Positions 1 to 64,000 of a stretch of DNA of 64,000 nucleotides are shown piece after piece (the first letter of the stretch is position 1; each line of letters starts with the position of its first letter). The position numbers and the translations under genes were made by a program. This DNA comes from Spirochaetota bacterium. Lineage in GTDB: Bacteria > Spirochaetota > UBA4802 > UBA5368. The notes under the pieces are model-generated. The model worked only from the letters and a program-made list of their open reading frames with translations, was not told the origin of the DNA and searched no databases. The stretch is taken from contig SCSX01000066.1 in the NCBI GenBank assembly GCA_004297825.1, forward strand, positions 1 to 64,000, read 5' to 3'.

Positions 1-120
1 AAGGCGGCGTGCCAGTCCGGTGCAGGATGCACAAATACGGCTGGCCTGCCGACACGAAGGCGGCGTGCCAGTCCGGTGCAGGATGCACAAATACGGCTGG
101 CCTGCCGACACGAAGGCGGC
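1..120. repeat. 56-bp tandem direct repeat, two full copies plus the start of a third
   Basis: Two identical, directly adjacent 56-base units occupy 1-56 and 57-112. The first eight bases of a third unit (AAGGCGGC) follow at 113-120 before the sequence diverges. There are no spacers between units, so this is a minisatellite-like tandem array and not CRISPR. The array touches the window edge, so its full copy number cannot be seen. It ends about 60 bases before the antiporter start codon. Confidence 0.9.
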
Positions 121-181
121 AGGGTCATGCAGATGCACACGATCCGCCGCCCGGCGGATTTTCATTTTTCCGGAGAACCCC

Positions 182-1432
182 ATGCTCGACATGTTCACCA
201 TTGCCACCGTGTGGCTCGCCCTTGCCGTGCTCTCGACGATACTTGCCAACCGGTTGAAAATCTCCATGGCCCTCATGGAGATATGCGTGGGCGCCGCGGC
301 AGGGTACGCCGCCGCGCGCTTCCTGGACCCCGATATCCTCAGGCCGAATGCGGACTGGTTGAAATTCGTCGCGGGCTCCGGGGCAGTGCTGCTCACCTTC
401 CTCGCGGGGATGGAGCTGGACCCCGCGTCCCTGCGGGAAAAATCCAGGGAGATTTCCCTCGTGGGAACCATTGGCTTTTTCGCCCCGTTCCTCGGCTGCG
501 CGGCGATCGCACATTACCTCCTGGGATGGGACACGCGGGCGAGCCTGCTTGCGGGGGTCGCGCTGGCTGCCACCTCCATGGCGGTGATCTACTCGGTCAT
601 GATCGAGTACGGGTTCAACAAGACCAGCTACGGAAAGGGCATAATCGGTGCAAGCTTCGTCAATGATATAGGATCGGTGATCGCGCTCTCGCTCATTTTC
701 GCGCCCCTGGATCACAGGATGCTCGTCTTCGCGCTCGCATCGGCGGCGGCGTTTCTCGTCCTCCCCCGCGTGACGCGCAGGCTCATCAGGATTTACGGCT
801 ACGGGACCGCGGCGATACGCACCAAGTGGGTGCTTTTCATCGTGTTCGGCATGGGCGCGCTGGCGCTGTGGGCGGGGAGCGAGGCCGTGCTTCCCGCGTA
901 CATCGCCGGGATGGTGCTGTCGGCGACCATCAAGAAGGACGAGCTCTTCGTCCGAAGGCTTCGCACGCTCACGATAGGCTTCCTCACGCCATTCTACTTT
1001 CTGCGCGCGGGCGCGCTCGTCTCCCTGCCCGCGGTCGCTGCCGCACCGGGGGTGTTCCTCGCGCTCCTCGCCGGGAAGATCATCTCCAAGGTGTTCTGCC
1101 TCTATCCCGTGATCGGGATATTCAAGGAGAGCGCGCGTGAGCGCTGGTACTACACGCTGCTCATGTCGACCGGGCTCACCTTCGGCACGATAAGTGCGCT
1201 GTACGGACTGACGCACGGCATCGTCACTGCGGAACAGTATTCGCTGCTGGTCGCGGTGATCATCGGGAGCGCGGTAATCCCCACCCTCGTCGCAAACGCG
1301 GCATTCCTGCCGGAGCACCTCCTCGAAGCGCCGGTGGCCGACGAGGAGATGGCGCAGATGGAGACCATTTCCGCGGAAGGCCCGGGATTGGACATCGAGG
1401 CGTATCTGAAAGGACCGGCCTCGGAACGTTAG
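182..1432 (+). CDS. Cation:proton antiporter, CPA2/KefB type membrane domain
   Basis: This 416-aa integral membrane protein is a probable Na+ or K+/H+ exchanger of the inner membrane. About 12 hydrophobic segments run from residue 3 to about 395, and there is no cytoplasmic RCK/TrkA nucleotide-binding domain, so it is the short form of the family. The sequence has the usual CPA2 pattern of Gly/Ala-rich helices, with acidic residues in GMELDP and SFVNDIG near the ion-binding region. I chose ATG 182 because GGAGAA lies just upstream. The open frame extends further 5' but runs through the 56-bp repeats, which are unlikely to be coding. It stands alone on the plus strand. The transported ion cannot be told from sequence. 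Confidence 0.85.
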   Translation: MLDMFTIATVWLALAVLSTILANRLKISMALMEICVGAAAGYAAARFLDPDILRPNADWLKFVAGSGAVLLTFLAGMELDPASLREKSREISLVGTIGFFAPFLGCAAIAHYLLGWDTRASLLAGVALAATSMAVIYSVMIEYGFNKTSYGKGIIGASFVNDIGSVIALSLIFAPLDHRMLVFALASAAAFLVLPRVTRRLIRIYGYGTAAIRTKWVLFIVFGMGALALWAGSEAVLPAYIAGMVLSATIKKDELFVRRLRTLTIGFLTPFYFLRAGALVSLPAVAAAPGVFLALLAGKIISKVFCLYPVIGIFKESARERWYYTLLMSTGLTFGTISALYGLTHGIVTAEQYSLLVAVIIGSAVIPTLVANAAFLPEHLLEAPVADEEMAQMETISAEGPGLDIEAYLKGPASER

Positions 1433-1521
1433 GTAAGCTTATGCATAAGCAGTTCACGGACGCCTGCGGCGCCGATATCAAGGCGAACTGCAAGGCAAAA
1501 CTCAACCTCGACTGACGCCGC

Positions 1522-2244
1522 CTAGTGACGCGCACCGCCTTCCGCGAAGCTGAACGTGCGAAAGGTGGACACGCGCGCCCCCTGCCGCCACATGTAGTCG
1601 GGAAGCCCGGCTTTCCGGCAGGCCCAGATGAGAAATTCCTCGCGCGAGTAGCCGCGCGCCGATGCGACCTCCGGCAGGAATATGCCGTACTGCCCGTTGT
1701 ACTCCACCACGATCCCGTCCCTGCCAATAACGATTTCATCGATCGACGCTATGGGCGTATGCGGCGTGATCACCGCGATGTCGATGACGATTTCTTGAAG
1801 TTCCGCCGCGGCAAGGGGACCGATGCGCCAGTCCTGGAAGGCGGCCCGGTACGCGGCATCGAGCACCGCGCGGTAGAGGGGCGCCTCGGGGAAGAGCGTC
1901 CCCATGCAGGCGCGGAAGGCGCCGTTTTTCGCGAGGGTCACGAATACGCCCGCGGGCTTTTTACAGGGTTCGGGTACATCGTCCGGAGCTATCTGGATTC
2001 CGGTTCCCTTTTCCATGTACGATACGATGTTCCCGCGGGCTATTTTAAGCAGGAAGGCCGTATCGGCGGCCGTCAGGCCGAAACCTTCTTTACCAGGCGC
2101 CTCAACCGGTAAACGTTCCGAGGCTTTCCCTGGGTTCCGTTCGCCCTGCCCCTGCGAATTACACATCGCAAGCACCATGATGATTACAATAAGACCGAAC
2201 CTGCCCCCGAAAGCGGGACATTGCCTGAAGTGTATCGCATCCAT
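1522..2244 (-). CDS. AMMECR1-domain lipoprotein (AmmeMemoRadiSam protein A-like)
   Basis: The 240-aa protein has a lipoprotein signal (hydrophobic IVIIMVLAM then Cys, about residue 28), followed by an AMMECR1 domain over roughly the last 180 residues. The family signature LRGCIG appears here as FRACMG. The domain is usually cytoplasmic and found with Memo-type and radical-SAM proteins. Here it is predicted to be exported and lipid-anchored, and neither partner is adjacent. Its biochemical role is not known with certainty; family members are linked to protein or nucleotide modification. A second start at 2271 is possible; I prefer 2244 because GGGGA precedes it. The gene is transcribed away from the lipase, and its end lies 89 bases from the antiporter's. 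Confidence 0.8.
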   Translation of the reverse strand: MDAIHFRQCPAFGGRFGLIVIIMVLAMCNSQGQGERNPGKASERLPVEAPGKEGFGLTAADTAFLLKIARGNIVSYMEKGTGIQIAPDDVPEPCKKPAGVFVTLAKNGAFRACMGTLFPEAPLYRAVLDAAYRAAFQDWRIGPLAAAELQEIVIDIAVITPHTPIASIDEIVIGRDGIVVEYNGQYGIFLPEVASARGYSREEFLIWACRKAGLPDYMWRQGARVSTFRTFSFAEGGARH

Positions 2245-2445
2245 GTCGAATCCCCGGCGGTAAGCACTCATGATATTTCTACCATAGGGTTTTCAATGGG
2301 AAAAGTCCACTCCTTCGGAGAATCGAGCGAATGCAATCATTCGGACACCTTACCCCGGCGATGGCTAGTCCCTGATCATTAAAACCGGTTTATTTGACGT
2401 TTGATCCTTGTCCAAAATTAATACCGTCCAACCGGATTTTTTTAA

Positions 2446-2475
2446 TTGACACAAGCCCATCCAGGCTTTTATGTA
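2446..2475 (+). promoter_or_regulatory. Possible sigma-70 promoter of the lipase gene
   Basis: A perfect -35 box TTGACA (2446-2451) is followed after 18 bases by TATGTA (2470-2475), a weak -10. It lies about 60 bases upstream of the lipase start codon, in the gap between the divergent AMMECR1 and lipase genes. Apart from this I see nothing notable in 2245-2536. Confidence 0.4.
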
Positions 2476-2536
2476 GAAGCATCCCGCGACCATGGGATGG
2501 CATATAGAAAGATTGGGCTCCAGGAGGACAGGTACG

Positions 2537-3637
2537 ATGAAGAGGATTCTGATACTTGTGTTTGTGATGATGTTCGCCGCAGGCGGGATCGCGTTCGCGG
2601 GGGCCGCCAAGAGCACCTACCCGGTCGTGTTCGCGCACGGCATGGGCGGTTTCGACGATATCCTCGGCCATTTCTATTTCGCCGACGACAGCGGCGTGTG
2701 GGTGGGCGACACCTGCCAGTTCCTGGAAATAGGCTGCAACGAGGACATCGATTCCAACCAGCTGACCCTCGCCGCGTCGGTCACGCCCTTCCAGTCCTCC
2801 GAGGTTCGCGGAACGCAGCTTGCCGACCAGATCGAAAGCTACATGGCGACGGTCGGGGCGAGCAAGATTAACATCGTGGGTCATTCCCAGGGCGGCATCG
2901 ACGCGCGCAAGGCCGCGAAGCTTCTCTACCAGAGGAAGGGCGCGCAGGTCGTCCGGGTAATCGTGAGCGTATCCTCACCGCACCGCGGATCGCCCGTCGC
3001 CAAGTACATCCTGGACCAGAAGCCCGGCGTCACCAGCGTCCTTTCCGCGCTCATGGAGATCTACGGCGATATCGTCTACGCACCGGGCAACGACGCCTAC
3101 GCTTCCCTGAAATCCCTCGTGTATAACGACTACAGCGCGAGCGACGGCGTGACCACGGGCCTTAAGGTTTTTAATACCAACTATCCCGTAAGCTCCACCT
3201 ACGCGTACCGTTATGCGTCGATAATCACCGGACAGGACGGGTTGAGCGTAAACCCGGCCCTCTATCTCCTGAGCGAGGGATTCTTCGATATCGACGGCGA
3301 CGGATACTGCACGGACGACTGCGACAACGACGGCGCGGCCGGTAAGGGCAACGGCGTCGCGTCCGGTCCGGACGACGACGGACTGGTGGGCATCAATTCC
3401 CAGCAGATGGGATACCGGCTCACCTACACGGAGAATTTATTCGGATTCGACAGCATCTCGACGAACGCGAACCTGGGATATGTGGGGTCGATAAACTATC
3501 CCACGTCCGCGCAGATGACCAGTCAGGAAAGCAGGGTGAATCAGGACCACGCCGACGTCATAGGCCTGGGGCCCGATACATTCGACGAACCCGAGTTTTA
3601 CGCGGCGATCATCAACTACATCGCGAGCTTCGACTGA
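2537..3637 (+). CDS. Secreted triacylglycerol lipase, Pseudomonas LipA type (family I)
   Basis: This 366-aa exported alpha/beta-hydrolase should split triglycerides into fatty acids and glycerol outside the cell. Residues 1-21 form a Sec signal peptide with likely cleavage after AFA. The oxyanion motif FAHGMGG is at 33-39 and the nucleophile elbow GHSQGG at 115-120 (Ser117). The acid is probably Asp279-281 in the DDDGLV stretch, and the base His338 in NQDHAD. An extra Asp/Cys-rich insert at 251-266 (DIDGDGYCTDD...) looks like a dockerin/EF-hand-type calcium loop. ATG 2537 is chosen because AGGAGG precedes it and it opens the signal peptide. The next gene encodes a probable lipase-specific foldase, which supports the family I assignment. 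Fold and triad are clear; exact substrate range is not. Confidence 0.9.
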   Translation: MKRILILVFVMMFAAGGIAFAGAAKSTYPVVFAHGMGGFDDILGHFYFADDSGVWVGDTCQFLEIGCNEDIDSNQLTLAASVTPFQSSEVRGTQLADQIESYMATVGASKINIVGHSQGGIDARKAAKLLYQRKGAQVVRVIVSVSSPHRGSPVAKYILDQKPGVTSVLSALMEIYGDIVYAPGNDAYASLKSLVYNDYSASDGVTTGLKVFNTNYPVSSTYAYRYASIITGQDGLSVNPALYLLSEGFFDIDGDGYCTDDCDNDGAAGKGNGVASGPDDDGLVGINSQQMGYRLTYTENLFGFDSISTNANLGYVGSINYPTSAQMTSQESRVNQDHADVIGLGPDTFDEPEFYAAIINYIASFD

Positions 3638-3667
3638 CGTACGCGTATCGGACCCGACGACGTGAAC

Positions 3668-3690
3668 AAGCCGCTTTCGGGCGGCTTTTT
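3668..3690 (+). terminator. Rho-independent terminator after the lipase gene
   Basis: The arms AAGCCGC and GCGGCTT enclose loop TTTCGG, and the stem runs into a T-rich tail (TTTTTCATT). It begins 30 bases after the lipase stop and sits between lipase and foldase, so it may end or attenuate transcription into the foldase gene. Confidence 0.8.
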
Positions 3691-3824
3691 CATTGCCGTG
3701 CGCCGATTTAAATTTTAGTTTACAGGCGCGCCCCATCACGCAGGCTTTTCCCGCGGGTTGACGGCAACTTCAACCCGGGGAAAATATCGGACATGCCGCC
3801 GTACCGGCACACCAGGTGAAACCG

Positions 3825-4868
3825 ATGAAGATGAAAACAGGAATTCTGACCGCCGCCGGGATCGTCGCCGCCGCCGTCGTCGCCATCGTGATCTTCGGCA
3901 GGAACGATCCCTCGGCCGACGAGATCAGCAAGAGGAAGAAGGACCCCGTGCGCGTGCGGCAGTTCGACGAGCGTGTCATCGCGGGGATCCGCTTCGCCGA
4001 TCTCGAGCGCGCGGGAGGGGGGCCCCTGAGCTTCGAGGAGCAGGTCGCGTATCTGCGCCAGCGCTTCGGCAGGAAGATCGCGCACGCGCACACCCAGGTG
4101 AGGGTGCTCGATCTGCTCATGCGCCACTGCAGGGAACAGGATGCCGACGGCTGGATCGCCTGCCTGCAGGAATACCTGATCGCCGCGTTTCCCGACCTCG
4201 CCGACGAGATGTTCGCGCTGTTCGAAAACTATTACAAATACCAGACCTGGCTCCAGAACAACGAGACCGATCTCAAGGGATTATCGAATAAGGAAAGGAA
4301 GCGCCTCCTCTGGGAAAAGCGGAAGGCCCTGTTCGGCGACGCGCTCGCGGAGGAGATATGGGCGGGCGAGATCCGCAACGATTCCATCCTCGATGCGATG
4401 GAAAAGATCGACAAGGCGGGCGGCAGCATCCTGGACAAGCTTTCGATGTACAAGGGAAGCATTTCGTCCGCGTACGAGGAGGCGGCGCCAGGATTCGTGA
4501 GGACGCACCAGCAGGAGGTGATGGACCGGTTCCTGGGCATGGAATCGGTGCAGGCCGGGCTTTCCGCGATGCCGCCGGATGAAAGGGCGCGCAACCTCCG
4601 GGAGGTGCGTAAATCCATGGACATGGACGAGGCGGCGCTGGGACGCTGGGAAGAGCTCGACCGTTCCAGGGACACGCGCTGGGACGCCGGCAGCGCATAC
4701 ATGAGCGCGCGCGCCCGGCTGGAGGAGGAATACAAGGGAACCGTGCCGGAATCCAGGCTCGATGAAATTCGCGCGAAGTATTTCGGCACGGAGGCCGAGG
4801 CGATTCGAAACGAAGAGGGCTCCGGATATTTTCGATTCAAGGAAAAGCGCGTATGGGGAAAAAATTGA
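3825..4868 (+). CDS. lifO: Probable lipase chaperone (steric foldase, Lif family)
   Basis: The 347-aa protein has one N-terminal membrane anchor (about residues 5-24, ILTAAGIVAAAVVAIVI) and a long, charged, almost wholly helical periplasmic part. This is the architecture of Lif proteins, which fold family I lipases after Sec export. The C-terminal stretch RWEELDRSRDTRW followed by SRLDEIRAKYFG matches the conserved end of Pseudomonas Lif in pattern and spacing. The family signature RxxFDY(F/C)LSA is strongly diverged here (RVLDLLMRHC). ATG 3825 is preceded by AGGTG six bases upstream; GTG 3816 is an alternative. The position directly after the lipase supports the role, although a terminator separates the two. 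It could be missed by strict family models because of the changed signature. Confidence 0.75.
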   Translation: MKMKTGILTAAGIVAAAVVAIVIFGRNDPSADEISKRKKDPVRVRQFDERVIAGIRFADLERAGGGPLSFEEQVAYLRQRFGRKIAHAHTQVRVLDLLMRHCREQDADGWIACLQEYLIAAFPDLADEMFALFENYYKYQTWLQNNETDLKGLSNKERKRLLWEKRKALFGDALAEEIWAGEIRNDSILDAMEKIDKAGGSILDKLSMYKGSISSAYEEAAPGFVRTHQQEVMDRFLGMESVQAGLSAMPPDERARNLREVRKSMDMDEAALGRWEELDRSRDTRWDAGSAYMSARARLEEEYKGTVPESRLDEIRAKYFGTEAEAIRNEEGSGYFRFKEKRVWGKN

Positions 4869-4950
4869 GCGCCGCGGGAGGGCTTGCGATCGAATTCGCG
4901 GCCGGCGTGCTGTTCGCCCGTCCCATTCTCTTGAGAGGTTCGATGCGACC

Positions 4951-5319
4951 ATGAAAAGTATATCGGCCACCCCCCTTCTTCTGATGACGTCGCTCCTCCT
5001 CGCATGCTTCGCCGGGACCCTCCCGGGGGATAACTCCGCCCGATGCACGGTCGTCACGGTAGGGGAGAACCTGGAGCGCCATGTGGGTTCCTGCATCGAG
5101 GTGACAGGTACGGTATCGAACACGAAATACCCCTCGCTGGGAAATTACTGGATCACGGCCTTCGAGCTAGAGGACTACCGGGGCAAGACCGTCACCGTGA
5201 CGGGTATCGTGGAAAAGCGGACCGAATCGACCGACGGCGGGTTCACGCAGGGGCGTGAGGGGGAGTACTATCACCTGAAGGTGAAATCGGTTTCCGTCGA
5301 AAAATCCGTTGATCGATAG
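4951..5319 (+). CDS. Small lipoprotein with an OB-fold-like core, unknown function
   Basis: The 122-aa protein begins with a lipoprotein signal (LLLMTSLLLAC, lipid Cys19). The remainder is beta-rich and reads like a small OB-fold: a cysteine pair at SARCTV and GSCIEV, then VTGTVSN and KTVTVTGIVEKR. Such exported OB-fold proteins are often annotated only as hypothetical, and I do not recognise a specific family. ATG 4951 was chosen because it starts the signal peptide, although the open frame extends upstream. It follows the foldase gene by 82 bases on the same strand and may be co-transcribed. Confidence 0.65.
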   Translation: MKSISATPLLLMTSLLLACFAGTLPGDNSARCTVVTVGENLERHVGSCIEVTGTVSNTKYPSLGNYWITAFELEDYRGKTVTVTGIVEKRTESTDGGFTQGREGEYYHLKVKSVSVEKSVDR

Positions 5320-5393
5320 GCGCGCGGCGAATCTTCCGGGGCTTCCCGCCCTAATAACTTGACATGAGTCCCTGTTCGGGATAAATTAATCCG

Positions 5394-5576
5394 ATGAAAA
5401 CGATCGGACGGAAAAAAATCCGGACCCCGGAGGAAAACCTGCGCCGGCTGGAAGAGCTTGTGCGCGAGGCCGAATTGCTTCGACCCCCGGTAAAGAAGAA
5501 GCGCATGGTGATGCGATTCAGAACATGGGATGATCTCTATAAATTCTGCATTACAAGGGCGGCCCGGGGCCTATGA
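5394..5576 (+). CDS. Small basic protein coupled to a nucleotidyltransferase
   Basis: This 60-aa, Arg/Lys-rich protein has a predicted helix rich in Glu and Leu (PEENLRRLEELVREAELL) and a C-terminal segment FRTWDDLYKFCITRAA. It has no recognisable domain. Its stop overlaps the start of the next gene as ATGA (5573-5576), so the two are translationally coupled. Two-gene arrangements of a small helical protein with a minimal nucleotidyltransferase occur in MNT/HEPN and AbiE-like systems, but this protein carries no HEPN RxxxxH motif. Its pairing with the nucleotidyltransferase is seen; a toxin-antitoxin role is inference. Confidence 0.6.
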   Translation: MKTIGRKKIRTPEENLRRLEELVREAELLRPPVKKKRMVMRFRTWDDLYKFCITRAARGL

Positions 5577-6028
5577 TAGATCAAAGCCGTCTGGCGGATA
5601 TCTGCGCCATCCTGAACCGCCATGGCGTGGTCTATGTCGTGGCCGGGGGATACGCGTGCGCGCTCAACGGCCACGTCCGTATGACGGAGGACATAGACAT
5701 ACTCCTCCTGGACGAAACGGAGAACCTTGAAAAAGCCATTCTCTGCATCCGCGAGATCTTTCCTTCCATCAATGATGAGATAATCGTGGCGGACATACGC
5801 GATAACGTGGTTCTGAAAGTCGCGGACGACATCGAGGTCGATTTCAGCATTAAGGCGTGGACAATGGATTATTCCGGAGCGCAATCGGATATCCGGCATC
5901 GCGTAATCGATGGCGTCGATATTCCTTTTTTAGGACTTGACTCCCTGATAAAAAGCAAGGACACCCTCAGGGAAATAGACCAGTGGGACGTCAGGGTGCT
6001 CAGGGAGATTCAAAAGCGTGGACGCTGA
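5573..6028 (+). CDS. Minimal nucleotidyltransferase-fold protein (MNT / AbiEii-like)
   Basis: The 151-aa protein matches the Pol-beta-type nucleotidyltransferase fold. GG at residues 25-26 precedes the metal-binding DIDILL (Asp40 and Asp42), and a third acidic residue lies in IEVDF (Asp90). It ends after LDSLIKSKDTLREIDQWDVRVL, a helix typical of stand-alone bacterial nucleotidyltransferases described as DUF6036 or AbiEii-like. All three metal-binding acids are present, so activity is plausible, for example NMP or AMP transfer to a protein or tRNA. It overlaps the 60-aa gene by four bases and ends 11 bases from the end of the convergent exporter operon. The substrate is unknown. Confidence 0.7.
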   Translation: MIDQSRLADICAILNRHGVVYVVAGGYACALNGHVRMTEDIDILLLDETENLEKAILCIREIFPSINDEIIVADIRDNVVLKVADDIEVDFSIKAWTMDYSGAQSDIRHRVIDGVDIPFLGLDSLIKSKDTLREIDQWDVRVLREIQKRGR

Positions 6029-6039
6029 TCGCCTCCCGC

Positions 6040-6963
6040 CTAAACCCCAAGCTTCCTCGCGTTCGTCACGAACACATCCTCCAGGCTCGGCTCCACGCGC
6101 TCGATGGTAAACCCCCGCAGCCCGCGCTCCTTCATGAAGCGCCGAAGCTCCTTTTCAAGGGGAAATCCCTTCTCGCAGAGCAGGTGAATATCGCTCCCGA
6201 AGATCGCTGCTTCTTTCACATAGGGGAGCCGCGAGACGGCGTCGAAGATATCGATGAAATTATCGGCGCTCAGCGCGAACACGCCGTATCCGAGCCCGTC
6301 CTTGAGGGCCTGCGGGGAATCGAGCTCTATGATCTTCCCGGCGATGATGAGCGCGATGCGGTCGCAGTGCTCCGCCTCGTCCATGTAATGCGTAGTCACG
6401 AAGACGGTCTTGCCCTCGCCGGAAAACTTGTAGATGAGGTCCCAGAAATTTCTCCGCGCGAGCGGGTCGACGCCCGACGTGGGCTCGTCAAGGAAGAGCA
6501 TGGGCGGATCGTGCAGGATGGCGCCGCCCAGCGCAAGTCGCTGCTTCACCCCGCCGGGAAGTTCCTTCACGAGCGAATTTTTCCGGTCGCCGATATCGGC
6601 CATTTCCATCGCGAGCGCCATCCGCTCCTTGAGGCGTCTTCCGGACAGCCCGTACACGCTCCCGAAAAATTCCAGGTTTTCCATCACCGTGAGATCCTCG
6701 TAGAGCGAGAAGCGCTGCGACATGTAGCCTATGCTCTGCTTGATCGCGTCCTGGTCCGTGACGATGTCGTGACCGCCCACGCGTCCCCTGCCCTCCGTGG
6801 GCGCGAGGATGCCGCAGAGCATCTTGATGGTCGTGCTCTTTCCCGCGCCGTTGGGGCCCAGGAACCCGAATATCTCGCCCTTGTTGACCTGGAAGCTCAC
6901 CGCGTCCACCGCCGTGAAGTCCCCGAACCTCTTTGTAAGCCCGCTTACCTCGACCGCATTCAT
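6040..6963 (-). CDS. ABC exporter ATPase, equivalent to the C-terminal half of YbhF
   Basis: The 307-aa ATPase energises the exporter encoded upstream. Walker A is GPNGAGKST (about residues 38-46), the signature motif is LPGGVKQRLALG and Walker B is MLFLDEPTSGVDP, followed by the H-loop in VTTHYMDEAEHCD. Phrases such as YMSQRFSLYEDLTVMENL resemble the C-terminal domain of E. coli YbhF. The signature LPGG replaces the usual LSGG. It is the last gene of the exporter operon, and its ATG overlaps the permease stop by one base (TGATG). The second ATPase is a separate gene at 9279-10199, whereas in E. coli both halves are fused. Confidence 0.92.
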   Translation of the reverse strand: MNAVEVSGLTKRFGDFTAVDAVSFQVNKGEIFGFLGPNGAGKSTTIKMLCGILAPTEGRGRVGGHDIVTDQDAIKQSIGYMSQRFSLYEDLTVMENLEFFGSVYGLSGRRLKERMALAMEMADIGDRKNSLVKELPGGVKQRLALGGAILHDPPMLFLDEPTSGVDPLARRNFWDLIYKFSGEGKTVFVTTHYMDEAEHCDRIALIIAGKIIELDSPQALKDGLGYGVFALSADNFIDIFDAVSRLPYVKEAAIFGSDIHLLCEKGFPLEKELRRFMKERGLRGFTIERVEPSLEDVFVTNARKLGV

Positions 6964-8123
6964 CAGTCCATCCCCCTTTTAAATCTGCGCACCGCGAAAA
7001 AGAGCATGATCGAGCCCAGCACGAAGAGCGCGACGACGTCATGCCAGAGATGCGCGGGTCCCACGCCCTTCAGGAACACGCCCCGGATGATATCGATGAA
7101 GTAGCGCAACGGGTCCGCAAAGGTCACGACCTGGATCACCGGCGGCATCGCGTAGATGGGAAACATGAAGCCGGAAAAAAGGATGGCAGGCAGGAAGAAC
7201 AGGAAGGTGGAGAGTACCGCCTGCTGCTGGGTGCGCGATATTGTGGAAATGAAAAGTCCCACCGCGAGATTGCACATGATGAAGAAGGCGCTCGCGAAAA
7301 GGAGAAACAAAAAGCTCCCGTTGAACGGCACGCCGAAGTAGCCGATAGCGACCATCGTGATCACGATAATGTCGACAAAGGAGACGATCGCGAAGGGGAG
7401 CATCTTGCCCACGATGAATTCCGCGGGCCGGAGCGGCGACACGGTAATCTGCTCGATGGTGCCTATCTCGCGCTCCTTTACCACCGCCATCGAGGTGAGC
7501 ATGATGCTGATGAGCGTGATAAGAAGGCCCAGTATTCCCGGCAGGTAAAAATTGCGGCTGGCGAGGTCGGGATTGAAGAGGGCGCGCTCCTTGAGCTCCA
7601 CCTGCTGCTTGAAGCGCACCCCTGCGGCCCCGCGGCCCGCGATCATCGCACGCACATTCTTTTCCAGGAATCCCATGGAATAATCCCCCGCGATCGCGTT
7701 CACGTAGGACATGGCGACCGAGGCCCTCACGGAATCCGACCCGTCCAGGACAAGCTGCACACCGGCCCCCCTCCCCGCGCGCACGTTTTTCTCGAATCCC
7801 TCCTCGATGTGGAGGAACAAGTCAATCTGTCCCGTATCCATGAGGTTCTCGAGCATTTTCTCAGAATCGGCATACGCATAGGGGAGAAAGTAGCCGGACG
7901 CCGTGAATTTTTCCACGAACGCCCGGCTCTCGGAGGATCTATCGCGATCGAGCACGGCCATCCTGATATCCTTGACGTCCGTGATGACGGCGTACCCGAA
8001 TATGAGAAGCATGAAGACCGGCGACGCGAAAAGTACGCCCACCATGCGCCGGTCCCGGAAGACCTGTTTGAATTCCTTGACGAGCATGCTTTTTAAAATC
8101 GCCGCGCGGACGAAGCGTTCCAT
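6963..8123 (-). CDS. ABC-2 exporter permease (YbhR/YbhS family), second permease
   Basis: This 386-aa membrane subunit has one N-terminal transmembrane helix (about residues 30-48), a large extracytoplasmic domain to about residue 190, and five C-terminal helices. That is the ABC2_membrane_3 layout found in YbhR, YbhS and YhhJ. The conserved coupling segment VKEREIGTIEQITVSPLRP lies after the second helix. It sits one base downstream of the partner permease gene and overlaps the ATPase gene by one base, so all are tightly coupled. The substrate is probably a drug or cation, inferred from YbhFSR; nothing in the sequence fixes it. Confidence 0.9.
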   Translation of the reverse strand: MERFVRAAILKSMLVKEFKQVFRDRRMVGVLFASPVFMLLIFGYAVITDVKDIRMAVLDRDRSSESRAFVEKFTASGYFLPYAYADSEKMLENLMDTGQIDLFLHIEEGFEKNVRAGRGAGVQLVLDGSDSVRASVAMSYVNAIAGDYSMGFLEKNVRAMIAGRGAAGVRFKQQVELKERALFNPDLASRNFYLPGILGLLITLISIMLTSMAVVKEREIGTIEQITVSPLRPAEFIVGKMLPFAIVSFVDIIVITMVAIGYFGVPFNGSFLFLLFASAFFIMCNLAVGLFISTISRTQQQAVLSTFLFFLPAILFSGFMFPIYAMPPVIQVVTFADPLRYFIDIIRGVFLKGVGPAHLWHDVVALFVLGSIMLFFAVRRFKRGMD

Positions 8124-8124
8124 G

Positions 8125-9282
8125 TCAGCCCCCCTTCTCCGGCAGCGTGAGTCTGAATTTTTTGATGCTCACGGCCATGACCAGCGCGGTGAACAGGAAC
8201 AGGAACACGACCTGCGACCAGAGAAGGCTCGCCCCCACGCCCTTGAGCGCGATTCCCTTGATGATCGCGATAAGATACTTCGCGGGTATGACGTAGGTGA
8301 TCACCTGGATCACGAGCGGCATGTTGTTGATGGGAAATATGAATCCCGAGAGCATGAACGACGGCAGGTAGGTCACCATGATCGCGACCTGCACGGAAAG
8401 CACCTGCACCCTCGTGGCCGCCGATATCATGATCCCCAGCCCGGAGGTCCCGGCGAGGAACAGGAGCGCGAGCGAGGCCAGCTCCACGAAGCTCCCCTTC
8501 AGGGGAATGCCGAACACGAAATACCCGATCGAGAGGGTCACCACGATATCGAACATCCCGAGCAGGAGGTAGGGTATCAGCTTGCCGATAAACACCTCGT
8601 AGGGCCGCACCGGGGTGGTGATCAGGGTTTCCATGGTGCCCCGCTCCCACTCGCGCGAGATGGTGAGCGAGGTGATGAGGGCCGATATGATCGCCATGAT
8701 GATCGCGATGAGCCCCGGCACGATGAAATTCTTGCTCTGGAGCTCCGGGTTGTACCAGATGCGGCTGCGCACGTCCACGGGCACGCGGATGTCGGTGAGG
8801 CCGGCGCGCTTGAGCTCGGCAATCTTCATGTCCTGGTTGAAATTGAAGATGATGGACTTCACGTAGCCCATCGAAACCATGGACGAGGTGGAGTCGGACC
8901 CGTCCGCGATGAGCTGCACGTCCGCGGGCTTCCCGGACTGGAAGCGCTTCTCGAAGCCGGGCGGGATGACGAGCGCCATCACGATGGCGCCCGAGTCTAT
9001 GAGCTCGTCCACCTCCCGGTTCGATTCCGCATAACGGAGAATGCTCAGGTACTCGGTGTGGGAGAACTTCTCCACGAGCCTGCGCGAGAGCGCGGACCGG
9101 TCCTGGTCCAGGATCGCGGTGTTCACGAGCTTTACGTCCATGGTGAGCGCGTAGCCAAAGAGAAGCAGGAGCAGCGCGGGTATCCCTATCGAAAGGAGCA
9201 GGCTCCTCAGGTCCCGGCGTATCTGCGTCCATTCCTTGTCCGCGAGGGCCAGTATCCGCATGAGCGAACGGTTCAGTTTCAT
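8125..9282 (-). CDS. ABC-2 exporter permease (YbhR/YbhS family), first permease
   Basis: The 385-aa subunit is paralogous to the neighbouring permease and should form a heterodimer with it. It has the same layout: an N-terminal helix (LLLSIGIPALLLLLFGYAL, about residues 27-45), a long periplasmic domain, then five helices from about residue 190. The coupling segment ISREWERGTMETLITTPVRP is well conserved. Its start overlaps the stop of the upstream ATPase gene by four bases (ATGA). Confidence 0.9.
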   Translation of the reverse strand: MKLNRSLMRILALADKEWTQIRRDLRSLLLSIGIPALLLLLFGYALTMDVKLVNTAILDQDRSALSRRLVEKFSHTEYLSILRYAESNREVDELIDSGAIVMALVIPPGFEKRFQSGKPADVQLIADGSDSTSSMVSMGYVKSIIFNFNQDMKIAELKRAGLTDIRVPVDVRSRIWYNPELQSKNFIVPGLIAIIMAIISALITSLTISREWERGTMETLITTPVRPYEVFIGKLIPYLLLGMFDIVVTLSIGYFVFGIPLKGSFVELASLALLFLAGTSGLGIMISAATRVQVLSVQVAIMVTYLPSFMLSGFIFPINNMPLVIQVITYVIPAKYLIAIIKGIALKGVGASLLWSQVVFLFLFTALVMAVSIKKFRLTLPEKGG

Positions 9283-10199
9283 GGCGCCACCCCCCCCGAG
9301 ATGATTTCCACAAACGCGTCCTCCAGGCCGGGCGTGGTCTCGCGGAACGAAACGACCTTTATCCCGCCCGCGGCCAGCGCCTTCCGGATCCCTTTTTCCG
9401 CCTTCCGCGCGTCATCGACGAAAAGCCTGAGCCTCCGGCCCGCCATCATCACCGCGCGGAACTCGTCGATGTGCGAGAGTGCTTCCTCCGCGCGCCGCGG
9501 ATCGTCGGTGACGAATTCGATGAAGGGCTTTCCTATCCCCGCCTTCACCGCGCGCGGGCTTCCCGTCACGATGAACCGGCCGCCGTACATGAGCGCGATC
9601 CGGTTGCAGCGCTCCGCCTCGTCCAGGTAGGCGGTGCTCACGACGATGGTCACGCCCTCGCCCAGCAGGTCGTACAGTATGCGCCAGAATTCCCGGCGCG
9701 AAACCGGGTCGACGCCGTTGGTGGGCTCGTCCAGCAGCACGAGTCCCGGCGCGTGGACCAGGCAGCACGCCAGACCCAGTTTCTGCTTCATGCCGCCGGA
9801 GAGCTTTCCCGCCAGCCGGTCCCTGAACGGCTCGAGCCTCGAAAACGCATAGAGCCGCGGCAGGCGCGCGCGAATCTCCTTCCCGGTCACGCCGTAGAGC
9901 CTTCCGAAGAACCGGATGTTCTCCTCGACCGTGAGGTCCTCGTAGAGCCCGAACCGTTGCGGCATATAGGCAAGTCCCTCCTTGATCTCGTGGGCGTGTG
10001 TACGCGAATCCAGCCCGCTAATCGCGACACTTCCCCCTGAGGGCGTGAGTATCGCCGCGATGAGTCTTAGAAGCGTGCTCTTCCCCGCGCCGTCCGGTCC
10101 CACGATTCCGAATATCTCCCCCCGCTCCACCTTCGCGGTCAGACCGTCCACCGCGGTGACGGGGCCGAAGCGCTTCGTGAGGTTGGCGATCTCGATCAC
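9279..10199 (-). CDS. ABC exporter ATPase, equivalent to the N-terminal half of YbhF
   Basis: The 306-aa ATPase has Walker A GPDGAGKST, signature LSGGMKQKLGLA and Walker B LVLLDEPTNGVDP. The Asp in GPDGAGKS replaces the common Asn and is a feature of the N-terminal ATPase domain of YbhF-type proteins, which separates it from the other ATPase of this operon (GPNGAGKS). The switch region after Walker B has VVSTAYLDEAERCN: the usual H-loop histidine is replaced by Ala/Tyr, so this site may hydrolyse ATP poorly and the pair may be asymmetric. The gene overlaps both neighbours by four bases. Confidence 0.9.
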   Translation of the reverse strand: MIEIANLTKRFGPVTAVDGLTAKVERGEIFGIVGPDGAGKSTLLRLIAAILTPSGGSVAISGLDSRTHAHEIKEGLAYMPQRFGLYEDLTVEENIRFFGRLYGVTGKEIRARLPRLYAFSRLEPFRDRLAGKLSGGMKQKLGLACCLVHAPGLVLLDEPTNGVDPVSRREFWRILYDLLGEGVTIVVSTAYLDEAERCNRIALMYGGRFIVTGSPRAVKAGIGKPFIEFVTDDPRRAEEALSHIDEFRAVMMAGRRLRLFVDDARKAEKGIRKALAAGGIKVVSFRETTPGLEDAFVEIISGGVAP

Positions 10200-10999
10200 T
10201 TTTCATCCCCCGTGTATATCACCGCGTCCGCGGGCATCCCGGGCTTGAGGGCGATATCCGGGTTCATGATCGCGATCTTGACCTCGAAGACGAGCTTCAC
10301 CCGTTCGTCCTTCGTCTGTATGGTCTTGGGGGTGAACTCGGCCCGGTTCGAGATTGCGGTCACCTTTCCCTCGAACGGCTTCCCGGGGAATGAATCGACG
10401 AACACGTGCGCCTTCTGTCCCGGCTTCACGAAGCCAAGCTTCGTTTCGTTCACGTATATCTTTATGTAGACGTTTTTCAGATCAGCGAGCGTAAGGATGG
10501 GGGAACCGGGAAAGGCCATCTCCCCCACCTCGAGATTGCGCTCGAGCACGTGGCCCTCGATGGGGGCGTAGATAACGGCGTTCCCGATCGTCGCGGAAAC
10601 CAGGTCATAGGCGGCCTTCGCAACGCGGTACGCCGTCTCGGCGTTATCCAGATCGCGGTTTGAGGTCGATCCGGACCCGAAAAGCTCGCGCACGCGCACG
10701 AGGTTCCGCTCGGCGTTCGTGAAGTTCGCGAGGGCGGAAAGCCGCTGCGCGTTCAGCTCGTCATAGTCGAGCTTCGCGACGAGCTCGCCCTTTTTCGCGC
10801 GCGCGCCCTCGTCGAAGGGAAGCTCGATCACCCTTCCCGCGATCTTCGAGCTGATCTCTATCTCGGTGACCTCGATGGTACCGGAGCCCTCGATCCTGCC
10901 GCCGTCGCCGCCCAGCCGCCGGAAGACCTCGAAATAGAGTATGGCCGATACTACGACCACGGCCAGGATTACGATGGGTACGATCTTCCGGTTTTTCAT
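10196..10999 (-). CDS. HlyD/YbhG-type periplasmic membrane-fusion protein
   Basis: The 267-aa adaptor has one N-terminal membrane anchor (about residues 7-24). A lipoyl/biotinyl-like half-motif follows (SSKIAGRVIELPFDEGARAKKGELVAKLD), then a short coiled coil around 80-135, the second lipoyl half (YAPIEGHVLERNLEVGEMAFPG) and a beta-barrel end. It should link the inner-membrane ABC unit to the TolC channel. It is shorter than E. coli YbhG (about 330 aa), mostly through a shorter hairpin. Both ends overlap neighbouring genes by four bases. Confidence 0.9.
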   Translation of the reverse strand: MKNRKIVPIVILAVVVVSAILYFEVFRRLGGDGGRIEGSGTIEVTEIEISSKIAGRVIELPFDEGARAKKGELVAKLDYDELNAQRLSALANFTNAERNLVRVRELFGSGSTSNRDLDNAETAYRVAKAAYDLVSATIGNAVIYAPIEGHVLERNLEVGEMAFPGSPILTLADLKNVYIKIYVNETKLGFVKPGQKAHVFVDSFPGKPFEGKVTAISNRAEFTPKTIQTKDERVKLVFEVKIAIMNPDIALKPGMPADAVIYTGDEK

Positions 11000-12420
11000 T
11001 GTGCGTCCTCCATGATTATTTTCTCGTCGTCGGTGCCGATTTCCCTTTTAAGCTCGGCGAGCGAGGTGAAGTAGCTGTTGACGGAGTTGATGTAACCCGT
11101 CCGCGCGTTCGTGAGCGCGAGCTCCGCCGACAGCAGCTCCGCGTTCTTGATGACGCCGGCGCGGTAGCTCTCCTTCGCGATGCGAAGGCCCTCCTCGGCA
11201 GTCGCCACGTTCTCCCGCTGAGACCGTATGGTATGGTAGGAGGTCACGAGCCTCGAATAGCTCGCGCTCACCGATATTCCCACGAGCGCCCTGATCTTCG
11301 CGAGCTCATCCTCGGCCTCCCGCACCTTGAGCTCCTCCTCCCGCCCCGCGGCCCGCGTGGAATCCCAGGGATTGAGCGCGCCCCAGCGGTAGGTCGCGGC
11401 CACGCGCACCTGCCAGGTGTTCTGCCAGTCGCTCGTGCCGGTGATCGAGGACATGTCCGGTGTAATGGTGTTCGGTCCCACTTGAATCGCTAAATCGGGC
11501 GCATTGGGAAGCAGTTTCGTCATCCCGTACGAGCCGCCGATCGTGAACGTGGGCCACAGGTAGTACGCGTCCTGGATGCCTTCCGCGTTCTCGGCCATCT
11601 CGCGCTTCTTTTGCAACTGGATCACCTCCGGACGGTTCTTGAGCCCGGCCCGCACGAGGCGCCCGGTCTTTACGCGCGCGTCCCCGGCCGGGAGGCGAAA
11701 CTCGTCCCGCTTGAGCACGGAATCGTCCGCCGCGTAACGGTCGCCCTCGGCCCCCAGGTGGTAGTTGAAGGTGTCGAGGCACACGCGCCAGGCGTTTTCC
11801 GCCTCGAGCAGGAGCGGCTCCTGGCCCTGGTACTGCACCTGCGCCTGCAGGAGCTCGAACCGGGGAACGCTTCCCGTGCGGAAAAGGTTTTCCACGTCCT
11901 TGAGGTTATTTTTCAAGAGTTCCCTCGATTCCTTCCTGAGCGTGATCACTTCCCCCGCGAGCAGCAGATTGAAGTAGCTCTTTATCACGTTATACTCGAT
12001 CTCCGCCTTGATTCGCCGCGCTTCTTCACGGGCGACTATGAGCGCCTTGCGCGAAAGCTGTAGCGAGTTGTAAAACATGCCCGGGTTGATCCCGAATTTT
12101 AGCTGCACGAAGCGCAGGTCGTACTGTCCGTCCGAAAGGCTCATGGCGCCGCTCTCCGCATACTGGCGCTGGAGGGATGCCTCGGATTCGAGCACGGGAA
12201 TGAGCTGGCCCCATACCCCGCCCACCCTTTCTTCCGCCTCGCGAAGCTTCAGGGACGCGATGCGGTGATCCCGGTTGCTTTCGAGCGCGACGCGGCGCGC
12301 CTCCTCCAGCGATATCTTCTGCGGCGCCGCGCTTTCGTCCGCGCGGGTACGTGAGGCCAACGTTCCCATCGCCAGGACGAGGATGGCGCACAACGCCGCA
12401 ATTTTGTATCGGTCCCTCAT
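10996..12420 (-). CDS. TolC-family outer-membrane efflux channel
   Basis: The 474-aa protein starts with a Sec signal (ALCAILVLAMGTLASRTRA) and contains the two tandem OEP repeats of TolC-type factors, seen as long helices (LEEARRVALESNRDHRIASLKLREAEERVGG and related segments) separated by beta-strand regions. It provides the outer-membrane exit for the adaptor and ABC unit. Having a dedicated channel gene inside the operon differs from E. coli ybhGFSR, which borrows chromosomal TolC. It overlaps tetR-like and hlyD-like genes by four bases each. Confidence 0.9.
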   Translation of the reverse strand: MRDRYKIAALCAILVLAMGTLASRTRADESAAPQKISLEEARRVALESNRDHRIASLKLREAEERVGGVWGQLIPVLESEASLQRQYAESGAMSLSDGQYDLRFVQLKFGINPGMFYNSLQLSRKALIVAREEARRIKAEIEYNVIKSYFNLLLAGEVITLRKESRELLKNNLKDVENLFRTGSVPRFELLQAQVQYQGQEPLLLEAENAWRVCLDTFNYHLGAEGDRYAADDSVLKRDEFRLPAGDARVKTGRLVRAGLKNRPEVIQLQKKREMAENAEGIQDAYYLWPTFTIGGSYGMTKLLPNAPDLAIQVGPNTITPDMSSITGTSDWQNTWQVRVAATYRWGALNPWDSTRAAGREEELKVREAEDELAKIRALVGISVSASYSRLVTSYHTIRSQRENVATAEEGLRIAKESYRAGVIKNAELLSAELALTNARTGYINSVNSYFTSLAELKREIGTDDEKIIMEDAQ

Positions 12421-13049
12421 GCCGGTTCCTCCCTCTTTTCGATTCCATGCTTGAGTATTCCCATGAAGTTTTCCTTGAACTCCTGCAGGTGATTTTCGTG
12501 GAACAGGACGCCGTGAATATCGGCCCCCTCGGTCGTTATCCGAAACAGGTTGAAAAAGACGACGCCCCCCACGATCTGGAGCATCGTGTAGTACGGCTTG
12601 ATATCGCGGATGAGCCCTTCCGCCTTCGAGCGCTCGATGAGCGGGATGATGAGCTCCATCATGGGCGTGAGCAGTACCGGTATCCCCACCTTCCGGAAAT
12701 ATTTTCCGCCGCTCGATATCTCCCTGATCATTACCCGGATGAAACTGCGATCGAGCCCGTGAATGTAGACGATATAATTTTCCAGGATCGTGTAGAGCGC
12801 GTCCAGGGGGCTCCCCTCGCTCGGCATGATGCTCTTGACGTAGCCGTAAATCCCCTGGAAAAGGTTATTCAGGATGCGCTCGTAAAGCGCCTCCTTGCTC
12901 TTGAAATGATAGTAGATCATCGCCTTGTTTACCTTCGCGCGGGCCGCGATCCGATCCACGCGCGCCCCGTCGAATCCGTGGCCGGCGAATTCCTGGAGTG
13001 CGGCCTCCAGCACCTTGTCCTCCGTCGCGATTTTTTCTTTCTTTGGCAT
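12417..13049 (-). CDS. TetR-family repressor of the exporter operon
   Basis: The 210-aa regulator has an N-terminal TetR helix-turn-helix (residues about 10-56, with DRIAARAKVNKAMIYYHFKSKEALY). A ligand-binding domain follows, related by pattern to the C-terminal domain of E. coli CecR/YbiH and similar regulators. It is encoded second in the operon, which implies autoregulation. A perfect inverted repeat (AACTAACTGTTTAGTT) overlaps the probable transcription start upstream of the first gene and is its likely operator. Ligand unknown; by analogy a small toxic compound that the pump exports. Confidence 0.9.
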   Translation of the reverse strand: MPKKEKIATEDKVLEAALQEFAGHGFDGARVDRIAARAKVNKAMIYYHFKSKEALYERILNNLFQGIYGYVKSIMPSEGSPLDALYTILENYIVYIHGLDRSFIRVMIREISSGGKYFRKVGIPVLLTPMMELIIPLIERSKAEGLIRDIKPYYTMLQIVGGVVFFNLFRITTEGADIHGVLFHENHLQEFKENFMGILKHGIEKREEPA

Positions 13050-13061
13050 GTTCCCTTCCCG

Positions 13062-13568
13062 TCACATAAATAATTTTTCCGCCAGCGAGCCCGCGACGAG
13101 CGAAAGCGCGATGAGGGGCAGATAGACGACCGCCCCGCATACGAACGCGATCGCGAAACCGCGCCTGTCGATATAGTGTTCCCTGAACGCGGCCCGGAAG
13201 ACCAGCAATGCGAAGGGAATGTTTACCAAGAGCGCGGTATACACCCCCGGGGCGGGGGTCAGGAACAAAATGGAAGCCCCCACATGCGAGAGCGCGTTCA
13301 GGAGCATGACGGCCTGTATGGCCACCGGCATATGCCCCCAGAATCCCTTTTCGAGAAAATACAGTGATGCATACACCGCCGCAAAACCGCCCAGGGTGAC
13401 GATTACCAGCGCCGCGTGGAACTGGGGCCCGGTCACGAAATGCACGCCGGGAAGGTATTTTGCCGAGAACGCGACCATACCCGGCGCCTCCTCCAGGTTA
13501 TGCAGCCCCATCAGGAACGGCATGATCCAGAGGAGCGATTTATACGAATCAAGAAATTTTTTCTTCAT
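13062..13568 (-). CDS. HXXEE-domain integral membrane protein
   Basis: The 168-aa protein has about five transmembrane helices and the defining HNLEE sequence (residues 22-26) of the HXXEE family, a group of small membrane proteins with no established function. A second histidine lies near FHAAL, and NALSHVGAS may complete a buried polar site. It is the promoter-proximal gene of the exporter operon, 12 bases before the TetR gene and under the same operator. This links it to the efflux response, but whether it senses, modifies or transports the pump substrate cannot be said. Confidence 0.85.
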   Translation of the reverse strand: MKKKFLDSYKSLLWIMPFLMGLHNLEEAPGMVAFSAKYLPGVHFVTGPQFHAALVIVTLGGFAAVYASLYFLEKGFWGHMPVAIQAVMLLNALSHVGASILFLTPAPGVYTALLVNIPFALLVFRAAFREHYIDRRGFAIAFVCGAVVYLPLIALSLVAGSLAEKLFM

Positions 13569-13590
13569 AAGTTAACCAACCGGTTATTAA

Positions 13591-13606
13591 AACTAACTGT
13601 TTAGTT
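13591..13606. promoter_or_regulatory. Palindromic operator, likely TetR binding site
   Basis: AACTAACTGTTTAGTT has perfect 6-base arms around a 4-base centre. It covers the expected transcription start downstream of the minus-strand promoter at 13608-13636 and lies 23-38 bases before the HXXEE start codon. A second palindromic core, AACCGGTT, is at 13577-13584. Position and symmetry fit repression by the TetR protein of the same operon. Confidence 0.65.
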
Positions 13607-13607
13607 A

Positions 13608-13636
13608 AACATATCCGATGAACCTGCCGGCGTCAA
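13608..13636 (-). promoter_or_regulatory. Sigma-70 promoter of the exporter operon
   Basis: Read on the minus strand, TTGACG (13636-13631) and TATGTT (13613-13608) are separated by 17 bases, close to the -35 and -10 consensus. The predicted start point falls inside the palindromic operator. Confidence 0.6.
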
Positions 13637-13841
13637 TATTTTTTCCGTATATTCTTAAATTAATTCTCCTGTGCCGCCCCGGAACCCACGTCGAGGCGAC
13701 AGAATCCTGATTTTTTCGCTTTTTTTCAAATTAATGCTTGAATTTGATTCCGGCAGGTGCATACCAGCTTTTTTCCTGAGTGGAAAGCACCGCTCGGAGG
13801 GATTGAATATACAAATTAAACTTAAAATAAAGTAAATATTC

Positions 13842-13948
13842 GACTTGTTGCGAAACTGCTGTCTCGCGCTCGCAGGAAACCCCTGCGGGGGGCTTTTAAG
13901 GGGCTTCGCCCCTTATACCCCATAAAAAATTGAGTTATGCAACGAGTC
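13842..13948. repeat. MITE-like inverted-repeat element upstream of pflB
   Basis: Imperfect terminal inverted repeats GACTTGTTGC (13842-13851) and GCAACGAGTC (13939-13948) match at 9 of 10 positions, and similarity continues a few bases inward. They enclose two hairpins: CGCAGG/CCTGCG (13871-13887) and AAGGGGC-TTC-GCCCCTT (13898-13914). There is no coding sequence. The element ends 41 bases before the pflB start codon. Layout and size are those of a non-autonomous mobile or dispersed repeat; no second copy was noticed in this window. The rest of 13637-13841 is AT-rich with nothing recognisable. Confidence 0.6.
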
Positions 13949-13989
13949 TATATAGATTTTATAACTACGAGTCAAATGGAGCGCCACAC

Positions 13990-16254
13990 ATGATCAGCCC
14001 GGCAGTACAGGACGAACAGGGTACCGAAATCCGCGAATGGGCAGGCTTTACCCCCGGCGAATGGACGGACGAAATAAACGTCCGCGAATTCATTCAGAAA
14101 AACTACATCCCCTTCGAGGGCGACCGCGCCTTTCTCCAGGGTCCCACCGAATCGACGCTCGCGCTCTGGGGCAAGATAAGCGACCTGATAAAGGAAGAAC
14201 GAAAGAAGGGCATACTCGACGCCGACACGAGCGTCATCTCATCGATCATCTCCCACGAGCCAGGCTACATCGACAAGGACCTCGAGATCATCCTCGGGCT
14301 CCAGACCGAGAAGCCCTTGAAGCGCGCGATAATGCCCTTTGGGGGAATCCGTATGGCCACGCAGGGACTCAAGGCCTACGGGTACGAGATAGCGCCCGCC
14401 ATCACCGAGATATTCAGCCGGTACCGGAAAACCCACAACGAAGCCGTACATGACGCCTATACCGACGAGATGAAGCGTGCGAAGAAGAACGCGATCATCA
14501 CCGGGCTCCCGGACGCCTACGGCAGGGGCCGCATAATCGGCGACTACCGGCGCATCGCCCTGTACGGCGTGGACCGGCTTATCGAGGTGAAGCAGAAGGA
14601 AAAGAAGCACCTTGATTACGATTATATCGAATCCCCCATCGTGCGGCTGCGCGAGGAGCTCTCCGAGCAGATCAAGGCGCTCCACGAATTGAAGCAGATG
14701 GCGTCCGCGTACGGGCTCGATATCGGCAAACCGGCGGCAACCGCGCTCGAGGCGGTTCAATGGACCTACTTCGGCTACCTGGCCGCGGTGAAGGAACAGA
14801 ACGGTGCGGCCATGTCGCTGGGACGGGTCACGAGCTTTTTCGACATCTACATGCAGCGCGACATCGAGCGGGGGCTCCTCACCGAAGCCGGCGCGCAGGA
14901 GATCATCGACCGCTTTGTAATCAAGCTCAGGATCGTGCGCTTCCTGCGCACACCCGAATACGACCAGCTCTTCTCGGGTGATCCGGTCTGGATCACGGAA
15001 TCGATAGGCGGGATGGGGATCGACGGCAGGACGCTCGTGACGAAGACGAGCTTCAGGATTCTCCAGACGCTCTACAACCTGGGCCCCGCTCCGGAGCCCA
15101 ACCTCACCGTACTCTGGTCCGAGAAGCTCCCGGACGGATTCAAGCGATTCTGCGCCCAGGTGTCGGTCGACACGAGCGCCATACAGTATGAAAACGACGA
15201 CCTCATGCGCCCGGTGCACGGCGACGATTACGGGATCGCCTGCTGCGTCTCGGCGATGAGGATCGGGAAGCAGATGCAGTTTTTCGGGGCGCGCGCGAAC
15301 CTCGCGAAGGCGCTGCTCTACGCGATCAACGGCGGGCGCGACGAGATGTCCGGCGACCAGGTGGGCCCGGAGTTCGCGCCCATCACGGACGAGTACCTGG
15401 ACTACAAGGACGTTATGCGGAAATACGACCAGGTCCTCGACTGGCTCGCGCAGCTCTACATCAACACCCTGAACATCATCCACTACATGCACGACAAGTA
15501 CGCCTATGAGCGCATCCAGATGGCGCTGCACGACCGCGATGTGATACGCACCTCGGCATGCGGCTTCGCGGGGCTCTCGGTCGTCGCGGATTCCCTGTCG
15601 GCGATTCGGCACGCGCGGGTGAAGACGGTGAGGAACGAACGGGGGCTTGTGTCCGATTATATCATCGAAGGGGATTACCCGGCCTTTGGCAACAACGACG
15701 ACCGCGTGGACGATATCGCCATAGACGTCGTGCGCAGGTTCATGATGAAGCTCAAGAAGCACAAGACCTACAGGAACTCGACCGCGACGCTCTCGATTCT
15801 CACCATCACCTCGAACGTGGTGTACGGCAAGAAGACGGGAAGCACGCCGGACGGAAGGCTCGCGGGCGAGCCCTTCGCGCCGGGCGCGAATCCCATGCAC
15901 GGGCGTGACCAGAAGGGCGCCATCGCGTCCATGGCATCGGTCGCGAAGCTCCCGTACGAATACGCGGAGGACGGGATATCGTATACCTTTTCGATCATCC
16001 CCAAGGCACTGGGCAAGTCCGTGGAAGAGCGCACCGGGAACCTGGTGGGAATGCTCGACGGGTATTTCCACAGCGGCGGGCACCATATCAACGTGAACGT
16101 CTTCGACCGGGAGACGCTCATGGACGCGATGGAGCACCCCGAGCTCTACCCGCAGCTCACGATCCGGGTATCGGGATACGCGGTGAACTTCATAAAGCTC
16201 ACCAGGGAGCAGCAGCTTGACGTCATCAAGCGGACCTTCCACCGGCACTCCTGA
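13990..16254 (+). CDS. pflB: Pyruvate formate-lyase (formate C-acetyltransferase)
   Basis: The 754-aa glycyl-radical enzyme turns pyruvate and CoA into acetyl-CoA and formate in anaerobic fermentation. The start [20 protein letters not shown] aligns with the E. coli enzyme. The catalytic pair Cys418-Cys419 lies in GIACCVSAM, at the same numbers as in E. coli. The radical Gly729 is in RVSGYAV near the C terminus. Length is normal (E. coli 760). ATG 13990 has GGAG eight bases upstream; an earlier TTG at 13930 lies inside the repeat element and is unlikely. The activase gene overlaps its 3' end. Confidence 0.97.
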
Positions 16255-16996
16255 AGTCCCGAAACCGGGGACGCGCGGAAGGATTCATTCATTCGAATCC
16301 TTCGGCGCGGTCGACGGCCCGGGAATACGGTTCGTCGTCTTTATGCAGGGATGCCCGTTCCGCTGCAAATACTGCCAGAATCCCGACACCTGGCTAACCG
16401 GGAGGGGCCTCGAGATGTCGCCGCTCGAGGTTTTCCGGGAGGTGAGGAAATACCGCGCATATTTTCACTCCGCCGGGGGCGGTATCACGGTGACCGGCGG
16501 CGAGCCGCTTCTCCAGCCGCGTTTCGTGAAGGAGCTCTTCGAGCTTTGCCACGGAGACAAGATCCACACCGCCCTCGACACCTCGGGATGCGTCCCCCCT
16601 GCAATGGCCGAAGAAGCCGTGTCGCAGACCGACCTTGTGCTCCTCGACCTTAAAAGCATCGACGAGAAGACGCACAAGGCGCTCACGGGATCCGGGCTTG
16701 CGCCTGTCATGCGTTTTGCGAAATGGCTGTCCGATATCGCCAAACCCGCGTGGATACGGCATGTCGTGGTTCCGGGCTACACGGACGACGACGCGATGCT
16801 GGGCGCGCTCGCGGATTTCATCCTCACCCTGCGCAACGTGGAGCTCGTCGAGCTCCTCCCCTTCCACAAGCTCGCCGAGTTCAAATGGAGGGAGCTGGGG
16901 TACGAGTACGAGCTCTACGATACGGAGCCGCCCTCCCCGGAAAGGATGCGGGAGATCATCGATATGTTCGCCGCGAAAGGATTGAAGGCGCGCTGA
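16217..16996 (+). CDS. pflA: Pyruvate formate-lyase activating enzyme (radical SAM)
   Basis: The 259-aa radical-SAM enzyme makes the glycyl radical on PflB. Its [4Fe-4S] cluster ligands are Cys46, Cys50 and Cys53 in [11 protein letters not shown]. The SAM-binding GGE motif is in [10 protein letters not shown], and [21 protein letters not shown] is the family's N-terminal signature. The only in-frame initiator before that signature is TTG 16217, which lies 38 bases inside pflB, so translation is probably coupled. The N terminus carries about 20 extra residues relative to E. coli PflA (246 aa). Confidence 0.95.
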
Positions 16997-17088
16997 GGGG
17001 ACCGATATCGCCCCGCGGCATACGGGACCGGCAGCCCCGCGGCGGCGATTTACGGCAGTGAACGCAGCCGGCGGGTTGCTTCATCCGG

Positions 17089-19272
17089 CTATTTCTTCCT
17101 GGGAAGGGGCGCCTCCAGGACGGGACGGAAACCGATATAGTTGTTGTGGTAACTGTTCAGATATTTGTCCCGAAAAGCGGAGCGCATATAATCTGCGATC
17201 AGGCACCAGGACCCGCCGCGGACTACGTGACGATCGCCGTTCCCGGGTCCGGCAGGATCTTTTTCCGGACTGTTTTTATAATAACGCTCGTCGTATGCAT
17301 CCGCGCACCACTCCGAAACATTTCCGCTCATGTCGTATAATCCAAAGCCGTTGGGTTGTCTGGAGCCGACCGGATGCGTTTTTTGTTCGGAATTTTTAAC
17401 AAACCAGCAGTACGCGCCGTCCATTTCATCCCCCCAGTAATACCGCGTACCTGTACCGGCGCGACACGCGTATTCCCATTCCGCCTCGGTGGGGAGCCGG
17501 ATGGCGATATCGTTCTTATTTTTAAATTTCCCGCAGAATTTTTTCGCGTCGTCCCAGCTGACCGATTCCGCGGGATTATCCTTTGCCTTGAAACCGCTCG
17601 CGTTATCTCCCATCACCGCTTCATACTGCGCCTGCGTGCACTCATATTTCGCCATCCAGAAACCGTTCACGGTTACCTTGTGCTGCGGGCGTTCACTGGA
17701 GCCGCCTTCGCTTTCAGGAGACCCCATGGAAAATGTTCCCCCGGGAACAAAGACAAACTCGATGCCTCCCACCACTTTCACTCCCCTCGTTGCATCTATT
17801 GCGTCAAATACCCCGGGGTAGTCTTCACGCTTCATCTCCCCCGCAGTCAAAACCTTCGCAATACCGTTATATGTGGCGAGCGCTTCCGCCGAGGCAAACC
17901 TGACAAGCGGTCCCGACAGCAGCTTCCTCGCCTCCTTGAGCGATTTCTTCGCGCTCGAATTTTCATTTTTGAAGTTGTAGTGCTCCGCGAGGTCCGCGAA
18001 CCTTTTCACGGAGTTCTGTACATAGTTTCGGCCTGTCACGCTCACCGTGTCGACTTTTTGCTCCAGGCGATGAACCGTCTCCGTTTTCTTCTCCGGATTG
18101 TGCAAGTATTCGATCTTTCTCCCTCCCGTCTCGTAGCATTCCAGTGCCTCTCCGAAGCGGTATTCCCTGTAATGTTCGTCACCTTTTCTTTCAATGAGCC
18201 CGGCCATGGCAAGGAGCATCGAATCTTCCCGTTCATCGAGCGTTTTCAGAATGCCCGCGACGGCCTCACCGCGTGCATCGGACGGGGTTTCCTTGTTTAC
18301 CTGGGCGCGCACCTTGCCGTAGCGCGCTGACATCTTTTCCAGGAATGATTGGTCAGGGTTCCCGCCGTCGGCATACGTCCGGTCGACCTCCTCGATTTCG
18401 GGTTTGTACATCATCGCATATGCGGTATCGGCACGGCGCCTGGCGCTAGCGACGAATTCCCCCATCTTCGCCTGCTTCTCGGCCGACAGTTTCGAGCGAA
18501 TTCGCTCCAGGATGGAACAATAGTGCCCTGCGGCCTTCTCGTATTTTCCTTCCTTGAATAATCTGTCTCCTTCCTGGAGCAGTTCCCTGCTGGAACTGAG
18601 AATTTTCTGCACCGATTCATCGGGCGAATTGAAATCCAGCTCGGCGATATCGGAACCCCTTGAATAATCGACCTCGATGCCTTTCAATGAAACCACCCCG
18701 GCTAAATCGTCATCGCCCGGCTTTCGGATCGTATAGGAAGGATCGACCAGCTTGTACGCGGCTTCCCGGATAAAGTGATCGAGCCAGCGCTGGCTGAAAT
18801 TCTCTTTGAACATGGATTTAGCGGAAATGGTGAGCGCTTTCCGGTCACGGACCAGATTGTTAAGCACCAGGGTGAGTTCGCCGCCCGATCCGCGGATTTC
18901 GCCGTAAATGATTTCATCCGCGTTAATCGCTTCCGCGATCTGGGACGTACAGCTTTCATCCGAAGAGCCCGATGAAAGAATTTTTTCCGCCTGCGCGTAC
19001 ATTATTCGCACGGCCTCGTCATCTATTACGTAATATGATTGTCCGAATTTCCCGATTACCTCGAGCTTAAGCCCGTCGCGCACCTCATCGGCCAGCTTTT
19101 GTGATACACCATCGGTTTTAATGGCGGATATGTATAATTTTCGCTTGTCATCTCCGCCATAGGACCGGTTCAGGGGTGCAATCCCGGCAATAAATACGGC
19201 AAGGGCCAGAATGAATGCGACCCCCAAATGAATCTGCGTCCGCGAACTACTTCGGACCTCTCCATTTTTCAT
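17089..19272 (-). CDS. Exported protein with C-terminal formylglycine-generating-enzyme (SUMF1-like) domain
   Basis: The 727-aa protein has an N-terminal signal or anchor (about residues 13-33). An alpha/beta segment resembling CsgG- or GNA1162-like sensor domains follows (about 45-170), then a long helical region rich in Lys/Glu (about 215-490), and an FGE-sulfatase domain at about 500-722. The last domain shows MEYVPGG-type FVFVPGGTFSMGS, RLPTEAEWEYACRAG, LYDMSGNVSEWC and the terminal GFRPVLE. In true formylglycine enzymes two late cysteines bind copper. Here Cys residues occur in SEWC and GGSWC, but the classical pair is not clearly conserved, so a structural or binding role is as likely as catalysis. 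It precedes a PEGA lipoprotein gene in reading order and may act with it at the cell surface. Confidence 0.8.
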   Translation of the reverse strand: MKNGEVRSSSRTQIHLGVAFILALAVFIAGIAPLNRSYGGDDKRKLYISAIKTDGVSQKLADEVRDGLKLEVIGKFGQSYYVIDDEAVRIMYAQAEKILSSGSSDESCTSQIAEAINADEIIYGEIRGSGGELTLVLNNLVRDRKALTISAKSMFKENFSQRWLDHFIREAAYKLVDPSYTIRKPGDDDLAGVVSLKGIEVDYSRGSDIAELDFNSPDESVQKILSSSRELLQEGDRLFKEGKYEKAAGHYCSILERIRSKLSAEKQAKMGEFVASARRRADTAYAMMYKPEIEEVDRTYADGGNPDQSFLEKMSARYGKVRAQVNKETPSDARGEAVAGILKTLDEREDSMLLAMAGLIERKGDEHYREYRFGEALECYETGGRKIEYLHNPEKKTETVHRLEQKVDTVSVTGRNYVQNSVKRFADLAEHYNFKNENSSAKKSLKEARKLLSGPLVRFASAEALATYNGIAKVLTAGEMKREDYPGVFDAIDATRGVKVVGGIEFVFVPGGTFSMGSPESEGGSSERPQHKVTVNGFWMAKYECTQAQYEAVMGDNASGFKAKDNPAESVSWDDAKKFCGKFKNKNDIAIRLPTEAEWEYACRAGTGTRYYWGDEMDGAYCWFVKNSEQKTHPVGSRQPNGFGLYDMSGNVSEWCADAYDERYYKNSPEKDPAGPGNGDRHVVRGGSWCLIADYMRSAFRDKYLNSYHNNYIGFRPVLEAPLPRKK

Positions 19273-19374
19273 TGAGCACTCCTGTGGTGAGAACGTTTAC
19301 GACGGGATAGTCTGAATTAGTACTCATTCTATAAAATAATGCGGCGTTGGCTGGTGACCGGTTCAACTGTTTTG

Positions 19375-19719
19375 CTACTTGTTTTCTTTCGCCTTCATTT
19401 CATATGTTTTTTCCGGGCTGTAATCCATTATCCAAAGGAACGGGACAAGGAATAAAACCCCCCCGCAACACGCACTGGCCGAGAACTGGTCTTTTACAAG
19501 CGGCGTGGTGAAATCATTATAACCGTCCTTGGTGAGCCTAAGGGTCGTATTTGAAAGAAATGATTTGCTGTCGGTCTGAACGTACGGCGTTTCCCCTCTG
19601 TATTCGCCATCGATATAGACCTTGGCCCCCGCGGGGATGGTATTGATTTTAACGCTGCTCTTGCAACCCACGGCAGCCATGAAAATAATCATCATGAAAA
19701 TTGCGGCTGTTTTTCTCAT
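19375..19719 (-). CDS. PEGA-domain lipoprotein
   Basis: The 114-aa protein begins with a lipoprotein signal (IFMMIIFMAAVGC). A PEGA repeat follows: VKINTIPAGAKVYIDGEYRGETPYV is the defining pattern. Its second half contains a Cys-Cys pair and a hydrophobic stretch (CCGGVLFLVPFLWIM) that may be a membrane segment, and it ends with YEMKAKENK. ATG 19719 is chosen because AGGAGAGG lies nine bases upstream. PEGA domains are surface-associated beta domains; function unknown. It is transcribed toward the formylglycine-enzyme-like gene, about 100 bases upstream of it. Confidence 0.8.
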   Translation of the reverse strand: MRKTAAIFMMIIFMAAVGCKSSVKINTIPAGAKVYIDGEYRGETPYVQTDSKSFLSNTTLRLTKDGYNDFTTPLVKDQFSASACCGGVLFLVPFLWIMDYSPEKTYEMKAKENK

Positions 19720-20047
19720 CGATAACACCTCTCCTGAATTTTTTGCTCAAAGCCATCCAGCACAGCACCGCACGGTAGTAACCATGCAATTCCAATAGAA
19801 GAAACCGTTAATAGTAATGTCTGATAAACCGCTGTGAAGCACAGCGTGCTCAAAGGACAAAACGGCTCGAAAACTCCACGCAGCGAGCCGGAAAACGTTA
19901 TTTATATAACAACTGAAACTTTCATGGTCAATTATATTCGTCAAGCCCAATACGATTTTTTTTACTCATCGATGTGAATTTTTTAGAAACTGCGCTATGA
20001 CCATTCTGTTTATTGCATGACGTCACCCGCCCGCGGACACGGTCCCC
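19720..20047. other. Intergenic region without a convincing gene
   Basis: About 330 moderately AT-rich bases lie between the PEGA gene's start and the end of the large activase gene. It presumably holds the PEGA promoter. A 67-codon minus-strand frame here has no ribosome-binding site or protein-like pattern. I see no clear terminator for the activase gene. Confidence 0.5.
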
Positions 20048-23000
20048 CTACATATTCGCGATCTTCTTCTCCTCAAGGTCCCGCCCCTTGCGCGGATAGG
20101 CGAGGTAGGGAACGATCACGTCATTCCTGAGGCTTCCGGTGCCGTCGTAGGTGACCGATATCACCGGCACCCCGGTGGCGCGCTCGATCTCCGCCGACAT
20201 GGCCTCGGAGACAAGCGAGGGGCAGCAGAAGGCCGGGCTCGTTTGCACGAAGAGCGCAATGTCCGGGTAGTGTTCCAGGAGCGCGAATATCTTGAGTATG
20301 TTGTCGTGGGTCTCCCCGTTGTTATGCAGCTTCAGGCCGAAGCGCGCCAGGATCCTTTCCGCCGGGATGTCGTATGACGGCATGGGCTCTTTTAATACCT
20401 TCTCGAAATATCGGTAATACTTCTTCTCCATCATCCCGACTATCCCCAGCATGGCCCTGCTGGTGAATACATCCTTGTATTTTCCTTCGGACAGCCAGCG
20501 CTTAAAGTAGGAGCCCGCGACCACCTTCGCGTAATCGCTGTAGGGGGTGGTGAGCGCCTCGCCCCCCGCCGCCTCTATCGCCCTCACTAAATTCTGGTTC
20601 ATCACGTCGTTGTCGCGCGCGTAGAGGTCGCCGAATATCGCGACCTTGGGACGCCGTCCCGGCTTGACCGCGACATTCTCGAACTCGGCGACCGCGTCGC
20701 GCACCGCCGTCTCGCGCGGGCTCTTCCCCAGGAAATGCGCCTCCAGGATTTCGGTGGCGCGCGCAATCGCCGCGTCCGTCGCGCCGCGTACCTCTTCATA
20801 GGGGCGCAGTGTACACCCGGCCTTGCGTATCAGCCCCCCGAAAAGGTAGGCGAAGTAGGCGTTGATCATCATCTGCGGGGGAAACTCCAGAAAGGTCACG
20901 TCGCCCACGTAGACGCCCGCCTTCTCCATCCCGCCGCCCTCGGCCTCGAAGATGCTCTTGATATAATACGGGTACATGCGGATGTTGCAGGCGACCCCGC
21001 TCTCGAGCATCCACAGCAGGGTATTCGCGGGATCCAGCTCGTGCGCGCGCACGTAATCCATAAATTCCTGCGCGATCGCGTTCATGGGGATGCACTGCCC
21101 CGTGTTGTGGCGCAGGCTCTTCTGGATGAGCGTATCGTTCTCCTCGAGCAGGCGCGCGTCGATCCCCGCGCTGCGGAGATTCGCGACCAGGAAGCGCCCG
21201 GTGATCGGGTCCCAGTTGGGAAACAGCAGGGTTTTGCCGGCGATCTTCTTCTCGACCTTCGGATTCGACATCCGGAGGCCCGCGGCGCCCCGGCGCGCGT
21301 TCCCTGAATGGTGGTTGCGGAATGCGCGCACCGCGGACTCTATGCGGGTCTCGTATCCCACGCTCGAGTCGTGCTCGTCAAGCTGCAGCACCAGGTAGGG
21401 CTTGCCGTGATGGTCCATGATGCGTTTGAAGTATTCCACCACGTAGGAGTCGGGCGAACACTTGAACGAGGTCACCAGCACCGGGTACACCCCGGGGCGT
21501 GTCGCGATCGCCTCGGCGGTCTCGATTATCTTCGACGCGAAGTTCCAGTGGAAGGCCGCCAGCAGGTCCTTCACACGGGCCGTATCGGCGGGCGAATATT
21601 CGACCATGTCCTGGTAAAACGTCTTGATCCCCAGCGTCGCGAAAATGTCGGGGATGCCCTTGTTCATGGAGGGGGCGAGCACCGTGTAGGGGCGGCCCAG
21701 CAGGACGACACTCACCCCGCCTAACGTCGATTCGCGCTCCCGCGCGTACACGGCGCGCAGGGAGGACTGCACGGTTTCCTGGAAGCGAATGGCATCCTCG
21801 TACGCGTTGTACACCTCCACGAAGCCCAGGTCTTCGCCCAGCACCGGGCGCAGTGCCTTCACGAGCTCGCCGGCGGTGTGGAAATGCGAGTAGGCGTGGT
21901 TGACGAGCGGCATGATCGTACGGGAACGCAGGCCCGCGCCATGCATCACCGACATGATCGCGGGCGAATACTGCGTGTAATAGCAGTACTGCCGGGCGCG
22001 CTCCTTCGACCGGTTCCTGCCCTCGAGGTACACCGGCATGAACACGTAATCGGCATGCTCGGAAAGCCAGGAGGCGTGCCCGTACATCGCCGACATGGGC
22101 GCGCAGAACTCCGCGCCGGCGCGCTCCTTGCCGCGCTTCACCGGGTCGGCGCAGTCCTCGCTCGTGACGGTGCGCACCCCCAGCAGGTCGAAAAATTTTC
22201 TCCACAACGGAAGCTCGTCGAACATGTGCAGCGCCGCGGGAATTCCCAGCGTGACCCAGCCCCGGTTTTTCTGCGTGGGCGGGAACGCGGCCGCCCTGCG
22301 GCGCGCACGCAGGAGGTCGAAGCCGGAGGCATTCTTGTTGACGAACTTTTTCGTGTCGTAATCGCGGCCGCACAGGAATCCGTACGCGACCGTCTCTCCG
22401 TCTACATGGGCGGTCTTGATCTTGCAATGATTCGTGCAGAGATCGCACACCTCCGCGCCCAGCGGGATGCGCTTGCCGTGCAGCGAAAGGCCCCTGAACG
22501 AGCTCGCGGCGGGCGCGTCCTCGGCAAGGGAGAGCGCGACGCCCAGCGCCCCCGTGATGTGGCAGAACCGGGACACGAAGATGGGCTTCCCCAGCTTCTG
22601 CTCGAACGCGGCGACGAGCGCGCGGTTCTTCGCGGTCGCGCCCTGGAAGCACACCCGCTCGCCTATGTTCGCCTCGATGGCGACCTTGGACAGGTAGTTG
22701 TCGCGCACGGAATGCAGCACCGTGGCGAGTATCTCGGGGACCTCGTATCCCTTGTTCAGCAAATGGTTGATGTCGCGCTCCATGAAGACGGTGCACCGGT
22801 CGCTCGCGATGGGCGCGCGCGCCCCCCCCGCCCGCTCCGCGTACTCGTCCAGCGGGCAGCTCAGTTTCTGCGCCTGCTCCTCGACAAAGCTCCCCGTCCC
22901 CGCGGCGCACACGGAGTTCATGATGGAAAAGGTCACCGTCCCGTTGCGCAGCGTGGTGAACTTCGCATCCTGGCCGCCTATTTCGATAATCGTGTCGATC

Positions 23001-24283
23001 TCCGGATCGAGCGTCGCGGCCGCGCGCGCGTGCGCGGTGATCTCGTCCAGCACCAGGTCGGCGCCCATGATCTTCCCGATGAATTTTCTTCCCGAGCCGG
23101 TGGTCCCGGCCCCGGCGATGTCGAACGGGATGTGCGCGCGGCGCCCGGCGTCTTCGATCGCCTCGAGTATCGCCTGCGTGGCCGCGAGCGGCCTTCCCGC
23201 GGTGCGCGTATAGAATCCCGCGAGCACGCGACCGTCGCCGTCCAGCAGCGCGGCCTTCGTGCTCGTCGAGCCGATGTCGATCCCCAGGAACGCGCGGCAG
23301 GCCGCTCCCCTCGCGGGCTTTTCGTAAATGTCGACTTCCACCGGGATTTCGAATCCCGGAACGGCCGGGTCGTAGTTATAGCGCTCTATGCCGGGAAATT
23401 CCGGGTAGTCGGAGAGCGTGAGCTCCAGGGGCGCGTAGTAATACCGCTTCTCTTCCCGTTCCTCCGCGACCAGCCGCGCGAGGGGCTTTTCCGGAGCAAG
23501 GGGCTGCGCCGATTCATCCCCGGCCAGGCACAGCGCCGCGCCGATGGCGCCGTACAGGTGCGCGCGCTCGCCGGCGACCAGGGGCGTTCCCATGAGCCGT
23601 TCCAGGTGTTTCACCACCGCCGCATTGCGCGCAACGCCCCCTGCGAATATCACCGGACCGCGCAGCTCTTCGCCGCCGCACAGGGTGTCGACGATATTCT
23701 TTGCGAGGCCGTGGCACAGGCCGTCGCATATCTGCGCCAGCGTATAGCCTTCCTGCTGGGCGTGTATAAGGTCCGTTTTCGCGAAGACGGCGCAGCGCGA
23801 GGCGATCCTGGGTATGTCGCCCGTGCTCGCGCACGCGATCGCCGAAAGCTCCTCGATCCCCGGGAGGCCCAGCCTGCGCGCCTGCTGGTCAAGGAAGCTC
23901 CCCGTGCCCGCGGCGCAGCTCGAATTCGCGCGGTACCGGCGGTAGGACCCGTCCTCGTCGAACCGGATGAGGCCGAACCGCTCCCCGCCCACCATGAGAA
24001 TGGAGCCGGGCTTCCCGTGCATGCGCCGCGCCGCGGTGATCACGGCGATCCTTCCGTCGTAGCGGTGCGCCCCCGTGATGATGCCGGGGGATGACGCCGT
24101 GCAGGCGATTCCCCGCGCGTCGTACGCGTCGAACTCCGCAAGCATCGATTCGAGGGTCGCCGCGATCTTCCCGTAGTGGAACCGGTAGGCGCTTTTCGCC
24201 GCCTCTCCCCGTTCGTCCACCAGCGCGATCGCGATGGACACCGATCCGATATCCACCCCCAGGTATTGGGCATTTTTATTCAT
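20048..24283 (-). CDS. Fused acyl-CoA dehydratase activase (HgdC-type tandem ATPase plus DUF2229)
   Basis: This 1411-aa protein combines two ASKHA ATPase domains of the 2-hydroxyacyl-CoA dehydratase activase family (about residues 5-270 and 320-585) with a long C-terminal part. The domains begin with GVDIGSVSIAIAL and GIDIGSTSTKAALL. Each carries CAAGTGSF, whose Cys in HgdC binds the bridging [4Fe-4S] cluster. A Cys cluster (CDLCTNHC, about 612-620) precedes a DUF2229 region, and the last 400 residues resemble HgdB-type dehydratase subunits. Family members drive ATP-dependent one-electron reduction in anaerobes; the substrate of the giant fused type is not established. No separate dehydratase gene is adjacent. 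An AGGAT site precedes ATG 24283. Confidence 0.88.
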   Translation of the reverse strand: MNKNAQYLGVDIGSVSIAIALVDERGEAAKSAYRFHYGKIAATLESMLAEFDAYDARGIACTASSPGIITGAHRYDGRIAVITAARRMHGKPGSILMVGGERFGLIRFDEDGSYRRYRANSSCAAGTGSFLDQQARRLGLPGIEELSAIACASTGDIPRIASRCAVFAKTDLIHAQQEGYTLAQICDGLCHGLAKNIVDTLCGGEELRGPVIFAGGVARNAAVVKHLERLMGTPLVAGERAHLYGAIGAALCLAGDESAQPLAPEKPLARLVAEEREEKRYYYAPLELTLSDYPEFPGIERYNYDPAVPGFEIPVEVDIYEKPARGAACRAFLGIDIGSTSTKAALLDGDGRVLAGFYTRTAGRPLAATQAILEAIEDAGRRAHIPFDIAGAGTTGSGRKFIGKIMGADLVLDEITAHARAAATLDPEIDTIIEIGGQDAKFTTLRNGTVTFSIMNSVCAAGTGSFVEEQAQKLSCPLDEYAERAGGARAPIASDRCTVFMERDINHLLNKGYEVPEILATVLHSVRDNYLSKVAIEANIGERVCFQGATAKNRALVAAFEQKLGKPIFVSRFCHITGALGVALSLAEDAPAASSFRGLSLHGKRIPLGAEVCDLCTNHCKIKTAHVDGETVAYGFLCGRDYDTKKFVNKNASGFDLLRARRRAAAFPPTQKNRGWVTLGIPAALHMFDELPLWRKFFDLLGVRTVTSEDCADPVKRGKERAGAEFCAPMSAMYGHASWLSEHADYVFMPVYLEGRNRSKERARQYCYYTQYSPAIMSVMHGAGLRSRTIMPLVNHAYSHFHTAGELVKALRPVLGEDLGFVEVYNAYEDAIRFQETVQSSLRAVYARERESTLGGVSVVLLGRPYTVLAPSMNKGIPDIFATLGIKTFYQDMVEYSPADTARVKDLLAAFHWNFASKIIETAEAIATRPGVYPVLVTSFKCSPDSYVVEYFKRIMDHHGKPYLVLQLDEHDSSVGYETRIESAVRAFRNHHSGNARRGAAGLRMSNPKVEKKIAGKTLLFPNWDPITGRFLVANLRSAGIDARLLEENDTLIQKSLRHNTGQCIPMNAIAQEFMDYVRAHELDPANTLLWMLESGVACNIRMYPYYIKSIFEAEGGGMEKAGVYVGDVTFLEFPPQMMINAYFAYLFGGLIRKAGCTLRPYEEVRGATDAAIARATEILEAHFLGKSPRETAVRDAVAEFENVAVKPGRRPKVAIFGDLYARDNDVMNQNLVRAIEAAGGEALTTPYSDYAKVVAGSYFKRWLSEGKYKDVFTSRAMLGIVGMMEKKYYRYFEKVLKEPMPSYDIPAERILARFGLKLHNNGETHDNILKIFALLEHYPDIALFVQTSPAFCCPSLVSEAMSAEIERATGVPVISVTYDGTGSLRNDVIVPYLAYPRKGRDLEEKKIANM

Positions 24284-24746
24284 TTGTTGTATATCCTGTA
24301 ATTATATATAAGTTTAACTGCACATAAAATTTAATGTAAATATCGTGATGGAAGTGAGCGCGTATTATTCATGCCCCTTGGAAATTGCAAGCATTAAAAG
24401 AAAAATATCGTTTTTCAACCGGCGAATCCAGCGGCGGACAGCCCATCCTGGGAATTTTTTCCGATTCTCCCCCGGTGAAGAGTAATGAATTTCGATCCGC
24501 CAGGAATACTATGAACGATTCGTGAAAAATCGGTTTGTTTTCGATGGGGTACGGGGCGGGCTTTTCAGGCGGGATACTTTGCTCCGCGCTTAAAGATTTC
24601 TCCCTGCGGTCGAAATGACAGATTTGCAGCAACCCTATAACACAATGCACAATGCATTCGAATTCTTTTCGGTTCGGGCGCCGATACTCCTTTCGGCCCG
24701 CGCCGCGCGCCCCCCGGCAGCACGGTGCGATGCCGGACGAAACCCG
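24284..24746. other. Long intergenic region before the activase
   Basis: About 460 bases hold no convincing gene. The AT-rich part next to the activase start (24290-24350) probably contains its promoter, and the distal part holds a short dispersed-repeat-like stretch at 24593-24624. A 93-codon minus-strand frame covers most of it but reads through that repeat and lacks domain-like features. Confidence 0.5.
24593..24624. repeat. Dispersed intergenic repeat, 'CHFDRREKS' type
   Basis: The bases around TCCCTGCGGTCGAAATGACA translate on the minus strand to CHFDRREKSLSAEQ. Such intergenic sequences, ending in TCGAAATGACA, recur in many bacterial genomes and are often mis-annotated as small proteins. 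Only one copy was noticed here. Confidence 0.4.
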
Positions 24747-26054
24747 CTATTCCGGGAAGACCGGCCAGCGGTCGATAATCTTCCCGCCCCGTACCACGAG
24801 CAGGTCGCCGAACTCGCGCATGATCGCCTCGCTCTGGGTGGGACGGAGGAAAACCGTATCGTCGGCCCCCAGCGCGGTGCGCGCCGAACCGTTCACGATC
24901 GACTGGTTGGTGCTGAACCCGTAGATCGCGTTTCCCTCAAGCCCCGCCGGCGACGTGAACCGCGCCATCCATCCGCCCCCGTAGATGAAATAGGTGAGCT
25001 GCTTGTTGGGATTCCACGCGCTCATGAATCCCGCGAGCCCCTCGATGAAGGGGATGGTAGTCCCTGAAATCTTCTTCAGCACGGGGGCCGCGATGAAGAG
25101 GGCCGGCTCGTGGCGTTCCAGGAGCATGGTATCGAAGTCCGACGGCTGCACGATGCAGGAGCCCGCGGAGATATCGTTCACGGGGCCTCTGCCCTGGAAG
25201 AGCATGTAGGTGTGGCTGCCGCCGCTGTTGAGGGTGAGCCCCTCGCGGAAGAGGGCCGGGTATTTCGCCTTTCCCGCGTCGAAGAATTCATTATAGCGGT
25301 CGAGCATTCCCTGGAAGGCCTTGTCGATCGCCGCGCGCTTCGACCCGAACACTGTCGGCGCCGATGCGGTGTGCACGTCGTAGCCCATGAATCCCGCGAG
25401 GGCGAGGCTCTTCGGGTTGGCCGCGATGAGCGCGAGCATCTCCTCGAGCTCAGCCGTCGTCCTGAGACCGCCGCGGTGCAGGCCCACATCGATCTCGACA
25501 TTAACGCGCATGAGCAGGTTTTTCTCGCGCGCGAGCGCAAGGTATTGTTTCAGCCTCTCGGGACTGTCCACGAGCCACTGCACCTTCGCGGACGGGTCGA
25601 AGTTCCATTCGGGCCGCAGGGCCCCGTAGAATTCCCGCGCCGCGTTGACCGGCATGGGCTTGCCCAGGAGCATGTCCATACCGCCCAGCCCCGCCCGGGC
25701 GAGGATCCTGAGATCGGGCTCGTGAAAAACCATGAGCCTATCGGACCCCATCCGCTTCTGGACGTACTGTACCAGCTTGACCGAGGGAAGCGATTTCACC
25801 ACCAGCCGGAAGGACGCGGGCGGCTTTATGGCCTCTTTGAGCAGCGCCAGGTTCCGGTCGACGCGGTCGAGGTCCAGGACGAGCGACGGGCGTCCGGGCC
25901 CGTTTTTTTTCATTTCGGCGTTGAGCGCCTTGAAGTACTCGTCGTACGGGGCCCCGTTGTCCGAGGGCTTCATGGCGACGGCAGCGAGCAGGAGAACGAC
26001 GACACAGCCGGCGAGAATGGAGAGTTTTCGATGCTGTCGGATAAACCGGATCAT
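24747..26054 (-). CDS. Membrane-anchored PLP enzyme, D-threonine aldolase / DSD1 family
   Basis: The 435-aa protein is a fold-type III PLP enzyme of the alanine racemase N-terminal plus D-serine dehydratase-like C-terminal type. Lys87 in FRLVVKSLPS is the probable PLP-binding lysine. The barrel includes RVNVEIDVGLHRGG, and the C-terminal domain has NSGGSHTYM and GAGCIVQPSDFD-like segments. Unusually, residues 10-28 form a transmembrane anchor, so the enzyme is probably tethered at the membrane with the catalytic part outside the cytoplasm. Family activity is D-threonine aldolase or D-serine dehydratase; which applies here is open. GGAGG precedes ATG 26054. Confidence 0.8.
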   Translation of the reverse strand: MIRFIRQHRKLSILAGCVVVLLLAAVAMKPSDNGAPYDEYFKALNAEMKKNGPGRPSLVLDLDRVDRNLALLKEAIKPPASFRLVVKSLPSVKLVQYVQKRMGSDRLMVFHEPDLRILARAGLGGMDMLLGKPMPVNAAREFYGALRPEWNFDPSAKVQWLVDSPERLKQYLALAREKNLLMRVNVEIDVGLHRGGLRTTAELEEMLALIAANPKSLALAGFMGYDVHTASAPTVFGSKRAAIDKAFQGMLDRYNEFFDAGKAKYPALFREGLTLNSGGSHTYMLFQGRGPVNDISAGSCIVQPSDFDTMLLERHEPALFIAAPVLKKISGTTIPFIEGLAGFMSAWNPNKQLTYFIYGGGWMARFTSPAGLEGNAIYGFSTNQSIVNGSARTALGADDTVFLRPTQSEAIMREFGDLLVVRGGKIIDRWPVFPE

Positions 26055-26130
26055 GCGGGGCCTCCGCGGATTGTTTTCCGCAGTATGGCACGGTACGCGG
26101 AAAAAGTCAATCCCGGGGGCCGCGGTGCCG

Positions 26131-26162
26131 TGGAAGGCGCGGATTCGAATCCGCGCCTTCCA
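26131..26162. repeat. Perfect 32-bp palindrome between divergent genes
   Basis: The half TGGAAGGCGCGGATTC is followed immediately by its exact reverse complement. It lies between the divergent PLP-enzyme and acyltransferase genes and is followed by TCTTTATTCG. Possible roles are a hairpin terminator, a site for a dimeric protein, or a remnant of a tRNA 3' end (it contains TTCGAATC). The structure is certain, the role is not. Confidence 0.85.
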
Positions 26163-26268
26163 TCTTTATTCGCTTTTCCGATCACTGTTCGGTTTAAATA
26201 AAACGTTTGCTAAAATCAGAACACTTCGTGTAAAGTGCCGTAAAAATTTTACCGGCTGGAAAGTGATC

Positions 26269-27012
26269 ATGGACCGCGCGATATCTATACTCGTCTTTAT
26301 CAATATAATTGCCACCTCGTTCTTCTTTTACATCGGCGCCCTGATCATCTGGGCCTGCACGCGCCCCTTCGACAGGCGCCTTCGGTTCCTCCATCTGTAC
26401 ACCTGCTTCTGGGGCGCGTTTTACACCTATATCATGCCCGCGTGGCCGGCGAAGATCGAGGGCAGGAAGAAGATCAGGCGCGGCGCCACCTACGTGATCG
26501 TGTCGAACCACCAGTCGCAGCTCGATATCCTGGTGCTCTTCCGGCTCTATAAACATTTCAAGTGGGTGTCCAAGGCCGAGATATTCCGCTTACCGCTCAT
26601 CGGGTGGAACATGGTGCTGAACAACTACATCAAGCTCCGCAGGGGCGAGAAGGAAAGCATCGCGCAGATGATGGCCGACTCCGAGAAGCAGCTCGCACAG
26701 GGCAGCTCCATATTTATTTTCCCCGAGGGCTCCCGCTCCCCGGACGGGAACTTGAAGCAGTTCAAGATGGGGGCGTTCATACTCGCTAAAAAGATGAGGG
26801 TGCCGATAATGCCGGTCGTAGTGGAAGGCACGCGCCACGCCCTTCCCAAGTACAGCGTCAACTTCCACGGAACGCACCCCATAAAGGTACGCGTGCTCGA
26901 CGAGATTCCCTACGAACAATTCGCCGATAAAACCGTCGAGGAGACGGCCGCCCTGGTGCGGGACTATATCAACGGCGAGCTGGTGAAGCTGCAGAAGGAA
27001 ATGTACGGCTGA
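26269..27012 (+). CDS. Lysophospholipid acyltransferase (PlsC/LPLAT family)
   Basis: The 248-aa inner-membrane enzyme should transfer an acyl chain to lysophosphatidic acid or a related lysophospholipid. The HX4D catalytic motif is NHQSQLD (His81, Asp86). FPEGSRSPDG (151-160) binds the glycerol phosphate, and a third block VPIMPVVVEGTRHAL follows. An N-terminal membrane helix covers residues 6-30. ATG 26269 is preceded by GGAAAG; the open frame extends far upstream but without a credible start. It is 1-acylglycerol-3-phosphate acyltransferase-like, though lyso-ornithine or other LPLAT activity cannot be excluded. Confidence 0.9.
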   Translation: MDRAISILVFINIIATSFFFYIGALIIWACTRPFDRRLRFLHLYTCFWGAFYTYIMPAWPAKIEGRKKIRRGATYVIVSNHQSQLDILVLFRLYKHFKWVSKAEIFRLPLIGWNMVLNNYIKLRRGEKESIAQMMADSEKQLAQGSSIFIFPEGSRSPDGNLKQFKMGAFILAKKMRVPIMPVVVEGTRHALPKYSVNFHGTHPIKVRVLDEIPYEQFADKTVEETAALVRDYINGELVKLQKEMYG

Positions 27013-27014
27013 GA

Positions 27015-27046
27015 CGCCACACGTACGCGATCCCGTGCGTGTGGCG
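27015..27046. terminator. Strong hairpin between convergent genes
   Basis: CGCCACACGTACG and CGTGCGTGTGGCG form a 13-bp stem (one G-T pair) with a 6-base loop CGATCC. It starts two bases after the acyltransferase stop and precedes the end of the convergent AbrB-type gene. There is no T tract, so it may act as a bidirectional stop or 3'-end stabiliser. Confidence 0.6.
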
Positions 27047-27073
27047 AGCGTGCCGCACGATCTCCCCGGCGGG

Positions 27074-27289
27074 CTAGTCGATATTGTACCTCGTCCCGCT
27101 CAGCAACCGGTTTAAAACCTGCACCTTCAGCAAAACGATGCCCTCCCCGCTTTTCGATTTTGCGATCACGAGCTGGTCCCCGGTGTTTATGCCCAATTCC
27201 GCGCGCAGATCGGCCGGGATGACGATCTGTCCCTTCGGGCTCACCTTCCCGACCCCGTATACCTGCATATCATTTTCTTTTTTTGCCAT
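27074..27289 (-). CDS. AbrB/SpoVT-type DNA-binding protein
   Basis: The 71-aa protein contains a swapped-hairpin AbrB domain (KVSPKGQIVIPADLRAELGINTGDQLVI, about residues 14-41). Such proteins act as transition-state regulators or as the antitoxin half of toxin-antitoxin pairs. No PIN or other toxin gene is next to it, so a free-standing regulator is more likely. A consensus -35 box and a perfect 18-base palindrome lie about 130 bases upstream. GAGG lies five bases before ATG 27289. Confidence 0.85.
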   Translation of the reverse strand: MAKKENDMQVYGVGKVSPKGQIVIPADLRAELGINTGDQLVIAKSKSGEGIVLLKVQVLNRLLSGTRYNID

Positions 27290-27420
27290 GGGCGCCTCAT
27301 CTTCGATATCCTATCATTTCAATCCGGTATCGGTCCGGTAGTAACGATCCCGTCTCCGGCAATGGGCGGTTTTTCCTGTACCACCGGTGAAATTACCGTT
27401 ACCGGTGACGGCATAATTAT

Positions 27421-27438
27421 ACAAATGGCACCATTTGT
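27421..27438. promoter_or_regulatory. Palindromic operator in a divergent promoter region
   Basis: ACAAATGGCACCATTTGT is a perfect inverted repeat with a 2-base centre. On the minus strand TTGACA (27439-27434) overlaps its edge and TATAAT (27419-27414) and AATTAT lie at its other end, so the palindrome fills the promoter spacer of the AbrB-type gene. On the plus strand TTGTTT (27452-27457), a 16-base spacer and TATAAT (27474-27479) form a promoter for the next gene. The rest of 27290-27623 is AT-rich leader sequence. Confidence 0.6.
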
Positions 27439-27623
27439 CAAATATTATTATTTGTTTTACTTGTTTAACTTTTTATAATTTTATTACTTGACGCGATACG
27501 CCAAAGACGGCATCATGCAATCATGCATGGTCTCATCTGTTATTAGCGTGCGCGCAAGACGACAAGAGCATCACCCGGCCGCCTGTCATGGTTTCCGGGG
27601 ATATTCCCCGCACGGAGGATTAT

Positions 27624-28142
27624 ATGGACCTGTTGGACAAACTGAGCAAGCACGAGGTCCGCGAATTCGTTTCAAAGAGCTGGCTCACGCACGACGCCAT
27701 GTGGTTTTACTGCACCCTGCAGGAGTGCGGCGCGGAAACGGCAAATAGATTGAACAAGTCCGCGGTCCGCGCCATGGCCGGCATCGAGATTCAGAGAATA
27801 ATGAAGCTGATGGGCGATCCCAGGCCGGAGATTAAAACCTTCACACAGTTGCAGGAGATCATCGATACGACCTTCAGGTTCATCAAGCCCGATTTCATGA
27901 AGCTGTACTACGGCACCCCGGAAATAAATCTGTTTGTCGGCGGGTTTCACGAGTGTTTCGCCCACGACGGCCTGAAGAAATTCGGAATGATCGATAGCTA
28001 CGATTGCGGCGTAGTAGCCAGGGTCAGCACCTGGTTCGAAACCCTGGGGGTGAAATTCGAGATTTTACAGGATATCGAAAAGGGATGCCTGATGCACAAG
28101 TACGGAAAATGCGAAATTGCATACAGGTTTTTTCTTGAGTAA
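27624..28142 (+). CDS. DUF6125-like protein, possible metal-binding sensor
   Basis: The 172-aa soluble, mostly helical protein begins near SKSWLTHDAMWFYCTLQECGAETANRLNKSAVR, a pattern I associate with the DUF6125 family. The C-terminal half ends with KGCLMHKYGKCEIAYRF, whose Cys and His residues could bind a metal or haem. Function is unknown. ATG 27624 is preceded by GGAGG at five bases; an upstream in-frame ATG at 27588 has no such site. It is divergent from the AbrB-type gene and shares its palindromic control region. A short gene and a thioesterase follow on the same strand. Confidence 0.65.
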   Translation: MDLLDKLSKHEVREFVSKSWLTHDAMWFYCTLQECGAETANRLNKSAVRAMAGIEIQRIMKLMGDPRPEIKTFTQLQEIIDTTFRFIKPDFMKLYYGTPEINLFVGGFHECFAHDGLKKFGMIDSYDCGVVARVSTWFETLGVKFEILQDIEKGCLMHKYGKCEIAYRFFLE

Positions 28143-28196
28143 AGAGCACCGGCAGGCGGAAATGACTTCAGGGTCTCACAGAAGGAGGAACGACTC

Positions 28197-28247
28197 ATGT
28201 CTATGAGTACCGCGATAGGAAAATTAAAATTCCGGGTAAAATCATGA
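28197..28247 (+). CDS. Short leader reading frame coupled to the thioesterase gene
   Basis: A 16-codon frame (MSMSTAIGKLKFRVKS) is preceded by an excellent ribosome-binding site, AAGGAGGA (28182-28189), and ends in ATGA overlapping the thioesterase start. The thioesterase ATG itself has no good ribosome-binding site. The mini-frame therefore probably recruits ribosomes and hands them on by re-initiation. It could also be the relic of a longer, frameshifted protein. Confidence 0.5.
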   Translation: MSMSTAIGKLKFRVKS

Positions 28248-28678
28248 ATGATGAAACTTCGCATAAAAGACCGCTGGAAGTTTTTTTGCCGTTCAAAGTA
28301 CAGACATATGATATCGATTTTGCGGGAATCGTCAGTAATATCACGTATGTTCGATGGCTCGAAGACCTGCGCCTCCAATTGCTTGAAACGTACTACCCCC
28401 TCGACACGCTGATTAGAGATGGCAATGTCCCCATTATTCAGACGACGCAGATAGAATATCGAAGGCCGATACGGATGTTCGATAAAGTGACCGGGCACAT
28501 TTGGATGAGTGAATTTGATTCGCCCCGGTGGACGGCGCGCATGGAAATCACGGTTAACGATAAAACCGCGGCCACCGCGAGCCAGAGCGGGGTATTTATC
28601 AGCATGCTGACCATGAAACCGTCCGCGGCACCGGAATCATTGCAGAAGCGCTTTGATGACGCCATGCGCGAAAATTGA
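28244..28678 (+). CDS. Hotdog-fold acyl-CoA thioesterase (4HBT family)
   Basis: The 144-aa protein is a single hotdog domain. The segment TYDIDFAGIVSNITYVRWLED corresponds to the 4-hydroxybenzoyl-CoA thioesterase signature, with the catalytic Asp in YDIDFAG. Conserved strands follow (TQIEYRRPIRMFDKVTGHIWM). It should hydrolyse short or aromatic acyl-CoA thioesters in the cytoplasm. Length fits YbgC/4HBT relatives. Its ATG overlaps the stop of a short leader frame by four bases. Confidence 0.85.
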   Translation: MNDETSHKRPLEVFLPFKVQTYDIDFAGIVSNITYVRWLEDLRLQLLETYYPLDTLIRDGNVPIIQTTQIEYRRPIRMFDKVTGHIWMSEFDSPRWTARMEITVNDKTAATASQSGVFISMLTMKPSAAPESLQKRFDDAMREN

Positions 28679-28764
28679 CGCTTTTCCGCACAGCCGCTCC
28701 CGCCCGAGGTCCGGAAATCCCATGATCCGCCGGAGTATCTTTCCCGTCCGCGGATATGAAATGA

Positions 28765-28968
28765 TTATTCCGCTTTCCTGGTCGAAATTCCGAATGGCAG
28801 GTACCCCGGGCACCGCGAAAGGAGACTCGTCACCAGGAAAAGTACGGCGATGACACCCAGGATAATGGCGGCGGTGCCCGTGATCTGCCCGGTAAAATAA
28901 AGCACCGCGATGAGAATCGCCACCGCGGTCCTGATAATCCTGTCTATGGTCCCCATGTTTTTTTTCAT
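28765..28968 (-). CDS. DUF2892 (YgaP-like) small membrane protein
   Basis: The 67-aa protein has two transmembrane helices and the start MGTIDRIIRTAVAILIAVLYF typical of DUF2892, the membrane part of the YgaP sulfurtransferase found also as a stand-alone protein. A single Cys lies in SLLSRCPGYLPFG. Function is unknown. GGGGGAAG precedes ATG 28968. A 30-aa membrane peptide gene lies 37 bases upstream on the same strand. Confidence 0.85.
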   Translation of the reverse strand: MKKNMGTIDRIIRTAVAILIAVLYFTGQITGTAAIILGVIAVLFLVTSLLSRCPGYLPFGISTRKAE

Positions 28969-29005
28969 TGGAAACTTCCCCCGGTATTAATTTTTCCTAA
29001 ATACA

Positions 29006-29098
29006 TTAATTGACTATCCATTGAATCGCGAGAACCACGGCCGCGATGATGCCGGCGCAGATCGCACACACCAGGATGATTTTCAGGATTTTAACCAT
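29006..29098 (-). CDS. Possible 30-aa single-helix membrane protein
   Basis: A 30-codon frame begins MVKILKIILVCAICAGIIAA and ends IQWIVN, so nearly the whole chain is one transmembrane helix with a Lys-containing N terminus. AGGGGAA lies about seven bases before its ATG, a good ribosome-binding site. It precedes the DUF2892 gene on the same strand by 37 bases, so the two may be co-transcribed. Too short for domain assignment. Confidence 0.5.
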   Translation of the reverse strand: MVKILKIILVCAICAGIIAAVVLAIQWIVN

Positions 29099-29302
29099 AC
29101 CCGCTTCCCCTCGCAGTGCCGTTGGCCTCGTTTAATAATGTACAGAGAGGGAACCGGATAGTCAAGGAATGGGGGCGATGGTGCGCCGGGTATGGGACGA
29201 CATTTATAAAATTCCCCTGCCCGCGTGCATATATTTCTTGCAGGCCGGGAAAAAACATAGAAAAGTATTCCCGATTAATAATTGTGAGTGAGGGGCACGC
29301 CC

Positions 29303-30451
29303 ATGGAACCATCACCTCATCCATCCGCAACGGCACAGGCACGCCGTTATGACCTCGATTGGCTCAGGGTCCTGGCCGTCCTTCTGCTGGTGCCGTTTCA
29401 TTCGGCCCTGGTATTCAACCTCGACCCGAACGCCATTGTATACATGAAAGATGTCGTGCAGAGCGAATTCCTGGTCCACGCGGCAGGCTTCATCCATAGA
29501 TGGCATATGCCGCTGTTGTTTTTCATAGCCGGCGCGGCGACATGGCTCGCCCTGGGCGTTCGCACCGGCGACCGATACTTGAGGGAACGCGTTGCACGCC
29601 TGCTGGTGCCATTCGCATTCGGCCTTGTCGCGTTGATTCCGCCCATGACCTACGTACACTTCCTCGATCGCGCCGATACGCCGGGTTTCTGGCGGCACTT
29701 TGCAGGCTTCTGGACGCTCGATCCCCATGATTTGAGCGGTCTGGGAGGTACACTTACCGTGGGCCATCTCTGGTTCATCCTTTTCCTGTTCATCTTTTCG
29801 GTCGGCGCGCTGCCCCTGTTCGCGCGCCTGCGCGGCGTTCGCCGACAGGTACTCGTTGACCGGCTGGCGGGCTGGTGCGCAAAACCGGGGATGATTCTGA
29901 TCCTTCCCGGATTGCTGCTCGCCATCGCGGCCGCGATACCGTTGCTGGGCGACAAGAATCCTTTTTTCTATTTCAGCGTTTTCATCCTGGGCGGCGTCTT
30001 CATGACCGACGGGCGTTTCCGGCAGGCGGTCGATCGACAGCTGAAGGCGGCCGTTGCACTGGGGATCGCCTTGGTGGCGCTCAACTACCTTTTTCCGCTG
30101 CAGTACCAGGAGGAATGGTCATGGCAGTGGATGGCGCTGGGGACCCTGTACATCCTCAGCCGCTGGGTGTGGGTTCTCGTCTTTATCGGCGCGGGCCGCC
30201 GCCTCCTGGTCCGTACAAACAAGGTCCTGGATTACGCCGCCGAGGCCGCGTATCCCTTCTACATTCTGCATCTGCCGGTGGTTACTATGGTCACGTATTT
30301 TGTAATCCGGTTCGAAACGGTCATTGCGGTCAAATACGCGGTAATCGTGCTTGTCGCGATCGGCCTGACGCTGGCCGTCTACGAGGTCTTTGTCAAGCGG
30401 ATACGCCTCATGCGATTCCTGTTCGGGATGAAACCCCAGCTGCCGATATGA
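29303..30451 (+). CDS. Acyltransferase family 3 membrane protein
   Basis: The 382-aa protein has about ten transmembrane helices and the acyltransferase-3 signature near its start (RRYDLDWLRVLAVLLLVPFHSAL, with HRWHMPLLFFIAG later). Family members O-acylate sugars, glucans or lipids at the membrane; the pattern is closest to OpgC-like or generic glucan-modifying members. ATG 29303 has GAGGGG seven bases upstream. It stands alone between divergent small membrane genes and a convergent ferritin-like gene. Confidence 0.88.
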   Translation: MEPSPHPSATAQARRYDLDWLRVLAVLLLVPFHSALVFNLDPNAIVYMKDVVQSEFLVHAAGFIHRWHMPLLFFIAGAATWLALGVRTGDRYLRERVARLLVPFAFGLVALIPPMTYVHFLDRADTPGFWRHFAGFWTLDPHDLSGLGGTLTVGHLWFILFLFIFSVGALPLFARLRGVRRQVLVDRLAGWCAKPGMILILPGLLLAIAAAIPLLGDKNPFFYFSVFILGGVFMTDGRFRQAVDRQLKAAVALGIALVALNYLFPLQYQEEWSWQWMALGTLYILSRWVWVLVFIGAGRRLLVRTNKVLDYAAEAAYPFYILHLPVVTMVTYFVIRFETVIAVKYAVIVLVAIGLTLAVYEVFVKRIRLMRFLFGMKPQLPI

Positions 30452-30546
30452 AGCATTATGCCGGAAAGCTGTCGCCGGCACGATGATATAAATTCCCATA
30501 AGCTTTATCCGCCAGGAGCGTTAAAAGGACGACTTCATGCTGCATT

Positions 30547-30978
30547 TTAGGAAGAATATTCTTCTTTATATATAGCGGCATGAGATTTTTCATCGGGAAG
30601 TATGCGCCTGAGAATTTTCTGATACGAAGGCTCGAGGCCGGCCGCGAGAGCCGCTTCAATCATCCTGACGGCGTCCGACTCTTTACCGCTCAATGAGTTC
30701 AGCTTCTTTTTGAGAGGCATCACCGTCATCATACCGGCGATGAACCTGCCCACCGCCTTCCAGAAACTTTCATTTCCCGCCTGCTTGTTGAACCTGTTGA
30801 AATAATAGTGCTTGAATAACCTGCCATGCATATGCTCCTGTTCCGCTGCCTCTCTCAACCTGGCCCCGAGTTTTGGGTTTTTTTTCGCATACTGCATCGC
30901 AAGCACGGCATAAAGTCCTGACGCGAGCATTTCTTTCCGGAATGAACCTCTTACCAGCGACTCCAGATTATCCATCAT
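30547..30978 (-). CDS. Ferritin-like (rubrerythrin-type) protein
   Basis: The 143-aa all-helical protein has the spaced Glu and Glu-x-x-His pattern of a di-iron four-helix bundle: RKEMLASGLYAVLA, then AAEQEHMHGRLFKHYYF, then a third helix with MIEAALAAGLEP, and finally PDEKSHAAIYKEE. It may handle peroxide or store iron. There is no rubredoxin domain. GGAGGAGG precedes ATG 30978. It follows the sigma-factor gene in reading order, about 70 bases downstream of its end, so co-transcription is possible. Confidence 0.8.
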   Translation of the reverse strand: MMDNLESLVRGSFRKEMLASGLYAVLAMQYAKKNPKLGARLREAAEQEHMHGRLFKHYYFNRFNKQAGNESFWKAVGRFIAGMMTVMPLKKKLNSLSGKESDAVRMIEAALAAGLEPSYQKILRRILPDEKSHAAIYKEEYSS

Positions 30979-31050
30979 GCGGTCCTCCTCCTTATTGATT
31001 ATTTCTTATTACAAATGGCAATCCACCCCGACGGGCGCGCATGCCCGTGC

Positions 31051-31926
31051 TTAATGAATGCCGAATATATCCCTGAAGCGCGCGTGTTCCAGGGTGTTCC
31101 TCAGCCAACCGGTTATATCGGGTGGGCCGTAAAAAGGATCATTCCGGTAGATATCGAAAAACGGATCGTAATAGCTCTCCCTGAATTCATCCAGTTTCAG
31201 TTCCAGCGCATCCCGTAGCTTCATCGCTGATGGCTTGTTATACCTCAAGGCCCCGGGATCGATCCTGCCTGAATCAAGGAAAGACTTCATCTTATTCGAA
31301 CACCTGCATGGGCTGTTCGGATTCACATGGCCGCAGAGACCATTCATGTGGGAATATACCTTTCTCCTGGCCCGGGACAGGAGCTTTCTGAAATTACCGC
31401 GCGAAACACCAACGACTTCGCTTCCCACAACATCGGTCACCCTGAAGATTCCGCCGAGGATAAAGACGAGTCGCTCGATGCGGTTCAGGCAGATCAGCAT
31501 CCCCGCCATGCAGCCAATACGCAGGTCCTCCAGTATCATCCTGGAATCCGGATGAGACGAGTCACGGTTATCCGGTATAGATTCTATCAGCGAAACATAC
31601 TCGTCCAGGTCGGTAAACCTTCGTTCCAGCCGGCTCTTTTTCATCGTTGCAACATGGTTTGCCGTAATCCTGTACACCCATGTCCTGAAAGACCCCCTGT
31701 TCTCGTCATACGTCGCCAGGCTTGTCAGTATCTTTATTAAAATCTCCTGTGTAATATCAGCCGCTTCATCATGATCCATTACCATCTTAAAGGTAATATT
31801 ATAGATCCAATCCTGGTGCCTGTTAATCAAAGCCTCCAGCGAGACTCTGTCACCCGCAACCGATTCACGTATCAATCCGATATCGGACTTATCAGCTTGA
31901 ACGCTCTGAATTATCTCTTTACGCAT
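31051..31926 (-). CDS. ECF sigma factor with a Cys-containing C-terminal extension
   Basis: The 291-aa sigma-70-type factor has region 2 at about residues 25-100 (LINRHQDWIYNIT, DITQEILIKI, FRTWVYRITANHV) and a region 4 at about 135-192 ending SRGNFRKLLSRARRKVYSHM. A roughly 100-residue tail contains CGHVNPNSPCRC (Cys198, 207, 209), a motif seen in a subgroup of ECF factors that carry their own regulatory tail. No anti-sigma gene is adjacent, so the tail may be the sensory part, perhaps binding metal or responding to redox. Region 4 looks somewhat diverged. It precedes the ferritin-like gene. Confidence 0.85.
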   Translation of the reverse strand: MRKEIIQSVQADKSDIGLIRESVAGDRVSLEALINRHQDWIYNITFKMVMDHDEAADITQEILIKILTSLATYDENRGSFRTWVYRITANHVATMKKSRLERRFTDLDEYVSLIESIPDNRDSSHPDSRMILEDLRIGCMAGMLICLNRIERLVFILGGIFRVTDVVGSEVVGVSRGNFRKLLSRARRKVYSHMNGLCGHVNPNSPCRCSNKMKSFLDSGRIDPGALRYNKPSAMKLRDALELKLDEFRESYYDPFFDIYRNDPFYGPPDITGWLRNTLEHARFRDIFGIH

Positions 31927-32140
31927 GAAATACCGCCTCAGTGTTTAATTATTATAGCATCCGAAAGAGGCTGGTGTGACGAGGGGTATGAATATTTATC
32001 ATAAAATCAGGTATTTTCCGTGAATTATGAGATGAAAGATTCAGGCAACCCAGGGAGCCAACGAAATATTTTGTCCCATAAACTATAAATGAATTATCGC
32101 CGAATCTAATGTATCGGCTAAACGCCATCGTAATGTACCA

Positions 32141-32163
32141 TCCATGATACCCGGTATCATGGA
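32141..32163. promoter_or_regulatory. 23-bp palindrome, possible operator
   Basis: The arms TCCATGATACC and GGTATCATGGA are exact reverse complements around a single central C. It lies about 165 bases upstream of the DUF4332 start codon, in the divergent region. Perfect symmetry of this length suits binding by a dimeric regulator. Confidence 0.5.
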
Positions 32164-32187
32164 GTATTTGCTTTTATTCAAGGGGGC

Positions 32188-32223
32188 GGGTAAAATGTCC
32201 CCAAGCTGGGTTTTTTTACCCGG
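32188..32223. other. RNA-like hairpin upstream of the DUF4332 gene
   Basis: CGGGTAAAA pairs with TTTTACCCG around an 18-base interior that itself contains CCCC...GGG. The 3' arm contains seven consecutive T. It could be a terminator or attenuator in the leader, or a structured untranslated region. Confidence 0.4.
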
Positions 32224-32326
32224 GCATTGAGGGGTGTTCCGCGGAGGACGATTGCAAGTGGCGCGTTATCCTGAGGAATACCCCCCGGCAGAGTATGCTA
32301 GTACCGCATTTATTTGGAGATGATCC

Positions 32327-32986
32327 ATGCCATATTATATCGATGCCGAAAAAACGAATCTCGATGATTTACAAAAACGAATCGAGGAAACGGATTTAAT
32401 CCCGAGCCGCAGCTCACTAACCGTCAATATCGAGGATAATTTCGAAAAATTGAAAGCACAGGGCTTTCTGACTCTTTGGGATTTACGGAAGGAATTAAAA
32501 TATTCAAAAAATATCCCTTCGCTTTCGAAGAAAACCGGGGTTGATTACGATTACCTGGTACTACTTAGACGTGAAATCGAAGGCTATTTCCCCAAGCCCC
32601 TCCCGCTATGCGCCTTTGATGGGTTCCAGAAGGGTGAAATTGAAAAATTAGAAAAATGCGGTTTGAAGAATTCCGTTTTATTGCATGAAGCGCTGGATTC
32701 CGCGAAAAAGAGATCGGAAATCAGTGCCAGGACAGGAATAGCCGGCACGCGTATCGATATTTTTTATTCATTAATCGATCTCACAAGAATTCAATGGATA
32801 AGTCCGATTGCCGCGGGGATGCTGGTCGCCGCCGGATATGATACGATAAAAAGGGTCTCCCAGGCGGACGCCGATGAACTATATAATGCGCTCGACCGGG
32901 TGAATAAAGAAAGAAATTTTTTCAAGGGAAAAATAGGGCTTCGTGATGTGAAACGAATCGTGAAAGCGGCATCCTATGTGAAATAA
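32327..32986 (+). CDS. DUF4332 protein (helix-hairpin-helix DNA-binding-like)
   Basis: The 219-aa soluble protein resembles DUF4332 proteins, built of repeated helix-hairpin-helix units. Examples are LKAQGFLTLWDLRKELKYSKNIPSLSKKTGVDYDYLVLL, LEKCGLKNSVLLHEAL and MLVAAGYDTIKRVSQADADELYNAL. Such proteins resemble the HhH parts of DNA polymerases and may bind DNA non-specifically; no enzyme activity is known. GGAG precedes ATG 32327 by seven bases. Composition is more AT-rich than that of the genes before 30 kb. Confidence 0.7.
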   Translation: MPYYIDAEKTNLDDLQKRIEETDLIPSRSSLTVNIEDNFEKLKAQGFLTLWDLRKELKYSKNIPSLSKKTGVDYDYLVLLRREIEGYFPKPLPLCAFDGFQKGEIEKLEKCGLKNSVLLHEALDSAKKRSEISARTGIAGTRIDIFYSLIDLTRIQWISPIAAGMLVAAGYDTIKRVSQADADELYNALDRVNKERNFFKGKIGLRDVKRIVKAASYVK

Positions 32987-33115
32987 GGCGGGCTGATACG
33001 ACTCCGGCCCTCCAGGTTACGGGAATGGGAGAGGTGGCGATGGAAGCTCTCTGACATAACGGCTGGTACCGGAAGAATTCTCAACAAAAATCGACGTCGG
33101 ATCGGAAATGCGTAT

Positions 33116-33574
33116 ATGAAAAAAATCCAGGAAGTTTCAAGATCGATCGAAATAGCCGCCTCCCCCGGCCTGTGTTACCGGGTTATATGCGACATGGATA
33201 ACTATCATTCCTGGTTCAGTCACGTGAGGGATCTCGATATCAGGAAAACGGGAGACGACTGCCGGGCCCTGAGCGTCGTGTACACCTTCGACCTGCTGAT
33301 AAAGAAGGGACTGAAGATCGTGCTTGACTACCGATATGACGACGACGCGAGGATACTGCATTTCAAGTCGGCGGGGGGCGACGTCTCCCGGGCGGCAGGA
33401 ACGTACGAGTTCCGGGAGCTGCCGGAAGACCGGACCCTCCTCGTGTTCTCCCTCCGCGTCGATTTCGGCATGCTCATGCCGGCAAAGATCACGGAATTCC
33501 TGTCGGGACGGGTGCTCGACGATTTCGTGCAGATGGTCAAGGGGGAATGCGAGAGGCGGAAGGATTTATTCTAA
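33116..33574 (+). CDS. SRPBCC (START/Bet v1-like) protein, RatA/COQ10 type
   Basis: The 152-aa protein fits the polyketide cyclase / SRPBCC fold: RSIEIAASPGLCYRVICDMDNYHSWFSHVRDLDI at the start, a central beta-grasp and a C-terminal helix VLDDFVQMVKGECERR. Relatives bind hydrophobic ligands such as ubiquinone (COQ10) or act on ribosomes (RatA). The ligand here is unknown. No partner RatB-like gene is adjacent. Confidence 0.75.
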   Translation: MKKIQEVSRSIEIAASPGLCYRVICDMDNYHSWFSHVRDLDIRKTGDDCRALSVVYTFDLLIKKGLKIVLDYRYDDDARILHFKSAGGDVSRAAGTYEFRELPEDRTLLVFSLRVDFGMLMPAKITEFLSGRVLDDFVQMVKGECERRKDLF

Positions 33575-33634
33575 GGTTTCGGGGAGACCGCGCTCATTAA
33601 AATGCCGATTATTGAGTACCGATAAAACGTGAAA

Positions 33635-33835
33635 ATGAACGACGACAAACAAATGACACTGCCGGGCATGAGCTTCATGACCATGACCCTCGTCTGCCGG
33701 GAATGCAGGGCCGTCGTGCAGGACTCCGTGGCTATCGGCGCGGACGCCGGTCCCCTTCTTACGAAGTATGGCTGGTCGCGCGACGCCTTGGGCCTCCTGT
33801 GCGGCAAATGCAGGGAGGATGCCGGGGGGCGATAA
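33635..33835 (+). CDS. Small zinc-ribbon-like protein
   Basis: The 66-aa protein has two CxxC pairs (VCRECRA and LCGKCRE) 37 residues apart, suggesting one zinc site. Otherwise no domain is recognised. The start is uncertain: GTG 33629 lies two codons upstream, and neither has a strong ribosome-binding site. It follows the SRPBCC gene by about 60 bases on the same strand. Confidence 0.5.
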   Translation: MNDDKQMTLPGMSFMTMTLVCRECRAVVQDSVAIGADAGPLLTKYGWSRDALGLLCGKCREDAGGR

Positions 33836-33962
33836 CACGGCGAGGTCCGTTGTCGCGCGCACACACCCGGCATATATCCGTGTACCGGTAGCGCCCTCTT
33901 TAAAAAATCCGGCTTTCACTGCCCGGAGGAAAACGCCTCTCCCGCGGCAGACGACCGGACGG

Positions 33963-36128
33963 TTACTCTTTAGTGCGGATCACCCTGTCCAGGTCCTGCG
34001 CTTTTTCCTGGATGAGTTTCGAAACATCGATGATCACATCATTGGACTGGGTGATCTCCAGCGCCATCTGCGACAGCCGGTCTATGATTTTCTGCGTCTG
34101 GGCCATGGAATTCTTCTGTTCGTTCGTAGATGTCACGATCTCTTTCGACAACCTGTCGATCACCTCGGCCTGCCGGATGACCACTTCAAGGGCCGTGTTC
34201 TGCTTCGTCATCATCTCCCGTATCAAATCGAACCCGGAACCGATGACGTGTACCAGCTGGAGTATGGTATCGGTCGACTCCTTGGTGCTGAAGACGATGC
34301 GCGTGCCGGATTCGATGTCGGCGATGATCTTCGTTATCTGTTTTGTTATTTCCTTTGAATTATCGGAAGTAGCCTGCGCAAGTTTTCCAATTTCGTCCGC
34401 AACCACGGCGAATCCGCGCCCGTAGTCACCGGCCCGGGCCGCCTCGATCGCGGCGTTCAGGCTGAGCAGATTGATGCGGTCCGATATGTCGTCGATTATC
34501 TCGATGAACTGGTTGATCGCCGTGCCCCCGGCATTTATCGTGTTCATGGTATCCGTCATCGTGCGGAGGCTGTCGCCCGTGGCCGTCGCCGAACCCATAA
34601 TCTCCCTTATGCTCTCCTCGACCTTCCGGTTCTCCAGGATGAGGTTCTTCTGGGCATCGTTGAGCACGTCCACGAGGTTCTTCGATTTCTCGCCTTCTTC
34701 TTTCTGGCTTATGGTCGAATTGTAGATGGTTTCCACCGACGCGGAGAACTCCTCGAATGTCGCGGACATCTCTTCGCTTGTCGAGGCCTGTTCCATGGAA
34801 AGGCTCGTAAAACGGTTGGTAATTCCCTGGAGCCGGTCGCTCACGCTGATAAACTCTTCGGACAACGTGCCCGCGGTTCCCACGATGCCCTCGAGATACG
34901 CGGCCCGTTCGATCGTCGTTTTTTCGTGCTCCTTCTGCTCATCAAGGAGTTTCGACAGTTTTATTCTCATGACGTTGATATTATCGGCGAGGGCGAGGGA
35001 GAGGAAGACGACAACGAGCGAGGAGCCGATCTGCACGCCCCAGTCGGCGATAAACATCCCCGGCAGCACCCCAAAGGTCTTAAGGACATAGATTACGATG
35101 CCCGCCACGAGGCCGCCAAAGCCGATCAGGATGAACCGGGCCGGTCGCGAATTGCGGATAGTCGCATATATGACGCACCCGAACAGGCAAACCGCCAGGA
35201 CCCCCACTAACGCGGTTGCGCCGCGGATTGCCAGGCCATAGTCGACGAAAAGGGTGCACACGGCCCATGCGGATCCCGGGACAATGACGCCGTAGAGAAA
35301 TATTTTATCGACGACCCTGAAAAGCTTTTTGGTTTCGATGACCTGTTTCATGAACACGGCCGCCAGTGTAATTGCAACACAGATAAAAAAAGGCAGGGCG
35401 AACGAACCCCACCATAAGGCGTTCGGCCACAGGTATTGAAAGGAATAACCGTTCAGCGACATCTGCATTAAAATATACGCGGCGATGAACAAGACGTAAT
35501 ACAAATAACCGCGGTCGCGACCGGCGATGAAGATGAAAAAATTGTAGACCAGCATGATGAGCATGAGGCCGTAATATATCCAGATGATGGGCATCTGCGT
35601 CTGATTTCTGTGAATATATGCATTCTGAGACATGAGGATGGGCGTAAAATTCAGGGAACTCGACGTTTCAATTCTCAGGAAATACCGGTGGATCCCGGGG
35701 CCCTCGTTCAGCCGGAAGACGAAGTTCTTATCTTCGATTTCGCGTTCATGGAAAGGATACTTGTTACCGGTTTTAAATACGCGGTATCCCTTGCCCGTCG
35801 GGCGATAGAATTCCACATGATTCAGCATCGGATAGGTTAATTCCAAAAAATGGTTGAGGGCACTGCCCGTAGTATCGAGAGAAAACCGGAACCAGTATAC
35901 CGAACGGGTAAATCCGAAATTCAGGGACTCTTTATTCGACGCGGTCCATCGCTCTTCTTTTACGACCTGATCGAAGGATAGGGTATTTTCTTTGTCTTCG
36001 ATATATTCGACATTCAAGCCTATCGCCTGCGCGTCAAACGAATCGTCAACCCTTATGCCCTGGAGGGCCGCAAGCGACAGGGGAAAAGAAAATAGTATTG
36101 ATGCGATGATTGCAATTTTTAATTTCAT
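33963..36128 (-). CDS. Chemoreceptor with 7TMR-DISM sensor module
   Basis: The 721-aa receptor has a signal peptide and a periplasmic 7TMR-DISM type 2 domain (about residues 25-160, with YWFRFSLDTTGSALNHFLELTYPMLNHVEFY). Seven transmembrane helices follow (about 175-395), then a cytoplasmic methyl-accepting signalling domain (about 440-720) with hairpin [26 protein letters not shown] near residue 560. The DISM domain usually senses carbohydrates or other small ligands. No HAMP domain is visible. It is transcribed alone. Such 7TMR-DISM receptors are especially common in spirochaetes. Confidence 0.93.
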   Translation of the reverse strand: MKLKIAIIASILFSFPLSLAALQGIRVDDSFDAQAIGLNVEYIEDKENTLSFDQVVKEERWTASNKESLNFGFTRSVYWFRFSLDTTGSALNHFLELTYPMLNHVEFYRPTGKGYRVFKTGNKYPFHEREIEDKNFVFRLNEGPGIHRYFLRIETSSSLNFTPILMSQNAYIHRNQTQMPIIWIYYGLMLIMLVYNFFIFIAGRDRGYLYYVLFIAAYILMQMSLNGYSFQYLWPNALWWGSFALPFFICVAITLAAVFMKQVIETKKLFRVVDKIFLYGVIVPGSAWAVCTLFVDYGLAIRGATALVGVLAVCLFGCVIYATIRNSRPARFILIGFGGLVAGIVIYVLKTFGVLPGMFIADWGVQIGSSLVVVFLSLALADNINVMRIKLSKLLDEQKEHEKTTIERAAYLEGIVGTAGTLSEEFISVSDRLQGITNRFTSLSMEQASTSEEMSATFEEFSASVETIYNSTISQKEEGEKSKNLVDVLNDAQKNLILENRKVEESIREIMGSATATGDSLRTMTDTMNTINAGGTAINQFIEIIDDISDRINLLSLNAAIEAARAGDYGRGFAVVADEIGKLAQATSDNSKEITKQITKIIADIESGTRIVFSTKESTDTILQLVHVIGSGFDLIREMMTKQNTALEVVIRQAEVIDRLSKEIVTSTNEQKNSMAQTQKIIDRLSQMALEITQSNDVIIDVSKLIQEKAQDLDRVIRTKE

Positions 36129-36452
36129 TGATCCCTGCTCACAAGTTTATATATAAAACGCGTCCCATCCCGGCAGGATTACTTCCGCATGGCTTCACTT
36201 CTTATCAATTTACTCTGTTAAAGTCCACTCTCATTTTTAAAAAGCCGGGGCGATTGAGTTTTATTTTCCGATGGACGTCAGGTTAAAACGGCCCTTGCCA
36301 TCTCAGGGATAATATATAACGGCGATAAAAAGTCAACGAATTACCGGAATCTTCGCTTTGACAGCCTGTAGTATAAATGATTACCGGGAAAATAAGAAAC
36401 CCACAAGAGCATCACGGCTCAGTATGATTCGAGACTGGGGTGAGACGCTGTT
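36129..36452. other. Intergenic region, nothing recognised
   Basis: About 320 AT-rich bases lie between two minus-strand genes. The part next to 36129 should carry the chemoreceptor promoter. I see no convincing gene, repeat or strong hairpin. Confidence 0.5.
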
Positions 36453-37550
36453 TTACCATCCTCTCGCATGAGCGTTATCCGATAAAATTTCAAAAGCCTG
36501 CTTTTCTGTACCATCGTAGTTGAAGAAACCAAGTGTTTGGATGTACTCGATGAAACCTGAATTACCCACAAGGCCATACTGTGTCGCAGTTGCGATTGCT
36601 GATGAATTGTCGACATCGTTCAATCTGAGGAAGCTGACCGCTTTTATAGATGCGTTATGAGTATCCCATGCGTCGAATATATTCTGAACAAACTGCGCCT
36701 GCTTGCTTTCAGAGCTGTTGCAGAATGTGCCGCCGGTTTGATAACCCGCTTCCTGCATATAGATCGGCTTGCCGGTCGCAGAGTAATTGCCGACGAAAGT
36801 GGAAATATCAGACGAAACGACTGCTGAGTCTTTTACCGTAAAATCATTATTCAGCGGATAATAGGTTACTCCCAGAATATCGACAGTCCCTGCGAGGGCG
36901 GTAAAGACAGCCGTGTCGGCGTTCATCCCGTATAGCGTTCCGGTGAAGCCGGTCTTCAGTGAAGAATATGGTTTTGCGGCAATCAATAATTTGACGTTGT
37001 ATAAAAATGCTGCGTAATCGCTCCATGAAAAATACGAGTCGCCTGCAACATTGTACCCGTCAATTTCATTGCCGATCTGAATGGATGTCAGTAAAGCATA
37101 ATCGATACTCTCCGTGATGAACAGCTTTTCGAGCAGATCGATAAATCTGTTTGCCATTGTAATGTCATTAAAGCGAGTTGTCATCAGATCTGAAGGAAGA
37201 TGTTTCCCGGTGGTATCAACTGTCCAGATGGTAAGACTGAGTTTCAAACCGTTTGCGCTGCATACAACAGCCATGTTTTTGATGTTTTGAACCCATGTTG
37301 CATCATATGTAGCTCCCGTTGCGTTTATATCGCTCCAGAGAACAGGAAAGGTGATAAACTGCACTCCGGCGGCTTTTACTTTTGTTATTCCCGCGTTAAA
37401 ATCAATGGAGGGTGTTGTGTTTAAAACGTCCATTCCCAGCAGCCTGTCGCCCTTTGGTATGCGACTGGATGTGGAATTTTCATCATTGCAGGATGTGAAT
37501 AATAAAACCGATAAAACCAGGATCAGCAGGTGGTTGAATTTGTGGCGCAT
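36453..37550 (-). CDS. Glycoside-hydrolase-like lipoprotein (TIM barrel)
   Basis: The 365-aa protein begins with a lipoprotein signal (ILVLSVLLFTSC, Cys21). The mature part reads like a clan GH-A barrel: GITKVKAAGVQFITFPVLWSDI at the start, SIQIGNEIDG with the Asn-Glu acid/base pair (Glu162), and KPIYMQEAGYQ with a probable nucleophile (Glu267). It resembles GH53/GH5-type beta-glycanases, but family and substrate are not certain. It is visibly more AT-rich than the neighbouring caspase gene, which hints at acquisition by transfer. It stands alone on the minus strand. Confidence 0.7.
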   Translation of the reverse strand: MRHKFNHLLILVLSVLLFTSCNDENSTSSRIPKGDRLLGMDVLNTTPSIDFNAGITKVKAAGVQFITFPVLWSDINATGATYDATWVQNIKNMAVVCSANGLKLSLTIWTVDTTGKHLPSDLMTTRFNDITMANRFIDLLEKLFITESIDYALLTSIQIGNEIDGYNVAGDSYFSWSDYAAFLYNVKLLIAAKPYSSLKTGFTGTLYGMNADTAVFTALAGTVDILGVTYYPLNNDFTVKDSAVVSSDISTFVGNYSATGKPIYMQEAGYQTGGTFCNSSESKQAQFVQNIFDAWDTHNASIKAVSFLRLNDVDNSSAIATATQYGLVGNSGFIEYIQTLGFFNYDGTEKQAFEILSDNAHARGW

Positions 37551-37768
37551 GTTTTTCCTTTTGAAAATGATGTCTTTGTGCCGAGTGTTTCATTATAATC
37601 TATCTACCGTGATTTATACTTAGCACGCAATTTTATTTTCACAATATTTATACCACGAACCCCAGGCCGTACTTTGGCACCCCGCCCCTATCTCTTCAAT
37701 CGCCTTTAATCCTTTGTCCCCTCATCTCCCATGAACGGCGCCCTCGGAAAATGCCCGGTCCCGCGAAG

Positions 37769-40648
37769 CTATCGTACGATCACCGGGAAGTCCGGCACCG
37801 TCTGCGGCTTCGTGGTGGTGGGGGTCTGTTTTCCGCCGGTGAGCTCCTTAACCCGTTCCGAGATATACAGGTCGAGCATGTTCACGGTGATGCGCCCGGA
37901 GCGCTGGTAATCGGCGCCGCCGTTCATCCCCTCGATGAGCGCCTTCGTGAACGCGCCGTTGGCCCAGTCGGGCGACTCGAGCGAGTACTGGCTCCCGGTG
38001 GACGACGCGAAGACTATCACCCCGTTCTCGCTGGAGGCGAGCTCGTTCACCACGCCGGTAATATCGGTCACCCCGCGCCTCGAACCCATCACGTTACCCG
38101 AGTGGCACGTGTCCACGAAAAAGAGCGCCTTCCCCGCGAGCGAGGCTACCGTGTTCTTGATGTCGGTGAAGGGCACCGCGGTGCGTTTGAGCTTTTCGCG
38201 GTTCGCGTTCACGGGGAGAAAATAGTAGATCCCCGTGGAATCGTTCACGCCGTGCCCGGCGAAGAAGATCATCGCCACGTCCTTGCTCGTGGTCTCCTTG
38301 CTGATCCAGTCGAGCCCATCCAGGACCTCGTCCTTCGTGGCGCCCGCGTCAATGAGAACCTTCACTGTGACCTCGCGATAGAGGCTCCCCTGCTGGCTTT
38401 TCAGGAAGCCGGCGAAGTCGCCCGCGTCCTTGCTCGCGAAATTGAGCTTGAGCTCCGGGTCCTCATACATGCTCACGCCCACCGCGAGGATATAGAGCTT
38501 GGGCTTGATCACGAATTCCTGCGGATTGGGCTTCGTGAAGGTCACCTTGATGGTGGACGGCACGCTGAACCCGTTGGAGTTTTTCGCGAGGGCCGATATC
38601 TCGTTCTCCCCCTCCTCGACGCTCACCATCACCGTCTTGCGCTCGCCCGCCTTCGCCTTCGGCTTCAGGGTGATGCCGCGCTGGTCGCTCTTGGACGGGC
38701 GGCCGTTCACGAGCACCTTGATCTCCGTGACAGGATCGTTCTCGGGGGTCTTGACCAGGAGCGTGAGCTCCACGGTGTCCTGCGCCGTCTGGTAGCCGCT
38801 TTCCGGAGAAATGATCGTGACGACGGGCGGGAGCGATTCCACGATCGAGCGGTCGTCGCCCTTGAGGCCCTTGTCCTTGTTGGCCTGCGCGAGGGCCTGG
38901 TCAACGCTCGCGGTCTTCAACACGAGCTGGATCACGTCGGGACGGTAGAAGCGTTGCGCGAAACGGCTCACCGGGTAAAAGTCCGCGGCCGCGGCGATCC
39001 CGTTGTTGATGTGCCAGCCTATGAGGTCCTGACCACCGGGCGAGCAATCGTAATAGCCGGAGGGCGTCCAGATCACCCAGGTGCGATTCTCGGCGTGGAC
39101 GAACAGGGAGAGGAGCTCCTGCCCGTTCGCGGTGCTGAACCACCGCACCGTGCCGTCGCCGAACAGGATGGCGACCGTACGCGCGTCGTCGGCGATATTC
39201 ACGGCCCAGGCGACGCCGGGTGCGGTCACCTTCCAAAGCTGGCTCCCCGAGCGGTCCATGCAGTAGATGCTCCAGTCGGCGCCAATGATGAAAAAGTCGC
39301 CGCTGTCGGCGATGTCAAGGCTGCGCGAAAGCTCGTAATCCTCGAGGAAGCTTATCTGCGCCCCGTTCAGCTTCACCTTCTGCGAGTTCGCCCAGTCGGT
39401 GACCGTGGTTCCCCCCGCCGACTGTTTGGGCGAGCCGAAGGTGGCGCCCTTCTCGACGACCTCGCGCTGTTCGATGGAAAAGGTGAGCGGCTTCTTGCCG
39501 AACGGCGTAAACCCGGTCACGGTCCCATTCGCGTTCAGCTTGAAATGGCTCTGGTCCTTCGCGCGGAAATCGTTGGTCGCGCCCTTCACGAAGTATTTCA
39601 TCGTGCCCGCGCGGTCCATACGGCCTACGTCCGGGAAGGCGCTCCCGAATATGAGCGAATCGTCCGGCAGGGTCTTGATGTCCATGATGTTGTTGAGGCC
39701 GCCGTTGAACTCCTGGTAGCCTCCCCTGCCGCCGTCGCTCCACCTTCTGATGACGCGCCACCAGGTGTTGTCGCGGTAGAGGCTGTATCCGCCCACCCCG
39801 TACAGGTAGCTCCCGTCCAGCGACCAGCACACCTTGTCGAACTTGTAGAACTGTTCGCTGCCGGTCACGTCCGGCTCGTAGAGCACCTCGAGGGAATAGC
39901 CGTCCAGCACCTGCACCGTCCAGGTGTCGTCGTAGCCCACCGCGATCTTCGCGCCGTCCGGTGAGAACGCAAGGTTGAAGGGCCTGCGGCCCCCCGTGGT
40001 CGCCATCTCTTTCACGAGCTTGAAGCCCGCGCCGTACAGGCGGATATTCCCGTCGTACGACACGCTCGCGAACCGGCCCGTGCGGTCGAACGCGACGCTG
40101 TAGGTATTGTCGCCGTAGCCCTTGAGCGCGTGCACGAGCTTCCAGGTCGAGGTGTCGAATATGCGCACCCCGTTCGCCCGCCCCAGGCTCGCCGCGAGGT
40201 ACTTCCCGTCCGGGGAGAACTCGATGTCGTTGATCACGTTCTCGAGCCCGGGGATGCGTCCCGTCATCTCGCCCGTCTGCGCGTTGAACAGGTAGATCGT
40301 ATTGTTGCCGTACCAGTCGTATCCGGTCCATCCCCCGGTCGCGATGGTTTTCCCGTCGCGCGAGATGGCGCAGCTGAAAAGCTTGCCCTCGTTCGCCGCG
40401 TCTATCGGGGGGCGCAGGGTGCGCAACGCCTCACCGGTGCGCGCGTCCCAGAGGATGGCGATCTTGTCGTCCGCGCAGGAGACCATGTATTTCCCCTGGG
40501 CGTCCACGTCCATGCGCTTGAGGGCGCCCGTGTGCATGCCGGTGTTGAGGCGGAGAATGGGATCCTTCGTGGGCTCACCGGCCCGGAGCGGCGGCGCGCA
40601 CAGGAGCGCGAGGGCGGCGATCAATGCGACGGCAAACAGTTTTTTCAT
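37769..40648 (-). CDS. Exported WD40-repeat protein with C-terminal caspase-like peptidase
   Basis: The 959-aa protein has a Sec signal (residues 1-23). WD40 repeats follow (about 40-480, e.g. YMVSCADDKIAILWDARTGEALRTL), then a conserved linker WVIWTPSGYYDCSPGGQDLIGWHIN (about 525-550), an Ig-like segment (about 615-690) and a peptidase C14 caspase domain (about 710-950). The catalytic dyad is His in FFAGHGVND (about 800) and Cys in FVDTCHSGN (about 846), both intact. Prokaryotic metacaspase-like proteases usually cut after Arg or Lys. An exported caspase with a beta-propeller may act on envelope or extracellular proteins; its target is unknown. Upstream lies a divergent lgt gene. Confidence 0.9.
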   Translation of the reverse strand: MKKLFAVALIAALALLCAPPLRAGEPTKDPILRLNTGMHTGALKRMDVDAQGKYMVSCADDKIAILWDARTGEALRTLRPPIDAANEGKLFSCAISRDGKTIATGGWTGYDWYGNNTIYLFNAQTGEMTGRIPGLENVINDIEFSPDGKYLAASLGRANGVRIFDTSTWKLVHALKGYGDNTYSVAFDRTGRFASVSYDGNIRLYGAGFKLVKEMATTGGRRPFNLAFSPDGAKIAVGYDDTWTVQVLDGYSLEVLYEPDVTGSEQFYKFDKVCWSLDGSYLYGVGGYSLYRDNTWWRVIRRWSDGGRGGYQEFNGGLNNIMDIKTLPDDSLIFGSAFPDVGRMDRAGTMKYFVKGATNDFRAKDQSHFKLNANGTVTGFTPFGKKPLTFSIEQREVVEKGATFGSPKQSAGGTTVTDWANSQKVKLNGAQISFLEDYELSRSLDIADSGDFFIIGADWSIYCMDRSGSQLWKVTAPGVAWAVNIADDARTVAILFGDGTVRWFSTANGQELLSLFVHAENRTWVIWTPSGYYDCSPGGQDLIGWHINNGIAAAADFYPVSRFAQRFYRPDVIQLVLKTASVDQALAQANKDKGLKGDDRSIVESLPPVVTIISPESGYQTAQDTVELTLLVKTPENDPVTEIKVLVNGRPSKSDQRGITLKPKAKAGERKTVMVSVEEGENEISALAKNSNGFSVPSTIKVTFTKPNPQEFVIKPKLYILAVGVSMYEDPELKLNFASKDAGDFAGFLKSQQGSLYREVTVKVLIDAGATKDEVLDGLDWISKETTSKDVAMIFFAGHGVNDSTGIYYFLPVNANREKLKRTAVPFTDIKNTVASLAGKALFFVDTCHSGNVMGSRRGVTDITGVVNELASSENGVIVFASSTGSQYSLESPDWANGAFTKALIEGMNGGADYQRSGRITVNMLDLYISERVKELTGGKQTPTTTKPQTVPDFPVIVR

Positions 40649-40783
40649 GGCGGCCTCCAGGGGTGAACCGGAACGCGCGGCGGCGATTTTCCTTCCGCGG
40701 AATTTAAAGGTATGATACGGATCGTGAATCGGAATTTCAAGAGAATTTTAAAGGCGCGGTCCGGAACGCCGCAAATATTGCTC

Positions 40784-40811
40784 TTGACAAGTCCGCGCGC
40801 CGCGGTACAGA
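40784..40811 (+). promoter_or_regulatory. Possible promoter of lgt
   Basis: TTGACA (40784-40789) and TACAGA (40806-40811) are separated by 16 bases. The site lies about 50 bases upstream of the lgt start in the gap divergent from the caspase gene. The -10 match is weak. Confidence 0.4.
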
Positions 40812-40862
40812 TATTCTTTTTATCGAACGAACGACGCACGACAACCGTGACCAGAGGCAACC

Positions 40863-41615
40863 ATGTTTCCTATTCTCTTCCAGTATAAGCTCATTTCGAT
40901 AGGCGGTTACGGCGTGATGCTGGGGACCGGCTTCTACCTGGCCTTCCTGCTCTTCGAGCGGGAGCTCAAGCAGAGGTCCATGGACCCCGAGATCGCCTAC
41001 AAGATACTCCTGGCCGCGATACCCGGCGGTATCGTCGGCTCAAAGCTATTCCACGTCCTTGAACACCTGGACGAATTCCTGATGAACCCATGGGACATGC
41101 TCATATCCGGCGCGGGGCTTTCGGCGTACGGCGGCTTCCTGCTGTCGTTCCTGCTCGCCTTCGTCATCGTCAAGCGGAGCAAGGAGAGCTTCTTCAAGGT
41201 GGCCGATACTGCGGTCCCCTCGATGGCGCTCGGTTACTGCTTCGGGCGCTTTGGCTGCCACGTCGCGGGCGACGGCTGCTACGGCATTTTCACCGAGGGC
41301 TTCTGGGGGACAGCGTACCCGAACGGCATCGTCCCCTCGACCATGCCCGTCTTCCCCACCCCGCTCTTCGAGGTATTCTTTTCCTTTATAGTGCTCGGTG
41401 CGATGCTCCAGCTCAGGAAGCGCGAATGGCCGGATGGAAGGCTCTTCTTCCTGTACCTTTTATTGAACGGGCTTCCCCGCTTCCTCGTGGAATTCATCCG
41501 GCTCAATCCCAAGCTCATGCTGGGCCTCACGCAGGCGCAGGTGATTGGCGTGGTCTTCATGATCGTGAGCGCGGCGGGAATGTATATCGTCGGGAAGAGA
41601 GCGGTACGGGCGTAA
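40863..41615 (+). CDS. lgt: Prolipoprotein diacylglyceryl transferase
   Basis: The 250-aa inner-membrane enzyme has about seven transmembrane helices. It moves diacylglycerol from phosphatidylglycerol to the lipobox cysteine of prolipoproteins, the first step in maturing the lipoproteins seen in this window. The core signature appears as GRFGCHVAGDGCYG, the variant known from Bacteroidetes-type Lgt, instead of the proteobacterial GRIGNFINxE. The C-terminal PRFLVEFIRLNP contains the conserved arginines. ATG 40863 is close to the predicted promoter. Confidence 0.88.
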   Translation: MFPILFQYKLISIGGYGVMLGTGFYLAFLLFERELKQRSMDPEIAYKILLAAIPGGIVGSKLFHVLEHLDEFLMNPWDMLISGAGLSAYGGFLLSFLLAFVIVKRSKESFFKVADTAVPSMALGYCFGRFGCHVAGDGCYGIFTEGFWGTAYPNGIVPSTMPVFPTPLFEVFFSFIVLGAMLQLRKREWPDGRLFFLYLLLNGLPRFLVEFIRLNPKLMLGLTQAQVIGVVFMIVSAAGMYIVGKRAVRA

Positions 41616-41680
41616 GTTTCCGCGCCTTGTTCGCACGGCCGGTCAGGGTTCGGGGGCCGATACGCAACAGCATCTATCAG

Positions 41681-41700
41681 GGGAACGGGTGATCGTTCCC
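41681..41700 (+). terminator. Hairpin after lgt
   Basis: GGGAACG and CGTTCCC pair around loop GGTGAT about 65 bases downstream of lgt. The following sequence (TTGCCTGTTAT) is only mildly T-rich, so terminator function is probable but not certain. Confidence 0.45.
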
Positions 41701-41816
41701 TTGCCTGTTATATCGGCACCCGAATGCCCCGGCCCTTCCCGTACGCCTGCTTCAATTTCGGGATGAGAGCCCGTCATCGCTGCATCGCCCTCATCACACG
41801 CGCCGATCTCTCCGGG

Positions 41817-42353
41817 TTATCTCGTTTTCAGGGACTCGTAAAGCCTTTCATATTTTTCGTGGATCATTTTCCGGTCGAACTCCCAGAAGCTGTTCAGCAT
41901 GGCATCCAGTTCCTGATTCGAAAAATATTTCTCGGTGTCGGGGAAGAAGACCTTATCTTCCTTGAGGATATGGCGCGGGTAAAAGGTTATAAGGAAAGAC
42001 AGCTTCTCGATGATCACGTCGATGCCGGCCACGTCCCCCTTGACGTACCGTGCGTTCGCCTCGACAAGTCCGCTCACGGCCTTCCTCGCCTGCGCGTGCT
42101 CGTCGATCAGCTCCCGCATGATGCGCGCATCGTCATCGTTCAGCTTCCTGGGCTCAAGCTCCCTGAAAAGTATGTCCTCCTCCTTCCCGTGATGGGTGCG
42201 GTCCGCGTAGGTCTTAATAAAATCGACGATTGTATCGATGAACACGGAATTCACCTTTCTCTCCCGCTTGATGACCTCCAGTTCCCCGCCGGTCAGTACC
42301 AGCATCTTTTCTATAAGCCTGTGCTCGATCATCAACGGACCCCGTGGTTTCAT
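41817..42353 (-). CDS. Hemerythrin-like non-haem di-iron protein
   Basis: The 178-aa helical protein has the hemerythrin HHE pattern: IEHRLIEKML, THHGKEEDILF, LIDEHAQARKAV and YPRHILKEDKVFFP supply the His and Glu iron ligands. Bacterial members sense or bind O2 or NO, or protect iron-sulfur proteins. AAGGAGGA precedes ATG 42353 perfectly. It stands alone, convergent with lgt. Confidence 0.88.
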   Translation of the reverse strand: MKPRGPLMIEHRLIEKMLVLTGGELEVIKRERKVNSVFIDTIVDFIKTYADRTHHGKEEDILFRELEPRKLNDDDARIMRELIDEHAQARKAVSGLVEANARYVKGDVAGIDVIIEKLSFLITFYPRHILKEDKVFFPDTEKYFSNQELDAMLNSFWEFDRKMIHEKYERLYESLKTR

Positions 42354-42573
42354 GCATTCCTCCTTTCAGTTTCAATCGCGCCGCGCGTCGGACCGTGGCC
42401 GGTTGATAAAAATGTAATGAAGCCGAATGGATAAATCAACTATATCGGTCATGGGGGCTCTTTGATGTCGTACGCACCTGAGCGGCCCGGGGCCGGTTCC
42501 TTCGCGCGTCCCGGACAGGTAAGGAAATTAATTTACCGGACCCATCGGCCTTCCGGCGTATCGGCGGATAAAA

Positions 42574-42756
42574 TCACAGCAATTCGGGGGCCAAGAGCAC
42601 AATCTTGCCGGCCACGGAACCGCTTTCCAGTATCCGGTTCGCCTCCGCCGCCTCGAGGAGCGGCATCCTTTTCGCGATTATCGGCTTGATCTTCTTCTGT
42701 GCAAGCAATCCGAACAGCGCCGCGATGTCCTCCTGCACCGGCTGCGGCGTATTCAC
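42574..42756 (-). pseudogene. C-terminal remnant of a zinc-type alcohol dehydrogenase / quinone oxidoreductase
   Basis: Only about 60 residues remain, ending IKPIIAKRMPLLEAAEANRILESGSVAGKIVLL, the standard C terminus of MDR-superfamily oxidoreductases (normally about 320 aa). Upstream in frame there is a stop after six further codons, so the catalytic and cofactor domains are gone. The fragment opens with GTG overlapping the stop of the GNAT gene as GTGA and could still be translated, but it cannot be an enzyme. It records a deletion that joined the GNAT gene to the tail of a lost gene. Confidence 0.75.
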
Positions 42757-43244
42757 AATACCTTTTCGTAGCAGTTAAATATTCCCTTTCTGAACCGCAC
42801 CGTGCCGGCCAGGGAGTAGTTCAATCCCTCGTACAGTTTCAACGCGGCCGGGTTGTTCACGAACGCGTCCAGTTTTATCGAGAGATAACCGGCATTTCTC
42901 GCGTGCTCCTCGGCATGGTTCATCAATCGCTTCGCGATGCCCCTGCCCTGGCAGTCCGGCCTGACGGAAAGCCGATGGATCACCAGGGATTTTCCTTCCG
43001 CACAGTTCCAGCGCACACTCTTATACTCTGGGGAGTATTCTTCGCTCAGGACTATGTATCCGCGCAGTGCGTCATTCCCATGATACCCGTAGGCCTGCCC
43101 GCTGCGGAGGTCGTCCCTGAGTATTTCGCGGGTCGGGTAAATTTCATCCCATTGGAATATACCTTCGTCGTCCATTTTTCGGGTGACGCTTCTGATAAGC
43201 GCGAAGGCTTCATCCAGTGAGAGTTCGTTGAGTTTCGTAATCAT
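42753..43244 (-). CDS. GNAT-family N-acetyltransferase
   Basis: The 163-aa protein has the GNAT acetyl-CoA site (VIHRLSVRPDCQGRGIAKRLMNHAEEHARNAG, about residues 88-120, including the Q/R-x-x-G-x-G/A loop) followed by LDAFVNNPAALKLYEGLNY. It is a generic single-domain acetyltransferase and the substrate is unknown. ATG 43244 is chosen for its family-like start MITKLNELSLDEAFALI, with GGAAC upstream. The region 43245-43592 between it and the Crp-like gene shows nothing recognisable. Confidence 0.85.
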   Translation of the reverse strand: MITKLNELSLDEAFALIRSVTRKMDDEGIFQWDEIYPTREILRDDLRSGQAYGYHGNDALRGYIVLSEEYSPEYKSVRWNCAEGKSLVIHRLSVRPDCQGRGIAKRLMNHAEEHARNAGYLSIKLDAFVNNPAALKLYEGLNYSLAGTVRFRKGIFNCYEKVL

Positions 43245-43592
43245 CGTTCCAGCCGCCTTGCGACGTGAAGCGCTGCGCACGCCCTCCGGGAAATGCCTGC
43301 GGGGCCTTTATCGAAAACCCGCCGGGATGGCCGCCGCGGGCGTGCACGGACACGGGCCTGAGACACGGGTATCATCTAGTGCCGCCGGTGTCCAATGGTT
43401 TTCTAATCATACGGCATTCCCACGGCATGGAAATTCATACGAATTCTACGGGAATTTCGCGCAAATCGGCTTGTGATTTTCATCGAGAAAATATACCGTA
43501 TATCGAGTCGAGTTTCCCGAACGATTTCCCGCGGGGATTCGTCCGATCTCAATTCCGGCTTCCCCGGGGGCTATCGAAGGTGCGGTATTTTA
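43245..43592. other. Intergenic region, nothing recognised
   Basis: About 350 bases separate the divergent GNAT and Crp/Fnr-like genes. Short frames occur but none has a ribosome-binding site plus protein-like composition. It presumably carries both promoters. Confidence 0.5.
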
Positions 43593-44192
43593 ATGGATGA
43601 ATTGATCCTTAAAGAAATGCGTGACGAATTGTCGCGTTATTGCGCCGTTCCGGAAAGCGAATGGCAGAAAGTCGCACGCATGATTAAACCCCTTCGGATC
43701 AGGAAAAACGAGCATTTCATCAATATCGGCGAGGTCGCGGATAAGCTTGGATTCATCAAATCCGGAATATTCCGGGTGTACTATGTCACGGATGATGGAG
43801 ACGAAAAAATCCTCGTATTCCGGAATGAAAATCATTTTCTCACCGCGTTCAGCGCCTTTCTCAACGGAACTCCTTCCTGGTACGCGATCCAGGCCCTCGA
43901 AGACAGTGTGCTGCTTTGTTTCACCCTGAAGGAGTACACGCGGATCATGGCCAACGACTCCTGCTGGAACACCCTGACGAGGAAATACGTGGAAAACCTC
44001 TTCATCGAAAAGGAGCAGAGGGAACGCGGGTTTCTCTCCGAGAACGCCATGACCCGCTACATAACCTTCCAGCAGAGCTATCCCGGCATAGAGGGCAGGA
44101 TACCTCAATACTATATCGCCTCCTACCTGGGGATCACGCCGGTGGCCCTGAGCAGAATACGGAAAAAAATGGGAAAAAAATCCACTCCATAA
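43593..44192 (+). CDS. Crp/Fnr-family transcription regulator
   Basis: The 199-aa protein has an N-terminal cyclic-nucleotide-binding-like beta barrel (IRKNEHFINIGEVADKLGFIKSGIFRVYYV, about residues 30-115) and a short C-terminal winged helix (PQYYIASYLGITPVALSRIRKKM). There are no Fnr-type N-terminal Cys ligands, and the cAMP-contact residues are not conserved, so the effector is unknown. It is typical of Bacteroidetes/spirochaete-type CRP-like regulators. It reads toward the epimerase gene about 130 bases further on and may regulate that cluster. Confidence 0.85.
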   Translation: MDELILKEMRDELSRYCAVPESEWQKVARMIKPLRIRKNEHFINIGEVADKLGFIKSGIFRVYYVTDDGDEKILVFRNENHFLTAFSAFLNGTPSWYAIQALEDSVLLCFTLKEYTRIMANDSCWNTLTRKYVENLFIEKEQRERGFLSENAMTRYITFQQSYPGIEGRIPQYYIASYLGITPVALSRIRKKMGKKSTP

Positions 44193-44319
44193 ACCCAGGT
44201 TAATGCGCCCTTCCCCATCCTACACTACATTACCCCCGGCCTGATCAAGACGCGGCGCATCGATCGTTTCCGCCCGCCCTGTTCATGCCCGCAAACCACG
44301 CACGCGGGGGAATATCGAT

Positions 44320-45306
44320 ATGAGAATTGCGTTTGTTACAGGTTCCACGGGTTTTCTGGGATTGAATCTTATCGGCGAACTCAAAACGGGCGATTGGGAG
44401 ATTTACGCACTCCACCTTCCGGGCGAGGATTTACGCTGCCTGAATAAATTAAACGTCATTCCCGTTGCGGGAAATATCCTCGATCCCGGATCGCTCGTGC
44501 GCGCAATTCCCGAAAAAGCCGACGCGGTGTTCCATGTGGCCGGCGATACGAGCATGTGGGAAAGGCACAGGGACAGACAGTACGCGATCAACGTGATCGG
44601 CACAAGAAATGTGGTGAATGCCTCGATCGCAAAACACGCGGGGCGATTCATTCACACCTCGTCGATTTCCGCGTACGGGTACCATCCCGGAACGGTGGTA
44701 TCGGAACATACCGCCTCCAACGCCTTGTCGTGCAAGATGAATTATAATATCACCAAATACCTCGCCGAACAGGAGGTGCGCAAGGGGATGGACGCGGGGC
44801 TTTCCGCGGTAATCATGAATCCCTGCAATATTATCGGCCCCTATGACCGATCGAACTGGTCACAGATCATCAAGTCCGTGTTACACGACGCGCTTCCCGG
44901 CATTCCCCCCGGAAAGGCCACGTTCGCGCATGTGAAGGATATCGCGCGCGCACACATCGCCGCCGTCGATAAGGGCCGACCGGGGGAAAATTATATCCTC
45001 GGGGGGATCTGCGCGGATTTCAAAGAGGTAATCAATGAGATCCAGAGACTCCTGGGAAAACCGGCCGGCGGAAACACGGTGTCCCGGGGAATTCTGAGGC
45101 TTGCCATGTATTCGTCAATGCTGCGATCGCTGATCGGCCGGGGAGAGCCGTCCATCACCCCGGCGAAGTACAAACGGCTCGTGGGCGCGCTGCTCTGCGA
45201 TGACCGCAAGGCGGGAAGGGAACTGGGCTTCGCGACCCGGCCGCTGGACCGAATGCTCGCCGACAGCTACGAATGGCTGAAACAAGAGAATCTGCTGGAA
45301 TCATAA
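44320..45306 (+). CDS. NAD(P)-dependent epimerase / dihydroflavonol-reductase-like SDR
   Basis: The 328-aa extended short-chain dehydrogenase has the N-terminal Rossmann motif VTGSTGFLGLNL (Gly8, 11 and 14 region) and active-site YNITK (Tyr and Lys of YxxxK). The SSISAYG segment supplies the serine. The pattern fits dihydroflavonol-4-reductase-like or NAD-dependent epimerase members that act on sugars or hydroxy-ketones. GGGGGA precedes ATG 44320. It lies 69 bases before the ThDP enzyme gene and is likely in one operon with it and the esterase. Confidence 0.85.
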   Translation: MRIAFVTGSTGFLGLNLIGELKTGDWEIYALHLPGEDLRCLNKLNVIPVAGNILDPGSLVRAIPEKADAVFHVAGDTSMWERHRDRQYAINVIGTRNVVNASIAKHAGRFIHTSSISAYGYHPGTVVSEHTASNALSCKMNYNITKYLAEQEVRKGMDAGLSAVIMNPCNIIGPYDRSNWSQIIKSVLHDALPGIPPGKATFAHVKDIARAHIAAVDKGRPGENYILGGICADFKEVINEIQRLLGKPAGGNTVSRGILRLAMYSSMLRSLIGRGEPSITPAKYKRLVGALLCDDRKAGRELGFATRPLDRMLADSYEWLKQENLLES

Positions 45307-45375
45307 ATGCGCAATGGAATCCGGGCGATCGCCCATGTCCCGATTCAACACTACCACTACGATCGGAGGAAACCG

Positions 45376-47076
45376 ATGAACGCTGAAACCCAGGCAACGA
45401 AGGGATGGAACCTCATCACCGAGGCATTTCTCAATAGGGGAGTCGAATATTTATTTTCGGTACCGGGAGAGAGCATAACGCCGGTCCAACGAGCCGTCGA
45501 AGATACGCCGATAAAAATAATCACCGCCCGTCACGAACAGGCGGCCGCGTTCATGGCGGAGGCGTACGGGAGAATGACGAAGAAGCCGGGCATCATCCTC
45601 GTGACATTCGGGCCGGGCTTCACCAATACGATATCGTCGATCGTGAACGCGCGTCTCTCCAACTCGCCCGTTATATTGATCGCCGGTGCGCACGGAAACA
45701 AGTCGCCGGAAAAGCTCGGCCTGCAGGATATGCGGCAGGAACCCATCATCGAATCCATTGTCAAGAAATCCCTGGTCTGCAGGAAGGCCGAGCGCATTCC
45801 GGAATATATCGATATGGCCTTTCGATACGCCACCCATGGCCGTCCGGGACCGGTGTTCCTCGAGCTCCCCATCGACGTGCTGGACGCAACGGTGAACCTA
45901 CAGAACGTCTCCCGTCCGTTAACCAGGGTATCCTCCAGGCCGATTGATACCGGGGAGGCGCGTGCCATGATCGACTTGATCAGGAATTCGGCGAAGCCCG
46001 TCATATTCGCGGGCAGCGGCGTGTATTTTTCGGACGCCGGCAGGGAGCTTACCGCATTTGTCGAAAACACGGGCATACCGGTGTTCACCGTCAAGTTTGC
46101 GCGCGGCTCGGTCCCCGACACGCATCCCCTCTGCTTCGAATCCTCCATCCTGGTCAGGCCTGGATCTTCGGGAATGGCGATTTCCGAATCCGATTGCGTC
46201 ATTCTCCTGGGCAACCGCTTGTGCATGTACAACGTGTGCGGCGCCTTTTTCAGAAGCGACGCGAAAATTATCCAGGTCGACATCGAACCGGAGGAGATCG
46301 GAAGGAACAGGTCGATCGATCTCGCGATCTGCAGCGATATTAGGGAACTTCTCGTGGCGTGCAATAAAACTATCAATGCGGAAAATTACGGCGAATCCCT
46401 CAGGAAGCGGTTCTCCGGATGGGTGAACGGATTGAAGGACAATGAAAAAGCATCCAAAGAGATGGGCCGGCTTAATTCCGACAGCGACACCGTTCCCATC
46501 AACCCCGGCAGGCTTGCGCGTGAGATCGACGATTTCATGGACAGGAAGGATGATATGGTCGTGGCCGACGGCGGGGATTCACAATCATGGATACTTACCA
46601 CGCGTACCTGCCGCGCGGAATGGAACGTGATGGATTCGGGCCTCTACGGCTGCCTGGGGGTCGGCATACCCTATGCGGTTTCGGCGAAACTGGTGAACCC
46701 TGACCGAAGGGTGCTGCTGTTCATCGGGGACGGCAGCATGGGTTTCAATTTCATGGAGGTGGAAACTTCGATCCGGAATAATCTGCCCATAGTGATCGTG
46801 GTGAACAACAACAATCTCTGGGGAATGACCGCGAACAGCATGCACTCAAGATATAAGCATTACATACCCGGCACCGTAGAGATAGGATTCGTGCCCTACC
46901 ATGACGCCGTGGCGGCCCTGGGGGGAAAGGGAATCCTTGTCGAGAACCCCGGGGACATCGCCCCCGCGCTTGAAGAAGCCTTCGCCTCGGGAAAGACCAC
47001 ATGCATCAACGTGGTTACCGACCCGCGAATAATCGGGCCGGGATCCATCGCGCTGGCGATGCTGGGGGAGGAGTAA
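45376..47076 (+). CDS. Thiamine-diphosphate enzyme, acetolactate-synthase-like
   Basis: The 566-aa protein has the three domains of ThDP-dependent decarboxylases/carboligases. The N-terminal PYR domain has catalytic Glu54 in TARHEQAAAF, the central domain starts near residue 195, and the C-terminal PP domain has FIGDGSMGFNFMEVET...VVNNNN, the GDG-NN ThDP-magnesium motif (about 450-480). Length is normal. It resembles acetolactate synthase and benzoylformate or phosphonopyruvate decarboxylases; no small regulatory subunit is adjacent, which argues against true AHAS. ATG 45376 has a perfect GGAGGA five bases upstream. The product may be processed by the neighbouring SDR. Confidence 0.88.
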   Translation: MNAETQATKGWNLITEAFLNRGVEYLFSVPGESITPVQRAVEDTPIKIITARHEQAAAFMAEAYGRMTKKPGIILVTFGPGFTNTISSIVNARLSNSPVILIAGAHGNKSPEKLGLQDMRQEPIIESIVKKSLVCRKAERIPEYIDMAFRYATHGRPGPVFLELPIDVLDATVNLQNVSRPLTRVSSRPIDTGEARAMIDLIRNSAKPVIFAGSGVYFSDAGRELTAFVENTGIPVFTVKFARGSVPDTHPLCFESSILVRPGSSGMAISESDCVILLGNRLCMYNVCGAFFRSDAKIIQVDIEPEEIGRNRSIDLAICSDIRELLVACNKTINAENYGESLRKRFSGWVNGLKDNEKASKEMGRLNSDSDTVPINPGRLAREIDDFMDRKDDMVVADGGDSQSWILTTRTCRAEWNVMDSGLYGCLGVGIPYAVSAKLVNPDRRVLLFIGDGSMGFNFMEVETSIRNNLPIVIVVNNNNLWGMTANSMHSRYKHYIPGTVEIGFVPYHDAVAALGGKGILVENPGDIAPALEEAFASGKTTCINVVTDPRIIGPGSIALAMLGEE

Positions 47077-47111
47077 TTGCATTCGTCACAGGATACGCCT
47101 GCCCGGTGTGT

Positions 47112-48194
47112 ATGTTTCATGCATGGGTACCAAGCATGAAACCGTCCATGTCTGGTACGTCCATCACAATTATCGTGTTATGCGTTTTCGTCCTTGCGGC
47201 CGGGACGCTGATCCGCAGTTGGATGAAAACACCTTACGGTGATCTCGATCTCCGCGCGGCGCTTCTGCTTAAATTTATAAAGGTCGCGGGAATTGAATTA
47301 TTCAAAGAAGGCGAAACTCCGGGGGAAAGCAGGAAGACCAGGAATGAATCAAGCCTGCTCAGGGGCCGCGGCATCCGCCTGGAGGCGGTGAGGAATATTG
47401 AAATACCCGGACCCGGGGGTATCATACCCCTCCGGATATATATTCCACGAACCGGACCTACTCTGCCGGTAATCGTATATTATCATGGGGGTGGTTGGTT
47501 TACGGGAACCCTGGATACGCACGATGCCATCTGCCGGTCACTCGCGCGGAAGACCGGCGCCGTTCTGGTGGCGGTGGATTTTCGACTGGCCCCGGAACAC
47601 GTCTTTCCCGCGGCCGTAGAAGATGCCTATGCAGCCCTTGTCTGGGTCGAACAAAACTGTCGAACCTTTCAGGGGGATGGGACCCGCATCGTTGTCGCGG
47701 GTGACAGTTCGGGTGGAAACCTTGCCGCGGCGATAAGCATCCTGGCGCGCGATGCAGGCGGTCCGCCCATACGATGCCAGGCGCTCATTTACCCAGTAAC
47801 CGATATTTCCCGCATGGAGACTCCTTCTTACCGGCATTACACGCGCGGATATTATCTCACGAAGCGGTATATGGAACTATTTCGTTCCATGTACGTTCCC
47901 GATCGTGCGCAATGGAAGGATCCCCGCGTTTCTCCGCTTCTGGCCGGGGACCTGCGAAACCTTCCGCCGGCAATTATCATAACCGCCGAATTCGATATAC
48001 TTCGCGATGACGGCGAGGCGTACGCGGCAAGGCTCGCCGAATCCAATGTCCCGGTAGTGCACCGTCGTTATGAAGGACTCATCCACGGGTTTATGGGAAT
48101 GGACCGGATATTTCCCCAGTCGCATGAAGCCATTTCGTATATCGGTGATGAGTTAAAAAAGTATCTAACTGGTATTGAGGGGAACATTGAATAA
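47112..48194 (+). CDS. HSL-type alpha/beta-hydrolase (esterase)
   Basis: The 360-aa protein belongs to the hormone-sensitive-lipase family. HGGGWF forms the oxyanion hole, GDSSGG holds the nucleophile Ser, the acid lies in FDILRDDG and the base His in IHGFMGM. An N-terminal membrane helix (TSITIIVLCVFVLAAGTLI, about residues 15-33) anchors it. The start is uncertain: ATG 47112, 47136 and 47148 are all in frame, and none has a strong ribosome-binding site. GGGGGAGGAG at 47066 lies too far upstream. It follows the ThDP enzyme by 35 bases. Substrate unknown. Confidence 0.8.
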   Translation: MFHAWVPSMKPSMSGTSITIIVLCVFVLAAGTLIRSWMKTPYGDLDLRAALLLKFIKVAGIELFKEGETPGESRKTRNESSLLRGRGIRLEAVRNIEIPGPGGIIPLRIYIPRTGPTLPVIVYYHGGGWFTGTLDTHDAICRSLARKTGAVLVAVDFRLAPEHVFPAAVEDAYAALVWVEQNCRTFQGDGTRIVVAGDSSGGNLAAAISILARDAGGPPIRCQALIYPVTDISRMETPSYRHYTRGYYLTKRYMELFRSMYVPDRAQWKDPRVSPLLAGDLRNLPPAIIITAEFDILRDDGEAYAARLAESNVPVVHRRYEGLIHGFMGMDRIFPQSHEAISYIGDELKKYLTGIEGNIE

Positions 48195-48198
48195 TATA

Positions 48199-48267
48199 AG
48201 TCTCATGGAATCATGCATCACCATTGTATCGGATCCAAAAATAATGGGGGCCGGGATCGATGTCCAT
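48199..48267 (+). pseudogene. 3'-terminal remnant of a second ThDP enzyme gene
   Basis: Right after the esterase stop, frame 48205 onward reads ESCITIVSDPKIMGAG. This parallels TTCINVVTDPRIIGPG at the extreme C terminus of the complete ThDP enzyme (about 9 of 16 identical), with the same spacing to its end. No further ThDP sequence precedes it. It is most simply the last codons of a paralogous gene whose body was deleted or replaced, perhaps with the esterase on the join. Confidence 0.6.
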
Positions 48268-48335
48268 TTTCGGAGAACATGTCGTAGAAGAATAAGGGAA
48301 GCAAATAGTATAATCAACAAATCCGGGGCAATACC

Positions 48336-49889
48336 ATGTTCAATAAAATAAAGGTCAGGATACTTAATAAGTATGAAAACGTGTCCGGTATTTTGTACCG
48401 CAAAGCGTCTATACTTTTAATGGCGAATTTCGTTATTATTGTGTCCGTCCTTATTTTGCCCCCGTTGGTATATTCCCTGCGGGGGATACTGCTCTGGGTA
48501 TTGCTGATTTCGCTCATGGCAATAGCGGGAATGGTCTTAAGCATCATACTGATCAGAATCGGTTACTATTATATCGCTGCAAATGTAACCTCGTTGACAT
48601 CTCTCATAGTGTCCTGTTGCGGCGTCATTTATCAGCAATACCAAATGGACCCAGTCAAGATCGGTTATTCTTCCATGATGTATATCATTCCTATCAGCGT
48701 CGTTTACACTTCCCTGTTTTGCACCCGCCGGTGGACTACGCTTATCATGGTCGTCTCTCTCATGCTGGATTTTTCATATTTCCGATACCTGCGCGTTACT
48801 GGCGCAATCGATCACTTGACACTCAGCGCAGGGTTCATCGACAGTATATTTGCCATACTGCTGGCCTATGGCATCTCCATGCTTATCGATAAAATGAATA
48901 AAGACGCGATGGGTGACATCAAACGCGAACTCGAAAAAAATACCAGGCAATACACGCAAATAAAAAAGCTCCATGAATCAATCACGGATACGTCTGTCAT
49001 CCTTGCAAAAACATCGGAGGAATTGTCGGCGATGGCGATGAATTTCTCTAGCACTGCGATGTCCCAATTCGCTTCGGCCGAAGAGATCAGCTCGTCGGTT
49101 GAACAGATGAAATCGAACATGAACGTAGTAGCCGTGGACTCCGGCAGCCAGTATTTGAGTCTCGAAGCCTTGATTGAGCGAATAAATACTTTATCATCTT
49201 CCATCCTCACGATGAAGACCATCATTGAAAAAGCATCTAATGCCTCCGATGAAACCTCTCAGCAAACTAAATCGGGAGAAAGCATATTGGATGAGATGAA
49301 TAAAACTATGGCCGTCATCATCGAAAGCTCACGGCAGATGATCATGATCGTCGATGTAATCAATGAAATAGCGGACAAGATCAGCCTTCTCTCGCTCAAT
49401 GCCACCATAGAGGCCGCCAGGGCGAAAGAGTCGGGCAGGGGATTCGCCGTCGTGGCGAACGAAATTTCAAAACTGTCGACAATAACCAGCAACAGCCTGA
49501 GGGAAATTACCAGTCTCATTCAAAAAACCGAGAGTGAGGTCACCGTCGGCATGAATAACGTAAAGACGATTGTTGAAGTAATGCGAATCACGATTACGAA
49601 TGTAAACAGCATCAACGAATGGATGTCCCGCATAAACGAAGAGATGGCGATACAGGTCTCCATGAACCACGAGGTGAACGACCAAGCGACAAACGTACGC
49701 AAAATATCTGCCGAGATTCGACTATCGGCAAACGAACAAGAACAGGGGCTGGCCGAGGTCGCGCAAAACGTTACGAGCATGACCAGCCTGAATCAATCGT
49801 TCTCAGAAAGCGCCATGCGACTGGCGGGAGCGACCGAGGAGATCGCGACGATCGCGGAAAAACTAAAAACACAACTCACCGCATGCTAA
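48336..49889 (+). CDS. Membrane chemoreceptor with six-helix N-terminal region
   Basis: The 517-aa receptor has six hydrophobic helices (about residues 25-190) with little periplasmic sequence, so the sensor is membrane-embedded. A methyl-accepting signalling domain (about 225-515) follows, with hairpin [26 protein letters not shown]. No HAMP domain is visible. It belongs to the same local family as the receptor at 58782-60332 (similar membrane layout and NATIEAAR hairpin). The segment is more AT-rich than the first half of the window. Confidence 0.9.
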
Positions 49890-49941
49890 ACGGCCATCTC
49901 AATAATGTATAAAATATATCTTGCCGCACCAAGGAGAGGAC

Positions 49942-51231
49942 ATGAACGAAAAGAATCATTCCGGTGAATTCCCCATAAGCAGGCTCTCCGCATGGTACAT
50001 CCTTATAGTGTGCAGCCTGCTCTACATGATTAACTATATGGACCGGCAGGTCCTCTCCATAACCACTGAGTATATCCGCGGCGACCTGGGACTCACCGAT
50101 TCACATATCGGGATTATTCAGACGGTTTTCTTCATGAGCATGGCTCTCTTTTCCTTTCCCGTCGCCTTCGTAGTGGACCGGTGGAGCCGGAAGAAAACCA
50201 TAAGCATCATGGCCGTACTCTGGAGCATTTTTACGCTGATTACCGGCATGGGGAAAAGCTTTGCGGGTATTCTTATCCCCCGCGCGCTCACCGGCACCGG
50301 GGAAGCGGGCTTCACCTCGGGCGGGACCCCGCTCATCGCCGCGGCCTTCCCCAGGGAAAAGCGGAGCATGGCAATGGGAATCTTCAACCTGGCGATACCT
50401 CTTGGTTCCGCGCTGGGAATACTGCTGGGCGGCGTCATGGCCCAACGGTACGGATGGAGGACGCCCTTTTACGTCTTTGCGGTCCCCGGTGTCATCCTGG
50501 GCCTGCTGGCGCTTCGCATGAAGGATTACAAAACCGTTCATCATCACGACGACACCGGCCGGCGAATCGGTTTTTTACAGACCGTAGTCCTTCTGTTTCG
50601 CATCCGGACGTTGAAGTGGTTATACCTGGGTTACGCCATGCAGAACTTGATGGCCTTTTCGTTTCTTACCTGGGGGCCGGCATTTTACATGCGCTCCCAC
50701 GGCGCCGACGCCCGGCAGACCGGAACGGCCATCAGCATCATTGGCGTGATGGCCATATTCGGTTCGATCGCCGGGGGGATAATAGCCGATATGTGGCAGA
50801 GGCGGAACGCACGGGGGCGAATGCTCACGGCCGCATACGGACTGTGCAGTGCGACGGTGCTGTTCGTCCTCATGATTTATTTCGATATCAGCGGCATCGG
50901 ATTCGCCATCGGCATCGGATTCGGCATCTTCCTGGTGATTCCTATTCCGGCAATTAGCGCGGTCACCCAGGACGTGTCGCCGCCCGCGCTGAAAGGCGTA
51001 TCATGGGGAATGAACGCGTTCTGCTGCTACGTGCTTGGAGGGGGATGGGCTCCCCTGTTCATCGGTTTCATCTCAGACGCCATCGGTGGCGGCGCGCAAG
51101 GGCTTAAATCCGGGCTCCTTATAACCGCCATCGGCGGTCTGGCCGGTTCCATGTTCTACTGGCTGAGCTCGCGATCTTACCCGAATGATATGGAAAAGAT
51201 CAGGGGCCTGACGCTGGAAGCAGGTGATTGA
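49942..51231 (+). CDS. MFS transporter, anion:cation symporter (hexuronate-type)
   Basis: The 429-aa carrier has twelve transmembrane helices and the start LLYMINYMDRQVLSIT, close to ACS-family members such as ExuT/GudP relatives that import sugar acids with protons. The loop after helix 2 has VVDRWSRKKT (MFS motif A), and GTGEAGFTSGG lies in helix 4. AAGGAGAGGA precedes ATG 49942. It is a paralogue of the MFS carrier at 51885-53183 that closes the convergent acid-catabolic operon. Confidence 0.88.
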   Translation: MNEKNHSGEFPISRLSAWYILIVCSLLYMINYMDRQVLSITTEYIRGDLGLTDSHIGIIQTVFFMSMALFSFPVAFVVDRWSRKKTISIMAVLWSIFTLITGMGKSFAGILIPRALTGTGEAGFTSGGTPLIAAAFPREKRSMAMGIFNLAIPLGSALGILLGGVMAQRYGWRTPFYVFAVPGVILGLLALRMKDYKTVHHHDDTGRRIGFLQTVVLLFRIRTLKWLYLGYAMQNLMAFSFLTWGPAFYMRSHGADARQTGTAISIIGVMAIFGSIAGGIIADMWQRRNARGRMLTAAYGLCSATVLFVLMIYFDISGIGFAIGIGFGIFLVIPIPAISAVTQDVSPPALKGVSWGMNAFCCYVLGGGWAPLFIGFISDAIGGGAQGLKSGLLITAIGGLAGSMFYWLSSRSYPNDMEKIRGLTLEAGD

Positions 51232-51360
51232 AACTTGAATGAGTGACACGGTTGGCGGAGTACGAGGTACTATACAACAGGAAGAGGATATCAAATGAAA
51301 AGCGAGGAAGTAAATGTTTTTATCGCGTGATGATCGCGGATACTCGTGCAATGAATACTA

Positions 51361-51687
51361 TCATACTTGTACGGATAATAATATGATTCCGATAATAACC
51401 GCCACAGATCCAAGCAGATTGTAAATATTGATTCTTTCATGAAAAACGAAATACGAGAAGACCATAATGAGGGCTATACATGCCCCCGAAAAAACAGGAT
51501 ATGCGAAGCTCAGTCTGATATTCTTCAAGGCTTTCGTAAACAGGAATATATTTACGCCTCCAAGAATCATGCCCAGCGCGAAGAGCGCTATCCATAGCAG
51601 GTCATTTTGCCTGTTTGCAATGCTTTTATATATGAAATATGAGGCGACATTAAACAGTACGGATAAACTCAATAATAGGTAACTCAT
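51361..51687 (-). CDS. Small multidrug-resistance / DMT-type four-helix transporter
   Basis: The 108-aa protein has four transmembrane helices and the EamA/SMR pattern: a short SYLLLSLSVLFNVASYFIYK start, then KALKNIRLSFAYPVFSGACIALIMVFSYFVFHERI. The membrane Glu14 of EmrE is not present (Asn-Val there), so classical drug/proton exchange is doubtful; an undecaprenyl-aminoarabinose flippase-like (ArnE/F) role is an alternative. ATG 51687 is preceded by GGGTGG. It lies between the two MFS genes and is probably transcribed alone. Confidence 0.75.
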   Translation of the reverse strand: MSYLLLSLSVLFNVASYFIYKSIANRQNDLLWIALFALGMILGGVNIFLFTKALKNIRLSFAYPVFSGACIALIMVFSYFVFHERINIYNLLGSVAVIIGIILLSVQV

Positions 51688-51862
51688 CGCGCAATCCACC
51701 CCCGGCGGCGTATAGCGTCGCCCTGTCCGTTCTTATATTTCGAATAATGCAAGGTCCTGATCGCAGCGTCAAGTTAATGTTCCCTTTGAGTTTACCACAC
51801 TAACCGCGTATCTACGCCCCTGGTGAAACGTTGCGGGCAGCACCAGGAATAATCCACGATAG

Positions 51863-51882
51863 CGATAGCGATTCCGCTATCG
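51863..51882 (-). terminator. Hairpin at the end of the acid-catabolic operon
   Basis: CGATAGCG and CGCTATCG form a perfect 8-bp stem around ATTC, two bases after the stop of the minus-strand MFS gene. The following minus-strand sequence is not strongly T-rich, so it may be a weak terminator or mRNA 3'-end stabiliser. Confidence 0.5.
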
Positions 51883-51884
51883 AA

Positions 51885-53183
51885 TCACTCGCTCACGATA
51901 ACCATTTCCTTAACCCTGGCAGAATCCGATGGGAAGGATTTCGCGCCAACCCAGAAACACACGCCCGCCAGTATTCCACCGGCCGCCGTAATCACCAGGG
52001 CAATCCTGAGACCCGCCAGGCCGCTGCCCAACGAATCGGAGATAAGTCCAATCGCGATAGGTGCCCATCCTCCGCCGAGCACGTATTGAAGAAGCACATT
52101 CATCCCCCAGGACAGGCTTTTTAAATCAGGGGGCACCACCTCCTGCGTTGCGGCGGAGAGGGCGGGTATGCTCATCATCGCGATTATTCCGAACATGACC
52201 GCAGAAATATAACCGATTCCCTTCACATTAAGGGCGTAGGAAGTCATCAGCAATAGTGATGCCGCCGAGGAGCAGATCGCGGGCATGAGCAACCTCGCTT
52301 TTTGGTTTTTTAATTGCCATTTATCGGATAATACGCCGCCCAGCAATGCCCCGATTATCGCCATCATTCCGACAATTCCCATGAGCATTCCCGCTTTGTC
52401 CTCCCTGCAGCCGTAACAACGCATTATGTAAGAAGGCCCCCATACAAAAAATGAAAATGTCATTATCTGCATCATCGCGTAGCCGATATACAGCCACCGC
52501 AGCGACCGAATCTTGAAAAGCGCCCGCGCCGATTGCATCAGGTTCTTTTTACCGCCGGGGATATCGGAATTGGAATATGTCCTGTAATCTTTCATAAAGA
52601 ATGAGGCGATTCCCAGGATAATTCCCGGGATCGCGAATATGATAAACGGCGTTCTCCAACTGCCGGATTGTACGGAAATATAGCCTCCCAGGACGACACC
52701 CAGTGCGCTTCCTGTGGGAATCGCCATATTGAAAATTCCCATCACCTTGCCATGGTATTTTTTGTTGTACGCGGCGGTTATCATCGCGGTCCCGCCGGAA
52801 GCAAAACCCGCCTCGCCGACTCCCACGAACATTCGGGGCATAAGGACGCCGAGATAGGTTTTTCCGATACCGGTCAGGCAGGTGAAAAGGCTCCATCCTA
52901 CCGCCATAATCCCTATCGATTTCTTTCTGCTCCATCGATCGACGACAAACGCGGTGGGAAGGGCAAAGAAGGCGATACTCATGAGGAAGACGGTTTGAAT
53001 GGTTCCCACCTGCGTGTCGCTGAACCCGAGGTCGTTTTTCATAGCCTCCTGCACCACTGAAAGCACCTGGCGATCCATGTAGTTGACTACATAGAGCAAT
53101 GCGAAAATAATCAGGATAAAATGCGAATGAATATCTCCCGCTGCGAAATCCCTTCCGCCTGTCTCACGAGTGTTTCTGGGCAT
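51885..53183 (-). CDS. MFS transporter of the acid-catabolic operon
   Basis: The 432-aa, twelve-helix carrier is of the anion:cation symporter type (LLYVVNYMDRQVLSVV at helix 1, VVDRWSRKKSIGIM after helix 2, GVGEAGFASGG in helix 4). It should import the acid degraded by the enzymes encoded upstream. AAGGAG lies nine bases before ATG 53183; an earlier ATG at 53219 overlaps the aldolase stop and is an alternative. It is a convergent paralogue of the carrier at 49942-51231. Confidence 0.88.
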   Translation of the reverse strand: MPRNTRETGGRDFAAGDIHSHFILIIFALLYVVNYMDRQVLSVVQEAMKNDLGFSDTQVGTIQTVFLMSIAFFALPTAFVVDRWSRKKSIGIMAVGWSLFTCLTGIGKTYLGVLMPRMFVGVGEAGFASGGTAMITAAYNKKYHGKVMGIFNMAIPTGSALGVVLGGYISVQSGSWRTPFIIFAIPGIILGIASFFMKDYRTYSNSDIPGGKKNLMQSARALFKIRSLRWLYIGYAMMQIMTFSFFVWGPSYIMRCYGCREDKAGMLMGIVGMMAIIGALLGGVLSDKWQLKNQKARLLMPAICSSAASLLLMTSYALNVKGIGYISAVMFGIIAMMSIPALSAATQEVVPPDLKSLSWGMNVLLQYVLGGGWAPIAIGLISDSLGSGLAGLRIALVITAAGGILAGVCFWVGAKSFPSDSARVKEMVIVSE

Positions 53184-53218
53184 TTTTATTTTCTCCTTCT
53201 GCAAGATGACGTCCGGCA

Positions 53219-54202
53219 TTAGATCGATACTTCGCTTTTCAAATCCGATAAAAATATTCTGATTTTCTCGCTGTCCTGAACGGATATTTGAGGCAGCGGA
53301 CTCCTGACCCTGGAACGCACCGGATGACCTTGTTGATGCAGGATTTCTTTTACGACCGCATGGCGTGAAACATTTCTTGATCTCATCAAGGACGGGAAAC
53401 GGGATAATACTTTAAGGCCGGTTTTTTGGATTGCCGCCGGAAGGCCAAACGTATTCAGCACCGGAATCATGCGCTGGATGAGTTCCTGACGATGATTGGC
53501 CAGTTCGCGCTCGCCTGAAATCCAGGCTTCATAACAGTTAACGACAACCTCAGGGGAAAAAGCGGGGATCTGGCAGATGGCGCCCTGCGCCCCCAGTTGA
53601 AGGGACTTGAGAAGGAAAAAACTATTGCCCGTAAGCAGCGAATACGTGCGGTTTTGCGTGAGCTCGCAAAATGCCCTGGTATCGGACATGTTCATGGAAC
53701 TCTCTTTCATGCCAGCAAGCTCCTTTATGGACAATAGTTCGCTCATCTCTTTTCTCGAAAAAAACAATCCGGTCATTTGGGGATAATGGTAGTAAAGAAC
53801 GGGCTTTTTTGATTTCCCGCATACCCTGAGCATCAACTCTTTCATCTCCGGAAACGCCACCGGATAATAGGTGGGTTGAATTACCAGGAAACCGTCGATA
53901 TCCAGGACACCTGCCTCTTCGACAAAGGCCAGGGTCTCCCGCGCGCTGTTAAATCCAACGCCCACAAGAAGCGGAATCCTTCCGTGAATTGCCTTTACCG
54001 CGGTCTTCACTATCTGTAATTTTTCCCTGGCGGTGAAATACGGAAATTCCCCCCCGCTACCCAGCACTAAAACGCCGTGACAGCGGGAAGCGATATAATA
54101 GTTCAATAAATGATGCATGCCGCCGGGATCCAGGGTTTCATCGTCCATCAGGGGAGTCGGTGCCACCGGGAAAACGCCTTTCAAATATTCGTGTAATGCC
54201 AT
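53219..54202 (-). CDS. DapA/NAL-superfamily aldolase or lyase
   Basis: The 327-aa (alpha/beta)8-barrel enzyme has the Schiff-base Lys166 in LAGMKESSMN and the catalytic Tyr138 region in YYHYPQMTG. The substrate-binding loop GSGGEF (48-53) takes the place of GTTGE, so true dihydrodipicolinate synthase activity is unlikely. In this operon it probably cleaves, or dehydrates, a 2-keto-3-deoxy sugar acid, producing pyruvate and an aldehyde. AGGAGA precedes ATG 54202. It lies between the dehydratase genes and the MFS gene. Confidence 0.85.
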   Translation of the reverse strand: MALHEYLKGVFPVAPTPLMDDETLDPGGMHHLLNYYIASRCHGVLVLGSGGEFPYFTAREKLQIVKTAVKAIHGRIPLLVGVGFNSARETLAFVEEAGVLDIDGFLVIQPTYYPVAFPEMKELMLRVCGKSKKPVLYYHYPQMTGLFFSRKEMSELLSIKELAGMKESSMNMSDTRAFCELTQNRTYSLLTGNSFFLLKSLQLGAQGAICQIPAFSPEVVVNCYEAWISGERELANHRQELIQRMIPVLNTFGLPAAIQKTGLKVLSRFPSLMRSRNVSRHAVVKEILHQQGHPVRSRVRSPLPQISVQDSEKIRIFLSDLKSEVSI

Positions 54203-54270
54203 TTTCGTCTCCTGTCAGTAATTTCAAATGATAAACTTGAAAATGCTTCTTGAGATCAATGCCGCAGGGA

Positions 54271-55431
54271 TCAGAAGGAAGTATGCTGTGTATACATGCA
54301 TATAATCCCGGTTTGACGATTGATCTCCGCCCTGGTTTGCTGTCCGGAGATGACCCTCTTTAATATTTCCACTATCTCATGACCTACGTCTTCAATGCTT
54401 CTTCCTTCAAGAATGGAACCAGCATTGATATCCATATCGTCCGCCATATTTCGATACAGGGCGCTGTTGCTCGCGATCTTGATTACAGGAACAATCGGGT
54501 ACCCGATCGGTTGTCCGCGTCCCGTGGTAAACAGCATAACCTGCGCGCCGGAAGCCGCCACCCCCGTCATGGATTCCGTATCATACCCGGGACCGTCCAT
54601 GATTATCACTCCTTTCTCGCGGGGACGTTCTCCGTAGCTCACCACTTGTGCAATGGGCCTGTTTCCCGCTTTCGCTATGCACCCGAGCGATTTCTCCCTG
54701 ATGGAGCTCATGCCGCCGTCCATATTGCCCGGCGCGATCGAAACCTTCGCGAGAGGACCCAGCACCGCCCATGCGACCTTATCGGTATCATTAATAATCG
54801 TATCGATTTGCTGCGCAACCTCGGGGGTTGCCGCCCTTTTCTTTAAAATGTGATTCGTTCCGATCATTTCGGTCGTTTCTGTAAGGATCACCGTACCCCC
54901 GTTATCAACGACCCAGTCGGAGGCGATTCCGACTGCTGGATTCGCGCTGATCCCGGAGAATGAGTCCGAACCGCCGCATTCAAGACCGACAATTAATTTA
55001 TCGAGCGGACAGGCTGCCATGGGAATTTTTCCAACCTCCGCCAGCAGCTCCTTTGCCAGCTGAATACCCTTTTCGGTCGTGTTCCTGGTACCCCCCTCTT
55101 TTTGAATGATTAACGTTTTTACCGGTTTATTAGCCATTGCCGCGACCATTTCCAATCCTACAGGATTTATAAATTCACATCCCAGTCCTATCACCAGGAA
55201 CGCGGCTACATTGGGGTTCAGCGCCAGATTCTGGAGTGTTTTCGTATGAAGAACGAGGTCCGCTCCGCCGCGTCCGCATCCGTGACCATGGTACAGGGGA
55301 GTTGCCTCGGGAACGGCTCCTGCAATCGCGGCAACGACTCCGTTCGCGCAGGACACTGTCGGAATAATTGCGACGTAATTCCTGGTGCCGACCGTACCGT
55401 CCTTTCTTTCGTATCCAAGAAATGATTCCAT
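54271..55431 (-). CDS. UxaA/GarD-type sugar-acid dehydratase, large (catalytic) part
   Basis: The 386-aa protein matches the C-terminal domain of altronate/galactarate dehydratases. GYERKDGTVGTRNYVAIIPTVSCANGV opens the domain, and conserved Cys residues in SCAN, HGCGRGG, LGCE and GLECGGSDSFSG are probable iron or iron-sulfur ligands. It should remove water from an aldonate or aldarate to give a 2-keto-3-deoxy acid. In altronate dehydratase the SAF domain is fused at the N terminus; here it is the separate gene upstream, two bases away. The exact sugar acid is not evident. Confidence 0.88.
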   Translation of the reverse strand: MESFLGYERKDGTVGTRNYVAIIPTVSCANGVVAAIAGAVPEATPLYHGHGCGRGGADLVLHTKTLQNLALNPNVAAFLVIGLGCEFINPVGLEMVAAMANKPVKTLIIQKEGGTRNTTEKGIQLAKELLAEVGKIPMAACPLDKLIVGLECGGSDSFSGISANPAVGIASDWVVDNGGTVILTETTEMIGTNHILKKRAATPEVAQQIDTIINDTDKVAWAVLGPLAKVSIAPGNMDGGMSSIREKSLGCIAKAGNRPIAQVVSYGERPREKGVIIMDGPGYDTESMTGVAASGAQVMLFTTGRGQPIGYPIVPVIKIASNSALYRNMADDMDINAGSILEGRSIEDVGHEIVEILKRVISGQQTRAEINRQTGIICMYTQHTSF

Positions 55432-55433
55432 AA

Positions 55434-55703
55434 TTATTTTTCTCCCTCGATGATCATATTGTGAATATGGACCCAATCGCCTTTTTTTAAAGGACCCCTG
55501 GCCTGTCCTATTGGTTCGCCATACTTGATAATGCTTTGACCATCCTCGATATCCTTACGGACTATTTTATGCCCGCACGGGATGTCGGACAGCGCGGGAA
55601 ACGTTACCCCGCCGGGGAGCGATACAAGGTCGCCCCGCACTATATCAATGGTCGCGACTACGACGTTATCCAGTGGATTGATTTCAATGACATTTACTTT
55701 CAT
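55434..55703 (-). CDS. UxaA/GarD-type dehydratase, small SAF-domain part
   Basis: The 89-aa protein is a stand-alone SAF domain (MKVNVIEINPLDNVVVATIDIVRGD, then GHKIVRKDIEDGQSIIKYGEPIGQA), the N-terminal portion of altronate dehydratases. It should form the enzyme with the large part encoded immediately downstream. ATG 55703 is preceded by GAGGAA; an earlier start at 55736 is possible. Two bases separate its stop from the next start codon. Confidence 0.88.
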   Translation of the reverse strand: MKVNVIEINPLDNVVVATIDIVRGDLVSLPGGVTFPALSDIPCGHKIVRKDIEDGQSIIKYGEPIGQARGPLKKGDWVHIHNMIIEGEK

Positions 55704-55732
55704 ACCAGTTCCTCTTTCCTGAATTTGCACGC

Positions 55733-56620
55733 TCATGATCGTCCGTTTTCCTGAATCCCGACCATCTCAGCGAAATTTTCCCCGAGGACCCTCCTGCGAA
55801 TCCCCGGGTCTGTAAATAAAGATTCGAACCTTCTTATCGTGTAACCGTAATTAATCGGAACACCCTTCTCGTGGGTTCCCGTTGGGCCGTCGGTCCCGAA
55901 TAAGCAGCGGTCGGCGCCCAGGAATTCTATTACCCGCCTGGTCATGCGTCCGCTTACATATGATATTTGGGATATATCGACGAACATATTCTGAATATCT
56001 TTTATGCGTTTCCAAGTTTCCGAATAGCATGGAAAAGCGGCATGGGCTAAAATGATCTTCAATTCCGGGAACAGCCGGGATAATTCTCGGTATTGTTCGA
56101 AAGGGGAAAAATCACAGTGGATAAGCAGCGGCTTTCTTAACTTTACCAGCTCCGCGGCAACAGGTTGGAGTTTTATCGGAGAGTATCTGTGCCAGAAGGG
56201 GTGCGCCTTGCCTCCGGCAAGGTTTTTATTTGAACTGAATCGTGCAAGCTCCTCGGTCGGAATTTTTTCACCCCGGGGATTTACGAAAACCCATCCCAGA
56301 AATTTCCCGGGGTATTGATCGACCAGCTTGAACACGACGTCATTATCCGGATCCCTGAATATCTCATATTCTCCGCCGGGTAATTTAATATCGCCATTTT
56401 CAGAAAAGTTGCTCAGCAGCATCCTTGGTATTTCCCTGAACCCGGGTCTTTCCAGAAAGCTCCGCATAAGCCAGGAAACCGCAGGGTGCGGCAAAGGGAC
56501 AGGCTGGTTCATCGATGCCATAAGGGATATTTTATCGACGCCTGATTCATTCATTGTGCGTATCAGGTCATCCGGGGTCGTGATGAGTTCATCCCAATGG
56601 AAGTGACAATCGATAACCAT
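55733..56620 (-). CDS. Amidohydrolase-2 family enzyme, probable lactonase
   Basis: The 295-aa metal-dependent barrel enzyme starts with IDCHFHW (first metal His pair). It continues with LLIHCDFSP, ILAHAAFP and FGTDGPTG (metal Asp), the amidohydrolase-2 set. Family members in sugar-acid pathways hydrolyse lactones; others are decarboxylases. At the head of this dehydratase-aldolase-carrier operon a lactonase step before dehydration is the most natural role. AGGTGA precedes ATG 56620. Its last codons overlap an upstream alternative start of the SAF gene. Confidence 0.8.
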   Translation of the reverse strand: MVIDCHFHWDELITTPDDLIRTMNESGVDKISLMASMNQPVPLPHPAVSWLMRSFLERPGFREIPRMLLSNFSENGDIKLPGGEYEIFRDPDNDVVFKLVDQYPGKFLGWVFVNPRGEKIPTEELARFSSNKNLAGGKAHPFWHRYSPIKLQPVAAELVKLRKPLLIHCDFSPFEQYRELSRLFPELKIILAHAAFPCYSETWKRIKDIQNMFVDISQISYVSGRMTRRVIEFLGADRCLFGTDGPTGTHEKGVPINYGYTIRRFESLFTDPGIRRRVLGENFAEMVGIQENGRS

Positions 56621-56831
56621 GCTTCACCTGCCCGCCTATTTGCGCCAGCTCACGTTGTCCGACGCTGCGATGTAATAATTACCTCGCAGGATGCCCACGC
56701 ACAATAGGTATGCGGTGTATTGCTATTTGCGTAAACAGAGTATTTTCACCTAGGCAAATCACCTACACGCTGCAATCATTTTCTGCTTGCTACCGGCTGA
56801 GGCCACACTATGCTCTTAGTAAGAGGAATGT
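56621..56831. promoter_or_regulatory. Divergent control region of the catabolic operon and the sensor kinase
   Basis: About 210 AT-rich bases lie between the start of the amidohydrolase gene and the start of the sensor kinase. Both promoters must be here. I found no clear operator palindrome. Confidence 0.4.
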
Positions 56832-58118
56832 TTGGCGGTAACTATGATGCGCAGGTTTACATCCCGGCTGCGGTCCCAATATTCGAGCAGTCCTTTCGAA
56901 ATTCGAATAAAATCGAGAATTCTCGCGTATTTATGCCTCATCATCGTCGTAATTCTTTCATGCATCTTCGTTTCGAACTTAATCCAGGTACCTCTGTTTG
57001 GAAACAGGCCTCTCTTTATCATTATTATTCAAATTAGTTTTATTCTGATCAGTCTGGCCCTACTCCTCAATGGATTTTATAATTCCGCAGTTAAAATAAT
57101 CATGGTTACGGTCCCCTTGGCCACCGTCTCCTTCATTATCATGAATACGATTTATGGGACTTTCAGCCTGTATCACGTAAATACCTTATACTATTCATTC
57201 GCAATTTTAGTAGTTGCAGCACTCTTCGGGACCTGGCAGTGGTTATATATTTTAACGGGAGTGTATATCGTTTTTGCCACGTCTTATTTCGCAGGTATAT
57301 CAATGTATGCCGATATCCATGGAAACGATTTAACAAATGTCATTTTAGACTATAATTTTTCGCTGCTCCTCGTGTGCATGGTCAGCGCCATGATCAAGAA
57401 GATAAATGCATCGATGATCAACAGGCTCGAATTTTATAACGAACAACTTCATCATGAAATGAGTGAGCGCGTAGCCTTGGAAAAAGCGATGATGACGATC
57501 GATGAGACAATTCATTTCCAAATCGGCCAGGAGCTTCACGACGACCTAGGACAACATCTCGTGGCCGTTAAAATGAGAAGTGAGGCCCTTAGAAAGATAT
57601 CCGAAACGAAATTCCCGGACGCGATCCCTGAAATCGATACCATAATCGAATTGACGGATCAGGCCGTTTTGAAAACCCGCCGAGTGCTTAAAGGACTCGG
57701 TCTTATCAACCTCAATGCGAATAATTTTATTTCCGCGCTAAGCGGTCTCGTTCTTGAATTTAATGAAACCTTTAAACTGCGCTGTGAATTCACGTATCAG
57801 GAGACAATACTCATCCCCGACGATCTCGTTGCGATCAACATGTACCGGATTGCCCAGGAATCGATCAACAACGCAATCAAGCACGGTAAGGCCGATATCG
57901 TTCGCATTTCCCTGACGGGAGATGATAAACTAATTACACTTGAAATCACCGATAACGGTTGCGGCATGCCGGATAGTTCTGCCGACTCGAAGGGAATGGG
58001 ATTGAGAATCATGAAATACAGGGCAAATATAATAGGCGCGGTAATCGAGATAAGTAATTCCCCTGGTGAAGGCGTCAGCGTGCGATGTGCTTTAAATCTT
58101 GCAGGATTACACAGGTAA
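56832..58118 (+). CDS. Membrane sensor histidine kinase, NarL-type (HisKA_3)
   Basis: The 428-aa kinase has about six transmembrane helices in residues 30-195. A HisKA_3 dimerisation domain follows with the phospho-accepting His in IGQELHDDLGQHL (about residue 236), then an HATPase_c domain with NNAIKH, ITDNGCGMP and SKGMGLRIM. The sensor is membrane-embedded and has no periplasmic domain. Start choice: TTG 56832 has AAGAGGA just upstream, while ATG 56844 has none at good spacing. It lies four bases before its response regulator gene. Divergence from the acid-catabolic operon suggests it may control that operon. Confidence 0.88.
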   Translation: MAVTMMRRFTSRLRSQYSSSPFEIRIKSRILAYLCLIIVVILSCIFVSNLIQVPLFGNRPLFIIIIQISFILISLALLLNGFYNSAVKIIMVTVPLATVSFIIMNTIYGTFSLYHVNTLYYSFAILVVAALFGTWQWLYILTGVYIVFATSYFAGISMYADIHGNDLTNVILDYNFSLLLVCMVSAMIKKINASMINRLEFYNEQLHHEMSERVALEKAMMTIDETIHFQIGQELHDDLGQHLVAVKMRSEALRKISETKFPDAIPEIDTIIELTDQAVLKTRRVLKGLGLINLNANNFISALSGLVLEFNETFKLRCEFTYQETILIPDDLVAINMYRIAQESINNAIKHGKADIVRISLTGDDKLITLEITDNGCGMPDSSADSKGMGLRIMKYRANIIGAVIEISNSPGEGVSVRCALNLAGLHR

Positions 58119-58122
58119 CCCC

Positions 58123-58779
58123 ATGAAAGCCGCGCTAAAAAAGAGACTCTTCATCGTAGACGATCATAAGATATTCAGGGAGGGACTGAGCTTGCTCATT
58201 GGCAGGGAACCCGATCTGGAGATATGCGGCGAGGCGGAGGAGGCCGATGCAGCATTGAAAGACGTTATAAAATTAAAGCCCCATCTAATCTTGCTCGACA
58301 TAACCCTGAAAAACAGCAACGGTCTGGAGTTCATCAGGGATCTGCAGAAAACGATGCCGGAAATTCCCGTTTTGATACTCTCGATGCACGACGAGATTTT
58401 CTACGCCGAGAGGGCCATCAAGGCCGGTGCCAAAGGCTATGTCATGAAACATGAGCCCGCGGGAACGCTCATGGATGCCATTCATAAGGTATTGGACGGA
58501 AAAATTTATCTAAGCGGCAAGATGACGGAGAGGGCGGTTGAACTGTTCTCCGAAACAATGAAAAATGTCGCGTCCTCGCCGATCGAATCCTTGAGCAATC
58601 GCGAGCTCCAGGTATTCGAATTAATAGGACGGGGCTATACAACGTATCAAATCGCGAAGGAGACAAATCTCAATATAAAAACAATCGGAACATACAGGGA
58701 AAAAATAAAGGCAAAGCTGAATCTGAAATCGGCTACGGAATTGACGAAATATGCCATTCATTGGATGGGAAATATCTAA
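58123..58779 (+). CDS. NarL/LuxR-type response regulator
   Basis: The 218-aa regulator has a receiver domain with acidic pocket Asp13-Asp14, phospho-site Asp59 in LILLDITL and the conserved Lys in GAKGYVM. A LuxR-type helix-turn-helix follows (about residues 150-210, LSNRELQVFELIGRGYTTYQIAKETNLNIKTIGTYREKIKAKL). AGGT precedes ATG 58123. It pairs with the kinase encoded just upstream and ends two bases from the convergent chemoreceptor gene. Confidence 0.93.
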   Translation: MKAALKKRLFIVDDHKIFREGLSLLIGREPDLEICGEAEEADAALKDVIKLKPHLILLDITLKNSNGLEFIRDLQKTMPEIPVLILSMHDEIFYAERAIKAGAKGYVMKHEPAGTLMDAIHKVLDGKIYLSGKMTERAVELFSETMKNVASSPIESLSNRELQVFELIGRGYTTYQIAKETNLNIKTIGTYREKIKAKLNLKSATELTKYAIHWMGNI

Positions 58780-58781
58780 CA

Positions 58782-60332
58782 TCATCCGGTCGGATCTTCA
58801 ATCTTGTGCTTTGCCATTTCACCGAGCGAAGCCGCGATCTCATTGACATTCCTGGCGCTTTGCGATAGTTCCTCGGCACCCATCGCGTGCGATTGATTGA
58901 TACCGCTGAACATAAGGATGGTGTCCACCATCTCCTTCAAGACGATTTCCTGCTCATTTGCCGAGGAGCGGATCTCTTCCGATCGAAGAAATAGCTTATC
59001 CGTTTCGGCTATCACCGTTTTCTGCATTTTTTTCTGGATAGTCATGAAGTCGAATATCTGGTTAACCATATTCGCTATATTTTCAACGTTTGCCATTGCC
59101 TGATTGCCGGAATATTTTGCTTTCTCGATGTTTTCGATACCGGCGTTCATCTCCCCCGTAATTCCCATGATCAAGGTGTTGATATCCGAAATGCTTCGAT
59201 CGGTTTTTGCCGCCAGGTTTGAGATTTCCTTCGCCACTACCGTAAAACCGCGCCCGGAGAAGCCGGCACGCGCCGCTTCGATCGTCGCATTTAAGGAGAG
59301 CAAATCGATCTGCTCCGAAATGCCTTTGATAATTTCCAGTATCGCGATCATTTGCTCCGAGCTCCTGTTAACGTTTGAGACGCTTACGTGCATTACAGAT
59401 TGATATTTTCTGGTGCTTTCTATCGAACCCATGACGTCCCGCGAGACCGATTGGGCCTCGTTGATTTTAATACTCATTTCCTCAATGCAGTTCGAAAGAA
59501 GGGATATTTCTTCCTTCAACATACTGATGCTGCGGTGCTGATCTTTAATGCTATCGGCGATAAGCTCGTTGCTGCTTGTAATTTCTTCGGCCGAGGCGGT
59601 AAATTCCTCGATAGCCGCGGCCTGACCCTGGGAACTGGTAGAAAAACTATCCGCATTGTCGGACAATTCCCGGGAGTGAGACGTCAATTTGAATGATACG
59701 GATTTAATGGAATTGATCAGATCAAGAATCGTGGAATATTGATGTTTATTTATTTCCAACTCATTTTCAATTCGTTTATAGGCGTTGATCCTAATGGACA
59801 TTAAAAGATAACTGACAAGAGAAATCATGAAAACCGCCAGACAGCCTTCAATGGTTGTTTTTGCCAGGATGCTATGATACTCGCCAGACGCATGTGTCTT
59901 TGCAAAAATATAGAACAGACCGTTAGTCATAATAACCAATGCTGAAACGAGCAGTACCGTTATCCTGGTGCAAAACAACGATGCGGCGACAATAACCGCC
60001 ATCAGGTGATACAAAGTCGACGGATGATGCGTATATTCATAACCTTCCGCCGCGGTCTTGAAAACATAATCAAATCCCGCGATTACGGTTAATGAAAGCA
60101 AAAAGATATTTACCGACGCCAGGTAGTACCCCTTTTTCAACAGCACCACAGACATGACTGACATTAAGATGATGATAAAGAAAATAGGGTTTAGTCGGCG
60201 TTCCACCGCGAGCGTTGTTACAGCAAGGGCGGTAGTGATAACAATTACGAATGGCAGCGTAACCAAAAAATATTGAACTTTCTTTTGAACCGAATAAGGA
60301 CTGTTTTCGTATGCTCTTATCATGAGTGTCAT
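58782..60332 (-). CDS. Membrane chemoreceptor with six-helix N-terminal region
   Basis: The 516-aa receptor has a six-helix membrane region (about residues 20-195) and a methyl-accepting signalling domain (about 225-515) with hairpin [26 protein letters not shown]. It closely resembles the receptor at 48336-49889 in layout. No HAMP domain is visible. GGGAGGA precedes ATG 60332. It is convergent with the two-component pair at a two-base gap. Confidence 0.92.
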   Translation of the reverse strand: MTLMIRAYENSPYSVQKKVQYFLVTLPFVIVITTALAVTTLAVERRLNPIFFIIILMSVMSVVLLKKGYYLASVNIFLLSLTVIAGFDYVFKTAAEGYEYTHHPSTLYHLMAVIVAASLFCTRITVLLVSALVIMTNGLFYIFAKTHASGEYHSILAKTTIEGCLAVFMISLVSYLLMSIRINAYKRIENELEINKHQYSTILDLINSIKSVSFKLTSHSRELSDNADSFSTSSQGQAAAIEEFTASAEEITSSNELIADSIKDQHRSISMLKEEISLLSNCIEEMSIKINEAQSVSRDVMGSIESTRKYQSVMHVSVSNVNRSSEQMIAILEIIKGISEQIDLLSLNATIEAARAGFSGRGFTVVAKEISNLAAKTDRSISDINTLIMGITGEMNAGIENIEKAKYSGNQAMANVENIANMVNQIFDFMTIQKKMQKTVIAETDKLFLRSEEIRSSANEQEIVLKEMVDTILMFSGINQSHAMGAEELSQSARNVNEIAASLGEMAKHKIEDPTG

Positions 60333-60729
60333 AGAATCCTCCCTGCGGTCCTATTTTATCTGTTTGGGACGGATGTGTTTCTTAACATTCCAAGTCGTTC
60401 TGCACTGACGAGACTTTCATGTACAGTGCGTCGATAATCTGCTTTATTTGCGAATAACATGATACTGCATGGCGTCGTATTTTCGAGTGCAAATGGCAGT
60501 ATTAGAAAATACTTTATATAGAGAAATTTTTTTACGGAAATTACCTATGGTTTCACGAATGCGGTTCGCTGCCTGTAGACGATAGTTATACAAAAATCAG
60601 GGAAATGAATAGCTGGCCACAAAGGCCGCCACGAGCACAATAATTTATTGCATTATCACCCGTCTTGCTGTCTGCTATCCTGGTTATAGCAAACCAGCAA
60701 TCCCGAAAACGGCACCAAAGGAGAATCAA
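60333..60729. other. AT-rich intergenic region, nothing recognised
   Basis: About 400 bases between the divergent chemoreceptor and zinc-ribbon genes. They presumably carry both promoters. No coding pattern or strong symmetry was seen. Confidence 0.5.
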
Positions 60730-61173
60730 ATGTCAAACCTTGAAATGATCAAGAGCACGGGGGCGCCCCTGGGCGGCGGCACGAGCCAGGCCGCGATGCT
60801 GACCGGCATGAAGACAAAGTTTTCGTTCATGTGCGTCAAATGCCAGGCGAAATATGAAACGGAAAAGGAATATGCCATGACTGATAATATTGGAAAGACC
60901 GTGCTGAAACAGTCCGCGTCTTCCGGGATCAGCAACCTGCTCTATTCTTTGCTGGGGAGAATTCCGGTCGTCGGATCCATCATTTCCAGCATGGCGGGCA
61001 GCGCAGTGTATTCCGCGGTCAACGCCTCGAGCGGGAATCAATTCGAAATATCGAAGGAAGAGGCGTTCGAGGAAATTAAAGGCAAGTTTATGCAATGCAC
61101 GAAGTGCGGCGACTTCGGGTGCGCAGCCTGCGTCAAGGACGGAATCTGCCCGACCTGCCGGCAGGCGGGCTAG
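60730..61173 (+). CDS. Zinc-ribbon protein with central hydrophobic segment
   Basis: The 147-aa protein has an N-terminal CxxC (FMCVKCQAKYET) and a C-terminal Cys-rich end CTKCGDFGCAACVKDGICPTC, enough for two zinc sites. Between them is an alanine/serine/glycine-rich hydrophobic stretch (LLGRIPVVGSIISSMAGSAVYSAV) that could insert in a membrane. I do not recognise the family. AAGGAGA precedes ATG 60730. The next gene, a membrane sensor lacking an output domain, follows by 58 bases. Confidence 0.65.
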   Translation: MSNLEMIKSTGAPLGGGTSQAAMLTGMKTKFSFMCVKCQAKYETEKEYAMTDNIGKTVLKQSASSGISNLLYSLLGRIPVVGSIISSMAGSAVYSAVNASSGNQFEISKEEAFEEIKGKFMQCTKCGDFGCAACVKDGICPTCRQAG

Positions 61174-61231
61174 ATCTGAGCGTAGAGTTGGCCATATGCG
61201 CCGGGAATGAACCTATTTTTCTGGAGGATGT

Positions 61232-62005
61232 ATGATACTCAAGAGGAAGTTGTCGCTGGGTCTGGGTTTCCTGTTCATAATTATTTTCGCGCTAACGATT
61301 TTCTGTTCCTACTACGTCCAGAAGGTGGCCAGGGATTCGGACAACATATTAAAGAATAATTACGATACACTCGTTTTCTCCAAAAAAATGCTGCTGGCCG
61401 CCGAAGACATGAAAACGGCCGCTCAATGGGTCGTGTTCAATCCGAACAAGAACAACAACGCGGCGAACTTCTATTTAAAGCTTTTCGAAGCGGCCAGAAA
61501 GGACTTCGAACTGAACAAGAAAGCGGAAAACAACAATATCACTGAAATCCACGAGGATGAATACGTCGATTCCCTCAACAGGAATTACGAGGTGTTTGCC
61601 GGTCTCTGCGCGCAGATGAAGGACGGCCGCGGAAACAACGCGATGTATTTCAACGAGCTTCTCCCCGCGCATGAAAAACTACGCACCGCAATCGTAAGCA
61701 TCAACGACATCAACATGCAGGCGATAGTGCGGAAAAACGAGCTCACCAGGGCAGATTCCCGGAGCATCCTCATATCCATGTCGGTGATCGGAACGATGTG
61801 CCTCCTCCTGGCGTTCGGTTACTTATGGTATTTTCCTTTTTACATTTCCAATTCGATCGAGTACGTATCGAAAAAGATGAAAGATTTATTGAAGACCGTC
61901 GGTATCACGCCTGAAAATGAACCGAATGACGAGCTTTTCCTTCTGCTTCAATCGATGGATCTGATCGAGAAAAAATTCATGAAGCCGGTAAAGAAGAAGA
62001 GGTGA
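61232..62005 (+). CDS. Membrane sensor domain without output domain (KinB-sensor-like)
   Basis: The 257-aa protein has an N-terminal helix (LGLGFLFIIIFALTIFCSYYV, about residues 9-29), a periplasmic helical bundle (about 30-185) and a second membrane helix (ISMSVIGTMCLLLAFGYLWYF). It closely resembles the sensory half of histidine kinases with the KinB-sensor four-helix bundle and the start of a linker. It then ends at MKPVKKKR instead of continuing into a kinase. No kinase domain follows in any frame, so it is either a free-standing sensor or a truncated kinase. GGAGG precedes the ATG. Confidence 0.65.
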   Translation: MILKRKLSLGLGFLFIIIFALTIFCSYYVQKVARDSDNILKNNYDTLVFSKKMLLAAEDMKTAAQWVVFNPNKNNNAANFYLKLFEAARKDFELNKKAENNNITEIHEDEYVDSLNRNYEVFAGLCAQMKDGRGNNAMYFNELLPAHEKLRTAIVSINDINMQAIVRKNELTRADSRSILISMSVIGTMCLLLAFGYLWYFPFYISNSIEYVSKKMKDLLKTVGITPENEPNDELFLLLQSMDLIEKKFMKPVKKKR

Positions 62006-62012
62006 CGGGGAC

Positions 62013-62228
62013 GTGGCATTCGAGGGAAGAACCTCCGGGTACCGCAAACCGCATCACAAGGACGAGGTCGCGTTCTCGAGGGGAGGAAAAACGGTCGTGC
62101 CCGGGGCGGTTCACCGGCACTCGCTTATCGACGGGAGCCCGCTCGGGCCGAAGGCCCTGGCGATGACGCCCGAACTGGCGAAGAAGACCCTGGCCGTGGT
62201 GGAGAAGGCGTTCGCGAAGGCGAAGTAA
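62013..62228 (+). CDS. Small hypothetical protein after the sensor domain
   Basis: The 71-aa, Lys-rich protein begins at GTG 62013, with GAGGTGACGGGG just upstream, seven bases after the sensor gene stop. No domain is recognised; it is polar with a helix-forming C terminus (ELAKKTLAVVEKAFAKAK). It may be co-translated with the sensor gene. Existence is plausible but not certain. Confidence 0.4.
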   Translation: MAFEGRTSGYRKPHHKDEVAFSRGGKTVVPGAVHRHSLIDGSPLGPKALAMTPELAKKTLAVVEKAFAKAK

Positions 62229-62244
62229 TATCGGCGCAGCGCCC

Positions 62245-62973
62245 TTAATGCGCGTTTGGGGATTCGCGCGTAACGTATCGGTTTAACAGGTAATACGCAA
62301 TACTATCGCGCTGTTCCGCAGAGAGCTTACAGGAGCTGTTTTCTTTCAACATCGATAGAAGATTTTCAATGGATATGATCGATATCCCATCGTACTCATC
62401 GGAGGGCGGCTTTTCCGTTTCCGGAATTACCATAATCGGCCGGGGCATGCTGTCGATCTTGAATGATTTTTTAAAGACGATATTAAGGAAATAACATACG
62501 CGCCAAAGGTTGGATGCCGTTTTATCAATCGATGCCCTGTTTTTATTTGCCAATCCCTCCGTGAAGGTCAGATCGTTCTCCAATTCCATGCCGGTGATAA
62601 TATATATGCCGCTGCATGATATAATGACAAACTTAACATGAAAAAACTCGACCGATAAATTCGTCAAAATGAAATGGGCATCATCCAGGAGGGCGAGTTT
62701 TTCGAGTATTCTCTCATGCGATTGGACATACTGCCGGTATCTATCTTTCCTGAATACCCGCATTCGCGAAACCGGATTCATTTTGAAGTATGCCGCCGCG
62801 ATGAGGGTACATAACGATGCCGTCAGAATTACAATCTGCGACGTCTCCCATTCCGAACCGGGATAAAACTTCAGCAAGAGGCCGACCAACAGGCTGGATG
62901 AAAGCAATACCGTTATGCGCTTTTTGTCACCCGTTGAATCGGAAGGATACGCATTTCCATCGATGTATGCCAT
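62245..62973 (-). CDS. NERD-like membrane protein, probably catalytically inactive
   Basis: The 242-aa protein has two N-terminal membrane helices (about residues 20-65) and then an alpha/beta region resembling the NERD nuclease-related domain: ILEKLALLDDAHFILTNLSVEFFHVKFVIISCSGIYIITG, then an IISIENLLSMLKE-type C terminus. The usual Asp and Glu-x-Lys nuclease residues are absent (FFHVKF and TGMEL stand there), so nuclease activity is unlikely. The match is weak and the family call tentative. Confidence 0.45.
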   Translation of the reverse strand: MAYIDGNAYPSDSTGDKKRITVLLSSSLLVGLLLKFYPGSEWETSQIVILTASLCTLIAAAYFKMNPVSRMRVFRKDRYRQYVQSHERILEKLALLDDAHFILTNLSVEFFHVKFVIISCSGIYIITGMELENDLTFTEGLANKNRASIDKTASNLWRVCYFLNIVFKKSFKIDSMPRPIMVIPETEKPPSDEYDGISIISIENLLSMLKENSSCKLSAEQRDSIAYYLLNRYVTRESPNAH

Positions 62974-62993
62974 GCCGTTATTCCGTAATTATA

Positions 62994-63323
62994 TCAATTT
63001 CGTTGAATCATTTTTTGCGTCAGTGTCGACAATACTACGCTCACCGTAAGTAATTGCTGTGTAATCGCGGACAACTCGTTTAAAATATCATTCTGTTCAT
63101 TGAGCCCCCCCTGGACATTCCCGGACTTATCCAGTATCGGACACGCTGTCCCTATGTATGAAAATCCGAATACATTTTTCTCCACTTTCTTGCTTACCCG
63201 ATTCTTCGCCTGGATCGCTTCTTTCATTATCGAACCGTCGACAAGTTTGTCACCTGCTTTTAAACCATGGTCGATTGAAATTGTTCGTCTTTCAGATATG
63301 AGCCGATCATCATGCGCCTCCTG
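62994..63323 (-). pseudogene. Remnant of a chemoreceptor/PAS-type sensor
   Basis: In one minus-strand frame from 63323 to 62994 the sequence reads RRTISIDHGLKAGDKLV, then an AIQAKNRV segment, then VFGFSYIGTACPILDKSGNVQGGL and NEQNDILNELSAITQQL. This is the ligand-binding and linker segment of chemoreceptors that typically continue into a signalling domain. Here a stop comes right after the linker, and the upstream end also runs into a stop with no start and no membrane part. It is a deletion relic lacking both ends; a 77-codon piece could still be translated. Confidence 0.6.
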
Positions 63324-63432
63324 TCACTCCCGGTTCGAAGCCGTGCCGAAACCCCCGCTTATCCCTGCATATCCCCAAGAACTATAGTACCTTGATCAGC
63401 CAGGCTTACACCCCTTTCGAGTCGATAAAAAT

Positions 63433-63461
63433 ATGCCATGCGCACTCACGCGTCATGGCAT
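63433..63461 (-). terminator. Rho-independent terminator of the edge gene
   Basis: ATGCCATG and CATGGCAT pair, with additional inner CGC/GCG pairs, and read on the minus strand are followed by ATTTTTAT. It lies about 65 bases downstream of the stop of the membrane protein gene at the right edge, as expected for its terminator. Confidence 0.65.
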
Positions 63462-63524
63462 CTGTTTCACTCAGAAAAATTTATTAGGAGAACCGTACTA
63501 TCCATCATGCGTCGCTGATTCATC

Positions 63525-64000
63525 CTACTGGGATTCCGCCATCGCCTCTTCCACCTCTTTTTGTATACAGGCCGGCGAATCACAGGGGAATACCGGTTCT
63601 TCCTGCTCGTATGCCTTGCGCCAGTTTTTACTTATATAGACGAGGGCGGTAAGTATCGTCGCCACCGCAAGTCCCCATGCCGCGCCTCGGACCGCGAGTA
63701 CCGCGCCGGCAACACCGGCAATGCCAAGATCGTTAAAAGCGCGTGATTTCAATACTCCGACACGGACCGCAACGAAACCCTGCACGAGCATCGTAAGCGC
63801 AAGCCCGACACCGAGAATCGGCTTCACGCTTGAAACAATCGGAGCGACGAAATATCCCGTGAAGGTTCCCCACCTGAAACTGCCCGCGCCTGAATGAATC
63901 GAGTCCATAGCCTTGGGACCGTGTTTAAACCGGTCGCATACCACTACAGTCATGGCAGCCCACATAGGCCCGCACATGGAAATATCCGGACCGAAAATAC
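63525..64000 (-). CDS. Hydrophobic membrane protein, truncated by the window edge
   Basis: The frame stays open to the last base, reading IFGPDISMCGPMWAAMTVVV from the edge, so the N terminus lies outside. About four transmembrane helices are visible (SVKPILGVGLALTMLVQGFVAV and AGAVLAVRGAAWGLAVATILTALVYI are clearest), followed by a soluble tail with FPCDSPACIQKE. I do not recognise the family. Confidence 0.6.
   Translation of the reverse strand, partial: IFGPDISMCGPMWAAMTVVVCDRFKHGPKAMDSIHSGAGSFRWGTFTGYFVAPIVSSVKPILGVGLALTMLVQGFVAVRVGVLKSRAFNDLGIAGVAGAVLAVRGAAWGLAVATILTALVYISKNWRKAYEQEEPVFPCDSPACIQKEVEEAMAESQ

Follow-up and report, generated by a model that had tools for sequence, protein, structure and literature searches.

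Dehydratases of the UxaA/GarD superfamily, among them E. coli UxaA and GarD, the D-arabinonate dehydratase of Herbaspirillum and the D-idonate dehydratase of Paracoccus, are defined by four conserved iron-site cysteines that are not conserved in the sulfolactate sulfo-lyase SuyAB (PMC6336799). In Enterocloster clostridioformis, GarD and the DapA-like aldolase GudL belong to one sugar-acid pathway (PMC11775122). Split UxaA genes adjoin a DapA-family gene and a permease on Salmonella plasmid pSA20021456.1, where the 18 features shown comprise an IclR regulator, a 2-keto-3-deoxygluconate permease and an FAH-family enzyme but no amidohydrolase. Plasmid-borne relatives of the dehydratase carry annotations such as "UxaA family hydrolase" or "altronate dehydratase family protein". 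The yagEF and yjhHG pairs of E. coli are annotated as D-xylonate dehydratase plus 2-dehydro-3-deoxy acid aldolase, and their partner dehydratases YagF and YjhG are, to our knowledge, not of the UxaA type.

The locus studied here lies in a window of 64,000 nucleotides, the whole stretch of Spirochaetota DNA that was analysed, and combines features of these systems (Table 1). Like the Enterocloster pathway, it contains both a dehydratase of the UxaA/GarD family and a DapA-like aldolase, although the large dehydratase subunit UXA is itself not GarD. As on the Salmonella plasmid, whose proteins are 44% (UXA) and 25% (DapA) identical to those of the window, the dehydratase is split and accompanied by a carrier, and its two-subunit build (SAF plus large subunit) is also that of SuyAB. 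The order of reactions proposed below, dehydration followed by YagE-type cleavage, would correspond to that of yagEF and yjhHG. The pathway logic looks ordinary and the combination of parts new.

Table 1. Genes of the island and its surroundings (scores in bits, versus the cut-off of the model).
Gene	Description	Coordinates	Strand	Evidence
	TPP-dependent enzyme	45307..47076	+	three TPP domains above cut-off
EST	alpha/beta hydrolase, hormone-sensitive lipase type	47001..48194	+	PF07859 259.6 vs 25; LipP1 363.1 vs 350
	methyl-accepting chemotaxis protein, between EST and MFS1	48336..49889	+	PF00015 99.3 vs 34.6
MFS1	facing paralogous carrier	49942..51231	+	48% identity to MFS2
	EamA/SMR-like small membrane protein, 112 aa	51361..51699	-	PF00892 and PF00893 above cut-off
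MFS2	major facilitator carrier	51885..53183	-	PF07690 178.5 vs 33.4
DAP	class I pyruvate-type aldolase, DHDPS family	53219..54202	-	PF00701 136.5 vs 22.1
UXA	UxaA/GarD-type dehydratase large subunit	54271..55431	-	PF20629 300.8 vs 26.8; PF04295 129.2 vs 27.3
SAF	dehydratase small subunit	55434..55703	-	PF08666 25.8 vs 21; start refined
AHY	metal-dependent hydrolase or decarboxylase of the amidohydrolase 2 family; opens the operon	55733..56620	-	PF04909 77.8 vs 26.4
	sensor histidine kinase, probably regulatory, transcribed away from the operon	56832..58118	+	HisKA_3 and HATPase_c
	response regulator, partner of the kinase	58099..58779	+	55.7% orthologue at the equivalent position in genome G023

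All genes named in the preliminary description (positions 49942-56620) are intact open reading frames. AHY, SAF, UXA, DAP and MFS2 form a minus-strand operon (56620-51885) of similar GC content (47-53%). The stop codon of AHY overlaps the upstream SAF start codon in an ATGA, but SAF most likely starts at 55703, 29 nt from AHY, and not at 55736, because the SAF of a paralogue starts at the equivalent point and a purine-rich stretch lies upstream. UXA starts at 55431, 2 nt after SAF, and is followed by a gap of 68 nt to DAP, which could hold a second promoter. DAP and MFS2 are 35 nt apart (41 nt at the matching gap of a relative, L150), the most likely MFS2 start being at 53183, preceded by AGAAGGAG. 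On the facing strand, the ATG of MFS1 at 49942 is preceded by AAGGAG, and the true start of EST is probably near 47139. The EamA/SMR-like gene between the two carriers is absent from the preliminary description. Promoter-like sites are at chance (8 versus 8.7 expected), and terminator-like sites are not clearly above it (12 versus 7.7, s.d. 3.0).

We read the two facing operons and the divergent two-component system as one catabolic island for a hydroxy acid, and put the probability of this reading at roughly 0.55. MFS1 and MFS2 would import the anionic hydroxy acid, or a lactone or ester of it that EST, and perhaps AHY, would hydrolyse. SAF and UXA, acting as a two-subunit iron dehydratase, would then dehydrate the 2,3-dihydroxy acid across C2/C3, and DAP would cleave the resulting 2-keto-3-deoxy acid to pyruvate and an aldehyde through a Schiff base on K166. 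The tight spacing and the intact catalytic residues speak for such a single route. The facing operon with EST (47001-48194) and the two-component system (56832-58779), overlooked in the preliminary description, belong to this picture because their orthologues recur beside DAP-MFS and SAF-UXA, respectively, in other genomes.

The GD_AH_second, GD_AH_C and SAF domains of the dehydratase all exceed the Pfam cut-offs and are spread over two adjacent genes, which on domain and motif evidence makes SAF-UXA a split member of the UxaA/GarD superfamily, as previously described. Alignment with UxaA, GarD and others assigns C28, C52, C85 and C152 of UXA to the iron site; these cysteines are also present in UxaA and GarD and are kept at 59 of 60 loci of the UXA subfamily, while two Haladaptatus family members deviate. 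Phylogenetically, the subfamily (29 rows in the tree, which does not include the Herbaspirillum enzyme) forms a clade of its own, apart from UxaA, GarD and SuyB with support 100/99; E. coli UxaA itself sits on a long branch and its own placement is unsure. UXA shares 34% identity with UxaA and 37% with GarD, both of which, unlike the dehydratase of the window, are encoded by one gene. UXA lies outside the group of the altronate dehydratase UxaA, and the galactarate dehydratase model TIGR03248 scores 256.7 bits against 730.85, a cut-off set for the full fused protein of which UXA corresponds to the large part only. Curated cut-off and tree alike set it apart from the galactarate and altronate enzymes of E. 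coli, and with no clear orthology to the galactarate pathway the view that the operon does not follow a standard E. coli route stands. Members of the subfamily occur in Thermodesulfobacteriota, spirochaetes, Actinomycetota and Bacillota, mostly in uncultured, anaerobe-type lineages, and a search of the open-licence literature, judged from titles and abstract openings, returned no paper on them. We consider the subfamily, strongly supported as a group, to be apparently uncharacterised two-subunit iron dehydratases; in the window it occurs with an aldolase, carriers and a two-component system, so that its substrate can be sought among 2,3-dihydroxy acids, perhaps in lactone or ester form.

Two linkages recur outside the window. 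In one other genome (G023), a divergent kinase-regulator pair adjoins SAF-UXA; the kinase orthologue is 39% identical, and matches at E<=1e-45 were found in at least 3 of 148 genomes including G023, with up to 11 candidates scored per genome. In another (G043), DAP is followed on one strand by an MFS carrier (56% identical to MFS2), a GDSL hydrolase, an arylesterase/SGL (paraoxonase-like) gene and an Abhydrolase_3 gene, the last being an EST orthologue (57% identity). Given these linkages, the substrate may fairly be guessed to be a hydroxy acid in lactone or ester form. A carrier of the window family (50% identical to MFS2) also lies directly 3' of SAF-UXA at a further locus (L077).

The paralogy of the facing carrier is confirmed, both MFS1 and MFS2 being among nine genes of their family in the genome (E<=1e-20). 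The proposed assignment to the ACS family, however, is not supported: the two carriers reach 169.4 and 155.9 bits with TIGR00893, whose cut-off is 395, and MFS2, the carrier that was compared, is closer to spinster-type carriers than to DgoT. The overall earlier reading thus survives for the dehydratase, the aldolase, the paralogous carrier and the lack of an E. coli match, and finds no support for the ACS family.

Its "complete" import-dehydrate-cleave route is unproven, because AHY, UXA and DAP are unlinked at the other loci examined. Neither DapA nor a window-type AHY is present at any of 60 UXA-subfamily loci, neither UXA nor DAP at any of nine AHY loci (three spanning only 3.5-6.5 kb), and neither UXA nor AHY at any of seven DAP loci (two spanning only 5-7 kb); in one genome (G032) the three genes reside on separate contigs. 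The operon enzymes might accordingly be co-induced and yet not share one linear route, with SAF-UXA acting on a short hydroxy acid of its own, AHY in acyl-CoA or aromatic metabolism and DAP elsewhere. Besides the separate neighbourhoods, this alternative draws on three relatives in which AHY adjoins an acyl-CoA dehydrogenase, aldehyde ferredoxin oxidoreductase or enoyl-CoA hydratase gene. UXA-subfamily neighbours resembling LarA (11 of 60 loci), LutABC and indolepyruvate oxidoreductase (5-6 of 60 each) point to other hydroxy acids; these names, like DapB and 2-hydroxyacid dehydrogenase, were given outside the window by inspection unless a family match is stated. We nevertheless regard the alternative as rather unlikely, given the tight co-orientation of the operon genes, the GDSL hydrolase and AMP-ligase families shared by the surroundings of AHY in one genome (G017) and of DAP in another (G034), and the co-occurrence of AHY and DAP. 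The latter two are found together in 4 of 59 genomes including the present one (AHY in 10, DAP in 6). The nominal P value is 0.006 and rises to 0.02 when the own genome is left out; relatedness is ignored, and the cut-offs were chosen after the hits were known.

In AHY, H6, H8, H168, H193 and D244, which we take to be the metal ligands, are invariant across 10 orthologues. At E<=0.001 the AHY profile reaches six PDB sequences. No lactonase is named among them, and the closest solved relatives are uncharacterised hydrolases and 5-carboxyvanillate decarboxylase; the suggested lactonase function is, on this evidence, unproven. A single-sequence AlphaFold model had a mean pLDDT of 37.3, too low for use.

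DAP was correctly described as DapA-type: sequence motifs place it in the DHDPS/NAL class I aldolase family, with K166 at the Schiff-base position and Y138 at that of the catalytic tyrosine in alignment with YagE, NanA and DapA, and with the motifs LGSGGEF, PQMTG and GMKES. Dehydratases and decarboxylases are also known among DHDPS-family proteins. Were DAP one of these, the route would end in a semialdehyde or 2-oxo acid and not in aldol cleavage, and indeed 5-dehydro-4-deoxyglucarate dehydratase models match all eight orthologues (the window DAP falls below the cut-off) and an aldehyde-dehydrogenase-family gene, itself below curated cut-offs, comes after UXA in G023. We consider this improbable since YagE is the top profile match and the closest of the solved structures, and shares an identical LGSGGEF; overall identity to YjhH and YagE is 27-29%. 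A biosynthetic DapA was rejected (TIGR00674, 120.7 versus 206.15 bits); an ordinary DapA is encoded on another contig (C23) and groups with E. coli DapA in the final tree, from which two long rows (Pseudosulfitobacter and Paracoccus) were left out. Placed solely by its distance from the catalytic lysine, the diagnostic K194 of GudL (PMC11775122) would correspond to N193 of DAP.

The genome encodes Dsr and Xsc, and for this reason we retain as a long shot that a sulfonated sugar acid is degraded by sulfo-Entner-Doudoroff-like logic with unrelated enzymes: lactone opening, UxaA-type dehydration and aldol cleavage would yield a sulfonated aldehyde along with pyruvate, and the route would supply sulfite respiration. 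Among four genomes with a subfamily UXA, two have dsrA and xsc and two have neither, so co-occurrence gives no link to sulfonates. That SAF-UXA is SuyAB itself, releasing sulfite for respiration, is hardly credible in spite of the matching two-subunit architecture and of DsrA and Xsc scoring above cut-off, because UXA has all four iron cysteines and lies in a separate clade (100/99), three SuyB-like proteins (named from gene context, 31-33% identical to UXA) lack three of the four in agreement with PMC6336799, and no sulfite/sulfate exporter was found among the 20 window proteins scanned against Pfam. The TPP-dependent enzyme upstream of EST, which falls below the curated cut-offs of 25 NCBIfam models among the matches listed, is 54% identical to the TPP enzyme that adjoins Xsc on contig C51.

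Coordinates and strands of the features in and beside the island
Feature	Position	Strand	Remark
AHY, SAF, UXA, DAP, MFS2 (gene order)	56620-51885	minus	Pfam domain over cut-off in each
MFS1, facing the operon	49942-51231	plus	Pfam domain over cut-off
EST, alpha/beta hydrolase	47001-48194	plus	
HK, sensor kinase	56832-58118		divergent from the operon
RR, response regulator	58099-58779		divergent from the operon
Chemotaxis-receptor-like ORF	33963-36128		
Chemotaxis-receptor-like ORF	48336-49889		only one of the three scanned
Chemotaxis-receptor-like ORF	58782-60332		
Locus L035, contig C66	65121-68207		just past the window
Loci L033 and L034, contig C79	82699-101100		second cluster

The putative sugar-acid operon and facing carrier that the preliminary description placed at 49942-56620 are present as claimed, with domains over the Pfam cut-offs. 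The operon encodes an amidohydrolase 2 family protein (AHY), the small and large subunits of a UxaA/GarD-type dehydratase (SAF and UXA), a DHDPS-family aldolase (DAP) and a carrier (MFS2). Its spacing is tight by gene coordinates: the stop codon of AHY and the upstream start codon of SAF share bases, followed by gaps of 2 nt (SAF-UXA), 68 nt (UXA-DAP) and 35 nt (DAP to the better MFS2 start). One small EamA/SMR-like gene (Pfam) separates MFS2 from its paralogue MFS1. The host of this genome (4.89 Mb, 96 contigs) we infer to be an uncultured spirochaete.

UXA relatives were collected by a two-sequence profile scan of the genome collection, in which two peptide patterns bias the sample toward the window's kind; the subfamily was taken as 60 loci (L036-L095) within the best 80 of 416 confirmed relatives. 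In an 88-row tree, omitting the partial row L095 and the cut loci L096, L097, L098 and L103, the window UXA falls inside a 61-row clade (SH-aLRT 99). The dehydratase phylogeny that the preliminary description had called for, a careful tree of 45 hand-picked rows, places it in a 29-row clade apart from UxaA, GarD and the SuyB-like rows (100/99). Its identity is 37% to GarD, 34% to UxaA and 31-33% to three SuyB-like proteins, compared with 72% to UXA both of G032, a genome of the same order, and of JAFGBT010000009.1 ('Spirochaetes bacterium Zod_Metabat.1046'). Split genes are usual, SAF lying within 200 bp upstream of UXA in 58 of the 60 loci (in L095 the distance is 374 bp, and L091 begins at a contig end). 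Record titles of these loci name Thermodesulfobacteriota, 'Deltaproteobacteria', Spirochaetes, Actinomycetota, SAR324 and Bacillota; most of the records are assemblies from metagenomes. The organisms are presumably anaerobes, as is usual for these lineages.

Four cysteines are kept across the UxaA/GarD enzymes compared, SuyAB excepted, according to PMC6336799. We found all four at aligned places in UXA, UxaA, GarD and 59 of the 60 subfamily loci (the partial L095 is the exception), whereas the three SuyB-like proteins retain only the fourth; two Haladaptatus relatives deviate as well. These SuyB references are named by gene context, not by characterisation (sulfate exporter family genes beside two, Ldh-family and hydroxyacid dehydrogenase genes beside the third).

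The aldolase also stands apart: in the second phylogeny called for, DAP belongs to an eight-protein group, all from the same order, distinct from YagE/YjhH, NanA and DapA (100/100). Strong members occur in 6 of 148 genomes at 39-52% identity, the next matches reaching at most 29%, and an ordinary DapA lies on contig C23. The closest solved relative is E. coli YagE, whose motif LGSGGEF is identical in DAP; K166 and Y138 align with catalytic residues, and DAP has M at the arginine of the E. coli DapA motif PSRTG. AHY has orthologues of at least 42% identity in 10 of 59 genomes, its own included, beyond which the scores fall off abruptly (from E 1e-82 to 1e-9; any match, 25 of 59), and H6, H8, H168, H193 and D244 are invariant in all ten. 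Its profile matched six PDB sequences at E<=0.001, namely two uncharacterised hydrolases, 5-carboxyvanillate decarboxylase, LigW2 and two TatD-type DNases; AHY is a possible lactonase.

The proposed route, in which the acid would be imported, dehydrated and cleaved, is familiar and plausible in its logic; its linkage did not recur, as DapA (five queries) and AHY (three queries) gave no match at E<=1e-6 in any of the subfamily's 60 loci (3-17 kb long, with a median of 15.9 and 11 below 8 kb). Likewise, UXA, SAF, DAP and MFS were absent from nine AHY loci (3.5-19 kb), and UXA, SAF and AHY from seven DAP loci (5-19.5 kb). Two links recurred, each in one further genome. In G023, where L156 and L048 are evidently one contig, HK-RR is divergent from SAF-UXA as in the window (identities 39% and 56%), and an aldehyde-dehydrogenase-family gene follows UXA. 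In G043, DAP, beyond which the contig ends upstream, heads a run (L150) of MFS (56% to MFS2), GDSL hydrolase, arylesterase/SGL protein and Abhydrolase_3 esterase (57% to EST); the other six DAP loci showed no close MFS. The window-type kinase occurs at E<=1e-45 in 3 of 148 genomes (up to 11 candidates scored per genome); the third, G043 (81% complete), showed no UXA at E<=1e-60 and no recognisable island gene adjoining the kinase pair. GDSL hydrolase and AMP-ligase families are common to the AHY vicinity in G017 and the DAP vicinity in G034, and in L077 an MFS gene (50% to MFS2) follows SAF-UXA. On these links we interpret the two facing operons as a single island that acts on a hydroxy acid, which may arrive as a lactone or ester. 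As the preliminary description held, this is not a standard E. coli route: dehydratase subfamily, gene combination and substrate match none of the known routes tested, and UXA scores 256.7 bits against a galactarate dehydratase (GarD) cut-off of 730.85.

Elsewhere in the genome, contig C51 (L172, L174, L182) unites Dsr genes, Xsc and acetate kinase with an MFS gene at 36% identity to MFS2 and a TPP enzyme that shares 54% identity with the one in the window. DsrA (565 bits, cut-off 392.85), DsrP, Xsc and acetate kinase exceed their cut-offs, and a DsrK-like protein falls below (319.9 versus 400). C51 probably serves organosulfonate-fed sulfite respiration in a spirochaete; Dsr-bearing Spirochaetota are already described in PMC10591310 and PMC9040765. 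Among 148 genomes, 11 have dsrA, 11 xsc and eight both; because only two of the four subfamily-UXA genomes have dsrA and xsc, a sulfonated island substrate is a long shot.

Three chemotaxis-receptor-like ORFs of the window form one similarity cluster, two of them at the island edges. Locus L035 holds CoA-transferase-like and 4-hydroxybutyryl-CoA-dehydratase-like genes (names by inspection). The C79 cluster of this genome (names partly by inspection) combines a pair of Amidohydro_2-like genes with nitroreductase-like genes, an MFS gene 48% identical to MFS2, one AMP-ligase-like gene and one thiolase-like gene. Farther along lies a second SAF-UXA pair (62%), and after it comes a 2-hydroxyacid dehydrogenase-like gene. 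In L082, L084, L086, L089 and L093, LutA/B/C-like and LarA-like genes (names by inspection) precede the subfamily members, which suggests a short 2-hydroxy acid substrate for that branch. In L061, SAF-UXA follows a 2-oxoacid:ferredoxin-oxidoreductase-like set and a CoA-transferase-like gene (names by inspection), as if the 2-oxo acid product were oxidised to a CoA ester.
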